Shown piece after piece: positions 1 through 64,000 of a DNA stretch of 64,000 nt. The DNA comes from Hydractinia symbiolongicarpus (taxonomy: Eukaryota > Cnidaria > Hydrozoa > Anthoathecata > Hydractiniidae). The translations under genes and the position numbers were made by a program. The notes under the pieces are model-generated. The model made no database searches. It had not been told where the DNA came from and saw only the letters and a list, made by a program, of their open reading frames with translations. Positions within the stretch are counted from its first letter, which is position 1. Each line of letters starts with the position of its first letter. Location: the NCBI RefSeq assembly GCF_029227915.1, contig NC_079875.1, positions 8,927,001 through 8,991,000 of the forward strand, written 5' to 3'.

Positions 1-952
1 TGTCTAAGAAAAAAACATAGAGGGAAAAGTTAACTACACTAAAATCCTAATTTGCCTATATTACGTGTTATGAATATAGATCAGGATGTCAGCCAAGTAG
101 CCACATCATATGTTCAATGCCAATAGGCAGCACATCGTCACTTTAATGTTCATTGATGCCATCATATTTTGTTGTCTATTGCGAGATTAAAAACACACCA
201 CAGGTCAAAGAAAATCAACATATTTATCCACCATTTCCATTTGTGAGGGGTTCAGATATGATATCAGAAGAAATAAGTAAAATCAATGAAAAATTTTTTG
301 CTGTTGTCTGCGTTAGAATCTGACATAGCAGTAACAAGTGTTATTGAGTAACAGATAAGGAATTAAGAGTCAGGCCAGCTTTAAATTTCGTGAAAATCCT
401 TTCACTACCTCATTATTTAACAGACTTGGAAGTAATGGACCAAACACTAAAAAAGGTTTTAAAACCCTTGCACATAACATGATATTTGGAAACATGAAGG
501 ATGCCAAAAACAAAATTTGACAATATAAACTTTCATATACCTGTGGTTTGGTCATTGAGCTCTTAACTTTATCTAAATGGCAAATTGATTTGCAAAGGGA
601 AATATTGAAATTGTAGAAGTATAATGCGGCAACGAATAAAAACATTTAGATCCACAAAACGTATGCATTCTATCCAAAAACATAATTATTATCAATAATT
701 ATTCCAATCAGATTCATGTGCAGCTTGCACTTATGACTCAAACATGGTGTGATTTCGTGTCATATACTGCAAAAGAATGGTTATAGCCATAGAACAAAAG
801 TAAAGCGTTTTGATTTTTACTGTTTGTTGAATAAGATAGCAGCAAAACATGAAGCAAAAAAGATAGTTTTTAACGCTACAGCTAAAGTGTTGCAAGCTGT
901 TTTTATATATATATATATAACATCATTTTGTTTAAAGTATTTTTTAAATATA
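1..952. other. No recognisable gene (AT-rich)
   Basis: Only short unconvincing reading frames are present. A (TA)n run lies near 905-920. I see no transposon ends, RNA genes or splice-bounded exons that I can support. Confidence 0.5.
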
Positions 953-1531
953 TTATTTTTTATGAATAAAACTTCCTAGCATTTTTAACAGGACAACTCT
1001 GTCAACGATGTGATAACATTTGAGCCGTTGAATAATCCGTTCAACATGGATTCTTTCGTTTGCAATTTGCTGGTTTTTAACAACTTCTGCTTCTGTTATT
1101 GCGATATGAGCAGAGAGAATGAATCCACCTTTTAAATCAGAAAGAAGCAACCAATCAAAGGCAAGGTGTAAGAGACCAATGAGCTTAGACCTTTTACTAG
1201 GAGGACGAGCACCTGCTTTAAGACATTTGATGTTATTTAGTTGCTTTACCGGGGAAGAGATAGAAGTATTAAAGTCAGTAAAAAATAGACGCACAACAGA
1301 ATCGTGGTGAAATGTAAACCGACCCTGTGTAAGGGCAGTTTTGCAGCGACCTAAGACGTGGATTGTGATGCATACTTGCTTACCACATAAGAAACAGGAA
1401 GATTTAGTACATAAACGGCAGCGCTTCAATTTACTTGGTGATGAGAGAACGTAGTAGGTGGCGCCTAAACAAAAGAGCAAGCAAGTTTGGGGGCATGCCC
1501 AGCAATGATTTCCAGGAGAAATCGTTTTCAA
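953..1531 (-). pseudogene. Decayed DDE_Tnp_4-type transposase C-terminus with a cysteine cluster upstream
   Basis: An open frame of 192 codons on the minus strand. Its last third contains the run ERIHVERIIQRLK preceded by EAEVVKNQQIAN, which matches the C-terminal signature of DDE_Tnp_4 transposases (the IA..RIHVER.I.R.K motif). The upstream part holds a C-x2-C-x4-C-x2-C-x4-C cysteine cluster (about 1385-1430) that looks zinc-binding but is not the usual continuation of this family. The DDE catalytic core is not visible, so this is a fragment or a composite of two relics. It lies just outside the Kolobok insertion. A related core fragment, also on minus, is at 30515-31010. The transposase tail is well supported; the cysteine part is unassigned. 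Confidence 0.6.
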
Positions 1532-1728
1532 TGTAACTATTCCATCTGGTCCAGTACCCTTGCACTTGTAACTACATAGCCTTACTTATATGATCTCCAT
1601 CGATGTCTCCCACACTCTCTGTTACCAATCTTCTGTAAGGGTAACATCCCTTGAATCTGGGTATTTTAGGGTTGGGATGCATACCTAAGCCACATGTACC
1701 ATGTTGGGGTGAGCCTATCATGGATTAA

Positions 1729-1748
1729 AGGTACTGTCCGATTAAAAA
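1729..1748 (+). repeat. Left terminal inverted repeat of the Kolobok element
   Basis: A 20-bp sequence that begins AGGTACTGTCC directly after the TTAA at 1725-1728. It is the exact reverse complement of 6355-6374. Pairing continues only patchily further in. Confidence 0.93.
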
Positions 1749-2355
1749 TCAACTAAAATTTTGACAAAAAATTCTTATTTGTAACTAATTTCTATAAAAG
1801 AATTAAATAATTATTTGTTTTCTTACCTAAAACCAACTGAACAACATCTCATTCTTGTTTACAAAAAAGCATGCGGTCTCTCGCTTCGATTGTTTATATA
1901 AATGGTGGATGATAGGCACTAAAGAGAGGCTGAAATAATATGTCGTGTGTGACGTATTTACCTGGAGCGCGCCGAACTGACCAAAATAAATAAAACGTGG
2001 GCCAGGCTGATATTTTATTATATGTTTAAAAATTTTGGGAATTTTACCCCCTGAATTGTGAAAGACCGCTTTTTATGAATTATTCATATGGAATTATAAA
2101 ATCGTAGGCGAAAGAAGTGTCTAGACCTTAAGGTGAACACACACTGTGCCAATTCTGTACGAACCTTAAGTAAGAAGGATTCGCTAATAAAACTTTAAGT
2201 CCAATATGACTTTAGCCTTAGGGTTGCATAGTTGTTTCCAGATACTTTAAAGCCAACCAATCAAAAATTAAAAATTAGTTTCCCCTTTACTAGATGTCCC
2301 GCCACAGAGAGATTAGACTCAGATCGCACATTCAGTAAGGTTGAAAGGCAGAATA

Positions 2356-5277
2356 ATGTCGTGGTGCGCTGTTGTGAATTGCACTAACAACAAACCAGGA
2401 TAAAAGTTTTTTTTCACTGCCAAAGGATCCGAAAATTAAATCAGCTTGGATTAAGTTGATTAATCGAACAAGCTTACCGTCCAGAGTATACGTTTGCTCT
2501 GATCATTTTGAAGAAAAATGTTTCGACCCTTCCTGGAAACTTTAGAACGAATTGTTCTACACAGGGAGAAGAAAAAAAGCATTACTTTTACCTGGGTCTA
2601 TCCCTTCCATTTTTCCGTACAAGGAAAAACCAAAAGGCAGAGAAATATCTGAACGCAGGAGGAAAGAAAAGGATGTTAAGGAGGTGAATGGGGGCTGGTA
2701 CCTAGGTGGTCGTTCGAAATGGTACAAGTGTTAGCGCATTTAATATTATTCTATCTTTATTTTACAGATTATGAATCAAGCATTGGAAAAAGTGCCTCAA
2801 CAATACGAAGATGTTACCGACTTCAGCTGTACGAATCAGACGATGATGATGACGTTGATGACGAATCCGAAATAAGGGAAGAAGAGATATCCTTGTTGAA
2901 TTGTAATCCCACTTTAAATAAAAGTAAGTATATATCATGATAAATTCTGCTAACAACACTGGGGATGGAGTGGTTCGTTTATATATTTTTTTAATAAATT
3001 TCTTTAGACACTGGGATTGACTTGCTGTATATGCTGGGTTTCACTGAACATCCAAGCAAAGCAGGCACATCAACATGCAACGAAAGTCCACATGAATGCG
3101 TTAACGCAGACAATGAGGTCGTTTCTGACGCCGACAACGAATCAGAAGATGAGATATAAGAAGAAGAAGTTGACACATGGCTGGAGAAATCCTTGCAAAA
3201 GTATGAATCGATGACTAATGGAACTTGCAGTGAGGTTAGATAAAAACTAATCTTTGTCACGCCTTTTTTTTCAGAACAGCAACGGCAGATCTTGACTACG
3301 AGTTGGAAGAAGAAAAGTCACAAGATGACGACGAATACAACACAAGTTTTGTCTCGCTAGTGGAAGACACAGCTATTCATATGCAACGGACGTTTTTGGT
3401 GTTTGAATCTGCTCTTTTTTTGCAATAAATGTGGTGCCCCTCTTGATAAGTCGAAAACACTCGAAGCAAAAAGAACGGGAAGCCAACTAAAACTGAACTT
3501 CATTTGTACTCAAGGTAACTGAAATTGTACATTTCCTCGAAAATTTTAAATCCTTATACTTTTATTAGTAAAAGTTTCGCTATTAGTTGAATTTTTAGGC
3601 ATATTGGGCATTATTAAAGTACAGTAGCGAAATCTGAAGAAAAATTGTAATTATATTTTAAAGGGTGCAAGTACGACTGGTCATCTCAACCAATGTGGGC
3701 TGGATCAAGAGGTATCGGGAACCTCCTACTTACATCTGCAATCGATTTATCAGGCTCTTCATTCCATAAAATCGAGAAGTTCGCCAAATTGTTGAACTTA
3801 AAATTTCTGGGCAAATCCGTGTATTATGATCATCGCGGAAATTATGTTTATCCCGAAATCGATCACGCTTGGCGAAAAAATCAAAGCGAGCAAATTTCGG
3901 AAATTACGGAGAGTGGAAGATCCCTGCAACTGGCAGTTGATGGTCAATGCGACTCGCCTGGACACAACACTACCTATAGCACTGTCTCAGCTATGGATAC
4001 AACAACAAATAAAGTCTTGAACTTCAAAATCGTGCATGTCAAGGCAAGTTCATCATCTTGTGTTCCGTAATGAATTTAAATGTGCACGTTTTTGATTTTT
4101 TTTCCTTCATTTATAGGAAGTTACAAGTTCTCAGGCAATGAAGAAGGAAGGATTTATACGTTGTATCGACGATATTCAGATGACACATAAACTACCCATC
4201 AGGTTGATTTCGACGGATAGACACGCGTCCATTAAAAAACTAATGAGGGCAGAGGAGCGATTTAAGGCCATTATACACCAGTTTGACCCATGGCACATCG
4301 GCAAAGGCCTTATCAAAAAGTTGCTACAAGCTTCGAAAAAAAAAGGTTAGGATGAATATAATTTTCGCTCTAATCACTGCAAGTAAGCAGCTAGTTAAGC
4401 AAGGTAATTTTAACACTACATCCTGTTCGTTACCTTAAGCTAGTATATCATTATAGATCTAAAGATACTCGCCAGATGGGCACCGTCTATCGTGAACCAT
4501 TTATATTGGTCGATCGCAACGTGTAACGGTGAAGAGTTGGCAGAGCGATTTACTTCAGCAATCCACCATTCAGTCAACAGGCATGTGTTCGCACACAATA
4601 AATATTACAAGAAATGCGACCCTACATTATCAGAAGAAGAAGCACTTCGCAAAGAGTGGCTTGTAATGGGTTCGGCTGCGCACGAGAAATTGGTAAAAAT
4701 CGTTACCCAACCAATGTTGGTAAAGGATCTACAGCAACTGACGGAGCAAATCCACACCACCCTACTGGAGGTTTTTTATGCGCTGAAGATCCGTTACCTA
4801 CCCAAAGCCACCTACTTTAGAATGGAGAAGATGATTGCTGGGACTCAACTAGCAATATTAGACCATAACAACAACGTTGATCGGGCTCGGGTAAGAATAT
4901 TTAGGATTTTCAAGAAATAAACCATGTCACTATTTTTTCATAATTTTTTTTTCCTAACTAATGACTTTATTTACAACTTTATTATAGAAGTGTACAACGG
5001 ATGAGGAAGGCGAAAAATTCCGTTATTTCGAGTCGCATATTCCAAGCCCAATAAAAGGTTTGTTGCGAAAGTTGTACGAGAGGAAAAAAACTATGAATAC
5101 TTGACCTACATTGTTCGCAAAATTTTAAAAAGAACTCAGTTGAAGAGAAACGCGACGAGTGGATCTCGTTTAAAACGCCAATGTTCTTTACAGATAGCGC
5201 CTGAAGAACGACCTCCAAAAGAAGAGATCGTGGAAAAGAGTCAACAATTTAAAAGATTTAAGTTGTAGATTTTGTAC
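2356..5277 (+). pseudogene. Kolobok-type transposase, THAP finger plus DDE domain, multi-exon and broken
   Basis: DDE transposase that would bind the element ends and move it. The first exon starts at ATG 2356 and encodes a C2CH THAP zinc finger (CAVVNC near the start, then VCSDHF about 40 residues on). An in-frame TAA next to a T8 run and a TAG near 2543 break it. Later exons with usable splice sites lie near 2768-2925, 3007-3230, 3276-3515 (a C-x2-C finger), 3672-4044, 4118-4346, 4457-4891 and 4988-5277. The exon at 3672-4044 carries VDGQCDSPG and the next one STDRH and FDPWHIGKG, the likely catalytic acidic residues. One in-frame stop (EI*EEE, near 3157) and a +1 shift near 5057 are further lesions. 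The 3672-4044 exon appears to use a GC donor. Family known from fish and cnidarian genomes. Confidence 0.8.
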
Positions 5278-5299
5278 TTTTTTTAAATTAGGCTTCCGT

Positions 5300-6057
5300 T
5301 CAATAATTTCCCCCCTCCCATAAAATATTAAGCTCTGGAATTTCTACCCCGTCTTTGTAGCCAACATAAACGCCGTCAGCACTAGGGAACTCCTCGCGAA
5401 TCTTGGATACCACACATGCTGGTATAACTCGTCGCACCCCCCTACCTAAACGATTGTGCACGAACCAGCAAAACTGTCGATAAGCGGCATAGCGGTACGA
5501 TCTAAACAATGTTGTAAATAGTTTATTGTACAGTGCAAAAAAATGAGTAAGTATAAACAACTTCAAACCCAGGGTCTTTTTATTGCTTACTTGTTTGATA
5601 CTTCGTCACGTTTCGCCAATCCTCTGCTCTCTCTGTCATGGAGTGCCACCAAAGCTGTCCACAGCGTATTCTTCAATAAAACCACCGCTCGGAAATCTTC
5701 GTGTTCCGTAATACATTTTTTATCTGAAAAATATTACAATATTACTCAATCACACTCGCATCTAAGAAATTCTTATGAAGGAGTAGAAAATTTTATACCA
5801 TGTAATTGAAAGTATTTAATAGAATCTATCTCGTGACAGCACAAACATTCTACTTCAGAGGGCATCCTCTCACATTTATCGCACAGGCACCATAGACCTG
5901 CTTCAACATTTAGGCGAGTAGAAGCAACAAGGTCTCTGGCAATGTTATGTTCGTCTACGTCTTGAAAAGTTGGAACTAGCTCATCATTCCCTACTCTTTC
6001 CGGCTCGAATTGAAATCCTAGAACCTGCGAATTATTTTTATTCATTGCTATCTTCAT
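5300..6057 (-). CDS. P2X7 C-terminal 'ballast' domain-like protein, 3 exons, intact
   Basis: Spliced model: exon A 6057-5799, exon B 5723-5591, exon C 5501-5300. All introns are GT-AG, the phases agree at both joins, and the total is 594 nt (197 codons plus stop) with no internal stop. Exon A carries the zinc-cysteine motif WCLCDKCERMPSEVECLCC. Exon B starts with KKCITEHEDF. Exon C carries YRQFCWFVHNRLGRGVRRVI, then a CVV..IRE.FPS..GVYVGY run. These are the hallmarks of the cytoplasmic ballast domain of vertebrate P2X7 receptors, which binds zinc and guanine nucleotides. No channel or membrane segment is present, so this is not a P2X receptor. It lies wholly inside the Kolobok element, convergent with the transposase. 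Its function here is unknown; an accessory or DNA-binding role is speculation. Confidence 0.82.
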
Positions 6058-6354
6058 GAAGAACTTTTTTAAGCAAAGGAAAAAAATTATAAATAAACAT
6101 TTAGTCGTTCGATACGCAAGTCAGGGGGTTTGCCTAATAAGAAGCCAGGTAGCTACGTCACAAGCAAAAATGTGCTGAATAATGAATTTACCCAGTCCTT
6201 TTGCCGCGTTCGAAAGTTCGTGAAGATGGTAGGCGATTGAGACAAGATCATAACAAACAAACGATGGTGCTAAGTATTGGATAAATCTTTGTTGTTTAAG
6301 AGTGCAATCTTCGTTATTTTTGATACTCAATAAAACAAAAGAAAAAGATATTGT

Positions 6355-6374
6355 TTTTTAATCGGACAGTACCT
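6355..6374 (-). repeat. Right terminal inverted repeat of the Kolobok element
   Basis: Reverse complement of 1729-1748, immediately followed by TTAA at 6375-6378, which duplicates the TTAA on the left side. Confidence 0.93.
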
Positions 6375-6378
6375 TTAA

Positions 6379-6998
6379 ACTTTTCTTTCAGATTCAGCCT
6401 TTCTAACTGCGCCCAACACACTCCAATTACCCACCTTTACCGTTGGCAAGCCTCCTGAAACCAACGAGTCCTTCGCATCCCTCAGGAACAAGTGTCCAGT
6501 GAGTTTAGATAACTTTAGTATGAACTCGATAACAGAAAGGGTGCACAGGATGCGTATAAACACAAATTGGTGGTGGAATGATGCAGATGAAGCCACTTTC
6601 TTACACAAGATGATACCTTTTGCTCAAGAGTACTGGCGCACGACATCGAGACATTCTACCTCCAATGTGCACAACCAACATCCAACCTTTGGAGCACTCA
6701 ACTAATGTCCAGCCTATGACGTGCAGAACCAACGCACAACCTCCAGCTGGTGAAGCCCCTACAAAATCCCCTACGCGTGCAGCAAATGTTCACCCTTCAA
6801 CAAATGTGGCCAACAACCAACCTCCTTTGCGTGCTGCCTCCTAACAAGGAACAATCTCATCAGCCGAGGAGATCGACTCGAATACATACAGTTAAGAAGT
6901 TTTATGAACCTGAAACCGCTAAATACGTTTCCCCAAATAAACGATAAACACTCTTCCGGACCGACGATGATTAACAGACAATTAATCTGAGAGGGAGA
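6379..6998 (+). pseudogene. 3' end of an LTR retrotransposon polyprotein (remnant)
   Basis: After a good splice-acceptor-like run (TTTTCTTTCAG at 6380-6390) there is an open stretch to about 6705, then a Pro/Thr/Asn-rich stretch. A second frame ends with RRSTRIHTVKKFYEPETAKY at about 6866-6947. The RRSTR tail followed by a purine tract and TGTAGA resembles the C-terminus of Ty3/copia-type polyproteins just before a 3' LTR. No RT or integrase of this element is visible here; the Kolobok lies immediately upstream. Identity of the 6391-6705 part is unknown. Confidence 0.4.
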
Positions 6999-7250
6999 TG
7001 TAGAATATGGACTGTTTACGTTATTATTTGTCATTATCATTGTTACTGTTACCTTTTGTTTATTTAGAAAACCACATTCTTTACTAAAAAATATATATGT
7101 AAAGAAAGACACTTTGTTTAATAAGGATAGAAGATAAGAATTGGATAGGAATACTCCCAATTTTAACAAAGTGGTTATACAAGTTTGTTAGACGGGTAAT
7201 AAAACTTGTACTTTCTGCATGAAGATTTTCTGCCGTTATATTAAATGGAT
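6989..7250 (+). repeat. Possible 3' LTR start with polypurine tract
   Basis: A purine run GAGAGGGAGA at 6989-6998 is followed by TGTAGAATATGG, the usual arrangement of PPT and LTR start. A possible poly(A) signal AATAAA lies near 7199. No second LTR copy is in the window, so the right edge is not fixed. Confidence 0.35.
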
Positions 7251-7299
7251 CTTGTGATTTTCCTGTATGGAGTGACTAGATATCACGTTTGACATCACT

Positions 7300-7935
7300 C
7301 TGAGATATGGAAAAAGAGTGATTTCCCTCGCTCTACTTATTACCCCAGTCAAAATTAAAACAAAATTAAATAAAAATTAAGTTAGCAAGGGGGTTTGATC
7401 ATACTAGGTCTTGTCTTTGGAGAGTGACGACTCCACTTATTACCCCAGTTAAAAAATAAATAAATAAATAAAAAATAAAAAATAAAATATATTAGCAGGG
7501 GGGTTTGATCACACATGATCTTGTCTTTGGAGAGTAACGACTCCACTTAGTACCTGAGTTAAAAACAAAGAATAGCACAGTTGAACAGAAAGTGGTCAAA
7601 GTTAATTTTAGGAAGATAGGGATGTCTAGTTTCTGCTGATGACCGTCCGCGGACCTCTTCGAGGTGACCCAGCTAGACATCCAGGGTACTTAGGTTCAGA
7701 AATATGGGTCGAAACCTACCTGCCCTTGGTTAAAATTCTGTTCAACTTTTCAAATGTGTTGTGTCCTTTTTATTTTTTTCTATATTTTTTTAATTTCTTG
7801 TAAAAAGGGAGAATTGTGCTTTTAGAGGCATATTCTCTAGAGCAGTAAAACCTCTAGCTTGTTTCCAAAGACCTAACAGGTTGAGTTCATCATTGCGGTG
7901 GCTTGCCACCTCTTTGTAAATTATTTTCTTAGCAT
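7300..7935 (+). mobile_element. USP-LINE 3' UTR fragment (subfamily A)
   Basis: 5'-truncated copy holding only the 3' UTR. It shares long blocks with the tail of the copy at 9949-11372. It has up to three tandem hairpin modules ending in ACCCCAGT or a variant (about 7300-7350, 7386-7448, 7494-7560). Next comes the branched module with outer stem GGATGTCTAG/CTAGACATCC (7620-7629 with 7673-7682), then the stem GAGAAT/ATTCTC near 7810-7845. The 3' end is near TTGTAAATTATTTTCTT. The last hairpin is GGTGG-CTTG-CCACC. Confidence 0.75.
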
Positions 7936-8569
7936 TAGTGGTGATTTTGGGAGTGTTTAGAACATGGTTAAGGTGAGAAGCAAATTCGACGACAATTTGC
8001 TACACGATTATATGTATTTGTAATGGAAGTTTTACTGTACAGTAAACAGTAAATACGGTCAAATTTTCTTTTGATTAAAACTGCTTTCGTCTGTTATAAT
8101 ATCAGGTTCCCCTTGCTTGATGCGTTTCCTGCATTAAAGATTATATTTTTGTATGTTATAAAGTATAATCACAATAGAAAGGGTTGCGGAGAGTTGCCAA
8201 GGCAAGGGCATTAAGCATGGCAAGGAGAAGGCACGGCATAGGCGGATAGTCATTCAATTTATTATTTATTTATGTAAAGTAAATTAGTAATATATTTTTT
8301 TCCTATAAAACCACCAAAGAATTTACAAGGTTAAGAATGTCATCTATATAAGTATAACCTTTATAATCGTTCAGATGTATTATAATATCTACGTTAGATA
8401 GATAGCTTCACAAATATCGAGGGATATAGCCTGTCTATTATTTCCAGGAGGGGCCATGGCTTAGATGGAGAGTCCTAGAGTATCTAATGCTTATTTTGAG
8501 CTACGCAGACCCAATTAGGGACCGCGCTCTACTAGACAACTCCTGACAACATCCAAGGGCCCAAACAGT

Positions 8570-8682
8570 TGGATAAAATCCATTCAGTTATTATTTAACA
8601 TATGAATGTTTTGGTCTAAACGAAAAGAACATAATATATATACGTAAACCTAGTATAGTGTCAATTAGTTCATTGTCCTACA
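8570..8682 (-). repeat. 3' LTR of the Ty3 element (113 bp)
   Basis: Aligns with the two halves of the 5' LTR at 15348-15377 and 15659-15719. On minus it starts TGTAGGACAATG right after a polypurine tract (GGTGGGGGA) and ends in ATCCA. Confidence 0.8.
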
Positions 8683-8703
8683 TCCCCCACCAGTTCGTTA
8701 CTA

Positions 8704-9948
8704 CTATAAACCGAAATCAAATCCAATGTCCAATCTCAGGTTCATGTAGTGCTGGACGCCGTGTAGATCGACAAGGTAGGGAAGGAACCTCAAGGGTGCT
8801 GTCCTGATCTGTCGACGGGGGTGATGGTACCGTAACTGTTCCTGTGGCGGTAGGAGTGTCGATGGTGGAATCAGATGGTTGTTCGGGATCAACAGAGTAG
8901 TGCCATCCAAACATGCGTTGACGTCTGGGAGTTAGGGGGTGGGCAGGTCGAAATATGACACTGGGGACGGTCCACTTGTGAAGTTGCGATTGGTAATGGC
9001 AGGCGATGGTGGAAGGAAGCGTCGTAGGTACCGCCTTTTACGTCAAGTCACTCTTCCAGTGCCATCAACCTTAAGGGAGTAACTGTCATTACCATACCTC
9101 TACCATTGTTCTGGAGTGATCCTTTAGTTTAGGGTGATTTCCAGTATATAGCAATGCTTTTATGTAGATAGTGCACGAGAATGTTCATTTCGTCTTTCCG
9201 CAGAGTTGAGGAAACGTTCTCGCAGAGCTTCCTCCTCTTTGATCCAGGCATCCCTCCAATATTCTGGTTGATGAATTTTTCCAAACAGCTGGCAAAAGCA
9301 AACGCATCCCGGAGAGGTCTCCCAAAAACAAAGCTGGCGACAGATCACAATCACGGTCGGGAGTGTTCCGGAGCTGAATCATGGCACAGAGGAAATGTTC
9401 TGAATTCAGGCTACCCAATGGTCTGGTATTGGAGCGCAGGACTTCACAGCCACCTCTGCACGGCTATTCGATTGTGCATTATAAGCTGACGAAATCCTGC
9501 GGTCAACACGCCATTGTTTCAGGTAGGTTTCAGTCGCGTTGGACACAAACTCAAGGCCACCGTGGCTAGAGATCTTGGTTGGTATGCCAAAACGTGAGAA
9601 ATAGTTTCGCTGACAAGTAATGAGGCCCTCCGGTCCTGCTTGATGAGAGCTAGGAGGGGCTTTGAATACATCACACAATCCTGAAAATCTATCACCAACG
9701 ACCAGATAATGGGTCCCAACGCAATCGAAAAAATCAGCATGTATCATCTCGAACGGAGTTGACGGAGGTGTAGAGACAATGACTGGGAGTGGGGCTTGTG
9801 ATTGGGCATTCCTGACAAAATCTTTCCAGCTCTGTCTAGCACGTTTGATATTGTCGGTTATTCCAGGCCAGAAAACTATTGTTCGAGCACGAGCACCCAT
9901 CACTGAGACATCTTGGTGCGCCGCAAAACTTGCTACAAGGTCTTCCAA
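8704..9948 (-). pseudogene. Ty3 integrase and C-terminal tail, broken
   Basis: From 9948 downward: remains of the zinc domain and MGARARTIVFWPGI, then the rve core with MIHADFFDCVG (first catalytic Asp), YLVVGDRFSG, and SAYNAQSNSRAEVAVK (catalytic Glu). The second catalytic Asp is lost: the usual SSDGG reads SSHGG. After about 9410 the frame changes twice through the region ending PEYWRDAWIKEEEALRERF (about 9260-9205). The tail near 8790-8720 has a Pro/Ser/Thr-rich stretch and RSTRRPALHEPE, like the C-termini of this family. It cannot be active. Confidence 0.85.
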
Positions 9949-11372
9949 AACAACAGTCGCATTGCCATCTAACCCTGATTTTAGGAATAGCGGTCTAAAA
10001 AACTTGGGAAAAACATGTTATGCAAACTCCATCTTACAATGTTTTTATAACCTTCCAAAAGTTAAAGAAGCCATTTCTGTCAGCAAAACAACCTCAAAGT
10101 TAGGCGAAGCATTTGTATGTGTTCTTCAAAGTTTGGCTGTTTCTAGAAGTCCAGTTGATCCCTCCCATTTTTTGCGTGCTATGAAACATCATATCTCAGC
10201 TGCAAAGGGATGTGCATTTAATATCTTTGCTCAGCACGACGTCCCGAGGTTCTTGAATATCTCCTACCTGGTCTGTCATTAGACTTTCCATTTCTTGGAA
10301 GTCTTTTTAGTATTGGCATCAAGACATCAACCACTTGCAATTCATGTCATATTACCAGCTCCTCAGAAGTTATAGCACCATGCATCCAACTTTCTCTGTA
10401 CCCTACGTTACAATCTTCCTTAGATAATTTTTTCGAAAGCGAGGAGTTGTCAGACACCAATGCCTACTTCTGCCATGTTTGCAACGCTCATCAAACTGCT
10501 CTAGTTGAAAAAGAGGTAGTGTCATGCGGTTCCCATCTCATTTTACAGCTAAAACGTTTTGCCAGTGCCAACGGCCTTGTGTCAAAAATTGTCTCTCGCA
10601 TTACTGCTTACCCAGGTACCCTTTCCATACCTTTTACCGTAGATGGAGAAGTGAAATTTCGTAAAAATTTTCAATTAAGGGCTATTATCAACCATTGCGG
10701 CAACTTAAATAGTGGTCACTACACAACCATAGCCTTCGACCAAATGGTTCACAGGTGGATACATTGCAACGATAGAGCAGTAATTTTCTGTGATGACTGC
10801 CTTATTAACAGTCACGAGTCATATGTTTTCTTTTTAGAAGGGCTGAGGTAAGAATATTTTAATCAAAATGAGTCATCAAGGCGGCTTGACTACACTCAGT
10901 CTTGTCTTTGGAGAGTGACGACTCCACTTATTACCCCAGTTAGAAAAAATAATAGCAGGGGGGTATGATCACACATGATCTTATCTTTGGAGAGTAACGA
11001 CTCCACTTATTACTTGAGTTAAAAACAAAGAATAGCACAGTTGAACAGAAAGTTGTCAAAGTTTACTTTAGGAAGATAGGGATGTCTAGTTTCTGCTGAT
11101 GACCGTCCGCGGACCTCTTCGAGGTGACCCAGGTTCAGAGGTTCAGTAATATGGATCGAAACCTATCTGCCCTTGGTTAAAGTTCTGTTCATCTTTTTAA
11201 ATGTGTTGTGTCCTTTTTATTTTTTTATATATTTTTTAATTAATTTCTTGTAAAAAGGGAGAATTGTGCTTTTAGAGGCATTTTCTCTAGAGGAGTACAA
11301 CCTCTAGTCAAAGACCTAACAGGTTGAGTTCATCATTGCGGTGGCTTGCCACCTCTTTGTAAATTACTTTCT
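9949..11372 (+). mobile_element. USP-LINE copy 1, 5'-truncated, inserted in Ty3 pol
   Basis: The insertion separates Ty3 integrase (ends 9948) from the Ty3 RT C-terminal part (resumes about 11373 on minus). It contains the whole USP domain, then a 3' UTR with two ACCCC hairpin modules (10878-10940 and 10951-11020), the branched module from 11080 (its 3' arm deleted), and the terminal GGTGG-CTTG-CCACC hairpin near 11340. RT and endonuclease are missing by truncation. Confidence 0.8.
9964..10851 (+). pseudogene. Ubiquitin-specific protease (USP/UCH) domain of a LINE, one frameshift
   Basis: USPs are cysteine proteases that remove ubiquitin. The Cys box reads GLKNLGKTCYANSILQC (catalytic Cys codon 10016-10018). 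The QQD box follows as AQHDVPE, where a frameshift near 10247 moves the frame. The zinc fingers CNSCH and FCHVCNAH, and LILQLKRF, come next. The His box is NHCGNLNSGHYTT (His codon 10717-10719), followed by HCNDRAV supplying the third catalytic residue (about 10768-10773). The domain is about 290 residues, a normal compact USP. It has no promoter or start of its own; it is the C-terminus of a longer polyprotein seen in the copies at 12853 and 50480. Only one lesion separates it from an open frame. Confidence 0.85.
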
Positions 11373-12310
11373 TTTCTGTCGTGGAAGTTGGAGTTGGAAA
11401 ATGTTGGATTGCATCAAAGAATTTGGGTAACGGGTCTATGCGTTCTTCCGATATATGAAATCCAAGCTACGTGGAATGGAGACTCGGAGTGATGTGTCTC
11501 CCGTTTGCAGAATTTGTTTTAGCGGCGATAAGTCCACCGTAATTCGTGGGGATCCATTACCTTTCCTTGTGATCACCATCCTGTGGCACCATATCACCGG
11601 TTCGCCAACCGGGACTCGTTTGATCACCTTGAGATCTTCATCTCGTTTTGAATCAAACTGGACCTTGTCTCGCCAGTGAATTGGTTTGGGGGCTGCTTTG
11701 TGGCACGAGGATGGTTCTACTTCGTCTTTCAGATGGATCTCCACAGGTGGACCGGTCATGGTGGGTAAGTTTTGATGCGGGCATCTGTTTAAGGTGGAGC
11801 ACTTGTAACGTTCCAGAAGCCATGCTTCCATTCTATCATTGTTCCCAGGGGTGCATGGGAATGGAAGTTTGTCAGGTCGGGCAGGTACAAGTGTCCGCTT
11901 AGGGCAATCACAAATGCCTCCATCCTCTTTCGTGGCACCGCATATCATGCCAGCGTCATTCTTCCTGGTAATGTTGGCATCTCATAAGCAATGCCCGTCA
12001 TCCTTTAGTGGGTTTGAGAACATACCAACTTGTGGAAATTCTCTATTCACAATGCCGGACCCAGCATTGTATCATACGAAAGGTATAATGACTGTACATC
12101 CCGAATAACATAGATCATGGTATTGCAGGAGACTGACTGTCCCGTCGGAGAACTCCCAATGATTTTGGCAAAAAATGCACAGTCGATTTTGATAGGAGAT
12201 TTATTAGCTGCATTGAGCGAGAGGGAAACTGGTAAAAGGTCGTCCATCGTGAAGCCAGCTTGAAGGAATTTGCTAAGTGACCACAAGTCGGACTGGACTC
12301 CAGAGTCCGC
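11373..12310 (-). pseudogene. Ty3 protease and RT N-terminal region, RT core deleted
   Basis: On minus, about 12310-12050 holds the retropepsin region with ADSGVQSDLWSLSKFL (a DSG-type active site) and LLPVSLSLNAANKSPI. From 11948 comes the linker and RT start: KLPFPCTPGNNDRMEAWLLE, then MTGPP, EPVIWCHRMVITRK and RITVDLSPL. It then jumps to about 11480 with a frame change, into the sequence ERIDPLPKFFDAIQHFPTP, which normally lies well past the catalytic YxDD. RT fingers and palm are therefore deleted. The remainder stops at the LINE insertion. Confidence 0.8.
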
Positions 12311-12852
12311 TACTGCTGTGATTGTTACGGATTGACGATTTTGTGTGGATAGTTCGAGCTGAATTGTTGGGTGGTCCTTAATAACAACTCATCTCATTCC
12401 CCTTTGTTGAAGATATGGTGGTCTAACAGCACCGACCGATTGATAGTGGATATCTGCCCAACTAGGTTGGTTTGGTCATTTGTAATAAGGTTGGCCCCAG
12501 CCACCGGTTTCGAGCTTCTTGACTTCTTCCAGCAGGTTTCGCACTGCTTATGGGGACGACGGTTCCATCCTCTGGTTTTTCGTGTGTAGAGATGGTAGGT
12601 GTTGTCACTATCGGGACATTTCACAGTTTTTGAACGGTCAGCGGCATTTGGTGAAAGACTTGGACCAGTTGGCGAGGATTATTTGATCGACGATAAGTCG
12701 ACATCACGGATAACGATAGGAAAGGCGGCTTTGCATTGCGGATTTGCATTGTCAGCGATTTCTCTTGTCTCCACAAAAGCAACAACTTGGGGGTCGGCTT
12801 GATCTGAATCCCATCCGAACTCAGGGCTTCACGGCGAATGTCGATATCGACC
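12311..12852 (-). pseudogene. Ty3 gag C-terminal part with cysteine/histidine motif
   Basis: After the LINE insertion gag resumes at about 12852 with DIDIRREALSSDGI, then (after a frameshift) PQVVAFVETREIADNA. Further on is KCPDSDNTYHLYTRKTRGWN followed by HKQCETCWKK, a zinc-binding motif of this Ty3 group. At least one frameshift and one stop interrupt it. Confidence 0.7.
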
Positions 12853-14688
12853 ACATTTGTTGCCGACACTAGTCCAAACTTTGTTTTTCCAAGCTACATT
12901 GCTGTGTCACAACTAAGACTTGACATAGTAATCTTTTCAAATAAGCTTAAACGACTTGTAATTATCGAACTCACTTGCCCTTGCGAAGAAAATACAAACT
13001 ATTGGCACTCCACCAAAGTCGCTAAATATTCTTGCTTGGTTAACGTAATTCTATCCAGTGGTTGGCAAGTTGATTTCTTTGCTGTAGAAGTAGGGGCAAG
13101 AGGCTATTGCGCGAGAACAACCATGTCGTGTCTGAAAAGGCTGGGTTTTTCCAACAAAATGGCATATTCCACCTCAAAAAACCTTAGTAAAATCAGTATG
13201 ACAACTTTCTCTGTATGGATTGCTCGGGAGTCAAGAGACTCGTCTCAAGACTCCTTAATTAAGGCACCCGGAACGAGGAAGACTTTTCCAAGTAATCCAG
13301 CTCCAGTAAAAGAAATGCCCAAGGGTTGCTTTGCAGGTCCACGAACTGCGGCCTCTAAAAATCAACCGTAACAAAATTAGTGCCAAAACAAAGTCAAATT
13401 TTATAAATGCAGGCAATACGTGCTATGCCATTGTTTTTTTGAAAGCATTAAGTACTATTCCATCCCTATGGTCCCAGAGTGCTTGAGATCCCGCTTGTCA
13501 CCAAGTATGAAGGCGATTGCCATTAACATGACCATGCTAAACCGTTCTTTGACCCCCGTTGATTCTTCAAACTTTCTCAAGGCCCTGGAACGTAAGATAC
13601 ACTCTTCTGGAAATTCAACTTTCCAATACAATTCTCAGCAAGATGTAGCAGAGATGTTACTTCTTGTCTTTGATGAATTGAAAGGGTACTCAGTAATTTG
13701 CGTCTCAGAAGATGTCGACAGAAGTATCGGTGTCAGTTAGCTGTAACACCTGTCTCTGTTCTGTAGTTGTTGTTGAAAGTCAAGACATCCTAACACTGTC
13801 ACCGTCTTCCAGTGTCCAATTGTCAGTTAGTACATTTTTAGGTTCTGAAAATCTGGAGAATAAAAATGAATGGTTTTGCCCACAATGTTCCCGGCACCAA
13901 GAGAGCACTAGGGAAACAAGGATTACGAGGAATAGCGAAATTTTAATGAAATTTTGCAAGAGATGGAGAACATCTGGTTAAGGACAATAAATTTCTTGAA
14001 AGTTTTTCCTCTTATAATCCTTATCTCAATATCCCAATATCTAGTGACTCTGACACATCTTTTACTCAAAAGTATGATTTGATAGCTGCGATAAATCACT
14101 TTGGAACATTGAATGCAGGCCACTATTGGGCCCATATCAAAGATCGGACCACAAACTCTTGGTACCTCTGCAATGATAAGGCAATAAGCAAAGTTGATCC
14201 AACAGTTGATTCAACAGCACTACATCATGTTTTCTTTTATACCCGCTGCTAGTTTTTTTTTCCTCTTTTTAAAATAATCCAAGCGGTTTTGTATTACCCC
14301 AGCTGGTTCTTACAAGCCAGTTTACAGTATATGCCCAGAGTATAAAGTGTTCAGCTCACTCTTCTCTGGTAACTTATAAGAAGCTTAGCAAGAGGGTTTG
14401 CTTTTAGCTTGTCTTTGGGTGTAACGACCCCACTTTTTACCCCAGTTCAGTAAGGTGCCAAAGTTTACTAACTTCAAGCTTGACAACCCTGCTGTCCTTA
14501 GTCAAAATATCGACAGGCTGGTCCTGTTGACAACCTCCTGTGTAAGGCTGAGTGTTGGGGCCCTGTAACACATGTGGAAAGCTACAGCCAAAGTCACAAG
14601 TTCTGGCGCACAGAAGGGTCCGAATCCCAGTTTTGACAACCACCGTCCCTGTAGACGAAATACTTAAGTGCAGCTTGCTGTATTGTAA
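12853..14688 (+). mobile_element. USP-LINE copy 2, 5'-truncated, inserted in Ty3 gag
   Basis: Ty3 gag ends at its left edge (DIDIRREAL side) and resumes at its right edge (IRDALLNEKG side), so the insert is well bounded. It holds the restriction-like endonuclease, a linker, the USP domain and a 3' UTR with an ACCCC hairpin module near 14395-14446 (inner stem GGGT/ACCC). Confidence 0.8.
12860..14251 (+). pseudogene. LINE polyprotein fragment: restriction-like endonuclease then USP
   Basis: The first 90 residues read FVADTSPNFVFPSYIAVSQL and then RLDIVIFS ... VIIELTCPCEEN ... KVAKYSCLV. This is a PD-(D/E)xK-type pattern (Asp 12922, Glu 12967, Lys 13024) followed by GW and VEVGARGYC, as in the nuclease that follows the RT in R2-superclade LINEs. 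A polar linker of about 90 residues follows. Next is a USP Cys box AGNTCYA (Cys codon 13421-13423), QQDVAEMLLLVFDELKG, zinc-finger pairs CNTC and CPQC, and a His box INHFGTLNAGHYWA (His 14121-14123) with LCNDKA. The USP part shifts frame at least three times. It shows that RLE and USP sit on one transcript. Confidence 0.8.
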
Positions 14689-15261
14689 ACCTTTTTCATT
14701 AAGCAGCGCGTCACGAATTACTTCGTCAGTATAGTAAACGTTACCATGGATGTGATTATTGCAATTTGTACAAGTCGTGTCGAAAGATTTACCCTGTACT
14801 CCGGCTGAGAAGGTACAAAACGGCTCATCAGGGTCCTGTTTCGTAGCAAATAGTTCAGAACGAAGGACTCCAAGAGCAACATGAACTACAGCAACCGATT
14901 TAAGGATTGTCATAGCATCAGGCAAGGATTTCGTGGCAATCATTGGATCTGCACGAAGTATAATGTTCCCCAACTTTTCAGATGTGTATTCCGGAAGCTG
15001 CCCCGAGGCTGTAGCGTCTCTTATTCCGGATCCAACGCGAAATGTTTCCCAACGACGAATGAATGCATTCCAATCTTCATTGGTGGAGTGTAGCAGGAGC
15101 TTTGGACGTCCAATTTTCGGACCCCTCACAGGGGGACGGCCGTGTGCTGGGGCTGAGACATGCAAGTGTGAATGTACATTGAGAATAGTTGCAGCTCCTA
15201 CCACATCGACGTCCTGGGTTTCGAAATCACAGCCCGGGATTGGGCATGTCAGCATCGTCAT
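14689..15261 (-). pseudogene. Ty3 gag N-terminal part
   Basis: Starts at ATG 15261 with MTMLTCPIPGCDF, then the typical PKIGRPKL, NEDWNAFIRRWETFR and TKQDPDEPFCTFSAGVQGK segments and the paired cysteines CTNCNNHIHG. About 190 residues match this Ty3 gag; the frame then runs into the antisense of the LINE 3' UTR and is no longer gag. The rest of gag is at 12852 and below. Confidence 0.8.
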
Positions 15262-15347
15262 GATTAGAAGAAAACCAGTTTGTCACAAGAGCAATAAAAC
15301 CAGATTTTCACAAGATCAATAAAACCAGATTGTCATAAGACCAAAAC

Positions 15348-15719
15348 ATGGATAAAAACCATTAAATTATTATTTAACCTGTTCGCAGACCTCTTTTGAG
15401 GTGACTCAGCTAGACATTTTGGGTACCTTGCTTCAGGAATGAGTCGAAACCCTTGTACCCTTTACAGAAGTCCTGTCCTACTCTCTCTGTCTGTTTGTTT
15501 GTTTAATTTTTGTGCCAAATATGTCCTTGGAAAAAAGAAGAATTGTGTTCCTTTATATGAGCTTATTCTTTAGAGGAGCAAAACCACTAGAATTTAAATT
15601 TTAAGACTTAAGTGGTCGAGTTTATCATTGTACGTGCACTTTGTAATTTTCATTCTTCATATGAATGTTTTGGTTTAAACGAAAAGAACATAACGTGTCC
15701 ATTAGTTCATTGTCCAACA
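15348..15719 (-). repeat. 5' LTR of the Ty3 element, split by a LINE fragment
   Basis: Left half 15348-15377 (TGGATAAAAACC...) and right half 15659-15719 (ATATGAATGTTTTGG...) match the 113-bp LTR at 8570-8682. The interruption is the LINE tail at 15378-15658. Confidence 0.8.
15378..15658 (+). mobile_element. USP-LINE 3' UTR fragment inside the Ty3 5' LTR
   Basis: Begins in the middle of the branched 3' UTR module (CTG-TTCG-CAG hairpin, then ACCTC-TTTT-GAGGT) and ends TTTGTAATTTTCATTCTTC. The same end occurs at 37145-37195. It matches 38375-38515 closely over its first 140 bp. Confidence 0.75.
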
Positions 15720-17169
15720 ATAGTGTGCCATCTCCCCAATTTTTCTCACATGGCTTGGGTTAACCCGGGGATATGGTAACATTCACTCGCCCATGTTGAA
15801 TCGCCGTCAGTATAGCTCTCCTGCACAGAGTACGAGAGATATAACCACTTTTGCTGTTTAGCTTATATAAATTAAATAGACTGTTATTAATACGAAACGG
15901 GAACATAGTGATAGCAACGTTAGTGAATAGCTACGTTCACCTGATTAGTTAAAACTTTATAAAGAGCTGTTATAACCATTTTAGAGCTAAGAGAAGAAGA
16001 TAGAGAGAAGTAGAAGATAAAAGAAGAAGCGCAAGAGTGTGAATGGATAAACGTTAGGAATCTATGGCATCAATATGGTGTTTTCGCGTTGGATTAAATG
16101 CTAATTAACAAATAATTAGTTCAATTTTGGTGTATAAATACAGGCGCGGCTCTAGCCAATTTTTTTACTATGTCAGAGCTTTGAATATAGAAAACAAAAA
16201 ACAATGAAAGGGGGTCTTAGCGTGTTATACGCCATTGCTTCAGAAGCTTCGCTACTAAAATGAGTTTTACGTACCCTAATCTGCCAAGTTGTTTTCCTCA
16301 ACAAGGTCGTGACACAAATAAAAATATCAAGCCGTATGGTTTAGTTTTATTTACGTCTTAGTAATACATTTTCCTCCTAAAAAATTTTCTTGAACATTTT
16401 AGTTTCTTCAGCATCTTTCTAGTTGCTGTACCTAAAAAGTATAAAATACATTTTTGAGTGCTGAAAATGTTTGCTGCATTTTCTATACAGAAATGCAAAA
16501 TCAGCGATCAAACAACCCTAACGGTTGATGGCATTGGTTATGGCACTGGTTTCCAAACCAATCAGCTTGATTTTTCGAGAATTTAAACCAATCAGGATAT
16601 TTTAAAATCATAAACTTTTTTAATTGACATGTGAGGCGAAGAAACTTTTTTAATAACTAAAGTCAATTTTATTTTAAAAATAAAATCACTAAAAAGCTTA
16701 TAGAAAAAGCTAACAAAAACGAACGATACCGTTCGGTATAGAAGAAATTGGAAAAACTCAACGAAATTTCCCTCTTCCCCGCCGTCATCAAAAATATCAT
16801 TAAGGGAAAAATTAAGAGTTTAGTTTACTAGACTTTTTTATAAGATAAACGCTAGAAATTATCTAAACACAAAATGTAGCAACCTGAAACCACATACAGC
16901 TAAATTCACCAGAAAATTTACTGAAAATAGCTCTTCTCAGGCCAATATTTTGCATGTTTTGATTTGCTAATATTATGAACAAAAGATTCTAGCCATAATA
17001 AGAAATAAGGAGAAACACATAGCTTAGCTATTATAGAAACAAACTAACCATAAAGTAAAGCTACTGTGCAGCGATCCTTGTTTGTTGTTACATGGGCAGG
17101 AAGATAGTTCTCTGCAGGTTAAATATCTTTGGATTAAACAAATATCAACTTGCTTTTGTAGTGCGTCAG
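15720..17169. other. No recognisable feature
   Basis: AT-rich sequence without a supported gene. A purine-rich run (AGAAGAAGATAGAGAG..) lies near 15990-16030. I see no repeat ends here. Confidence 0.4.
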
Positions 17170-17790
17170 GAAATGATAATATCATAAGAAGCATAGCAAG
17201 GGGGTTCGACTATATCTTTCTTTTGGTGCGACGACCCCACTTTTTACCCCAGTCCAGTAGGGAGGTCAAGTTTGCTCACTTGGTCTGCAGGGTTAATGAT
17301 CCTGCTGTACCCATAGTTATTCTTGTAAGAAGCTCTGCAAGGGGATGTGAAATTTCTCTTTCATGTCTTCGTGGTTTTACGCCCACGCATATCACCCCAG
17401 TAACTTCAGGCTGGTCCTGACCAAGGCTGGTCCTAAGCATCAATCACCTGTGTAAGGCTGCGTTTTGGGATCCCGTAACACGTGTAAAGCTACTGCCAGG
17501 TTCACAAGTCCTGGCGCATAGGTAGTTGTTTGCCTCCTTTTTATAGTTTTTATTTATTTGTGTATATATGCGTTTTATGTCAATATATGTTGTTGTTTTT
17601 GTTTTGTTGCAATATTTGTATTGTCCAGAGGGTTGCTTTTTTTCAGTTAACTTGGTTGTACAGACCATCCTTGTAAAAGGGAGATCTTGCTTTGCATAGA
17701 GATCTTTAGAGGGTTTAACCTCTACCACTTAAATTAAGAGTCATTTGACTAGTCGAATCACTACAGCTTGCTGTTTTGTTTTCTCATAAT
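17170..17790 (+). mobile_element. USP-LINE 3' UTR fragment (subfamily C)
   Basis: Collinear with 22590-23255 and with the 3' UTR of the copy at 50480-53575. Two ACCCC hairpin modules (17200-17250 and about 17338-17400, the latter with inner stem CGTGG/CCACG). The 3' part holds the AGATC/GATCT and AGAGG/CCTCT stems near 17682-17725 and ends near the block ACTACAGCTTGCTGTTTTG. Confidence 0.75.
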
Positions 17791-18054
17791 CATAGAATTA
17801 CATTTAAGTCCCTCTAGCAATTCGGCATAAATTTTATGTATCTAATCAGAATTTTCTCATTCGAAAACCAACTTCACATGCTCTCGCAAGCTATTGCAAC
17901 CCATGTTAATAACGGAAAGATCCCTTCGAACATGTGCGACCGATATTTATACAAAACGCCTATAATCTTTATCAATACGTAGGACAGGGTTTCTGTGCTA
18001 TGAAGTCTAGTTGCACGGTCAAACCCTTACGAAGAACATACCAAAGTTAAGTGT

Positions 18055-18515
18055 TCATGTCTAAGGTCAGAAAGCTTTTCTGTTTCCAGGTTTGCTGCTT
18101 TTCATTCTTCGTCACAACCATTCTAAAGGTTTGGTTCCAAGTCTACCTTTTTTAGCCCTGGGCTTTGTGTCAGTAGGTAAAAGCAACAACGATACGATTT
18201 GTAGTGGTCGACTCTTCTTTTTCCAATGTTTAACAAAAGTTTGAGGTTTTGGGGAATGGTGTCAATGAATGTGGCTGGTGTCTTGCAGGAGGCAGGGGAT
18301 GCTTACTCAAGGGCCCGCACCAGATCCCAAGCACGAGTGAATTTCGCCAATCCTCATGTTTCCACATTCATAGGTGTTTGTTTCGGTACAGCCGAAATCC
18401 ATTAGCTTTTCGGTCATCCCTGTAAAGGGGAGAATACAGAAGTTCTCCAGTTGTTTCTTATTCTTTGGAGAGAAACCTCCTTTTTTTATTAACATCTCTG
18501 TCTTAAAAGGCTATT
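18055..18515 (+). repeat. Interspersed repeat, copy 1 of a pair (other at 38775-39235)
   Basis: About 460 bp nearly identical to 38775-39235. Its last part (CCCTGTAAAGGGGAGAAT ... TTCTTTGGAGAGAAACCTCC) has the same stem layout as the terminal part of the USP-LINE 3' UTRs, so it may be the tail of another subfamily. It has no coding content. Confidence 0.6.
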
Positions 18516-18539
18516 TTAATGGGAGAAATTACGTGAGAC

Positions 18540-18670
18540 AAATTTGTGCGAATTTTGCGAATTTGCCCAAAGTTCGCGAAAATAAATTAAAAAACAACCA
18601 ATTATTGGCATTCGCGAAAATAAATCCCCTAAACCTTTATCAATTTGGCCATTCCCGAAAATAAATCTCG
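18540..18670 (+). repeat. Short direct repeats around TTCGCGAAAATAAAT
   Basis: Three copies of TTCGCGAAAATAAAT (one with TTCCCG) start near 18573, 18611 and 18652, spaced about 40 bp. Each contains the palindrome TTCGCGAA. It looks like a decayed repeat-derived element; no ends found. Confidence 0.4.
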
Positions 18671-19059
18671 TAATTTTTTTTCAATAAAATGATAAAAAAT
18701 GAAAAATATTTCAAAAATTTTCAGATTAAAGAAAGTTCACGTTTCATATAACGTAGGCTTACGGGGATATATGCTCTAAAAGATTTCGAATTGATGAAGT
18801 CGTAGAAGTTCAGAGGTACGTGTCAAGCGGAAGAAAAATATTTCGAATAATTATTGTATACATGTATGTATTTTTGGATCAACAAAATCAATAAAAATGT
18901 TTTTCTCCTTCGAAGAAAAACTGCTTTGTTGCTTGCTTGCTGCTTGTCGAAACATATTTCGAATGTCCAACGTTTTTTCTTTTTTTTTTTCACGACTTTC
19001 AATTTTGGTTCGTGCGCTTGCGTCTTAGTAGCACTTCTTTCTGCGGGCTGTTAAAAAAG

Positions 19060-19140
19060 AGTCATTTCATCAGCAAGAATCGAACCAAGGATTTGCGCTC
19101 CCTCCTTGCACGAGTGGAGATCTTCTGTAATGCGTTTCAA
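19060..19140 (-). other. Weak tRNA-like (possible SINE) box B
   Basis: On minus the sequence GGTTCGATTCT (19086-19076) matches a pol III box B, and the flanking bases could form a T-arm. No convincing box A or cloverleaf was found, so this is at most a tRNA-derived relic. Confidence 0.2.
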
Positions 19141-20449
19141 AACGAATAGCAGTAATATCGGCACCTCTTTCCATTGAAAACTTCGTCACCCTAGTGAGCT
19201 CTCGCGGTAGATGACAGACTGTGTTACCTTCTCTGTTGCATGTTCTGATTGCAAATACGTCAAAAGGATTGTTCAACGTTGGCTTTATAATAAAGGCAAC
19301 ATAAGCCATGCGAATTCTATTATCCAGATATTGTCACCTCCTCCCCCTTCAGACTTTGGTTACAATTGCCATCAGAATTGACCTCTTCCCCGCCGCATGT
19401 CAAGTCAATATCTTTAATCATGCCACACATAAATCAGTGTAACTCACCAATACACCCCTCAAAGTTTCTGCGAGCTTTTCAAAGTAGTAGGCGTGTACAT
19501 ATCCGGGAATATTTTACAGTCATTGATAAGCTTGTATATATAGGCTGATCACAACAACATTGTGCAAGTCCTGACATTTATATATATTTTAAAGAGCAGA
19601 AAGACCAATACCGCCTATGTACAACTCAATAACAACATGTCTCAGTACATTTTTACAACCACAGTAACTCCTGGCCAGCAATAAGTGGTTTTGTCTTTTA
19701 ATAACAGGTACCACTTAGTTGCAACCATCAACCAATCAGGTACTACTGGCCACTTGTTAGGGCACCTGCCTCTAGTGTGACGACTGCTTAAATAGCTGTT
19801 ATGCACCTGAAAAATTCGACTGAAATCATAATGGTCCGTGATTTTACTTGCAATTATCTTACCCCTTAATAAGTTTAATACCAAAAAAGAATCGTTTTTG
19901 AGGAACTTTGTGATCTTTGTGGTAATTTATTTATTTTCCTTTTGCTACTTACAAGGAAAGGATGTGTCGTTCCATTGGGAAATTTGTTGGAATTTATGCT
20001 TGTTTGTTCCATTTCAATTCTTTTATATATCATAATGGTAAATTATGCGAATTGATTATCGTAATGAATAGATGCTTTATGTGTGGAATACTCTGAAACC
20101 TAATTGACATTGTGCCATTGAAAGAGATTTCATTCTTGCTCTTACTTTAACTCTACTATAGAGAGCGTATTTTATTATAAAAAGGAATTGTTTTATGAGA
20201 AGTTTTGCAACTAATACTTTGTACTAGTCGTTACCCGTGGAAAAATCAACGGAGTCGTCCGTCTTTAAACTACATGCTGTTTGGTGTGCTAGTTGCACGA
20301 CACTTTTCTTATGCACAGACAGACAAAATATAGAGAAAAGAAGTAAAATATAAAAGTAGGTTTATCAAACTTAACCTTTATAATAATTATGATTCATTTC
20401 TATTAGGAAGAAATGAATGCCTTATTTGTTTACCTTATTTATTTTTCCT

Positions 20450-21065
20450 TTGTTAAACTGCTCTAGTTGAAAAGAAGGTGGTGTAGTGCGGTTCTCATCC
20501 CGTTTCATGCCTAAAACATTTTGCCTGTAGCAACGTACGTACCTCCCGTATTACTGCTTAACCTAGTACCATTTCCATACTTTTTTACTTTAATAGAAAA
20601 GTGAAATGTCGTAAACATTTTTAATTAAGTGCTATTATTAACCATCGGGGCAACCTAAATAATGACCACCACACAACCATTTTCTTTGACCAAAAGGTTT
20701 TCAGGTGGACATATTGCGACGATAGAGCAGGGTTTTTCTGTCATGACTGCCTTAACAGCTACGAGTCATACGTTTTCTTTTTAAAAGAGTTGATGTAAGA
20801 GTATTTAAACCGGAATGAGTAATGACTCCACTTATTATATCAATCAAAAATAAAAACGTAAGCACATACTGTTTTTTTGGAGAGTGACGATTCCACTTAT
20901 TACCTGAGTCAAACAAAAAGAATAGCAATGTTAGACAGAAAAGGTTTACTTTAAGAAGATTGGAAATTCTAGTCTCTGCTGATGACCGTGTGTGGATCTC
21001 TTCGAGATGACCAAGCTAGGCATCCAGGGTACTAAGGTTCAGAAATATGGGTCGAAACTTTCTAT
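20450..21065 (+). mobile_element. USP-LINE copy 4: decayed USP C-terminus plus 3' UTR
   Basis: Aligns with 10470-11150 of copy 1: CTGCTCTAGTTGAAAA... (C-terminal USP half), then the His-box region near 20640-20690 with many stops and frameshifts. The 3' UTR then shows the branched module near 20966-21023, in which the third hairpin is ATCTC-TTC-GAGAT. The match ends at GGGTCGAAACT. Confidence 0.75.
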
Positions 21066-21164
21066 AAATAATGATGAGATGACAAAACAGCAAGCTGCAA
21101 TGAAAAAACTTGTCTCAAGACAGTGATCATGGCTACGTAGAGGTTTGACTCTCTAAAGACTATG

Positions 21165-21575
21165 CTGTGATACAAATCTTGCTTGTTACAAGGAATAGGC
21201 AAGTTTTGTCTTTGTGTGTGACGACCCCATTATTACCCCAGTCAACCCTTGTTTTATATACAAATAGATTGCATGGATTAAAGGACATTTGATAACAGAA
21301 GAGGATTCTAGGGTCTCCTGATGACCATTTAGTGGACCTCGGTTTAGAGGTCCCCTGCTTGGGATCCTGACACCTCTTGGCTGAGGCTTTTGGGGGAAAA
21401 CCGTTTGGTGTCAAGGTTGGTATTGTGCAATCTTTTGTTGTGTGTGTGTTTTTTGTTTTTGTTTTACTGATATTGTGTAACCTTCTAAAAGTAAGTTTAA
21501 CTGTCTTCTTGGCAATAATTTTGGAGGAACAAAACCTCTATGATTTAATCCTCTCATGTCGTGAATAGGTGAAAA
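21165..21575 (+). mobile_element. Divergent USP-LINE 3' UTR fragment
   Basis: Contains TTGTCTTTGTGTGTGACGACCCC..TTACCCCAGTC (hairpin module) and then TTCTAGGGTCTCCTGATGACCATTT.. with the hairpin GACCTC/GAGGTC near 21335-21356, in the same order as the other copies. Ends in a GGAGG/CCTC stem near 21522-21540. Confidence 0.6.
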
Positions 21576-21759
21576 ACAGACAACTATCTGTGTTCCAGAA
21601 CTTCTGACTTTGTTAGTAGCTTCACACGTGCCAACACTGAGTCTTACTCAAGGTAACTAAGTGAATTTTGTTATTTAAAATAGTGGGTTATACCAATCCA
21701 CTTACTTTGCCAGCTATGGTCAATAAGAAGAAGATCTTGCAAGAAATTATTACTTAAAA

Positions 21760-22170
21760 GTTATGAAAAAAGAACATTTAAACTTGACATTAAAAACATC
21801 GGGCCTTTATATTGATGCAGAGCATCCACATTTAGATGCCTCACATGATGGGTTGGTGAAGAGTTAATTGAGATAAAGTGCCCATGCAAATACTGTTTTG
21901 GATTTGTTGACTGGCAAAGTGATGCACAATTTCGAATCGATGAGAATGATAAAATTAAAAAAAAACCCGCAAGTATTTCACTCAAGTACATGGACAGAAG
22001 CTATATTGCGATGTTTTAGTATGTTGGGCAGTTGGAAGTAATTTCTTAGTGGGCATTAGTAGGGATCTAAATTTCATTCGAATAAAAACAAAATTGGATC
22101 AGTACTATTATGCCACTGCCCCAAAGAAAACAGTAATCAAGGAAAATGAGATTGGTTTAGATATGAACAA
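21760..22170 (+). pseudogene. YqaJ-type exonuclease fragment, frameshifted
   Basis: Reads GLYIDAEHPHLDASHDGLV then, after a frameshift, LIEIKCPCKYCFGFVDW, then KNPQVFHSSTWTEA and later RDLNFIRIKTKLDQYYY. HPxLxASxDGLV..LIEIKCP is the catalytic D..ExK signature of the YqaJ/lambda-exonuclease family. Such genes occur as second ORFs in some DNA transposons (ISL2EU), and a DDE_Tnp_4 transposase relic lies at 30515-31010, but a link between them is only inferred. It is not functional. Confidence 0.65.
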
Positions 22171-22589
22171 AAAACTAAAGCCTATGCCGTCGACCATGAT
22201 TTGAGAGATTTGAAAGTTAACGTTTAATATTTAATATCATGTTCTCACGTATATGCAATGACTTCATTTGACGTCAGTCATTAGTGTCAAAACTGGCCAA
22301 CAAGAATTTGTTTTGGTGTCTGCATTTCGATATAAGTTCATTTCTCTGGTTCAAAAGGTTGTTTCCTTTAAACATTAAAATTGCGTACTTTTCGTGAAGG
22401 GAGAGGTTACATTTTTTGAAATTGGGCTTTTACGGGGAACATTTTTTGATTATTTCTTCTCCATACTTCTTTCGATAAAGCTCTATCATTCATGTATCGT
22501 TCCGTGTTGAATGACTTCTTTGGGTTAGCGTAACGTTTCTTAAATACCACTTCGCTATTGCCAGTCTACCGCCAACCTAGAGTTTGCTC

Positions 22590-23255
22590 ACTCTACACTC
22601 TCTTATAGAGTAATCATAAGAAGCTCAGTAAGTGGGTTTGACTATGTCTTTTCTTTGGGTGCGACGACCCAACTTTTTACCCCAGTCCAGTAGGGATGCT
22701 AATTTTCCTCACTTGGTCTACAGGGTTAACGATCCTGCTGTACCCATAGTTTTTCTTGTAAGAACCTCTGTGGGGTGTGTGAAATTTCTCTTTTATATCT
22801 TCGTTGCTTTACGCCCACGCATATTACCCCAGTAACTTCAGGCTGGTTCTGACCCTAAGCTGGTCCTAAACATCAATCACCTGTGTAAGGCTGAGTGTTG
22901 GATCCCGTAACACATGTAAAGCTACAGCTAGGTTCACAAGTCCTGGGGCGCATAGGTGGTTGCTTGCTTCCTTTTTATAGTTTCTATGTATTTGTATAAA
23001 TTTATGTTTAATGTTAATATATGTTTCTTTGTCGAGATGTCGTTCTTTTACGGTGTCTCTTTAGTATTATTGTGTGCACATTATTTGTATTGTCCAGAGT
23101 GTTGCTCTTTCAATTACCTTGAGTGTACAGACAAACCCTGCAAAAGGAAAATCTTGCTTTGCACAGAGATAGCGTTTAACTTCTACTACTTTAAATAATA
23201 TAGTCATTAGACTAGTCGAATCACTACAGCTTGTTGTTTTGTTGTCTCTTAACCA
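22590..23255 (+). mobile_element. USP-LINE 3' UTR fragment (subfamily C)
   Basis: Collinear with 17170-17790 and 52950-53575. The first hairpin module has inner stem GGGT (22657-22660) and ACCC (22667-22670) and closing ACCCC at 22679-22683. Ends near CACTACAGCTTGTTGTTTTG. Confidence 0.75.
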
Positions 23256-23637
23256 TAGTTTGTCTCATACTGCGGATTTTCTTCAGATTTCAGATAAACA
23301 ATGCATGATGTTAGGCATTGGTTGTTTAGGGGACGTTGTTCTTTTTTGATGCAGTGGCAGTTTTATTCTTATTGGGAAGGTTTGGTGTTAATAATGTTTT
23401 TATATGCGTATTTATGTGTTGTTTCATGTTGGGCACGCAACCGTGACGTTGTTTCGGTTAAATATTTTAAGATACTTGTGTGTTTCGAGTAAATTTTTTG
23501 TCGATTAGCGATAAAATAGCTTTGTTTAATGTAGGTAAGTTTTTTGCAATAACCTAAGTGTGTGAGCGCTTGTTCGTAGTAAGGTGTAGATTGGAAAGTA
23601 TTTTTTTTTTTTTTTGGTTTTTTTTTTTTTTGGTTTT

Positions 23638-23680
23638 CCCCCGAAGGGGCAGGTGGAAGCGATGTTGCTCCGCACCTGTT
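23638..23680 (-). other. 3'-terminal stem-loops of the Tx1/L1-like LINE
   Basis: On minus, CAGGTG ... CACCTG (23678-23673 with 23655-23650) encloses GGAGC/GCTTC, giving a stem of about 11 pairs, followed by CCCC-TTC-GGGG. It sits directly before the poly(A) tract, where LINEs commonly carry the hairpin recognised by their RT. Confidence 0.55.
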
Positions 23681-23733
23681 GTATTTAGTTATATGAGTAC
23701 AGTTTCGTTAGTTAAAAATTATAAATACATGTA

Positions 23734-26700
23734 TTAGGTTACGTTTAGTATAATACGACCATTGATATATTGGAAAAAAGTTTCTTCTCGAAAGTTGGTT
23801 TTAAAACTGTCAAGGCTTCCTTGCTTCATTGCAATTATGCGCTGGGATAGGACGGCTGAAGAAAGGCACTTGTGAAAGTAAGCCTTGGTATCGACCGTCG
23901 CGTTATCGTATAGCGATTTGTTCCTGCCAAACCATATGGCTTGGTATGCGCAGGTCCGCAGTGTTTCCAATGGGTTGCGGACTTTGTCGCTTTGGTCGTG
24001 GAATCCTGTAATCACGTATTGTTGGGTTTTAGTAGGGTCTAATTTGGTGAAGAAGCGGGATAAAAAGAAGAAGTGAAACCATAGGTTTCTAGAGATTTGG
24101 CATGCTAGAAAAATGTGGAACGCAGTCTCTTCACTTTTGTTGCACCTGGTGCACATCGGACTATCCTGTGGGACATTCCGAGATTGTCATTGGTGCAACA
24201 TTTTTCGTGTGGTGACGCGTCGATGCAGAAACTTGTAGATAACATCTGAGGTTGGTTTGTGTATGTAATGGTTGTACATGAAGGTGAAGATTTTCTGCCA
24301 CGGTTGGTTTCCAATCTCTCTTTCCCACAGTCTGTGGCAGGGTTGTCCGGCGTTGAGCCGGTCTGAGATAAATTTTTCAGGAGAAGGTTTTTGTAGGAGG
24401 AGATAAAAGCATTTTGCGGATAGTGCTGTTATTTTTGACGTCGGATTCTTTTGTGTCGGTGTGAAAATTGTAAGTGTGTCCGCCGCCGACGTTGTGGCTT
24501 GTGTGCATATGGCATTGTGCCATTGCCGCGGCAGGCACTCTTTCAATTTTAAAAGACGTTCTTGTGTACAAAGTACGTTTGTTAATTCACTGACTTGCTC
24601 ATGAGAGAGGAAGCCAGGCGTAACTGTGTACGTAATGTCTTCGATGTTTGTGATGTTTTTGGTAACCCATTTAGGTGGGGTTACCATTTTCTGTGACCCT
24701 GTGTTGTTATCGACAGTTGTTATGAAAGGGTTCCAGAAGAAAGGTTCCTTCTGGATCTCTTCAACTGTGGTTGGTTGTGGTCTTTTGTTGTCGGTTAGCT
24801 CTATCCAGTCAGATATTAGGGCGCGATGGAAAGGTGGTAGGTTTATGGTGTTGTACGGTGACAAGAAAGTCTTGAATACATGCTTGCCAAGCGGATAGTC
24901 TCGGTATTTGTTGAGAACATATAGCATGAACGTTTTCCAAGAGCCCTTGACACGGTTGTTGTACAAGTCTCTGATCCAGGTTAATCTTGTGGCGCGGAAT
25001 TTGCGTTGAATATCGATGACGTTGAGGCCGCCGTGTTTTACTGGTAATGCGATGATGTTTTTATCAATGCGGGTCTTCTTCTGGTTCCAAAAGAATTCCC
25101 AAATGGCGTCTCGAATTTCTCGTAGTGTTCGTTTCGGACACGTGTATATGAAGGATGGGTAGCACAGTTTGGCCACGGCGAGTTGGTTAATGACAATTTT
25201 TCTTTCTTTTAATGAGAGATTCCGGTATTGCCATAACCGTAGAGTCTTTTTAAATGACTCGACCCTCCGCGGCCAAACTGTTTCGCAGTGGTTGGCGTTA
25301 CCAAAGTCCAACCCTAGTATGCGAAAGCTGTGGTTTGTCCATTTATATATCCCCGGTGAGTCAGTTCTGCTCCGGTTTCTCCCTAGCCACAGGTCCTCGC
25401 ATTTTTCAGGGTGAACCTTGGCACCAGAAGCTTGTTGATAGTTTTGGAGTATTTGTTGAAGTGGATGAAGAGACGAGGTACTGGTGAGAAAAAGTGTGGT
25501 GTCGTCTGCGTACTGTGAGACTTTGCATTGTTCATTCTGGTAGGTTATCGGCTTGATGTTTTGGTCATTTCGGATGGCCGCTGCCAGCACCTCCGCTACA
25601 ATTACGTAGAGAAGCGCGGAGAGCGGGCATCCTTGTCTGACGCCTCTAGTGGTTTTAAAGTTTCGAGACAGTTTGCCGTTGGCTTTGATGCAAGCAGTAG
25701 TGAAAGCGTTGTTGTTTTTACGAGTTTAATGAGATCGGGCCCGAAACCGAATTGCTTTAGTACTCGTTCTAGGAACGGTCGGTCTACCCTGTCAAACGCT
25801 TTCACTTGGTCGATGGTTAGGATGTACGCATCCAAGTCACGGTCGTTCGCGTACGTTATAACGTCGCGGATGAGAGACATGTTGTGGTAGATGTTTCGCC
25901 CTGGTACATCATATGTTTGATCGTGGTTGATGATAAGCGGGAGGACTTTCAAGAGGCGAGCCGCTATGGCTCTTGTGAATATCTTATAGTCAGCGTTTAA
26001 GAGGCTGACCGGGCGCCAATTGGAGAGTTGTTTTAGGTCTCCTTTTTTTGGGAGACAAGATATCACAGCTTCGCGTTGGGAAACGGTAAGGTTTCCCGTG
26101 CGAAAAGCCTCCTGGAAGACCTCCGTAAGGTCGTCCGCGATGTCATTCCAGAATTTTTTGTAGAATTCTGCCGGAAGGCCGTCTGATCCGGGGGACTTGC
26201 CATTGTTTAATTTTTGTAGTGCGCGGTAGAGTTCGTCGCGAGTTATGTTTCCTTCACAGAAGGTCTTCTGCACTGGTGTTAGTTTAGGCTTCAGTCCTGC
26301 TAAAAAGATGTCTTGTATTTTCAGGTCTGTGTCTTCCGCAGTGTAGTGTTGTTCGTAGAACAGCGACATCTCTTGCAAGATGTCGTCTGTATTGTCCGCA
26401 AAGGTTCCGTCGTCTCTCCGCAGAGTGTTGATGGTGGTGTTGTTTCTGCGGATTTGTTCTAGCCTTAGAAAGTATTTGGTACATCGCTCACCTTCTTCAA
26501 CCCACTGCGCCTTTGCCTTTACAACGTGGATTCCAGCGCGCTCCTCCTCTATTTTTCGTACCTCACTTGTGAGATACTCGATTAGATGAGGATCGGCCGG
26601 TTTCCTCGCTGCATTGGCGAGGCGCTTTTGTAGGGAATGAAGGCGGCGGTTCTCGCGTTTCCGTCTGTTCTTGGCGAATTTAATCGAGAGGCGTTTGATG

Positions 26701-27740
26701 CCCGCTTTACACTCATCCCACCACTGAAGGCGGTCTGAGTATAATTCTTTTTTCGATTTCCATTCGTCAATGTGGGTCACGATAGTGTCGACATATTGTT
26801 GGTTTTGTAGGAGTGTTTGGTTTAGCATCCACATACCTGGTCCGTGATCTACGCCAGAGGCGCAGATTCGGACATGGACAGAGGCGTGATCAGAGTGGCA
26901 AAAAGGTCGAATATTGGTTTGTGTAACTCTCTGACGTATGCCGCGGCTCGTATAGACTCTGTCTATTCTTGTACGATAGCCCGCGGTGCTGGTAAAGGTG
27001 TATCCGCGCTCTGTCGGGTGCTGTACTCTCCAAATGTCTTCGACGTCGTGAAGACGTTTCAGACTTTGGAGAGTGTGGATAGAAACCTCCTGTTTGTTGT
27101 TGTTACTTTCTCTGTCAATAGTCGGCTCTTCTGTCATGTTGAAGTCGCCGAGCACTACAATGTTGTGTTGATCGCGTTTATGCTGTTGTATTTTTTGGGA
27201 GAGTTCTGTGAAGAAACTCTTTCTCGCTTGAGCAGCGCTTTGTGTGGTGGAGGATGGCGGGGCATAAATGCCGACGCAAAGAAAAATTGTAGATTGGCAG
27301 ACCACTTGGACGATAATATACCGTCCATGTGGATCCGCCTCTAATAGATCCGGTTGGCAATTCCCTTTTGACAAAACAGCCAGTCCGGCGTTCGTTCCGT
27401 GTTGGTTGTGCGCACGTGTGACCGTTCCTGCCCAGTTGGCAGTAAGCTTCTGTTCTAGGTGTTTGTCCAGATGTGTGTCGACGGGGGGAAAAAAATCGTC
27501 TTTTGCCTGTTGAAAAATATGGCATATTGTTTGGAGTTTTTTCCGAGACTTGGGGTCTCGAAGTCTGTTCACGTTTACGGTACATATTCCCAAATCGTTC
27601 TTCATTATAAATCGGTAAAGATTGTGGGGAATATGTACAAGCGTGAACGGGCTGGTAGCGCGGGAAAGTAGGAGAGTCCTTTTGCATCTGAGCGCCTGTA
27701 AAAGCGCGCGAAGATAGGAGTTGTCCTTTTGCGTCCGCAT
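23734..27740 (-). pseudogene. LINE ORF2: AP endonuclease, reverse transcriptase, CCHC; two lesions
   Basis: Makes the nick and reverse-transcribes the element RNA at the target. The natural start is probably the Met of MKNDLGICTVNVNRLRDPKS about 45 codons into the frame. The endonuclease shows VLGDFNMTEE and CHSDHASV. The RT shows NNGKSPGSDGLPAEFYK, NWRPVSLLNADYKIF, ILTIDQVKAFDRV (first catalytic Asp), then QGCPLSALLYV and SQYADDTTLFL. The C-terminus has a CTRC..H....C knuckle. A frameshift near 25720 separates the two RT halves and an in-frame TGA at about 24187 precedes the knuckle. The DQ.KAFDRV wording and ORF1 type point to the Tx1/L1 group. With only two lesions it is a young copy. Confidence 0.88.
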
Positions 27741-28820
27741 ATCTGGAAAGTGTGTTTTCTATACACTTCATAACGATAGCCTCTCAATAGAGAGACGATA
27801 TAAAAAAGTAATATAGCGCAGTTTGCATTGAAGGAAACCTTAGGAATGCCTTTAGATAGCAAAAAAAGTTTGTGCCTTTGTTTGTTTGTTTGTGTTTGTG
27901 CCTGTAAGAGGCTGAAAATCTGACGTTTGGTTGTAAAAAAGTAGCAAAAATGTGCATGAGTGACCTATAAATATCGTTTGGCTATTGCTCAGGAAATAAA
28001 ACCTGGCAGTTAAGCAGAACCTCGTTGGTACTAGCCACACACTAAAGGACGGCTCTTTACGCCAAAAATTAAGGGCACAATTAAGCGTGGAAGTTGGTGA
28101 AGAAACACAGATTTGAGAGGTGCGGAGAATGTTACTAATTCTTCCGCAAGAAAGGCGAGTATTGTTAGAGAGTTTAGGTGGTCGTTCAGGGCTATCTTCC
28201 GGTGTGTGCAGTACGAGTAAAATAATAATTATTATAAATAACATTAAGAAGTTCATAAATTGGTGTTGTACTAGCGCGCGAAAACAAGAGTTGTCCTTTT
28301 GCGTCCGCAGAAAGTATAGAGTTGGTATAACTGAAAGCGTGTTTTCTACACGCTGTAAAAGGTAGACTTTTAGATAAAGGAGCGACATAATAAAGCAACA
28401 TGGTGCAGTTTGCATCGCAGCTAGTCGTAATAATGTAGCTAGATGTTAAAATAAATGTTGCAAGACAAATTATTGCTGGGGGAGGCCCAAAACCTGAGAT
28501 TTTTTTGCAAAAACACAGCAAAAATGTGAGAAAAAGGCGCATAATTAGCGATTGACTTGCGTTCAAAAAATAAAAACTTGCAGTGGTGCAGAACCTTATT
28601 GGTACTAGCCACACACCAAAAGACACCCCTTCATGCCTATTAGTAAGATCACAAGTGATCGTCAAAGTTTGTGAGAAAACACAGATTAAGAAAGTGCGGA
28701 AAGTAGGTTTGTTACTACTGCGTCCGCAGGAAAGACGAGTGCTGTTTAAAAATTTGAGTGGGCGTTCAGGGCTACCTTCCGGTGTGTGCAGTACGAGTAA
28801 AATAAATATTAAAGTAAACA
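27690..28820 (-). repeat. Inter-ORF spacer made of two tandem ~570-bp repeats
   Basis: Landmarks recur at a spacing of 570-580 bp: TTGTCCTTTTGCGTCCGCA at about 27720 and 28290; TTCCGGTGTGTGCAGTACGAGTAAAAT at about 28197 and 28777. Both units lie between the stop of ORF1 (28832) and the start of ORF2. A smaller duplication of about 38 bp (GTCCTTTTGC..) lies at 27660-27740. No protein-like frame is convincing in either unit. Confidence 0.75.
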
Positions 28821-28831
28821 TTTAAAGGCTC

Positions 28832-29872
28832 TTACAACACTGCGTTGCGTTTCTTCCTTCGCTTCGTTCTCGTTGGTATTTTTTCGGCTTGTTTTGCGGG
28901 TGTTTTGGGAGGTGTTGTCGCTTCCTCAATATCGTGGTCTTCCTTCTCAGAGGGTGGTGTGGCATTTGTTGTTTTTTCTTTTTCGGAGGGTGGTGGAGAG
29001 GCCTCAGTAGGTGTTTCATTATGAGGAGCCTCAAGTTGCACGTTTGTTCCCTCCACAGCCTCGAGTGGCACGTTTGTTTCCTCCACAGCGGTGTTTGCCG
29101 GCTCGGTGTTGATCGGTGGGTCGCTTGGTGGGTTTTGTGTGTCCTCGGCGGGCTGAGGTGAAGGCTGCTGTTGTGGTGACTTCACTGGAGATGCCTTTGG
29201 TGTGGTGCACGAGCCCAGGTGTGTCCTGTCGTTGCATTTATTGCATCTGATCGGTCGTCCGTTATACAACAGAGCACACCACTGTCCGGCAAGTTTTACG
29301 AAGTTAGGTATGGTTTCGTTTGCGTGAGTTTTTATGAATGAGACCACGCCGTCTATCCTTATGCCGTTCTTGTCAACTTTGTAGGAAGTGTTTTGGGATT
29401 CACCGTAGAAACCCAGCACCTCCTCGATCCGTGCACGGCCCACCCAAATCGGAGCGTTTGGGATGTAGACTCTGGTAAATTCACTCATCCTTCCCCTGAT
29501 GGTGGATTGACCGATTTGGCAGCCGTGTTTCACTAGAGTAACTTTGAACTCTGGCTTCTGAAACACAACATCAAATCTGCCTTTGAATCGTGTGTCGGGA
29601 ACCACTGCGTAAAATACGTCTTTGAGGATGAGCTTTGGGTGGTATTTGATGACCGTATTGAAAGTACCATCCATGATCATCTGTGGAGTGGTGCCAGGAT
29701 GGATTCGATAGATTCGGAAGTGAGTTGTCCTGAAAAGTTCAGGGGCGTCTCCCTCGTTCACGGTACTTGCGAGCTCCGGAGGTGTGTGTGCGATGCGTTG
29801 TAATGGATATGTACAGCTTTCATCAGATGATGAGTCGTTAACGTCCATTGTGTAGATTTGTAGAATTACCAA
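28832..29872 (-). CDS. LINE ORF1 protein, 346 codons, intact
   Basis: RNA-binding partner of ORF2 in Tx1/L1-type elements. Start at ATG 29872 (MVILQIYTMDVND; an alternative start is MDVNDSSSDES eight residues in). The first 190 residues are a globular part with the run WVGRARIEEVLGFYGE. Around residue 210 is a zinc-knuckle-like CNKCNDRTHLGSC. The C-terminal 130 residues are Pro/Thr/Glu-rich with an imperfect repeat (EETNVPLEAVEGTNVQLEA) and end in a basic patch KRRKKRN. No stops interrupt it. It is followed by the tandem spacer and ORF2. Confidence 0.8.
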   Translation of the reverse strand: MVILQIYTMDVNDSSSDESCTYPLQRIAHTPPELASTVNEGDAPELFRTTHFRIYRIHPGTTPQMIMDGTFNTVIKYHPKLILKDVFYAVVPDTRFKGRFDVVFQKPEFKVTLVKHGCQIGQSTIRGRMSEFTRVYIPNAPIWVGRARIEEVLGFYGESQNTSYKVDKNGIRIDGVVSFIKTHANETIPNFVKLAGQWCALLYNGRPIRCNKCNDRTHLGSCTTPKASPVKSPQQQPSPQPAEDTQNPPSDPPINTEPANTAVEETNVPLEAVEGTNVQLEAPHNETPTEASPPPSEKEKTTNATPPSEKEDHDIEEATTPPKTPAKQAEKIPTRTKRRKKRNAVL

Positions 29873-30514
29873 CTTTTCTTTTCTTCTATCTTTTATACTT
29901 ACGACGTTGATCAGTCTTTACCTCATTGATCAGTCTTTTTTTCATTCGAAGGCTTCAGTGAAAGTCGTTCTTTTAATTATATCGGAAATTGTTTAATATT
30001 TGAATGAGGATGGTTAAATTCTACTTGTGTGTAACTGGTTTCATCATTAGGTATACGGTGAGGTTTGTGTGTTCTGTTGTTCACATTTTCATGTTACTCT
30101 GAATTGTTATTGATAATCCACAGTCTTTAAATGTTTCTTTGGTGTCTTTCCTATTTTTTTCTACTTGTGGTCCACTTTTCTGCTTAAACACGGCTAACCT
30201 ATCGTCTGTGTACCAATCAATATCGCTTTTTTGTATTTCCTCGTTACAAGATCCAATATGTACGTTTCTACAAGTTCATAAGTTTTAGCGCAATCATATG
30301 CGCCTCTTTTAACGTCAAATAAACAATTGTTTGATTTTATCCATGTGTCATTACCGTTAAACAGTAAACATTTTTTGAATGTTTTGTTTATTTCTTTATC
30401 CTTTTTAGAGATTTTGAGAATTGTCTTGGCGAATGTTAATGCTTTTATTAATAGAAAGTTTAAAATCCTTGACGTCAAACATTAAGAATTTGTTTGTTTT
30501 TATTTTCAATTTTG

Positions 30515-31010
30515 TTAAACCATTCAATAATATTTTTTGTACTTTTCTATTGCTTTACCTGTAGAGCTTTCACCAATTTTTTGGTAATAGTTTTAAAGAT
30601 TTCTTTGCTCATACGTCCAAGATCTGCTAGAACACAGTTTTCGCGTGCTACAAAAATTAGAAAACCTGATTCAATTGAAATTACTTTTTCTGAAGCTTTT
30701 CCACCCCAACCTGACGGAGTAATTCCAAATAAATACTTTATTGTGATATGTCATTATATTAAAAATCAGTTTGTGCTCTGGCATTTAGGTTTAGCGACGA
30801 TTCAATAAAAATTTCAGTACAGTCATTTATGCATACACAATTTTTAAAACTTTTAAGCAGATTTGCTCTCAGAGCTTCTCTTTTTGACCAAACAATAATT
30901 TTTTTAAAATATCTGAAATTTCTGGGACCATGATCTATAAATTGTGGACACTCGACCTTTAGTTATAATAAAATAAATTGCCAGTTCTTTGTTCATAGTA
31001 CTAAGTTTTA
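30515..31010 (-). pseudogene. DDE_Tnp_4-type transposase core fragment
   Basis: On minus from about 31000: RVSTIYRSWSQKF, then SKREALRANLLKSFKNCVCI and NDCTEIFIESSLNLNARAQT (first catalytic Asp in the [IN]DCTE motif), then LFGITPSGWGGKASEKVIS and VLADLGR (second Asp). These are consecutive blocks of the DDE_Tnp_4 family known from cnidarians and fish. A short deletion follows GITPSG, and frameshifts and stops are frequent. The C-terminal part (RIHVER block) is absent here; a piece of this type is at 1000-1110. Confidence 0.65.
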
Positions 31011-31611
31011 ATTTCTTAAAAACTAGTTAGAGGTGATTTTCGACCGAGAAAGTAATTAAAATTTTTCTGGATGGCCGATTTACAATTTCTAACAACCATT
31101 TATATACCACAGGTTTTCGAATACCAGTCAAGAAATTTAACCTATTTTCTTTGATATTATGATCCAATAGTTTACGCTTCACAGTTTACAATTATGCTTG
31201 TGTTTGTTGCAACTGAACTTTCAGTTTATGTTGTCATAATCTACTTTCCCAAACTTGTGATTTTAGGATCTTTTCTCGTGCAGATAGTAGGTTGTCTGTT
31301 TGTGTTGCTAGAAATAACCATTACAAGGAAGAAATTAGCTAGCTATACTTACCAAGCATCTACTAAAGTAAAATTGAAACCATATATTTCCACCATTATA
31401 TCCTTCAGCACTTTTCTCTGTCATCACTGGTTCAACTTGCTGCCTTTTTTGTAGCCTTTCATATGGACCTAATGACTCTTTATTTCTTTTCTCTGGGGAT
31501 TTGAAAAGAAAAACGTTTTGTCACATAATCAATGTGATTTGTGTCATTCAATTTTTTTCCCAAAATAAAAGTGAAATGAGTTTGTTTTGACTGCCAGCAT
31601 TTTGCTCAATT

Positions 31612-31800
31612 AGTTCGCAAAATCAAAGCACACAGAAGACATCTATGCTGCAAAAGCCAAGTTATGTATGGATAGATTACGAGATCAAACAACGTGTACT
31701 TTACCTTTAGGCGAAATCAATAGTAACACCACAAATTTAAAAACATCTGAAATTACTGTGGAACAAGAAATGCCTGTTCAAACAAGGCTGTTGAAAAACA
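31612..31800 (+). other. Possible isolated exon of unknown identity
   Basis: Open frame from an acceptor-like TAG (31611) to a perfect donor, AACA|GTAAGT at about 31800. It encodes KSKHTEDIYAAKAKLCMDRL and continues polar to TRLLKN. I do not recognise it and see no partner exons, so it may be chance. Confidence 0.25.
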
Positions 31801-31989
31801 GTAAGTAACACTTTTTTAGAAACGCAAAAAACACACGTCTGTTTGCAAAGAAAATTTTAAATGACTGCCTTCAAAACCAAGATACAAGAATATGTGCTGC
31901 TACTAATTAGCATAACAATATCAAATAAAATTTACAAAACAAAGAATATAAATTTGAATGGTGAATCGAAAAAAACATAAAGGTAATTA

Positions 31990-33084
31990 AGCGTGACTTT
32001 TTAACTTCTCGCCTCTTGAACCATAGGTTTCAACTATATACATCTCTCAGTTTCGTAAAGTCTGTCCTTCAAGGGCCGCTCTCTTTGGTGTTCGCGTACG
32101 ATTCACACTTGGTCCCAGGTCATGCTCATCAATGGAACTTTCTTCGCTTTCGACAATTTCAAATGGCACAAGTGTCTGGATTGGCCAGTGGCATGATGTT
32201 ATCTTACTAGTCTTTGATGTAGTGGTCAACTTTCCACCTGTAACAACATTGTCCGTGCCTATAATTAATTCCTCCACTTTTCCAAATTTCCATTTATACC
32301 GGGTGCGGTCTCATCTTTTATAAGTACAATATCGTTTAACTTTAATATCTCATTAGATTGTGACTTTTCTCGGCGATACAGGTGCGCTTGCCGTAATTCG
32401 CTGAGGTAAGCAGATACAAATATCTTCCAGTATTTATCTTGAAGATTCTTTAAATAAATCAAGCGCTTCAAAGTATGCACGGGGTCACTCGTATCAACAA
32501 CATCCACACTATTATGAATCACGTTATGTCCAAACAATAAATGGAACGGAGTTAAAACTTTTTGTAAATAATCATTTGAAATGAAGTTAATGGAGGACTA
32601 TTAATGACAGCTTCCACACTACACAGCATAGTCTCCGTTTTTTTATACGTGAGAAGACTTTTACCAAGCGATTTCCTCAATGACAACTTAACAGATCGTA
32701 CCAAGCGTTCGTAGAACCCGCCCCACCAGGGTGAGACAGAAAGAATAAAACGCTGTTTGATTTTATTCTAAACAAGAAATTGTTTAAAATTTCGGGCTTT
32801 GACCGTTTTGGCGTTGTCATGATTTATCAACGACGGTTTTTCTTTTCTAGCGTTGTACGGCACGTAAAAAAAAGATTTTCTAATGTCTGGGGTCAGCTTC
32901 AAGTGAATCGCACGACTGGTAGCGCATGTAAACAATAACACGTACACTTTTAGAGTTAGGTCCTTGTCTTTAATAAAGATCCAGCATAGTCTAAACCAAC
33001 AATTACCAAACTTCGCCTATGTACTCTACAAACAGGCAAGTCCGTTGTCGGCGGGGAAGTCAACGCTTTTTCTTGGTAACGCAT
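31990..33084 (-). pseudogene. BEL integrase core and C-terminal domain, frameshifted
   Basis: On minus: RYQEKALTSPPTTDLPVCRV, VGLDYAGSL (first Asp), VYVLLFTCATSRAIHL, LINHDNAKTVKA (second Asp), SVSPWWGGFYERLVRSVK (Glu), SVEAVINS, then FGHNV, TLKRLIYLKNLQDKYW, RREKSQSNEILKLNDIV and a VEELIIGTDN run ending near 32047. The DDE residues are all present, but at least three frameshifts and stops split the frame. Confidence 0.82.
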
Positions 33085-35090
33085 GTGTGTAGTGGTTTGT
33101 GCGCTGGGCACGGGATGGTCAGGACATTTATTGTCCTCTTCATCCATTTGTTTTATGTGTTTTCTCGATTTCATTTATTTTGATGTTTTTTATGTTATTT
33201 GTTGGCTCGGTTTGGTGGAGGAAGTAGGATGAGTCGTGTAATGATGTACCTCGTTGGTAAAGAGTGAAGGGCAGTAAAGAGGGATAAGGTGGAGAAGAAG
33301 AAGTAGAAATGTAGAAATGCAGGGATGGAGGCGGTGGTTTGGCTTTGTATAATTGCTAGATTTTCCTCTTTGTTCCTTTTCAGAAATTCTTTGTTGCTAT
33401 TTTCAGTTTCTCATTTTATTATTTTATTTTATTTTATTTTTTATGAATTTATTCCGAAAATTTTATCTACGTACTATCGTTTATTAATTGAATGGGGGTT
33501 GGTATTCTGTCAAACGTGGGGTAATAGTTGACTTTGTTTATTAAGTAGTTTTTGATGCCTTTATTATGTTCTTCCACGTTTTGGAGCCATTTTCTTGCAA
33601 GTGCAATAATTCTATTTTTTATAGTAGGGACATTTGCAATTTGAAGCAGCAGGCTATTTGGTCTACTTCTGCTGAGGCCGTAAATGTAGCGAAGGTACTT
33701 TGTTTGTATTACTTCTAGTTTTTTTAGGTTTGTTTCATTTAAAGTTATCATGGCAGTAGCACCATACTCCATTTTGCTTCTAACGTAGCAGTTGAAAAGA
33801 TACTTCATTACGGGGACATTTGGACCGAAGGTGTTGTTTTTTAGTGTATACAGTATACTGGTTTTGTGTTTTATGGCTTTTATTGTATTGTTTATGTGTG
33901 CGTTGAAGTTGAAGTATTCGTCGAAGATGACGCCAAGAAATTTGGCTTCCGATCTTTTTTCTATATTTTCATTTTTTATTTTCAAACTCATACATGCATT
34001 CTGTCTTTTTTTTCTAAAGTTTATTTGGGTTGACTTGGTAGTATTTAAACTATCGTCTATTTTATCCAGTTGAGTCTGGAGTGTTTTTTTCATCTGGGAT
34101 GTGTTTTTATGGGAAAACCAGATTGCAATGTCATCCGCAAATTGTGTTTGGATCACTTGGCTTGTTGGGATAGGGAGGTCATTAACAAATAATATATATA
34201 GGATAGGGCTCAAAGGGCTTCCTTGGGGAACTCCAAAATTGGGATGGAATGCTATTCCTTCTACCCCATCAACTACTACCCTGATCTCTCTATTTGTTAG
34301 GAAACTTTTTATCCAAAACAGAGTTTTCTTGTTGATATTCATTTTTTGAAGTTTCCATATGAGTCCGCTATGCCACACTCTATCAAAGGCTTTCTCTACA
34401 TCCAAAAAGATGGCAGTGGAGGTTCTGTTTCTATTAAAACCTTGTGTTACATATTGACTAAGTCTGAATATGTGATCTTGAGTGGAATGACGTTTCCGGA
34501 ACCCACTCTGATTTTCGTTCAGCAAATTGTTTGTTTCTGCCCATTCTTGAATTTTTTTTGCCATAATTTTTTCTAATAATTTTCCTAAGTTACTTAGGAG
34601 GCTGATAGGTCTGTAGTTCTTTGCTAGCCTATGGTCTTTTCCCACCTTTGGAATCATTGTCACTAATGCGAATTTCCATATTTTTGGATGATAACCTTGG
34701 CTGAGACAGCCATTAAAAATAGGAAGGAGGATATCTGGGAGACTGTATTTGAGGGCTTTTATTAGTTTGTTTCTGATTTTATCTGGGCCACTTGCTTTTT
34801 TAGGGTCAATGTCATTTATGATGGTTACTATATCCTCGCGGGAAATGTTTTCTTCACAGTTTGGGTAGTCAGAGGGATCAGATTTATCGTTTTTCAGTTC
34901 ATCTTCGATAATTTTTTTTACGTCCGCTCTGTATGTAGGTGAATCGAGCTTCTCGTTGCAGAGGGTGTCTTTTAGGAGGGAAGTAAAGATCTTACATTTT
35001 TCATCGTTTGTTTGGTATTTTTTGTTCTCATGTTTTAAAGTTGGTGTTGTTTTCTTTTCATTTTTATTTGGATCTATCCTTGGTAACGTT
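33085..35090 (-). mobile_element. 5'-truncated Jockey/CR1-group LINE inside BEL integrase
   Basis: BEL integrase reads up to about 35097 (HGVETTLSYI) and resumes near 33084 (RYQEKALTS), so the insert is this interval. It starts mid-ORF2 and ends with a 3' UTR that includes a TAAAA-rich run seen at 33417-33440 on +. Confidence 0.75.
33467..35089 (-). pseudogene. Reverse transcriptase of the Jockey/CR1-group LINE
   Basis: From about 35089 the frame reads LPRIDPNK, then DPKKASGPDKIRNKLIKALK and KIWKFALVTMIPKVGKD, continuing in one frame of about 540 codons: NYRPISLLSNLGKLLEK, NENQSGFRKRHST, AIFLDVEKAFDRVWH (first Asp), GVPQGSPLSPILY, TQFADDIAIW (FADD active site), and a C-terminal thumb ending near 33467. 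The RT domain is uninterrupted from 34663 to 33467. It lacks the endonuclease because of 5' truncation, so it cannot move by itself. Confidence 0.85.
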
Positions 35091-35096
35091 TACACA

Positions 35097-36400
35097 TTAC
35101 ACATTTATACAAACACTTTTCACAGTTCTTATAATATAAGAAAGAGTCGTTTCTACACCATGATGATAAACTTTATAGTTAGAATCTTTAATCAATAGTT
35201 TCGTAAAACTGCTTTTGATACCACGCAGTATCAATGAATACTTCTTGTTCCTTACTAACATAGCATTGCCAAAACATCCTCGTAAAGGATAACAATTCGC
35301 ATCGTCAACAAATAATTTCAAACTACTTTTCAACTTCAAAAATCTAGTCGTTTCTTTAATTCGCCTTTTTCCGTTGTTATCCATAATTCCATTGCACATT
35401 TCGTTTGTCTAAAGTTATCGTCTCGCAAAACGTAAGCTGTACTATTGAGTAGTTTGTTCAACGCACTAGATCTATCAATGTCAATGATTTCTTTGACAAA
35501 GTAAGTTGGACTGTCCACCTTACTAATCATAACTGTATCAGTTCTTCCAACATCACTATCTATCATATCAACATTACCATCAGCTAACCGATCAAACCCA
35601 TTAAATACAGACGCATTAGCACTACTCAAACAATCACTAGACAATTCCTCTTGCGAACCACCACCACAATACAACGCACCACTAAGATTTGTCAACAACT
35701 TATTTTTATTCCTCAATTCTTCAACGACACCTAATAAAATACCAGACGACTCATTCAACTTATCAACATCCTCCACTCCACTGACACCACTCAGTAAAAC
35801 ATCAGACACGAAATCCAACTCATCACCAGCTAAAACCAGACTTTTTCTTGACTTTTGCAACCTTTTTACTTTCTCTCAAAACGTCCACCATTTACAACTT
35901 CCTTTCAAACTCACCAACCTCAAAATCATATCATACAAAAACTCCAGTCCACAAAACCACAGTTTTTTAACCACGCTGTCGAACGCTGTCGACCTAGTGG
36001 CAATATCGGCTTCCCTGAAACATGATTCCACCTTCCTTTTTGAACAATTTTTTCTCATTTTAACAACCCAAAATTTTCTTTTCAATCAACACAATGCAAC
36101 TTCTGAGTCGGTCCAACAAAAAACATCAAATTTAAAACGTGTCTCAAAAGCTACACTTATATCTCTGATCAACTCACTGAGCAAAACACATCCCAACAAT
36201 TTTCAAGCAAGGTATACGTAATTCTTACTTTGTTACTTTAATTTAACACTGACTCCAACAGATGACTTCTCTCTAATATAAACTGCTCCAAAATATGCTC
36301 GCTGAGAACTATCGCAAAAACCATGGAGCTGAAACTGATTAACTCCAGAACTACCCAAAAAATCTGGGAAACCAATCTGGGAAACCGCAAACTACACAAA
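35097..36400 (-). pseudogene. BEL RNase H and integrase zinc-binding region
   Basis: On minus: QFQLHGFCDSSQRAYFGAVY (RNase H start, first Asp near 36330), CWTDSEVALCWLK, ADIATRSTAF and LWFCGLEFLY, a linker of about 170 residues (35860-35336) ending IDIDRSSALNKLLNSTAYVL, then NCYPLRGCFGNAMLVRNKKY and KVYHHGVETTLSYI, the integrase HHCC-side motif. Several frame changes occur. Confidence 0.75.
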
Positions 36401-37460
36401 CAATACAATTCTTACAACAAACTGAACCAACTTAACATCATCTGGCACTTCTTCATCGCAACCAATACTATCTCTACACAAAAGCTGAAAGATAATCTTG
36501 ATTTTGACTGTAATTGGCGATATCAAGCCTAAAGGATCGTATACAGAAGCTGCAACCTTGAGCACATTCCTTTTCGAAGGTCTCAATAGCAAAGCTTCCT
36601 GAGCGAACTCGTCGATGCTTAACACTCTCCTCACTTCACCACTAGCTTTCATTTGCGTTTCCAAATATTTGATATCGTCACCAGACTCCATTTTTGCAGA
36701 GTCACTTCTGTCATTATCAAAGAATTGTTTCTTCAAGGAATCCATCTTTAAACTCAACAAGGTTGAACATACTTCTCTAAATAAAGACGGATCGTTCCAT
36801 TCAGTAGAAATGACTACAACCTTTGCCAAAAACGACACGTAAAAATCGATAAATGATCAGGTTTTCGTCGGGGGTATTTAAATCAGTCCACAAAAATCGA
36901 ACAAGATCTTGGTGCTCTTGCGAAAGTTCCACATTTAGGAAGCCTTGCTTGATATCAGCGAGAATACCAATTCAATTAGTTCTAAAACGCAGGAAAAAAT
37001 CAAAAATCTTTGTTAAAAGATTTGGATAAGAATATAAGCAACTATTCAAAGATGGTTGGTTTACAGAGCATGAAACATCGAATACAGCTCTAATTTTTGA
37101 GGCATCTTTGTTGTAACGGATCACAGGACGGTGCGGTAAATAGAAAACAATTGGTCGAGTTTATCATTGTGCGTGCACTTTGTAATTTTCATTCTTTCTT
37201 TGCCAGGTGCTTCAGCCACTTCACTTTCAGGAACACGCTCTATGATTCCGTTTTTTTTGTATTGCTTGAAAGTAGATCATTATCATCAATCATGTTTTTC
37301 AACTTCTGTAATCTTGTGAATGACGTTTGGAAATTACCCGGCAAGATGTCATGATCTGGTCGAAAAGGAAGCTTAGTGACATAACGATGAACATTGAAAG
37401 TGATATCCATCCCAAAACTAGTGACTACACTATCTTTTCCTGAAGACCCAACTGACTTAA
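36401..37460 (-). pseudogene. BEL reverse transcriptase, with a short LINE-tail insertion
   Basis: Begins RYVTKLPFRPDHDILPGNFQ, then EVAEAPGKE, where the ~50-bp insert sits, then FYLPHRPVIRYNKDASKIR, AVFDVSC, CLYSYPNL, ADIKQGFLNVEL (catalytic Asp) and VRFLWTDLN, and, from 36838, LAKVVVISTEWNDP ... KVAASVYDPLGLISPITVK. The YxDD segment is not clearly readable between 36840 and 36800. Frameshifts are frequent. Confidence 0.75.
37145..37195 (+). mobile_element. ~50-bp USP-LINE tail inserted in BEL RT
   Basis: GGTCGAGTTTATCATTGTGC...TTTGTAATTTTCATTCTT is almost identical to the extreme 3' end of the fragment at 15378-15658. On minus, the BEL codons read ..APGKE before it and FYLPHRPV after it, so it is a clean extra piece in coding sequence. 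Confidence 0.7.
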
Positions 37461-37489
37461 CACTTCCCCGATAACGTAAGGCGCGTAGC

Positions 37490-38280
37490 GCCGCAATGTA
37501 TTGAGATTTTATGAATATAAAATTGAAATACGATTTAATATTGGTTAATTAAGCCCATTCTTGCAAATAATGGCACCCCGAGCGAAGCGAATTTTCAGAC
37601 CGGGTTTTATCAAAATCAAATAAGAAAAAAACACACTGTGAACACACATAATCGTTTATCAGTATGGGTATGTGTTCATCATTACTTGGAATTCTAATAT
37701 ATGCAATTTTTAGTAAGTGTGATTTGTCTTGTAGCGTTTGACAATGTATATCATCAATACATTCGTCGTTGTAACAATTTGCAGTCCTAGTGCTAGCGGT
37801 ACTAGTATCTAGATCTTTAGACGAGTGGAACGGGTGTTTAGTCAAAGTACATTGACTGCATATCCAATCACACGGTGCAGTTTACGTCATTTTCTTTTGC
37901 AATGTTAGAGAAGTTGGAGCACATACTGCATGTGTCAAATTTTGACATACTGAGCAAAACAATCTCTTTCGGTTGGTGCTAACTCCCTTAAAACAAACAC
38001 TACATTTTGGTGACGTTTTGATAGTTTTCTGCGTGTTCGTTCGGAGATTGGATAATCCTTTACGGAGGGTATGTCCCGGATTCCGTTCAATATCTCCCGA
38101 TAAGATAATTTGGTATGACGCGTAATGATTACTGTAGTATTGTACACTGCTTTTGCTTCTTCTCAGTTTTACTTTATGATTATGTGCATTAGTTTCTTTT
38201 GTTATACCGACATTCCATCCTCTAGGCGATATAAATAAACGATAACGATGCCATTGTTACGTTGCGATGTCCCAGATTGA
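37490..38280 (-). pseudogene. PHD-finger fragment of a LINE-type ORF
   Basis: On minus: TKLSYREILNGIRDIPSVKD (38100), a frameshift, then KCSVCFKGV, RLFCSVCQNLTHAVC and, after a stop, WICSQCTLTKHPFHS. The C-x2-C, C-x2-C, H-x2-C, W-x-C-x2-C spacing is a PHD finger, of the type placed ahead of the endonuclease in many cnidarian CR1/L2-like LINEs. The endonuclease and RT are not attached here. At 37475-37500 lies a GGCGCGTAGCGCC palindrome, possibly a LINE end. Confidence 0.55.
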
Positions 38281-38289
38281 AAATTAAAA

Positions 38290-38525
38290 ATCGACTCCAC
38301 TTCTTACCCCAGTCACACAAGATTGCACAGAGTAGGACAGATGATAAGTTATGGATGAAAGAAATGTCTAGTTCCTGCTGAAAACTGTTCGCAGACCTCT
38401 TTTGAGGTGACTCAGCTAGACATGTTGGGTACCTTGGTTCAGGAATATGAGTCGAAACCCTTGTACCCTTTACAGAAGTCCTGTCCTACTCTCTCTGTCT
38501 GTTTGTTTGTTTAATTTTTGTGCCA
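38290..38525 (+). mobile_element. USP-LINE 3' UTR fragment (subfamily D)
   Basis: Starts in the ACTCCACTTCTTACCCCAGTC module and contains the branched module with outer stem ATGTCTAG/CTAGACAT (38364-38371 with 38416-38423), the hairpin CTG-TTCG-CAG (38385-38394) and ACCTC/GAGGT. About 140 bp of its 3' part matches 15378-15520. Confidence 0.75.
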
Positions 38526-38774
38526 TCCAGTTGACTGCCAGGAAAGACTGGTTGACACTGGGACTAGTGGCTGTGGGAAAGACCACTGACGGTGGGAAAG
38601 ACCATAGATCGATGCATAAAAGTTGACTGGGTGGTGAAGTGAATTCCTTGTTTAAGTTCGAGACGATATGTAATGGTTTTCTGGGTAGCCGCCGCTGGGT
38701 TCCAAGTCTACCTTTCTAAGGGGTGGTTTCTTGGTCAGCCCATGCATTACTATTAGATTTCTCAAGTGTTTATG

Positions 38775-39235
38775 TCTGAGGTTGGAAAGCTTTTTTGTTT
38801 CCAGGTGTGCTGCTTTTCACTCTTTGTCACAACCTTTCTAAGGACTGGGTTCCAAGTCTACCTTTCTTAGCCCTGGGCTCTGTGTCAGTAGGTAAAAACA
38901 ACAACGATACGATTTGTTAGTTGTCGACTCTTCTTTTTCCAACGTTTAACAAAAGTTCTTGGTTTTGGCAGATGGTGTCAATGAATGTGGCTTGTGTCTC
39001 GCAGGAGGCAGGGGATGCTTACTCAAGGGCCCGCAGCAGATCCTAAGCATGAGTGAATTTCGCCAATCCTCATGTTTCCACATTCATAGGTGTTTGTTTC
39101 AGTACAGCCGAAATGCATTAGCTTTTCGATCATCCCTGTAAAGGGGAGAATACAGAAGTTTTCCAGTTGCTTCTTATTCTTTGGAGAGAAACCTCCTTTT
39201 TTCATTAACATCTCTGTCTTGAAAGGCTTGTTATA
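38775..39235 (+). repeat. Interspersed repeat, copy 2 of a pair (other at 18055-18515)
   Basis: Nearly identical to 18055-18515 from GTTTATGTCT to GAAACCTCCTTTTTT. The segment 38526-38774 between the LINE tail and this repeat holds short duplicated pieces (GGTTCCAAGTCTACCTTTCT occurs twice within 150 bp). Confidence 0.6.
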
Positions 39236-39866
39236 TCTGCATTGCGATGTAGTTACTCCTATTATCAAATAACTCTGTTAATGGTAAATATACTTTACTT
39301 TACTCATAAAAACAATTCTCCTCTGAACAACACGTCCGCACTCCACGGCTGATCAGTGTTATGAATAAGTCCCATGTACCATACAAACAACCCTGTTCAC
39401 AACCATAGATAAATTCCATAATATTTTTTGATCCGATGCAACACCTGTATCGAGCTGAACTAGCAGAATCTTTTATCATTGCCTCATCTGTTTTGTCTAC
39501 GTTTGCGTGCCTAACCTTTATGTTCCAACAAAATTTTCAATTTGTTATTATTTATTATTTATTTATTTAAAAATATTTATACAGGATGAGGACTTCAGTA
39601 ATTTGCAAATATATACATAAATACAAAAAAAACTATTATCAATGTCCGTCCTGTCTGAGAATAAAAATGGAAAAAAGCAGTAAAAACAGTTAAAACGATA
39701 AAAACAAGCGAAAAATTGATCAACTAGAAATGCAACAGTATGCAGACAAGGTGTGAGAGCTAATTAAGACATAGGTATAGTTTAAAATGTGACTAAGATA
39801 GCCGCTGAGAGTCACATCGCCCAATAGCTGGTATCGTCTATTACGAGAAGTACCCTCTGAGCGCCT

Positions 39867-40976
39867 TCATAAAAAGAGACATATTATCGATTCTTCGAAT
39901 TTCAAGTGGCGCAGTGAATTATACAGTTTACCCCCTGCAAAATAGAAACTCTGCCGGCCGATTTCTAGTTTGACCCGAGGTAACCTGACAATGCAGCCGT
40001 TATTTCGTGTGTAATTGTCATGTTGTTGGCTGACAAAATAATTGTCAAAATGTTCAGATGTTAGTTCATTTAGTAGACACTCTTTAACGAGTGCACAAAT
40101 ATTACGGTTGACGAGTCCTGTGATGGATGGAATATTATCACTCCGGACAATCGATCTAGCACGGTTCTCAAGCCATTTTAATTTGTTGAGCTGTGTAATT
40201 GTGAAAGGTATTCTCAATGCACTACTATAAGTGATTAAAGGTACAATCATCATCGAGAAAACATTGTGTGCGGTTTCAGCGGTATGGTACGGTCGTAATC
40301 TTTGTAGTAGGCGTAAACGGCTGCTTGCGCTTTTATATGATCGGTCGAAGTTGTCATTAGGCATTAACTTGCTGTCGATTACTGTCCCCAGATACTTATA
40401 CTGAGAAACGAAATTTATCGGATTTTCTTGATATACAACTTGTAGAGCCTTGCCATGTGTTTTCAAGCGTTTAGCCGTTCCGAACAACATGACTTCTGTT
40501 TTCCCTTTTTTTAGATTTATAATTAACTCATTTTCACGGAAATATACTGATAGTCTCTCAAGGTCTTGATTGAGAAATTGTTCAATTCTAGTAACAGCTT
40601 TATGAGCAACGTATATGACGGTGTCATCTGCGTACATTATAACTTTAGAATTTGAGATATGGTCTACAAAATCCTCATAAAAAATTATAAAAAGCAGTGG
40701 TCCCAAAATGGAATCTTGTGGAACACCGCAGTAAATTCCCATTCCGGGTGGTAACTCGTCTATACCGGTTGCTTTATTTCGTTTGAGTGATCTGAGTTCT
40801 TTCTCTACCAAAATCTTAGAAATATAACCTGTCATGAAAAAAGGTGGTACGTATCTCCATGTAAAATTGATAAGTTGAATTGACTTGGATTTAAGGGAGT
40901 TAACAGCTGTACTAAAAAACTTTCTGAAGTTGCTTACTTTACTTCTGCTTTCACTATCTTTTGACATTTGACACAC
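39867..40976 (-). pseudogene. Reverse transcriptase of the CR1/L2-like LINE, fingers deleted
   Basis: Open frame of 369 codons. It reads LRSLKRNKATGIDELPPGM and then directly GIYCGVPQDSILGPLLFIIF, so about 130 residues including the first catalytic Asp are deleted. The active-site motif VIMYADDTVIY is kept, followed by LNQDLERLSVYFRENELIIN, KYLGTVIDSKL and the C-terminal FAGGKLYNSLRHLKFEES. The open frame is therefore misleading: the enzyme cannot work. Confidence 0.8.
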
Positions 40977-41670
40977 TTTTTTCGGTTTGCTTGGGAATAC
41001 TAATTTTATTGCCTTCCAAAACTTTCTTGGATTTGACAGATTTTCGTTAAGAAGATCACGCTGGTGGTTAGCCTTTGCTTTCAGTATAATATTGTTGCAA
41101 CTATTTCTAATCTTTTTATATATTTCTCTGCATCTTCTGTTTTACCTGATTTGCGAGCCTTGCGATGAAGTTTGTCACGGTTGTTCATTTGAGATTTTAT
41201 TTTTGAAGTTAGCCATTTACAAGGTCGTGATTTAGCTCTTTTTCGACTAACGGTGCGTGTTTATCAAAAGCATCTCTTAGCTTCGAGTTAAAATACGTAA
41301 CTGCAGAATTTACATCACTGGCGTCGTATACAGGGCACCAATTCAATTTCGGAGACGTCATTAAAAAGACTTTCAGGAACATAGTTAGTGTAATTACGGC
41401 ACTTCAGAGTTGGCATAGGATGCTTGATGTTGTGTATCCTACGTATTCCACCAACCATATCATGTCGCTCAGCGCGGTAGGGAATACGTCTGTGCAGTGA
41501 ACATTTTCGGGACAATTAGTGAAAAATTAATCAATTGTCGTTGATGACGTAGCAGACGTTCCCGTGGGTTTATTGATAAGTTGTTTAAGACCATGGACAT
41601 TAATTGTAGATTTAAAATCTTTATTGACGTTTGTAACATCACATTGAAATCTTCCATGAGTATAGTTTCC

Positions 41671-42408
41671 TTATTTTCTTGATTGATACAATTTAAATGA
41701 TGTTTCGTTATATAGGTTATATTTAGATGGTAAGTACTTTGAACCCTCTGGAGGGCGATAGAAACACCCTACTAAAATTGATTTCGATTTTTTAATAAAA
41801 ATTTCAAGCCACAGAGACTCTAAAGTTGAATTTTCTAAATCCAGCCTTTGTTTAAATTTAATATTGTTTTTGACGTAAACAGCCACGCCTCCTCCTTTTC
41901 CAGATGTTCTGTTTCTTTTAACCAAAGTGTAGCCAGACAGTTCATAAAGAGCATCATTGTCACTAAAATCCTCATTCAAAATATGTGTTTCAGACAAGAT
42001 TATAATGTCAATTTTTGAATCATGTATGTGTACTAACGCTTCCAAGTGGGCAAAGTTTGAAAGTAACCCGCGAATATTTTGATGAATACATTTCAGACCT
42101 CTCTTACCACAAAATAAACCAAGGCTTTTCGGTCCAGGACATGCTTCTATGTCACCACACAAGAGAAGTAAAACTATAAACAAACTTTTGCGTCTTGTAC
42201 AACCTACTGTTGGTCGAGGTTTTTGTTTACAAACATGGATTGAACTGAAAGTAAACGTTTCTCCAATCTTCTCGTAGTAGTCTTGAACATTAAGTGTTAA
42301 ACTTTTTCCATCTAGGTTCACAAATCTTGGTTTAATTACACAAAAACAACAATAAATTCCAACAATCAAACCAGCTAGAAAAAACGCGTGCGATCTCTTC
42401 GTCGCCAT
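41671..42408 (-). pseudogene. Endonuclease N-terminal part of the CR1/L2-like LINE
   Basis: Open frame of 245 codons with a hydrophobic start (FFLAGLIVGIYCCFCVIKP), the family marker GDIEACPGP, then IHQNIRGLLSN, IIILSETHI (catalytic Glu), GKGGGVAVYV and LVGCFYRPP. These are apurinic-type endonuclease motifs. The C-terminal catalytic part (GDFN, SDH) is lost after 41671. Confidence 0.78.
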
Positions 42409-42629
42409 TATACTGTTCTTTACATTCCCTCGTGCCTTTTTCTTCTTCTACTCTTTTTAATTCCAACTCTTGTACACTTTCACAAATCCCTACTTTCTCG
42501 TTTTTTAACTGGTTAATACTTCTAATCAGGCTGAATATTTCGAACACTAAAAATGGCAAAATGAAGTGTGAAGGCAAAAAAAATAATAAAACAGTAAATA
42601 TCACACGTAATACATTCATTCTTAACTAT

Positions 42630-42700
42630 GAACCATGTAGGATTTAAACCTTTTCTGATTAACAGATGCTCTAACCACTGAGCAAATGGTGCTACATTGT
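42630..42700 (-). other. tRNA-like relic
   Basis: On minus GCTCAGTGGTTAGAGC (D-arm, box A) is followed by an anticodon-like arm and GGTTTAAATCC (box B). Anticodon stem and acceptor pairing are poor, so it is a tRNA pseudogene or SINE head. Confidence 0.4.
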
Positions 42701-43015
42701 TTTTTTTTACAAACTATTGTTCACCTTTGTCATTATTTGCATCTGCCAAGTCACTTGCTTTTCGTTTCAGACTTTCATATCTATGTCATATCTCTGGCGA
42801 AGAGGGTTGTACAAAAAAAAATGCACAAAAGACAATAACATGGTGGTTTAAAACAAGCAAAAATTATTTACTTTTTTCGTTCTTGTTGTTAATAATCTTG
42901 TTCTTGGATATGCTCTGCAATCTTTATTATACTTCGTCTAAATGTTTCTGTGCTGCCACGTACTAACAAACAACAACAATTTTAATGAATTTTTGAATAA
43001 ATTTGTTATCTATTT

Positions 43016-43260
43016 ACTCTAACATATACACCCTGAGAAAAAACAGAAATAATTATGTAAGTTCAAAAGAAATAATTGCTATCAGAAGCAGATCATAACT
43101 CTTGTTTTCATTCCTCACTCTTAACACAATAACAAACTCTAACATATACACCCTGAGAAAAGTAAAACAGAAATAATTATGTAAGTTCAAAAGAAATAAT
43201 TGCTACCAGAAGCAGATCATAACTCTTGTTTTCATTCCTCACTCTTAACACAATAACAAA
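43016..43260 (+). repeat. Tandem duplication, two units of 120-124 bp
   Basis: Both units run from ACTCTAACATATACACCC to CACAATAACAAA. They differ mainly by a 4-bp GTAA insertion and one substitution in the second unit, so the duplication is recent. Confidence 0.9.
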
Positions 43261-46200
43261 AAGTCAAAATACTGCCAAATATTGTCCGAGGTCTAAGTGC
43301 CGACGGAGTTTGCGAGGTCGGTGCAATGATTTAGGGCGATATTTTCGGTACAGCACAGGGTAATCGGTTTTTATTGTATTTGTTAACCGTCTAAGTTAGA
43401 TAAAAGTAAAAAATAAGAATGTCGGTTTAATGTTCTTATAATAATATAATCCACTGACACTACTTTCGTTAACACTCGAGGTCAAACTTCGAAACAGTCC
43501 TGTCATGTTCAACGAAAATTTAGTTACAGCGAATGTTGAAGTAAAGGCAAGTTAGCCAAGAATAACATGGGCTTTAAGGAGTTTTATATTGACGTAGTAA
43601 CCAAAAAGGCTAAAGAAGTGAGTCTGAAAATGGAAGGAGACGTATTTGTTATAATTTCGTCTTCCTGTTTTTAGTATATTTTATATAACTGGATATTAGA
43701 TCATCGTTTTTTATGGACAATCTATCTAGTTAACTAGCCGTGTTGAAAAAGCATCCAGACAGAATGTTGCTGTATCTGGTTATTTTAACTGTTAAACTTG
43801 GCATTTCTGTTGTTTCTATCCTGTAAAAATGTTTTTATCGAAAAAAGAATTGTAGGAGTTAGATAAATAATCATTTCCAATGATTCTTAAAAACTTATTT
43901 TTCTTGCTTTTTTTACATTTTAAGCTACCATTTTGACGACGGGCAATAAATACCGTTCCATATCGGCCCGTCGCCAAGAGCACTAAGCCAAGCAGAATGC
44001 CTAAAAACCCGTATGGCCCGCTTGCAAAATCCAGACGCTTAACAAAACTCTGTAATTCACATAAAGTTCACTATGGAAAAAAACTCAAATTAAAAACTAG
44101 CTATAGCTGCAGCAACATCTTACATTCTTAAACCAGCTCTCATACACAGTCCTTTTTGGCTGAATAAACTGATTCAAAAGGGCCGACATGCTTCTTAGCT
44201 GTGTGTTACGAGATAGGCAAGGAGAACCTTAAAATAAAGTACTACCAAATGCAATCTGGCTAAATCTGTTTTTGTTTTAAATAAAGATAAATAGTTTATT
44301 TAAAATCCTAGTTCAGGACTATATGTAAAAAATGTTTCATCCCCGAGTACAGGAGCTCTCTTTTAGAAACTCCTGTTTTTGGACATATTTCATCCAGAAA
44401 GTGCCAATAAACTTGATAAAAACTGTATAGTTCTGAATTAGAGAATTCCCCCCTACTAGTATCTTTCCGCTCATATCAACACAAGCATGGTTTGAGTTGA
44501 TGGCATATAGTTTTATTTAGCGATTATGGGCAAACTAGACAGTATCTGAATGTATCTCCAAAGTTCGATCGCATATCTAACCCTGAGAGAATGTCTTTTA
44601 CTTGATACAAGTCATTTAACTATATAACTTTTATGATAAGTAAAAGTGTAGTTGGTTAGTAGATATTTAGGGATATTTAGCTACAGGAATAAGAGACACA
44701 TCTCCGCTCGCTTTTGGCCGTGACCGACGGTACGGAAGCAATAAACAGAAAAGCTCCATGACATCACACGGGAAATTTTTAAGCTAATATGACCGCCGTG
44801 TACATGGCTGCAATTTCAAAATTTCGCATAACGGAATCTACTGTTTATTTTGTAAATTGCAAAAAATTCGCGATTTGAGATAAAAGTAAAATTGGCAACT
44901 TGGGTGGACAGGTTTAGGCGTCAATTTTTAGACTATCCTAACTTCTTACAGGCGTTTAAAGAGCGTTGGTTTCCAGGGCACCGACTTAAATCAATAGAAG
45001 AATTTACAACGACCAACCCCCTAGTTGTCGCTAAAACTTTTAAGGACTAGGTTGTTGTGAAAAGTGTTTGCGTGTTATAGAAAGACAACAAATCGAGCTA
45101 CACGCTTTCTTTAAGAATATTAAATTTAACCATGCTGATCATTATTCTCATTTCTTTATCGTTCTACAATAAACTTATTGTTTTTAACCTGAAATCCAGT
45201 CTGATATTCTTATAAAGCATATTTTTTTCATAAGATGAGCGTGTACCCAACGATACGAAACATGGATCATCATCCTGCCACAACATGAAAATCAAATTTT
45301 GGGTAGTTAATTATTTATCGGCCATAAAAATGGGTGGTTATTCTAAGGGTTGAAATTTGTTACCACCCCACAAAAAGTAAATTTCTTATACCCGTACACG
45401 TAAATGCTTAAGATAACTCTTACACACGATATAACAAAAGCGATGTATAAATCAGCTTTCTGATAATGGAAACTAACCTTAATAGACACTTTAAAAACTG
45501 TTAATAGAAGCAGTGTAATTTTAATCTGTAGGCAATAAACTGTTAATGAAGCAGTGTTACTCCTATGGGAGAAATTTTGAACGTCAAAATGTTGTGTTTT
45601 AAAACAATCAAGCAGGATAAAAAAATATGAGAGATGCGAACGCACGCATGAAAATATTTTTTTCATCCGAAGTATTTATTGGATGTTTTTAAGGTGAACT
45701 TGTTTATGTTTGTTGTTGTTGTTTTTGACCACACAAAGCACACGTTTTTTTGTTTTGTTTTTGCTGTTTGCTAGTTATTATTCTGGGATTAAAAACACTA
45801 AACGCACCATGTTTCCTTTAATAAGCGCTCCTCTTCTAATAAGCGCCCCTGTAATAAACGCCCCGTCTAATAAGTGTACTCTGTAACTTTTTGCCAAAAA
45901 TTATTCTGATATATCCTAAGCATGTTCTTCTCACAGATCTAAGGATCTGAGAATGCAAACTGGTGTAAAAATGAGGTGCTCTTTGTTGTTTAAGCAGCGT
46001 AATTGAACTGACTTAGTAGTATTCATGAGTCTTATTTATTTCACAATTTTCTTTTAGATGTCGATCAATCGAAATAACGCGTCTTTGGAACGCTGGTTAT
46101 GCGATATTATATATCATAGTTATATGTGCATATTATGGAAGCAGAATGTTCTCGAGTAGCTTCCTTTCGATTAAGCTATGCCCTTTGTTGATTATCTCAT

Positions 46201-48655
46201 CCACCATAGTTACATTGCTACAAAGATTTAGTTTTATCTAAATGCAACTCGAGAACTTTCTAGTAAAGGTATGTGGTTATGAGTACTTGTGGAATGCATA
46301 GGTTTGCGTGCGCGTCAGGTAGCGTCACTTTTGATCATGCTTTGGGGTATTTTTTGAGATAGAAGGTTTGAGCGGCGGTGTCGGTGGCTGTGTTGGTGGC
46401 AATAGTTTGGGCGATTAAGACAAAATATTTTTGGGGATATACACCGGTAGTGTGGAAGGTATAAGTAGGCTAGGTAGGTTTTAATGAGTGGAAGGTTTTC
46501 AATAAAATTCGACCTAATGACATTCGTACAAATTTTGTGTTAAATAGAAAATTTTGCTCCGCTATATAAAAATAAAAATAAAAGCGATTTTCAATTTTTT
46601 TTTACTCTTCAAATTATTGGATTCGACATCCACTGCATTGCTTTCAGACATAAGACCTGTAGTTTCATTTTATTAACTTGATTGCCCTTCTTCGTGTGTC
46701 CTTGTGTAGAAGCATTTCTGCTTGTATATTTTGAAAGATAAAAAGCTGAAAATAATAATAAGCACAAATAGTATTGAAGAAACTCATTTGGTATAGCTTG
46801 TCATAAATATTCAGAACACTTATCAAAATTTCGTGGTACTAACTCAGGCAAAAATGGCTCAGTTTAACTTACGACTACAGTTTAGTTCTACAGCGTTTTT
46901 TGTGAACTTTGCGAGTGACGAAAATTTCAATTGTTGAATAAGATTTCTTCCTGACTAAGTGGTTTTTTGACAAATAATTCATTCCGAACGAATACGCTTC
47001 TAAAACCTAATTGCGACAAATGATTGAGCAAAACTAAAAAGAATAAATAACTGCGTAAAAAAAAAGAAATAAGTAAAATTTAAATAAAATTAAAAAAAAA
47101 GAAAAACTGCAATCTCCGACTTTAATTTTTTTTGTGAAAATTAGTTCCAACATACGATTAAAAAGTTAGATTTTTATATTACCACTGTACTTGGTAATAA
47201 TCCAGCACTTTGTGGATATATATCTGTATTGGTGTTTAATAAGCATTTCTCTGACAGTAAATAGAACTTCGAAAAAGTCTCGTCATTTTATTTTATCCTC
47301 CAGCACAAGAACGTGCCATTACCAATGGTCTTGTTTTCATTTTAAGAGATGTATTTATAAAGCGCTAAAAATGATAAGGTTTTCTGGTATTCTATTTTAT
47401 GAATAGTCTCTTTTATTATTCCAAGCAACGCATTACTTTTCTACACTTGAAAATTCATTTATTCTTTATTTTAACAGTTCACCGACAGTAATGCAGTGAT
47501 ATTTTTTCTCTAAGAATTAATAACGTACAATAAGCCTCAATCTTACTTTAAAAGTTTCTTTTTTCTTTTGAAAATTATACCAGTGACTGAATAAAACGTG
47601 TGTATCGCTTTTATTTCTCCAGTAAATTCTGTCCATATACGAATGTCACAAAACTGTCTCTCAATCAAATTTTTAAAATTCAATTTCCAACAGGAGGAGC
47701 TATTTTATTATTAAGACAAAATTTTAATTTTTTATTCTCGTTTCTAAATTGTTTTTCAAACGCAAAGATTACAAGTTTTGTTTTAGCTTCACGGTTTTTC
47801 CCTCCCAAGTTATTGTAAGGGAGGGTTTTTTAACCCAGTTGCAAAAACAAATCATAAGCTTTGCTCACTTGTTTTAGTCCAAAAACGTAAAAATTGAAGT
47901 ACTAAAGTAAGCAAAAATCTCAGGTATGTCAGGAAGCAGGTTATAAGGCGAAAGAATCTCCCAAAACGGGCTATCAAACCTATTCCAGATGAACTTCTAA
48001 TTTTTCCTCCGTAGAACTCAGGCACGATTTTTATTTTGATAAAAGGAGCGTTGAAAACGGGGTGGCAGTTTAGGGAGCTATTGTGCATGTAATGCCGGTC
48101 ACCGTGTGAATTCCTCCAACGAACTTGGCTTATATTATATTCCACTGCATGATTTTCTGTGACGCTAAATTTTTCAAAAACATAGCAAAAACTCATATTG
48201 CACGTGTAACTAGCAGAATGTGGATAGGGCGTAAGCATTTTGGGCGAATAAAATTCCACAATGTACTCAAACCACATGTCTTCCTTCAATGCACGGTGTA
48301 ACTTGTTGATGTGCGACACATTTGAAAGAAAAGAACATGATTTAACTGGATTATGGAATGACTTAAATTCATTCTTACAACAACAAACAAATTTTGGCTG
48401 TTGTTATGAATAGATTTAAGTTATTTCAAATATTCAGTTAGGACATGTTCCTTTTTTTCAAATGTGTCGCATGTCAGCAAGTTACACTGTGCATTGAAGG
48501 AAATCTTAGGATTTTTTTTAATTCTTAATAAAAAAAACGAAATAAAAATTGAGTAAGACCCCTGCCTTTTTTATTTTTCTTGTTGTCAACTCGGCAATTT
48601 ATTTGTAGTTGCGTTCTGGTAGTGCAATCCAACTGTTTCCTATGTTCCTGCTTAC
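43261..48655. other. No supported gene; minor repeats only
   Basis: AT-rich. Points of note: short repeats of AATAAGCGCCCC/AATAAACGCCCC near 45828-45880; a GTT run near 45708-45722. Small open frames (for example on minus at 45343-45666 and 47852-48319) lack recognisable domains or splice support. Confidence 0.4.
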
Positions 48656-48659
48656 TTAT

Positions 48660-48885
48660 ACAGAGCGACTGAGACTATTTCGAACGAAGGCTGCTTATAG
48701 TAACTGAGACTATTTGTATTTCGAATGAAAGCTGTCTAGAAGTAATTGAGACTATTTCGATCAATCGCTGTTCAGAGTAGCTGAGACTATTTCAAACGAA
48801 GGCTACTTTGAGTAATTGAAGCTATTTGAGACTATTTTGATATTGAACGAACGATGCTTAGAGTAACTGAAACTACTTAATTAGA
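48660..48885 (+). repeat. Degenerate minisatellite, about 5 units
   Basis: Unit roughly CTGAGACTATTTCGAACGAA plus GGCTGCTTAGAGTAA, 40-50 bp long, repeated about five times with substitutions and small indels. Confidence 0.7.
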
Positions 48886-48984
48886 CTGCACGACATTCAC
48901 ATTTCGATTTTAGATAGATGTAGTCATCAGACATTCACAATTCACTGTATTATCGAGACTAATCGATCAGAGAAATGTTTGTGT

Positions 48985-49063
48985 TACCAGTGGCGGGTTC
49001 GAACCACCGAATCAGTGATCACTCGTTCAGAGTGCAATGCGCTAACCAACTGCGCCACTGATC
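48985..49063 (-). other. tRNA-like sequence, probably pseudogene
   Basis: On minus: GCGCAGTTGGTTAGCGC (D-arm), a hairpin CACTC-TGAAC-GAGTG in the anticodon position with a 5-nt rather than 7-nt loop, GGTGG-TTCGAAC-CCGCC (T-arm) and acceptor GATCAGT/ACTGGTA with one mismatch. A more decayed relative lies on minus at about 49275-49330. The anticodon cannot be assigned safely. Confidence 0.5.
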
Positions 49064-50070
49064 CCCTGTCAAGTAAAGTACAAAATCTTATGCCATTTAA
49101 AGAATTTGTTCTACGAAATTTTTTTTCAATTAATATGATGAAAATTCAATAAAATATCGCATAGATAAACGCGACAACAAGTTGTGCCGCTGTTTAATAT
49201 ATCTTTGGAAAAATAATAATATTATAAAGAGCCTTTGCAATCAAGGTTGGTTCCCAATTGCTACGTTTGATGTCAGATACTACAGTGCATTGACGTGTTA
49301 ACCAACTTCGCCACTGGTTTCATATACTTTATGCGCAATAACTGAAGGGTTCACGAGACATGCATGGCTACCTTTAATACAAAATCCACCAGAATCCACC
49401 AAACACAGGAACATTCAAATAATTGAGGTATAACATGCTCCATATGGTGGGAGCACGACGGGATTAAGAATGGATAAAATTGTGGTCCACAACAAAGTAC
49501 TGGCACAAAATATATTCAGACCAATTTTGCTTCCGTGCTTCTTGGACAATTTTTGTTGAATTCCAGAGAAAAAATTGATATGGCGCAGTAAAAAAAATTC
49601 TTATTCGTATGCAATGGAGCGTTAATAAAATCAATTAAAAATATAAATATTAATGAAATCAATATAAAAAGTTGTCAAATCCGACGTTATTCTTGACTAT
49701 AGCTAGTTATTTCATATTTGCTGTAACTAAACATCGCAATGTTGGATTTTATTGTCCAAGAAGTTTTGAATTTTGGATATAATGTTTAGTGGAAGGTAGT
49801 GTCATAAAAACAGTAAAATATTTTTTTTATTCATTCTTTTTATCTTGCTTAGACAGTTAACAAATACATTAATAAGCGATTACCCCGTGCTGTACCAATG
49901 TTCAAAATTTTCCTTTGTGAATAAGTTGCAATTATTTTCTCGTGTTATGTTTTTGCCCGAATTTAAAACAAATGGTACACGCATTAGCTACCGTTAAATT
50001 TTGATGAACGGAGTTAAAAAATAAATAAATGTTTATTATGTCTAAAAAAGGATAAAAGAGCTATAGCATT

Positions 50071-50135
50071 GAGCCAAGTGGGATTCGAACCCACGTCGGA
50101 AATAACTCCCGCTCTACCAACTGAGCTACTGGCTC
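50071..50135 (-). other. tRNA-like sequence with shortened anticodon region
   Basis: On minus: acceptor GAGCCAG/TTGGCTC pairs at all seven positions (one G-T), D-arm GCTC-AGTTGGTA-GAGC and T-arm GTGGG-TTCGAAT-CCCAC are perfect. Only 15 nt remain for anticodon arm plus variable loop (22 expected), and the hairpin CGGGA-GTTAT-TTCCG has a 5-nt loop. Box A and box B are intact, so it may still be a pol III promoter or SINE head. Confidence 0.55.
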
Positions 50136-50500
50136 CAGTCAAATCATTGGCTGACCACTCAAAGATACTAAAGACAAACAGGAAACGCTGTGTATTACAG
50201 CAATCGCGTCTTTGCAAAAGATTGTTTCCATACACTTGATACGCCAATCTATAAACAATATAAAGTAAATGCGCCATTGTGAAATACTTGAGCATGCTTA
50301 AGTAAAGGCCACAATGATTTTGGCGAATTAATTATGAGGAAGCGGCATGGGGTTACATTTTTACCACAGCCAGCGGTGACACATAAGATAAGATCAGTTT
50401 TGAAACTGAGATTATAAGTATAGTGTAATTTAGGTCCCTCGTCCTTGTGCTTTTGTTTACACTCAGCATTCCCTGCGAACAAGCTTCACGCTCTTGATAT

Positions 50501-51711
50501 TTGAAGCAGAATGGGGTTTTAAGCACAAGGCATTGGGGCAGAGAGAATAAAGCAAAAGGCTCAACGATAAAGAAGGCTTTTAGGAATAACCCCTATTCAG
50601 CTGGCAAAGCCTTACATAATCCTAATACCCACTTGTTTAATGTTTTTAAATCGTGTTTAAAACATTGTGTTGTACCTGTTCAATGGCGTTATGCCCGTGA
50701 AATTTATATTCCTAAATCAAAAACTCCTATGGAGTCCAAGATATCTGACTTATCGCACTTCTAAATGTCGAAGGTAAGCTTCTATTTAGCCTTGTATCAA
50801 GGCGGTTGGAAGCTCACATTATAGCCAACAACAAATTCATCAATACGTCTGTCCAAAAAGGTTGTATAGAGAAACTTCCTGGGTGTTGGAAACATATGTC
50901 AATGGTTTGGTCGGCACTAAAAGACGCTCGCTCAGCAAAGTCAGATTTGGCAACCATCTGGCTAGATATTGCAAGTGCGTATCCCACAATTCCTCACAGA
51001 CTTATCTTTTTCGCTCTTCAGCATTACGGTGTCCCGCAACATTGGATTACTTTTATTAAAAACTACTATATCGGCATATACAGCAAATCTTTTTCTGAAG
51101 ATGCCCCAAGCAATTGGCATAAACATATGCGAGGTATATTTTCTGGCTGTACACTATCTATCATTCTTCTCTTAGCTGACATAAACATCATCCTAGAATA
51201 TACGCTAGAAGCATCTGTACCAAGGTTTATCACATCAAGCAAAGTGTCACTTCCATTAATGAAAGCTTTCATGGACGATATAAACTTGATGTCATCGTCT
51301 GTTTGCGGTGCGCAAAAGGTATTAACCAGGTGTGCTGCCGCTTCAAAGTGGGCTGGTATGGAATTCCGTGCCCACAAATCACGCAGCATAGTAATCGTAA
51401 AAGGCAGGTCTTTATATTTTACACCCTTCTCAGTTCAGAAGCCTTTAAATCCAACAGATTTCTCTTCATTTATACCCTCTATCCATTCCATGCCAGTACG
51501 ATTTTTAGGTCGTATCATAGACGGTTCTATTTCCGATAGAAAAGCTATCGATGAGCTTGGAGAGAAACTATCAGTAGGGCTTTTTACGATTGACAAATCC
51601 TTTTACAAAGGTACTCAGAAACTCAATCTTCTGGTGAACATCATCAAACAAAACGGTTGGCATATAGATCTTTTTGCCATCGAAGTAGGTGCCAGAGGCT
51701 ACTGCTCTTGA
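50501..51711 (+). pseudogene. LINE reverse transcriptase (FMDD) joined to endonuclease C-terminus
   Basis: First part KAFRNNPYSAGKALHNPNTH and CLKHCVVPVQWRYAREIYIP; a frameshift near 50765; then VEGKLLFSLVSRRLEAHIIA, NTSVQKGC, PGCWKHMSMVW, LATIWLDIASAYPTIPHRL (first catalytic Asp), GIFSGCTLSIILL and LMKAFMDDINLMSS, where FMDD (Asp codons 51274-51279) stands for the common YADD. RFLGRIIDGSISDRKAI and the thumb follow. Near 51625 it jumps to NLLVNIIKQNGWHIDLFAIE and VGARGYC, matching the endonuclease end in copy 2; the intervening ~150 residues are deleted and a TGA follows. The same RT type is known from fish and cnidarian repeats; I assign it to the RLE-bearing (R2-superclade-like) LINEs, clade uncertain. 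Confidence 0.8.
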
Positions 51712-52833
51712 TCTGTTTCTTCGTGTTTGAAAAGACTGGGATTGGATCGCAAAAAAACTTTTCAAGCTGCTCGTCAACTTGGTGACATGTGCATGAAAGC
51801 TTCTTTCTGTATTTGGGTCGCTAGAAATACAAAGGTATGGAATGAACACAGCCACATCCCTATTTCAACCAACTATTCCATACCCACTCCTCTAATGCCA
51901 AAGGCCCAACAACCAACAGTCACCAACCAACAATACACCTGTTAAAGCAGGCCAAAACCCATCTACCCACAGCAAAGTAATTCACGCAGGATTAATAAAT
52001 AAAGGAAACACCTGTTACGCCAATTCCATCCTGCAAGCATTAACTGCAATCCCATCATTTTGGTTACATTGTGCTTCGGAATCTTCTCTTGTTTCCCCTC
52101 TATTGAAGTCTGTTATGCTGAGTATGTCCATGCTGTCCCAGTCTTCCACAGCTGTTGACCCTTCCACCTTCTTAAGAGCCTTGCAGCTTGAGATTTCCAG
52201 CTTTAGTAAGACCACATTCAACATTAATACCCAGCAAGACATGCCAGAAATACTGCTTCATGTCTTGGGTGAATTAACAGGCCCTTCGGTCATCGCAAAT
52301 AATATCATCACTAACATTATAACCACTACGACGGTATGTAATGCATGCTTCTTATCAACTAGCAGGGAGGAAAGTATGCCTATTGTGACACTCCCTATCT
52401 TAAACAGCGTTACAGGTTCAATTAAGTGTTTTTTGCAGCCCGAAAATTTGTCTGGAAATGGCAGGTGTGTCTGGAAATGCCCGCAGTGCTCTTCTTATCA
52501 AGACAGTACAAGCGAAACGGTTTTCTGAAGAGGTTTACGTTTCTTGATGGAAGAACACTAAAAAATAACAAATTTGTTACTTGCCTTGCTTCAAATGACG
52601 ACATTTTTAAAGTTCGCTCTCAGCCAACGGATGACATATCATTTAACAACAAATATTCGTTAGCAGCCACTGTTAATCATTCGGGCACCCTAGGAGCAGG
52701 TCACTATTGGGCATTCATTAAAGATCGCAGCCGTGGCTCATGGTTAAGGTGTGACGATAAAGCAGTTGTTAGAGTTGCACCATCCGATTTAAATAACTCT
52801 TCTGTGTATGTGTTGTTTTATGTGAAAATGTAA
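51712..52833 (+). pseudogene. Linker and ubiquitin-specific protease domain of USP-LINE copy 3
   Basis: After SCLKRLGLD (also in copy 2) a Pro/Gln/Thr-rich linker leads, with a frameshift, to the Cys box AGLINKGNTCYANSILQA (Cys codon 52013-52015). Then come NTQQDMPEILLHVLGEL, the finger pairs CNAC and CPQC, a stop at about 52526 with loss of the LI.QLKRF segment, and KNNKFVTCLASND. The His box is ATVNHSGTLGAGHYWAFIKD (His codon 52702-52704) followed by LRCDDKAVV. Cys, His and Asp of the triad and both zinc-finger pairs survive. Closest in sequence to copy 2 (AGHYW), with copy 1 more diverged (SGHYT). Confidence 0.85.
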
Positions 52834-53575
52834 TAATTGTCTGATTAGCATTCACATAAAAGGAGGAGAGTTATCTTTCCCTAGCGGTTTTATATTACCC
52901 GGCTGTTTCTGTCACAAGCAGTCTAACGTGATCCTAGAGTTTGCTCACTCTTCACTCTCTTTTAGAGTAATCATAAGAAGCATAGCAAAGGGGTTCGACT
53001 ATGTCTTGTCTTTGGGTGCGACGACCCAACTTTTTACCCCAGTCCAGTAGGGAGGCCAAGTTTGGTCACTTGGTCTACAGGGTTAGCGATCCTGCTGTAC
53101 CCATAGTTAATCTTGTAAGAAGCTCTGCAAGGGGGTGTGAAATCTCTTTTATGTCTTCGTGGTTGTACTCCCACGCATATCACCCCAGTAACTTCAGGCT
53201 GGTCCTAAGCATCAATCACCTGTGTAAGGCTGAGTGTTGGGATCCCGTAACACGTGTAAAGCTGCAGCCAGGTTCACAAGTCCTGGCGCATAGGTAGTTG
53301 CTTGCCCCCTTTTTATAGTTTTTATTTATTTGTATATATATATATACGTTTTATGTCAATATATGTTGTTGTTTTTTGTTTTGTTGTTGCAATATTTGTA
53401 TTGTCCAGAGGGTTGCTTTTTTAATTAACTTGGTTGTACAGACCATCCTTGTAAAAGGGAGGTCTTGCTTTGCATAGAGATCTTTAGAGGGTTTAACCTC
53501 TACCACTAAAAATAAGAGTCATTAGACTAGTCGAATCACTACAGCTTGCTGTTTTGTTATCTCATAATCATTTTT
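52834..53575 (+). other. Structured 3' UTR of USP-LINE copy 3
   Basis: Two hairpin modules. Module 1: GGGG (52990-52993) with ACCCC (53036-53040), inner stem GGGT (53014-53017) with ACCC (53024-53027). Module 2: GGGGGTG (53131-53137) with CACCCC (53181-53186), inner stem CGTGG (53158-53162) with CCACG (53171-53175). Between them are CAAG/CTTG and ACAGG/CCTGT hairpins. Further on are stems in AGGTCTT..AGATCTT and AGAGG/CCTCT. The same layout with other stem sequences occurs in the other copies. Confidence 0.65.
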
Positions 53576-54954
53576 CTATCTAAACACTTCTTCGATGATG
53601 GTAAAGCGTATTTGACAATCCTGATGTTATCAAATGACAAAATGTTGCAAACATTAGTAAAACGTTTTATGTAAAAAATTGGTTGTGGAGATATGCAACG
53701 TTATACAAATGTGGTGAACTTTACATAAAAAAGACTTTAATGAAAAAACAAATGTAACAAGCAACTTGACAGCCATACATGCTAGTACCAAGACACATCA
53801 GAAATATAGTCAAATTCAACAAAATTAAACTACATAACTAGATCCACTTTTACTAACTTGCTTTCTGTTATTGAGTCATTAATTCCTTTTAATTGTTATT
53901 TGAACGAAATCCACTTGGCTGGTCGGTTATTGCATATTGCATATTGCATTGAACATTGGCATTGATCGTAAATTCTGAATTGTTGAATTGTTTAGCCTAT
54001 GGCAATTATGAAATACGATTTAACCTAATGTGTTCTGTTTGAAAACGGCGAGATTCTTGTTTTGTGTTAATCACATGAGTAAGAACCAAAGATGACGACT
54101 TTGAAGCCTTGCTTCTAGCAGACATTGCTTCACAGGATTAACGAACTATTATACCATTGTCCGGTAATACATTAGATTTGCATTTTGCGCATGCAGATTT
54201 TATTTCAATCGTTGATAAGTCTAAGGTTCTTTTCCTACGAGCTTGACGTAAACATCTTTGAATGTTGTCATTTAAGACTTGGCTAATTGTATTGAATAGC
54301 ATGGGGCGTGTCATCTTATCAAAGTTCAAGTTGACTTTCTTTACTGAAGTGTACTCATTAAGAATTACGTCGTTGATGTGACTCCTTTTAAAGTTATTAG
54401 TTCACATCCCCACTTTTCGTCACTTTTATTTTTTGAGTTTTCTCTACAAATTTTCGGAGGTGACATACTAGTCACAAATCCCTTAAGCAAATATGAAATC
54501 AAATTTTGTGTTTCAATTCTAATTGCAGTGTTTAGTTCAAATAAAAAGCTTACCATTTTCTTCTTCGTTTGGGGTATGGTGCTGCTAAAAAAACAAGATT
54601 TTAACATAATTTTTTTAACTTTTGGTGATTTGATCAATATGTTGGGTCTATTTGTTTTCAATTTATCGCATAAATATTTAAAAAAATCATAAAACTGTGG
54701 AGCATTCCATCAGCAACTCCCCACCTAATTAATGCTGTATTAATATATTTTACCATTGATCTTGACATTGTTTGTATTAGTTTTTGCTATGAAAGTCGAT
54801 AGACAATGCAAATACAGAATATTCACTCTCACTGGATCATCTGTTTGCAAAAACCTTTAGTGTCTCCTGTATACAAATCCTTGTCACTCTCCTTTGCTCT
54901 CGAAACAATTTCTCTTACAGCAAATTGTTTCTATACTTATATACTTATTCTTCT
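53576..54954. other. No recognisable feature
   Basis: AT-rich; only short open frames without domain resemblance on either strand. GCATATT is repeated three times near 53935-53950. Confidence 0.4.
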
Positions 54955-55436
54955 TAAAGCAGTTATCCCGTAAAGGGGAAACCTATCTAAGACGGACGAA
55001 AAAAATTTATTAATAAACCCTTATAATAAAATCTCTCCAAAGCGGAAAGTCTAAAGCGCCCGATTTAGACTTTCCGCTTTGGAGAGATTTTTTAAAGCAG
55101 ACATTTTTTCAGGTTCTGCACGAATTTACCTCTATGGATCGAACTGACCAACTATGTATAATTTGCAATCATTTTCAACCTTAACAGGTTTTTATATTCC
55201 TTCTATCCTGCTACCTAAAATGTTCAAAAACGTCTCTGTTTAGCAAAATTTTATTTCTTTAGGCCAATTTGTCCTTTAAAAGTGTTTCTTTGCCTAACTG
55301 GGCATGCCTAATGGATTTCCGACTTTGGAGTAGAATTTTGTTTTTCAGCGTTTTTCTATATAGAAAACTTTTCTCTAAAGCGGACAAAATCTCTTGTTCT
55401 TTAAGTGTCCGCTTAAAGGAGGTTTCACTGTATTTT
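54955..55436 (+). mobile_element. Mariner/Tigger-like nonautonomous element with an internal palindrome
   Basis: The right end CCGCTTAAAGGAGGTTTCACTGTA is of the pogo/Tigger type (inverse of CAGTGAAACCTCC..). A degraded left counterpart lies near 54963-55000 (CAGTT..GGGGAAACCTATCTAAGACGGAC). It holds several copies of CTCT.AAAGCGGA and a perfect 28-bp inverted repeat. No transposase is present. Confidence 0.5.
55028..55091. repeat. Perfect 28-bp inverted repeat, 8-nt spacer
   Basis: Left arm 55028-55055 and right arm 55064-55091 are exact reverse complements, with GCGCCCGA between. The arms contain CTCTCCAAAGCGGAAAGTC. Confidence 0.95.
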
Positions 55437-57880
55437 AAAATTTGAAGTATGTTAAAACGATGGAAAATACCTTTTTATTTTATTTTATGATTATACGCCT
55501 TAAAGCGGGCTGATGGAAGAGGCAATGTTTTAAGTGATTAAGGAAATCAGAATTTCTTTTTAAAAAGAAAATTTGGCATTTGGAGGATTTAACTTTCGCA
55601 AGAACTAAGGCATAATATTTATCTTTGTTTAAACGTTAATATAGATTAAAATGTTACAAGAGTAAGGAAGAAAAAAACTAACACTCTTTGCCAAAAATTA
55701 TTTTTATTACAACGTGACTCGCTACTATTACAAAATGCGTCAGCTTATTTATCAATAAAATTTATATATGAAATAAAGAAATCAAACCAAAGCTATGTAG
55801 ATAACTATGCATAAAATATGCTTTCAACGTCTTATAAATGTTGGCTAAATAATTAAGCATCTTGCTCAGAAAGCTCCAGTCCTTATATCTACGCTACGAT
55901 CCCTTCCCTTTCCGAGCTAGCAAATTTCCCAGTTGATCTATGGCGAATATTTTTCAGAAGCAACACACACTGCGTTTAAGGTTACTGTAAAGGAAAAAAC
56001 TGACTTGATGAGTAGTCTCAGAAAAACCCTTATAATTTATCAATACTTTTACATTTTTTTTAATTTTTTTTTTTTTGTTCATGAATGTTTGATGAAAGAC
56101 TTTTTTGATGGTGTTATTTTCGTGAGATGTTAATTTTCCAAAAAGAAAATATAATGAATTAAACACACACCATTTTTTTTTCACCGTACGTTTTAAAATG
56201 GCTTCTTTTTCCGAACGCGTGGTCGCAGACATCTCGTTTTTGCACTATTACATCCAGCATAAATTAAATTCAAAAAGGTTCCCGGGTTTTTTTTTGTAAC
56301 AACGTCGTTATGAAAGTATTTGTAATTATATATAATCGTTCAAAAAATGCATATTTTTTCTTTCTGTCGTCATAATTCGCTAATCAGTAATTTATATGTG
56401 CATAATTTATTCAGCTTTCCATTACCGAAAATTTCAATGAGCTCGAAAGAGAATTTTTTTTTTCTATATGTCATGAATTTTTTGCAAAAAACCAAAAAAA
56501 AAATTTGTTTCCTTAACAGTAACCTTAAACAGAAACATAATGTGCTTCAGCATGATAAATTCACTACCGATGAACATCCGAAAGCTGATTGTCTGGTTCA
56601 CATTTCCCGAACTGTGTTGGTAGAATAATTATAGGTGCTGAAAACAACCACTTGAGACACTTGTGATCAAGAAAGGCCTTAGAAATCTAATGTCTGACCC
56701 GAGTGGTTAGAGATTAACCTAATTGTTTATTACTTAAAGGTTATATAGCTAGTCACTTAAACTTTATCTTTGGTTAGTATGTTTTTAGGATCTTTAACAA
56801 AATATGTCTTGTGGATAATATCATTTTAACTGTAAATCCTTTTTGAGGTGTTTTTAGAGCTAAATTTTCTTTCGAAACTTAACATTTTTCTAATTATTTT
56901 ATTATTATTATTTTTTTTATTAATTTCTAATTAATTAAGATTTATTTTTATTCAGTAACGGCTCATTACGCCTGCCAATGTATATGCATGTTAGCAGGAT
57001 AGCTAGCCAACTAGTCTTTTCTCGTGTTTTACAAAACTTTAAAAAGAACCTTTCTTTTCATTTAAAATGTCAACAATGGAAAATGAAAGCCCAAATAACA
57101 TCTTTCATAAAAATATTTACTTGGCTCATCGTTTTTTGGTCATTATTTATGAACATTTTTTCATAGTCCGGAATCCTTTTATGTTTTGTTTTTGTAGCAA
57201 AATCCGCTATCTTTATAGTAAATCGTTGCATATATTATGACACGTGAATGAATTATCTATGTTAGTCGTAACCAGCCTGTTCAAGGGGTTTTTTCGCCGC
57301 CGGTCTCGATGTCAAAAAGGCAGAAGCCCCTTTCGATGCTTACTATTTCTTATTCGTGATGAATGGCCGCACGCACCGCGTGTAGATTTAATACCAAATA
57401 TTTTTCCGTTCCGGCCACGAAGAGGCAAATAATCAAGGCAGTTTTCATCGCAAGCGGGTGAGGTGGTAAATAAATTTTTTCGGAAAATTTAGCTAGCTGG
57501 CTAAGGCGAAGTTATAGAACAAAATGGTTGTAGGTTGAGCTAGCTAATATTTTTCACTTTTCCAATATGTCTTCAAAAATAAAGGTAGCTATAGCTAACT
57601 GGTTGTGTAAATATGAGTTTAGTTTTATAAAAATCTCAGGTGAAATTTCGTTGCTCTTAATTTTCTGACGTAAGGGATGTCTATAACATTATAAAAATTC
57701 TTCAAAATGAATGACCTCAAACTTGTCTTGCTAGCTGGAATTTGTTTTGATATTTCTGTGTGTGGAACATTCAAGTAGTTAGCTACCTGTTTTATTATTT
57801 ATAGGCAAGAAATAATTTGAAGGGTATGTGCTAGCTACAATTATCTCCCATTAAAAACGCAAAAATGTCATCCACACCAT
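55437..57880. other. No recognisable gene
   Basis: AT-rich with homopolymer runs. A GC-richer island near 57290-57430 has an open frame (57244-57432) with an arginine-rich sequence, but no family is recognised. Confidence 0.4.
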
Positions 57881-57989
57881 ACGTTGACATGTCATTTCAG
57901 ACCGATACTAAAAAAGTGCGGGGAAAATTAGACCAGATGTGTTATATCATATGTGCTGGAGGGTAAAACATCTTCAGAATTTATATTGA

Positions 57990-58445
57990 CAACAAAGTCG
58001 ACAACAAAGGGAAAAAACAGTTTCCTTCACTAAAGATAACAACATAACGCACATTACGATAGACACAGTAATCAACGAATGTCAGCTGGTGGATTCTATT
58101 GTTATGGTTCTTTCTTCGTCACAGCAAAAACAGGTGAGCAGTGTGTCGCTGCAAGAACATTTTGTCTTTGATGGCACAGCTAAAATAATTTTAACTGTGT
58201 TCGGTAACCATATCACCTTGCAGAAAGGAAGTGTTATAGCAATCAATGTTATACCAATACCCAAGTATCAGCATGTAAAAACAACAGTGGAGTCGACCAA
58301 TTTCGAACTTCCCAACATAGATGATGATAGCTGTGACTCAGAAGCTGTGCAGGGTAAAACAAGACAGTCCTACAGAAGTCACTGTGATAATGGAAATAGT
58401 TGCAATTGTCGATTCCAGTTTAAACTCGACAATATCATGCATTAA
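57990..58445 (+). other. Candidate OB-fold-like ORF, about 150 codons
   Basis: An open frame from a TGA near 57987 to 58445. It contains NECQLVDSIVMVLSSS, then FVFDGTAKIILTVFGNHIT and KGSVIAINVIPIPKY, and VESTNFELP. The D.T..I.L..F......G..i.i..v pattern resembles RPA-like OB folds carried by some cnidarian repeats. Upstream, 57875-57960 reads MSFQTDTKKVRGKL in another frame. A second small frame follows (58448-58741). Without a search this assignment is weak. Confidence 0.3.
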
Positions 58446-58870
58446 TTGTGACATTTAAATTACACTTGGTTCGAAATATGAGATGGTTAGCTCTTGTTAT
58501 TTCATATTGGCGATTAAAGAACGACGCCAAAAGAATATCACGAACAAAAATTGAATGTATTTTAGACAGCTTTTTTCAGGAACATAGAACAAAAGGACTG
58601 TACAACATCTTGAGAAGCAGTATCTCGGCTACTCTACCAGAGTTCTGGAGGAATTACCCGGGTAAAAAATCACAACATACAAATCGGTCTTACATCGGAA
58701 TAAACATCGGAAGTACCGATATTATCTCATGCGTGCTATAAGTTAAAGCGAGTTACCAGGGTGATCGACAGGCAGTCAAAAATTAATCAAAAGCCAAACA
58801 AACACCCTGAAAAGTCGCGATAGTTATCAGTAAATGACCAAAAATTCTATTAAACAATTTTAGAACCCAG

Positions 58871-59153
58871 TATGAAAGGGTGACCACTCCTCCTTAAATT
58901 CCTTAAATAACCTTAGAAAAAAGAAAATCTCCTTAAAAGTACTTAAATATACTTAAAAAAGTTGAAATTTTAGCTATTCTCCCTAATTTCTTTTTATTTC
59001 TTATTTTTTCTGATCGGAAGCTTTTTGGAAATATGTTCATGGATTTTTCATCACCAATCAAGTAAGACATATTTCTCTGTTACCTAAAATCCTCTACTTT
59101 CTATCTTTCAGGGCATAATTTTGTGTCATTTTATTAGTGGTCACCCTGTATGA
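58871..59153 (+). mobile_element. MITE with 13-bp inverted repeats and TATGA target duplication
   Basis: Element 58876-59148 (273 bp). Left end AAGGGTGACCACT, right end is the inverse of CAGGGTGACCACT (one mismatch). Flanked by TATGA at 58871-58875 and 59149-59153. CAGGG-type ends suggest hAT; hAT normally duplicates 8 bp, although 5-bp hAT lineages are known. There is no coding content. Confidence 0.85.
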
Positions 59154-59159
59154 CTGTTA

Positions 59160-60370
59160 AAGCTACTAAGCTTTCTTGCTGAAATTTTAAACAAGCAGAA
59201 AGACGTAAAAAAAGGAAAATACGAATCTGCTAGGTAAAATCATTCACTAAGAAAATATCAAAAAGTTAAAAAGTTATCGAAAATAAATTTATTTTTTTAA
59301 CGTTTCATTTTCGTACATCTTCCTTCTTGCAAAACTAGAAATGCACAAATATCTTTCTATACAATCAAATGGTGTGACCTTAAATTTTTATCAGCCGCTG
59401 GTATCCTTTGATATTCCTTTCAAGACAAATTTAACTTTTAGTTAGTGAAAATGTAAACTTTTTGCAACACGTGAAATCAACTTTAATTGCGTTTGAATAC
59501 TTTCTAAATATGGGATACATTAAGACAGAAAAGTTTAGAAAGAAAAATTTCGAACGTTTCTAAGGAAATATTTCATCGTGTTTCCCGCCTTTAAGATATG
59601 TAAAATTTTCGCGGTTTCTTCAAATCGCAAATTTTCTTCACGCTAAAATACCTGACAAGAAATTAGTAATGCAATATCATGCAGTGTGTATATTTCCATA
59701 TTATAAACTACTAAAAACATGAACGAGTGTTCAACAAATATTTTTTTTAGATTAGCAAATGACAAAAATGTTTTGTACAAGAACTTAACAGTATTAGGTG
59801 TTTGTCAATCAATATAATGTTGGTAATTTAGTAAGTAAATTTATGTTGATATACTTGCCTTTTTGTCATCACCTATAGTTAGTATTGCTAGACTGCTTAG
59901 CATAAATAGCAGTAGTCGAAACTCCTGTGTTTTAACGTATGTTTCTTATGACATAATGCTATAAGCAATCCAGGTTTAAATCCTGGCGGGAGATGTTACA
60001 TATTTTTGTACCTTCGTTTATTAACATGCGTTAGTAATCCCTTCAATAACATTTTTTAGAAATCGACTTACGCACCATCTTTTTAAAAATTTACCTTGTC
60101 TTGTCCAGTCCAATGCAAGCTTAAGCTTATTTTCTAAGTTGATTTTTAGACTTGTGGTTAAAATTGAGGTATCCTGCCCAATAAAAATTTTTGAATGCTT
60201 TAAAGCTTCTTATTTTGGAGTGAAGTACACGATCTTCTTTATAAGCGACCAACTCGATGTGAAAAATTATTGAGCGACAACACAAACAATTATTTATTCC
60301 GAAAATAGAAAAAAAGACTCGCTTTTAAAACAAACAAAAAAAGTCTAAGAAAAGAAAGTATAAGAAAATT
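59160..60370. other. No recognisable gene
   Basis: AT-rich. A T-arm-like CCAGG-TTTAAAT-CCTGG on + near 59971-59987 has no convincing tRNA body. Confidence 0.4.
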
Positions 60371-60375
60371 TTTCA

Positions 60376-61310
60376 AAAACTATTTTGACTTTTCAGTCCA
60401 GTATTTTCTCTTTCGATATGATTGTTTATTATGTCGTGGGCCTGAGGATTTACGTTCGGCGACGTTTCGAGAGATCCTTCTCTCATCATCGAGCCATGAG
60501 AATGAGATGAATCATTCGTTTTTAGAATTATTTCGTATCGAAATGATCCAGGCTTTGATGGAAAGACTTCACACCTTGATAAGTGCGGCCGCATACGGAA
60601 TTGGCGGGAAAATTCCATTTGTTGTTGTAGACTGAAGATGATTCTATTTTTGTAGTGCTGGAATCCAAATGTTAGGTAATCGCTATTGAATGCTGTTTAT
60701 ATGATTGGGATCACTGATTGAATAAATCGACTCTTTGATTTTTCTTTGAGTCCAGTTGGATTCTCGATCGATTATCTTTTTGTTGTCGAAGTTGAATCGA
60801 TGGTCGTTTCTCCAACTGTGATCAACAATCTCATTAGTCTCTGTATCACCATTTCTGATAGCTCTTTCATGTTCACTACTCCTTTGTTTGAATCTGTTTG
60901 CTCTCTCCAATGTAGACAGCATTGCAATCAAAACATGGAATTTTGTAGACGATGTTGTTTTGTATAGATTTATCGACCGGATCTTTTGGATGACCGAGTG
61001 TGTTGCGAAGAGTTTTCTTGTAGAATGTGCAACGAATGTTATGTTTGGAAAGGATTCTCCGCAGTGTTTCACTGGTACCCATAAAATATGGTAGATTTTC
61101 GTGCCTTATTGTTTCTTCTTCTGTTGAATCGTTCTCTTTCGGAGTTTTCTTTTTCAACCTCCGCTGAACCTTTCGAATCTTGTCTTTGCTGTAGTTGTTG
61201 GCGCGAAGTACAGAAATGACGTGGTCTTTTTCTTCTTTTCTGTCATCAGCATACCTAATGATTTCGTGTTGATGATTCGAATGAAAGTTTCTTTGTTGCA
61301 AATTTCGCAG
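60376..61310 (-). pseudogene. Penelope-like element 3' part: RT end and GIY-YIG endonuclease
   Basis: On minus: the RT C-terminal extension VISVLRANNYSKDKI, LPYFMGTSETLRRILSKHNI and RCTFYKKTLRNTLGHPKD, then NIVYKIPCFDCNAVYIGES (GIY-YIG start), a frameshift, SEHERAIRNGDTETNEIVDH, SWRNDHRFNFDNKKIIDRES and NWTQRKIKESIYS, all typical of Penelope-like endonucleases. After a stop near 60683, 60618-60376 reads MMREGSLETSPNVNPQAH, the usual tail. The RT catalytic part is absent because of 5' truncation. Frameshifts and stops show it is dead. Confidence 0.82.
60464..60489 (-). other. Hammerhead-ribozyme-like motif of the Penelope-like element
   Basis: On minus: ATGATGA-GAGA-AGGATC-TCTC-GAAAC followed by GTC. 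This matches CUGAUGA-stem II-GAAAC except for the first core base (A for C). Penelope-like elements are known to carry hammerheads. Stems I and III are very short here and unproven. Confidence 0.4.
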
Positions 61311-61319
61311 TTTATTTTC

Positions 61320-63148
61320 AAGAATTTTTATTTATCAAGAATATGATATTTTTTCTTATTTCTGTTCTACGGGTGCCGTGTAGCTTTGATTCAACAGAAA
61401 AAAAATTGAACTGAGTGACTCAAAGACATTTCTGTCTTAACATTATTATTTTTGAACTAGAAGACTGTAAAACTCTGAATCAAAACTTGCAGGCACAATG
61501 CGCTAATTATAAAGAATTAAATGTAGTCGAATTATTAATAGTGGTTATGTAAATTAGGAGCAGTAGCTAGCTACACATTTAAGTTGAAAAGGATTGCTTA
61601 AACGAAATATAGAAAGTAAACATGAGGCTGTATGTATATCTGAAGAAACTTTGTTATAAAGCTGAAGGCGAAGTTTTAAAAGCGAATAGACGATTTTTGT
61701 TGTGATCTGCAAACTTTCAGTTAAATAAATTTTCAAGAAACATTACTATGGTGTAGCAAACCTAGCTATCAGATAGATTCTTCATAAAATTTTTCATGGT
61801 TTTGACCAGAGAATATTCCTTACTCTTTTCAAAGAGGCCTTAATAAAAATCAGTTAAGTAAAACCAGTCTAATCTAAATCAGTTTTGTTAGGTGTGAATG
61901 GGGTATCCAGCTCAGTGAAACAAGTGCTGATAAAAAATCTGATAAAGTTATAAATTCCAAAATAATATAAATGGCTACCGTTGATTTAAAAGTTTAAAAT
62001 TTAGCACTTGTAGTATTATCTTTAAATAAAAGTCAGTTTATTTCGAATTTGCGGGAAGCTACGTCAATAAACAGCAATCCCGGATGTTTGTTATCTTTAA
62101 AGTAGTGAACTTTTCAAAGAGGCCTTAAAAGTAGCTCAAAAAACAAAAAACATTTCACGGGATATTATTGCCTTTTGAGCAAATTTAACTTATAGATTTT
62201 AAGATTTCTTTTAAACTTTTTATGGCTGGATCCAAACGTTTTTGATCATTTTATTTTTTCATTTTTTTTAAATATCTTTTCCACTCTGTTTTGCAAAATC
62301 CAGCTATAATATTTCACAAACTTTCTTAACACATTTTGGTTGAAAAAACTTTCTCTAAATAAAATTTTGTTGGCCATGTTGTTAAAAAAGTGTTGTGACT
62401 GTTCGACTTTTTTGCAAATTTTTATTGATTTTTATTTGATTTGCAGAAAGGATCTCAAATTCTTAACATTAAAATCCCTGCAAATCTATCAACTTACTTT
62501 CTTAATTTTCTTAATATTTTTCAATGTAAGCTCTCCACCATAGTGGTCACTTTTTGAACTAATTATATTGTCCTTTAATCATTTCAGTTAACTCTGTTCA
62601 GGTTGATTAAAGCGGGGGCGAAAGTGTACTCCCAGGTTTTTTGGGCTGTACTTAACGTCATATGTTTTCACATATTGTTTTTTAAGAATCAAGTCATTGG
62701 AAAAATTCTATACAATTCTTGAGAATTTATTTCACCACACTCCTTTGTAACGCGTTAAGCCTTCCTTGAATGTAATGATCAAGGTTTTGGTCAATATATC
62801 TCCCTACCATAATAGCATTATTTCTGACCGTCGTTTAATTTTGTCATACCGTGGCAAAGTAATTGTACCAATTCATGGTTACAGGCGAAGAAGATTGCAC
62901 CAAAAAACAATGTGATAAAAATGTGGAACAGACAAAAAAATATCAAGGATTTTTTCAGACTATGACTAGTTTTTAAAATACTTTTTTACTGCCGGAATGT
63001 AATACCTTTTTCATAATTTCCACAATCAACAATGAAATTTTATAATACACAAATTGCAAAATAAAATGAGCCAAATTTTTTGCTCCTCTAAGCAAATCAT
63101 AGTGGCAACGTGGACAAATATAACTGCCCTCCATGAAACTATTCTGCT
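61320..63148. other. No recognisable gene
   Basis: AT-rich. The phrase TTTTCAAAGAGGCCTTAA recurs as direct repeats near 61827 and 62111. Short open frames have no recognised domains. Confidence 0.4.
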
Positions 63149-63185
63149 TTTTATTGGTCTCTATATTATATAGAGACCAATAAAA
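63149..63185. repeat. Near-perfect palindrome (18-bp arms)
   Basis: Arms containing TATTGGTCTCTATAT (63152-63166) and its inverse (63168-63182) around a single T, extended by TTT/AAA outside. A third half-copy TTTGGTCTCT lies near 63200. Confidence 0.9.
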
Positions 63186-63462
63186 TTTTATGCACGTATT
63201 TGGTCTCTCTGTACGCCAGGAAAAATCCTGCCATGGACACACGAAATGCAAAAAATAAAGGACGAGAATAATAGCCGTAATTGCTTAAAAAGTTTGCGCG
63301 GCAACTCTATTTTGAAAAATCTCCGCAGAATCCAATTTTTACGGACTTTGTTTTGGTTACACGCAGCTCAATTTCAGAATCACAGCAAAATCCGAAAACG
63401 CAACTGAAACATGCAACCTTTGACCTTTTATTCCACCAACCTGATGTTGTATGCAGTTAAGT

Positions 63463-63554
63463 CAACCTCGTTCCCAGGGCAATTTTGCGCTTTTTTGATA
63501 TCGCCGCCGTTCGAGATTGTCAGAAAGAGAAAAATGGGCCCGGGAACGAGGTTG
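63463..63554. mobile_element. Small MITE-like element with CAACCTCGTTCCC ends
   Basis: Left CAACCTCGTTCCCAGGG (63463-63479) and right CCCGGGAACGAGGTTG (63539-63554) are inverse repeats with one mismatch, giving a 92-bp unit. This end sequence recurs in many marine invertebrate genomes. A clean target duplication is not seen. Confidence 0.65.
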
Positions 63555-64000
63555 CAGCTAAGTATCTACAGCTTTTACTTTATTATAAACGTTGACAAAA
63601 ATTTTAAAGCTTACTGTGAGAAAACATTTGGGTAACGACTAAAGTGACAATTAATTTTGAGAATTACACAAAAACTTATTTCACAAAATATAGTGGCTTA
63701 GTTACTGTTTTAACGTAGTAACAACCTGTGTTCTTATTCACACCGATAGCAAGAAAGGGATATTTTGCCTAATGTGGCGATCTAATGTTAGCAGTGTATA
63801 TAGATGTGCGCTATAGTTTACTTCTAATAAGTGCTCAACTTACCAGAAACGGGTAATCTTTCAACTTTCACAAATTCCGCAAAATAAATATATGCTGTTC
63901 GACTGTTTTTAACGGAGTTATGACGGGCTAACAACAGGTTGCAACCTGTGTTCTAATTCTTGCTAAAGTTGCGGAAAAGTTTGAAAAATATATCATTTCA

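Follow-up and report, generated by a model that had tools for sequence, protein, structure and literature searches.

The question raised by this locus of Hydractinia symbiolongicarpus is whether a LINE can carry a ubiquitin-specific protease (USP) as part of its own protein. The window, i.e., the whole stretch of 64,000 nucleotides that was analyzed (NC_079875.1, positions 8,927,001 to 8,991,000), contains three copies of the candidate element, numbered here by position, as well as further fragments (Table 1). Based on Pfam annotation, the USP domain (UCH, PF00443) was found in all three copies, as an earlier note had proposed from the letters alone. The UCH matches of copy 1 cover 9710–10848, and those of copy 2 cover 13381–14249 with E-values of 0.018 (below the family cut-off) and 4e-14, the middle piece (13697–13978) being without a UCH match. 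Among the three copies, Pfam detected RVT_1 in copy 3 only, and it did not name a restriction-like endonuclease (RLE) anywhere along the 64,000 nucleotides; that of copy 2 was identified through alignment to intact relatives. In copy 3, the tblastn alignment to the intact protein breaks off near residue 640, after the reverse transcriptase (RT), and resumes at residue 1009; the knuckle and the core of the RLE are missing, and only the RLE tail is left. Copy 2 consists of RLE and USP, and copy 1 of USP only. Frameshifts are present in all three copies; all are broken pieces and none is intact.

Table 1. Features of the USP-bearing LINE in the window (positions counted from its first nucleotide).
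Feature	Position	Strand	Evidence and remarks
Copy 3, pre-RT/RT 5′ piece	50498..50755	+	Frameshift-joined to RT frame; tblastn of intact relatives from 50591
Copy 3, reverse transcriptase	50749..51708	+	RVT_1 E 1.1e-13; 62–69% identity to L010, L016 and P0006
Copy 3, RLE C-terminal end and linker start	51619..51942	+	Knuckle/RLE core (~residues 640–1008) deleted; tblastn coordinates
Copy 3, first half of the USP, containing the catalytic Cys box and the two zinc CxxC pairs	51896..52525	+	UCH E 1e-12
Copy 3, second half of the USP in a different frame, containing the His and Asp boxes	52525..52830	+	UCH E 5.7e-18 for 52426–52830
Copy 3, 3′ untranslated region	52831..53578	+	Conserved block ~52975–53305; blastn to L016 and L010, alignment A3; right edge by eye
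Copy 2, 5′-truncated start inside RLE (PD, E, KxxKY), then linker	12856..13368	+	tblastn from residue 954 of L010
Copy 2, USP, frameshifted	13394..14252	+	Pfam UCH, tblastn
Copy 2, 3′ UTR, internal deletion	14253..14702	+	blastn 90.6% and 88% to L010; same end as L010 family
Copy 1, USP without other domains, frameshifted around 10250	9949..10851	+	UCH E 3.7e-11 and 8.8e-15; left edge approximate, adjoins weak reverse-strand integrase frame
Copy 1, 3′ UTR	10852..11430	+	Sequence; short blastn match 10896–10941; right edge approximate
Further fragment, ~residues 759–971 (knuckle region up to RLE PD)	1091..1724	-	tblastn
Further fragment, ~residues 643–755, between RT and knuckle	6378..6697	-	tblastn
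Further copy, conserved 3′ UTR block	17185..17536	+	blastn 78.6% to L016
Further copy, USP fragments 19262–19509 and 20625–20792	19262..20792	+	tblastn
Further copy, conserved 3′ UTR block	22562..22970	+	blastn 75% to L016

A single open frame of 1426 codons was found in six (L009–L014) of the 15 loci examined in the same genome. These six loci are >99% identical to one another, and their domains follow the order RT, CCHC knuckle, RLE, linker and USP. The expected succession of RVT, RLE and UCH in one open frame was thus found; the polyprotein that had been read from the overlap of the window copies holds in its order for the intact loci, but not for the window copies, which are incomplete and frameshifted. 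In the protein of L010, UCH (E 5e-32) and RVT_1 (E 8e-16) were detected together by Pfam. The DNA of L010 is 99.0–100% identical to the loci of its own family in aligned blocks, and these loci have a common 3′ end, variable 5′ truncation and differing 3′ flanks. The common 3′ end combined with variable 5′ truncation is the pattern left by target-primed reverse transcription, and the 1426-codon family is young. The mobility of the unit is better shown by near-identical copies with unrelated flanks than by the Ty3 coding sequence in which two of the window copies were said to lie. That context is supported in part: of the six flanking reverse-strand frames, one (9409–10017) gave an integrase match below the cut-off (rve, E 0.0019), and the other five gave no Pfam match at E 0.1. 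Seven loci were inspected for target-site duplications up to 15 bases from their junctions, and none was convincing, the longest words being of 6 bases. Rfam at gathering cut-offs gave no match in L010 and L016. An RNA fold of the 3′ UTR, with 64 predicted pairs, eight of them showing change on both sides, is suggested and not claimed, the covariation term from six sequences being unfavourable (+1.13).

The family belongs to the R2-group (RLE-type) non-LTR retrotransposons with a single reading frame. Based on Pfam, RVT_1 and UCH were each found in 29/29 members of alignment A2. The LINE nearest to the RT in the PDB is R2 (E 4e-23 alone and 2e-34 as a profile), the best solved relatives being the R2 proteins 9nl2, 9nl3 and 9dou. 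RLE LINEs are reported to have a knuckle with the spacing CX2-3CX7-8HX4C between RT and endonuclease, as well as the RLE core motifs RH and KxxKY (PMC5678591). C867, C870, H879 and C884, invariant in the 29 rows of A2, form CX2CX8HX4C and fit this spacing; of the 64 complete database proteins, 58 have the CCHC pattern and 6 lack it. R896, H897, P974, D975, E990, K1006 and Y1010 of the RLE are also invariant in A2, and PD-x14-ExT followed by KxxxY is present in 64/64 complete proteins. The RLE core (RH, PD, D/E, KxxKY) is present, and its motifs point to a putative endonuclease. Other R2-group LINEs (CRE, R2, R4, NeSL and HERO) likewise have a single frame with an RT, a CCHC knuckle and an RLE with RH, PD, E and KxxKY, but a C-terminal USP, as in the Hydractinia family, is not named for them in the portions of the literature examined. 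HERO elements are reported to insert into differing flanks (PMC3636483, PMC4640811), as the Hydractinia family does. Membership of the HERO clade is our guess, at which the fish and amphioxus outgroups and the dispersed insertion only hint.

A search was seeded with the RT-RLE part only and covered 7986 candidates; its figures refer to the best 120 of at least 358 matches. PF00443 was present in 84 of these 120, and 74 of the 84 also had PF00078 (RVT_1), so the fusion is not local. The USP follows the RLE in all 64 database proteins complete for both. Furthermore, USP distances correlate with RT-RLE distances (Mantel r 0.875, 61 elements, 0/2000 permutations); the USP has been co-inherited with RT-RLE. 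In the rooted RT tree, all 71 USP rows fall within one clade of 94 rows (SH-aLRT 100), and the outgroups are USP-less. Groups devoid of USP are also nested inside this clade, including one of 14 rows, of which 13 have no USP and 1 is marked truncated. Since the frames of the nested USP-less lineages are still 1137–1269 aa long, the USP is not essential everywhere. The database fusions, the correlation and the tree uphold the proposal that the USP is part of a repeat family and not one host gene at adjacent loci. In a host-like USP of the same genome (L001), long inserts separate the UCH parts within a frame of 886 codons.

Among 97 complete USPs, the catalytic Cys, His and Asp were retained in 97, 96 and 97, the oxyanion Asn in 97, and the four zinc Cys in 95, 97, 97 and 97. 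The exceptions were P0002, with Tyr instead of His, and P0122 and P0124, each without one zinc Cys. In the L010 protein, the USP domain occupies about residues 1124–1421. The AlphaFold model of the domain has a USP fold (pLDDT 93.6, pTM 0.91), and its best PDB match in Foldseek was the USP2–ubiquitin complex 2hd5 (E 1.8e-27, TM 0.82 and 0.77). In the profile comparison with the PDB, USP8 (1e-47) and USP2 (3e-46) were obtained beside the R2 match given above. Identity to host USPs was 19–26% among the 50 matches listed and no closest one stands out, so the substrate is not readable from kinship. Both the fold of the LINE USP and its competence as an active deubiquitinase are predicted.

We suggest the following role for the domain. 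The family comprises LINEs with a C-terminal, predicted-active USP that would probably remove ubiquitin from the element's own protein–RNA particle. Because the USP is tied to the RT, it would travel wherever the particle travels, and its nearest substrate would be the ubiquitin that host ligases attach to the LINE protein. Once freed of this ubiquitin, the particle would escape the proteasome prior to insertion or in the course of it. For a LINE protein, mouse L1 ORF1p, host ubiquitylation is reported as a restriction (PMC5570191). Action in cis on the element's ribonucleoprotein is, we infer, the most likely, and it is the fusion by itself that leads us to place the element's particle ahead of substrates in chromatin or immunity. 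More tentatively, this may be an old, recently active LINE clade with a deubiquitinase as a counter-defence against host ubiquitin, the nested USP losses being a record of an arms race.

It is also conceivable, although unlikely, that the USP of the same element targets chromatin or repair proteins at the insertion site (e.g., histones or PCNA bearing ubiquitin), making the site accessible or weakening the damage response during insertion. The USP does travel with an endonuclease domain, a role in DNA repair has been proposed for the OTU and Ulp1 domains found in Ginger transposons (PMC2836005), and the closest solved USPs include USP2, USP8, USP36, USP21 and yeast UBP8. However, no host USP is outstandingly close among the matches listed, and the 29 A2 members have no further nucleic-acid or chromatin domain (Pfam, E 0.01), except for one C2H2 and one Rep_fac-A_C. 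Considerably less probable is that the USP mainly blunts ubiquitin- or ISG15-type immune signalling of the host in trans, like viral deubiquitinases. Viral USP-fold proteins match the model (BFVD) and USP18–ISG15 structures are among the PDB matches listed, but an RNA-bound LINE protein seems ill placed for action in trans.

Were the USP a captured host domain carried without benefit, which we consider very improbable, its loss from some nested lineages and its rapid change would be accounted for. No usable dN/dS was obtained between families because synonymous sites are saturated, and pN by domain was used instead. In three comparable pairs, pN was 0.36–0.37 for USP, 0.19–0.23 for RT and 0.54–0.55 for the linker; evolution is faster in the USP than in either the RT or the RLE. 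Among near-identical copies, with few changes, the USP ratio was 1.1–1.6 and no constraint was seen. Nevertheless, the adjacent linker is less conserved than the USP, and the catalytic residues are kept in 96–97 of 97 domains despite a mean pairwise USP difference of 71% (61 paired elements). This retention of the active site led us to reject the passenger reading. That a host USP gene and LINE fragments overlap by chance, as the window copies alone, broken and with differently overlapping frames, might suggest, is hardly credible and was rejected in view of the single frames in six loci, the A2 Pfam results and the 64 complete fusions.

LINEs with accessory proteases are already known. Those of the Dualen/RandI group have a cysteine protease too, which differs in being of the OTU-like family. 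Dualen is further distinguished by having both APE and RLE (PMC3636483). NeSL/Utopia elements resemble the Hydractinia family in being RLE LINEs that also encode a cysteine protease belonging to the ubiquitin/SUMO system, but their protease, reported in nematode families (PMC4640811), is N-terminal and Ulp1-like, whereas that of Hydractinia is C-terminal and of the USP (C19) type; no Ulp1 match was found in the 29 A2 members (Pfam, E 0.01). The R2-like BLAG elements of the cockroach are likewise dispersed and have an additional conserved domain (PMC7650587); that domain is not identified there, and the word "ubiquitin" is absent from the main text. The additional domain of the Hydractinia family is a USP. 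Ubiquitin-system proteases are also reported in Ginger1 and Helentron elements (OTU or Ulp1 domains), and one Trichomonas transposase_11 protein with a Peptidase C19 domain, hence of the same fold, is named in passing (PMC2836005, PMC4067079); these are DNA transposons and not LINEs. The main text of the Hydractinia genome paper (PMC11067881) contains "ubiquitin" zero times, and no USP-bearing LINE is named in the parts of it consulted. The pairing of a LINE with a true ubiquitin-specific protease was not found described in the open-access literature searched, Repbase and Dfam being outside the scope of the searches, which agrees with what the earlier note had stated.

At least one Hydractinia gene model, P0004, is labelled as a host USP but represents part of a LINE, which is a warning for annotation. 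If the USP works as predicted, ubiquitylation-based restriction of LINEs would be old and strong enough to select for a deubiquitinase inside a retrotransposon protein. This natural element offers a direct test of the effect of ubiquitin on LINE particles by means of a single Cys mutation.

Based on a Pfam search of the translated window, UCH (PF00443) was found in LINE copies 1, 2 and 3, and RVT_1 (PF00078) in copy 3. The ubiquitin-specific protease (USP) is split by frameshifts in each of them, and the copies are decayed. Copy 1 contains the USP and the 3′ end and nothing else, and copy 2 starts within the restriction-like endonuclease (RLE) and continues into the USP. Copy 3 jumps from the reverse transcriptase (RT), at about residue 640 in the numbering of the intact protein, directly to residue 1009, so the knuckle and the RLE core are lacking. 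The earlier note had read one polyprotein across the three copies: UCH is indeed present in all three, but no single copy spans the whole, and because the copies are decayed and partial this reading is a composite reconstruction, testable via intact copies. A DDE_Tnp_4 transposase match (E 3e-7) directly adjoins a fragment of the LINE family, and other RT-like stretches, with 21–26% identity to the family, sit in long minus-strand open frames.

In the genome containing the window (480.9 Mb, 76 contigs), UCH occurs in at least 150 places, host USP genes included (149 of 1015 candidates scored). An unbroken frame of 1426 codons, with the first Met at codon 6, was present in 6 of the 15 loci fetched (L009–L014), which bears out the suggestion that RT, RLE and USP share one open frame. 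Copies of the family of L010, the intact reference, have 99.0–100% DNA identity in aligned blocks. Their 3′ terminus is common to all (...GTAAACCTTTTTCA) and carries no poly-A run, and their start points and 3′ flanks differ, the pattern left by target-primed reverse transcription that stops short of the 5′ end. Among seven loci, none had a convincing target-site duplication. A second family (L016, L017, L023) has 55–57% protein identity to L010.

Coordinates and frames of the LINE copies and associated features
Feature	Coordinates	Frame or state
LINE copies 1, 2, 3	window 9949–11430, 12856–14702, 50498–53578 (+)	
DDE_Tnp_4 match	window 953–1585 (−)	
RT-like stretches	window 25354–26327 (−), 33941–34846 (−)	
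3′ UTR block	L010 6596–6950; window 14276–14620, 52860–53308, 17120–17540, 22550–22974	
Stretches concerned in the 3′ UTR/5′ UTR junction observation	L010 1144–1898, 6511–7600	
L010 RVT_1	residues 334–604	
L010 zf-RVT	residues 823–887	below cut-off
L010 UCH	residues 1132–1418	
L018		1423 codons
L016		1422 codons
L017		1379 codons
L015		1345 codons
L019, L020		5′-truncated, 1017 and 967 codons
L021–L023		frame in two pieces
L024–L027 (four further loci)		truncated or broken

Several young copies (L009–L014, L018, L021, L022) have a piece of a different unit's 3′ UTR in front of them, the 3′ UTR/5′ UTR junction falling inside one continuous alignment, and some form head-to-tail units of ~5.37 kb (contigs C11, C2, C4). 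The junctions and tandem units would be accounted for if the RT jumped end to end between templates, or if transcription came from an upstream unit. Copy 2 has ~66% identity to L010 in coding DNA and 88–91% in the 3′ UTR, by either 3′-end exchange between families or strong 3′ UTR constraint. The 3′ UTR block (mean column identity 69%, six copies) is predicted to adopt a branched fold in which 8 pairs vary at both positions, with an unfavourable covariation term, and is perhaps a recognition element for the RT.

UCH and RVT_1 are both present in 29/29 members of the RT-RLE-USP alignment A2. The invariant columns include F523, D525 and D526 of the RT FxDD motif; C867, C870, H879 and C884 of the CCHC knuckle; R896, H897, P974, D975, E990, K1006 and Y1010 of the RLE; and C1141, H1379, D1397, C1249, C1252, C1294 and C1297 of the USP. 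For RLE LINEs, the same spacing of the knuckle and the same RH and KxxKY motifs of the endonuclease have been described (PMC5678591). A PDB sequence search returned R2 retrotransposon proteins for the RT part and USP36, USP15, USP2 and USP8 for the USP part. By the features tested, the element belongs to a known kind, the RLE LINE. Some USP-bearing database proteins (P0143, 1951 aa; P0147; P0070) carry C2H2 zinc fingers, as do R2-type elements; in P0070, the ~750 residues upstream of the RT match no Pfam family. The accessory protease of NeSL and Utopia, also RLE LINEs, is Ulp1 (PMC4640811), whereas here it is a USP. A C19 domain is on record with a transposase_11 protein of Trichomonas (PMC2836005, PMC4067079). 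Searches of open-access papers found no USP in a LINE.

With the USP of copy 3 as seed, 33 proteins were retrieved (UCH and RVT_1 together in 7), and the distant member P0117 gave 53 (both domains in 20). Among the best 120 of 358 matches to an RT-RLE-only seed, 84 had PF00443, 74 of them together with PF00078, and 36 lacked PF00443, some being cut short. The pooled 163 proteins matched RT-RLE and USP profiles (114), RT-RLE only (47) or USP only (2), and the USP follows the RLE in all 64 that are complete for both. UCH is lacking in named relatives from Clarias, Engraulis, Brachyhypopomus, Branchiostoma, Mizuhopecten, Mytilus and Anthophora, as well as in three from Hydractinia (P0075, P0081, P0098). 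The only animal-named protein with a USP of LINE type, among the matches listed, is P0004 of Hydractinia symbiolongicarpus. This gene model (558 aa), annotated as a host USP (ubiquitin carboxyl-terminal hydrolase 51-like), matches the RLE end and then the USP of the LINE family. Two RT-RLE-USP proteins, P0043 and P0096, are named as from a Pseudomonadales MAG, very likely through eukaryote contamination.

The RT-RLE tree (107 rows, quick search, SH-aLRT only) was rooted on the R2-like Anthophora protein P0163, whose very long branch makes the root unsure. One clade of 94 rows (SH-aLRT 100) takes in all 71 USP rows, with none outside. Within it, the deepest branches carry the USP and nested groups lack it, rows without USP being those with a tail of <40 residues after the RLE, of which a few (P0094, P0075) may be cut short. 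The USP needs 8 changes over all rows against a shuffled mean of 30.2, and 6 after removal of five rows marked truncated, including the USP-less outgroups P0156 and P0158; the first RT-RLE tree gave 8 against 21.9. USP and RT-RLE distances are correlated (r=0.875, 61 elements; 0/2000 permutations as high). The simplest reading is a single old gain followed by losses; more than one gain of the USP may have occurred.

Complete USP domains numbered 97, with 94 from proteins and 3 from loci (a pair of these loci being near-duplicates). The catalytic Cys and Asp and the oxyanion Asn are unchanged in all, and the catalytic His in 96, P0002 having Tyr. Three zinc Cys are unchanged in 97/97 and the fourth in 95/97. 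Between families, pN, a domain-to-domain comparison and not dN/dS because synonymous sites are saturated, was 0.30–0.50 for the USP, 0.50–0.67 for the linker and 0.21–0.37 for knuckle-RLE; in three pairs it was 0.19–0.23 for the RT and 0.36–0.37 for the USP. The USP ratios of near-identical copies (1.6 from 35 pairwise differences, 1.1 from 25) speak against strong current constraint, and post-insertion drift would give such values. The AlphaFold model of the L010 USP (pLDDT 93.6, pTM 0.91) had USP2 with ubiquitin as its top Foldseek match (E 1.8e-27, TM 0.82 and 0.77), and the USP is predicted to be an active enzyme.

The element has one polypeptide frame, recent mobility and a retained active site. 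We infer that the USP would act where its own polypeptide sits, on the LINE particle, both at the target site and in the cytoplasm. Less probably, it may act on chromatin or on signalling. LINE restriction via protein ubiquitylation by the host is described for mouse L1 ORF1p, with TEX19.1 and UBR2 (PMC5570191). Acting on the LINE protein, the fused USP would reverse such host ubiquitylation in cis.
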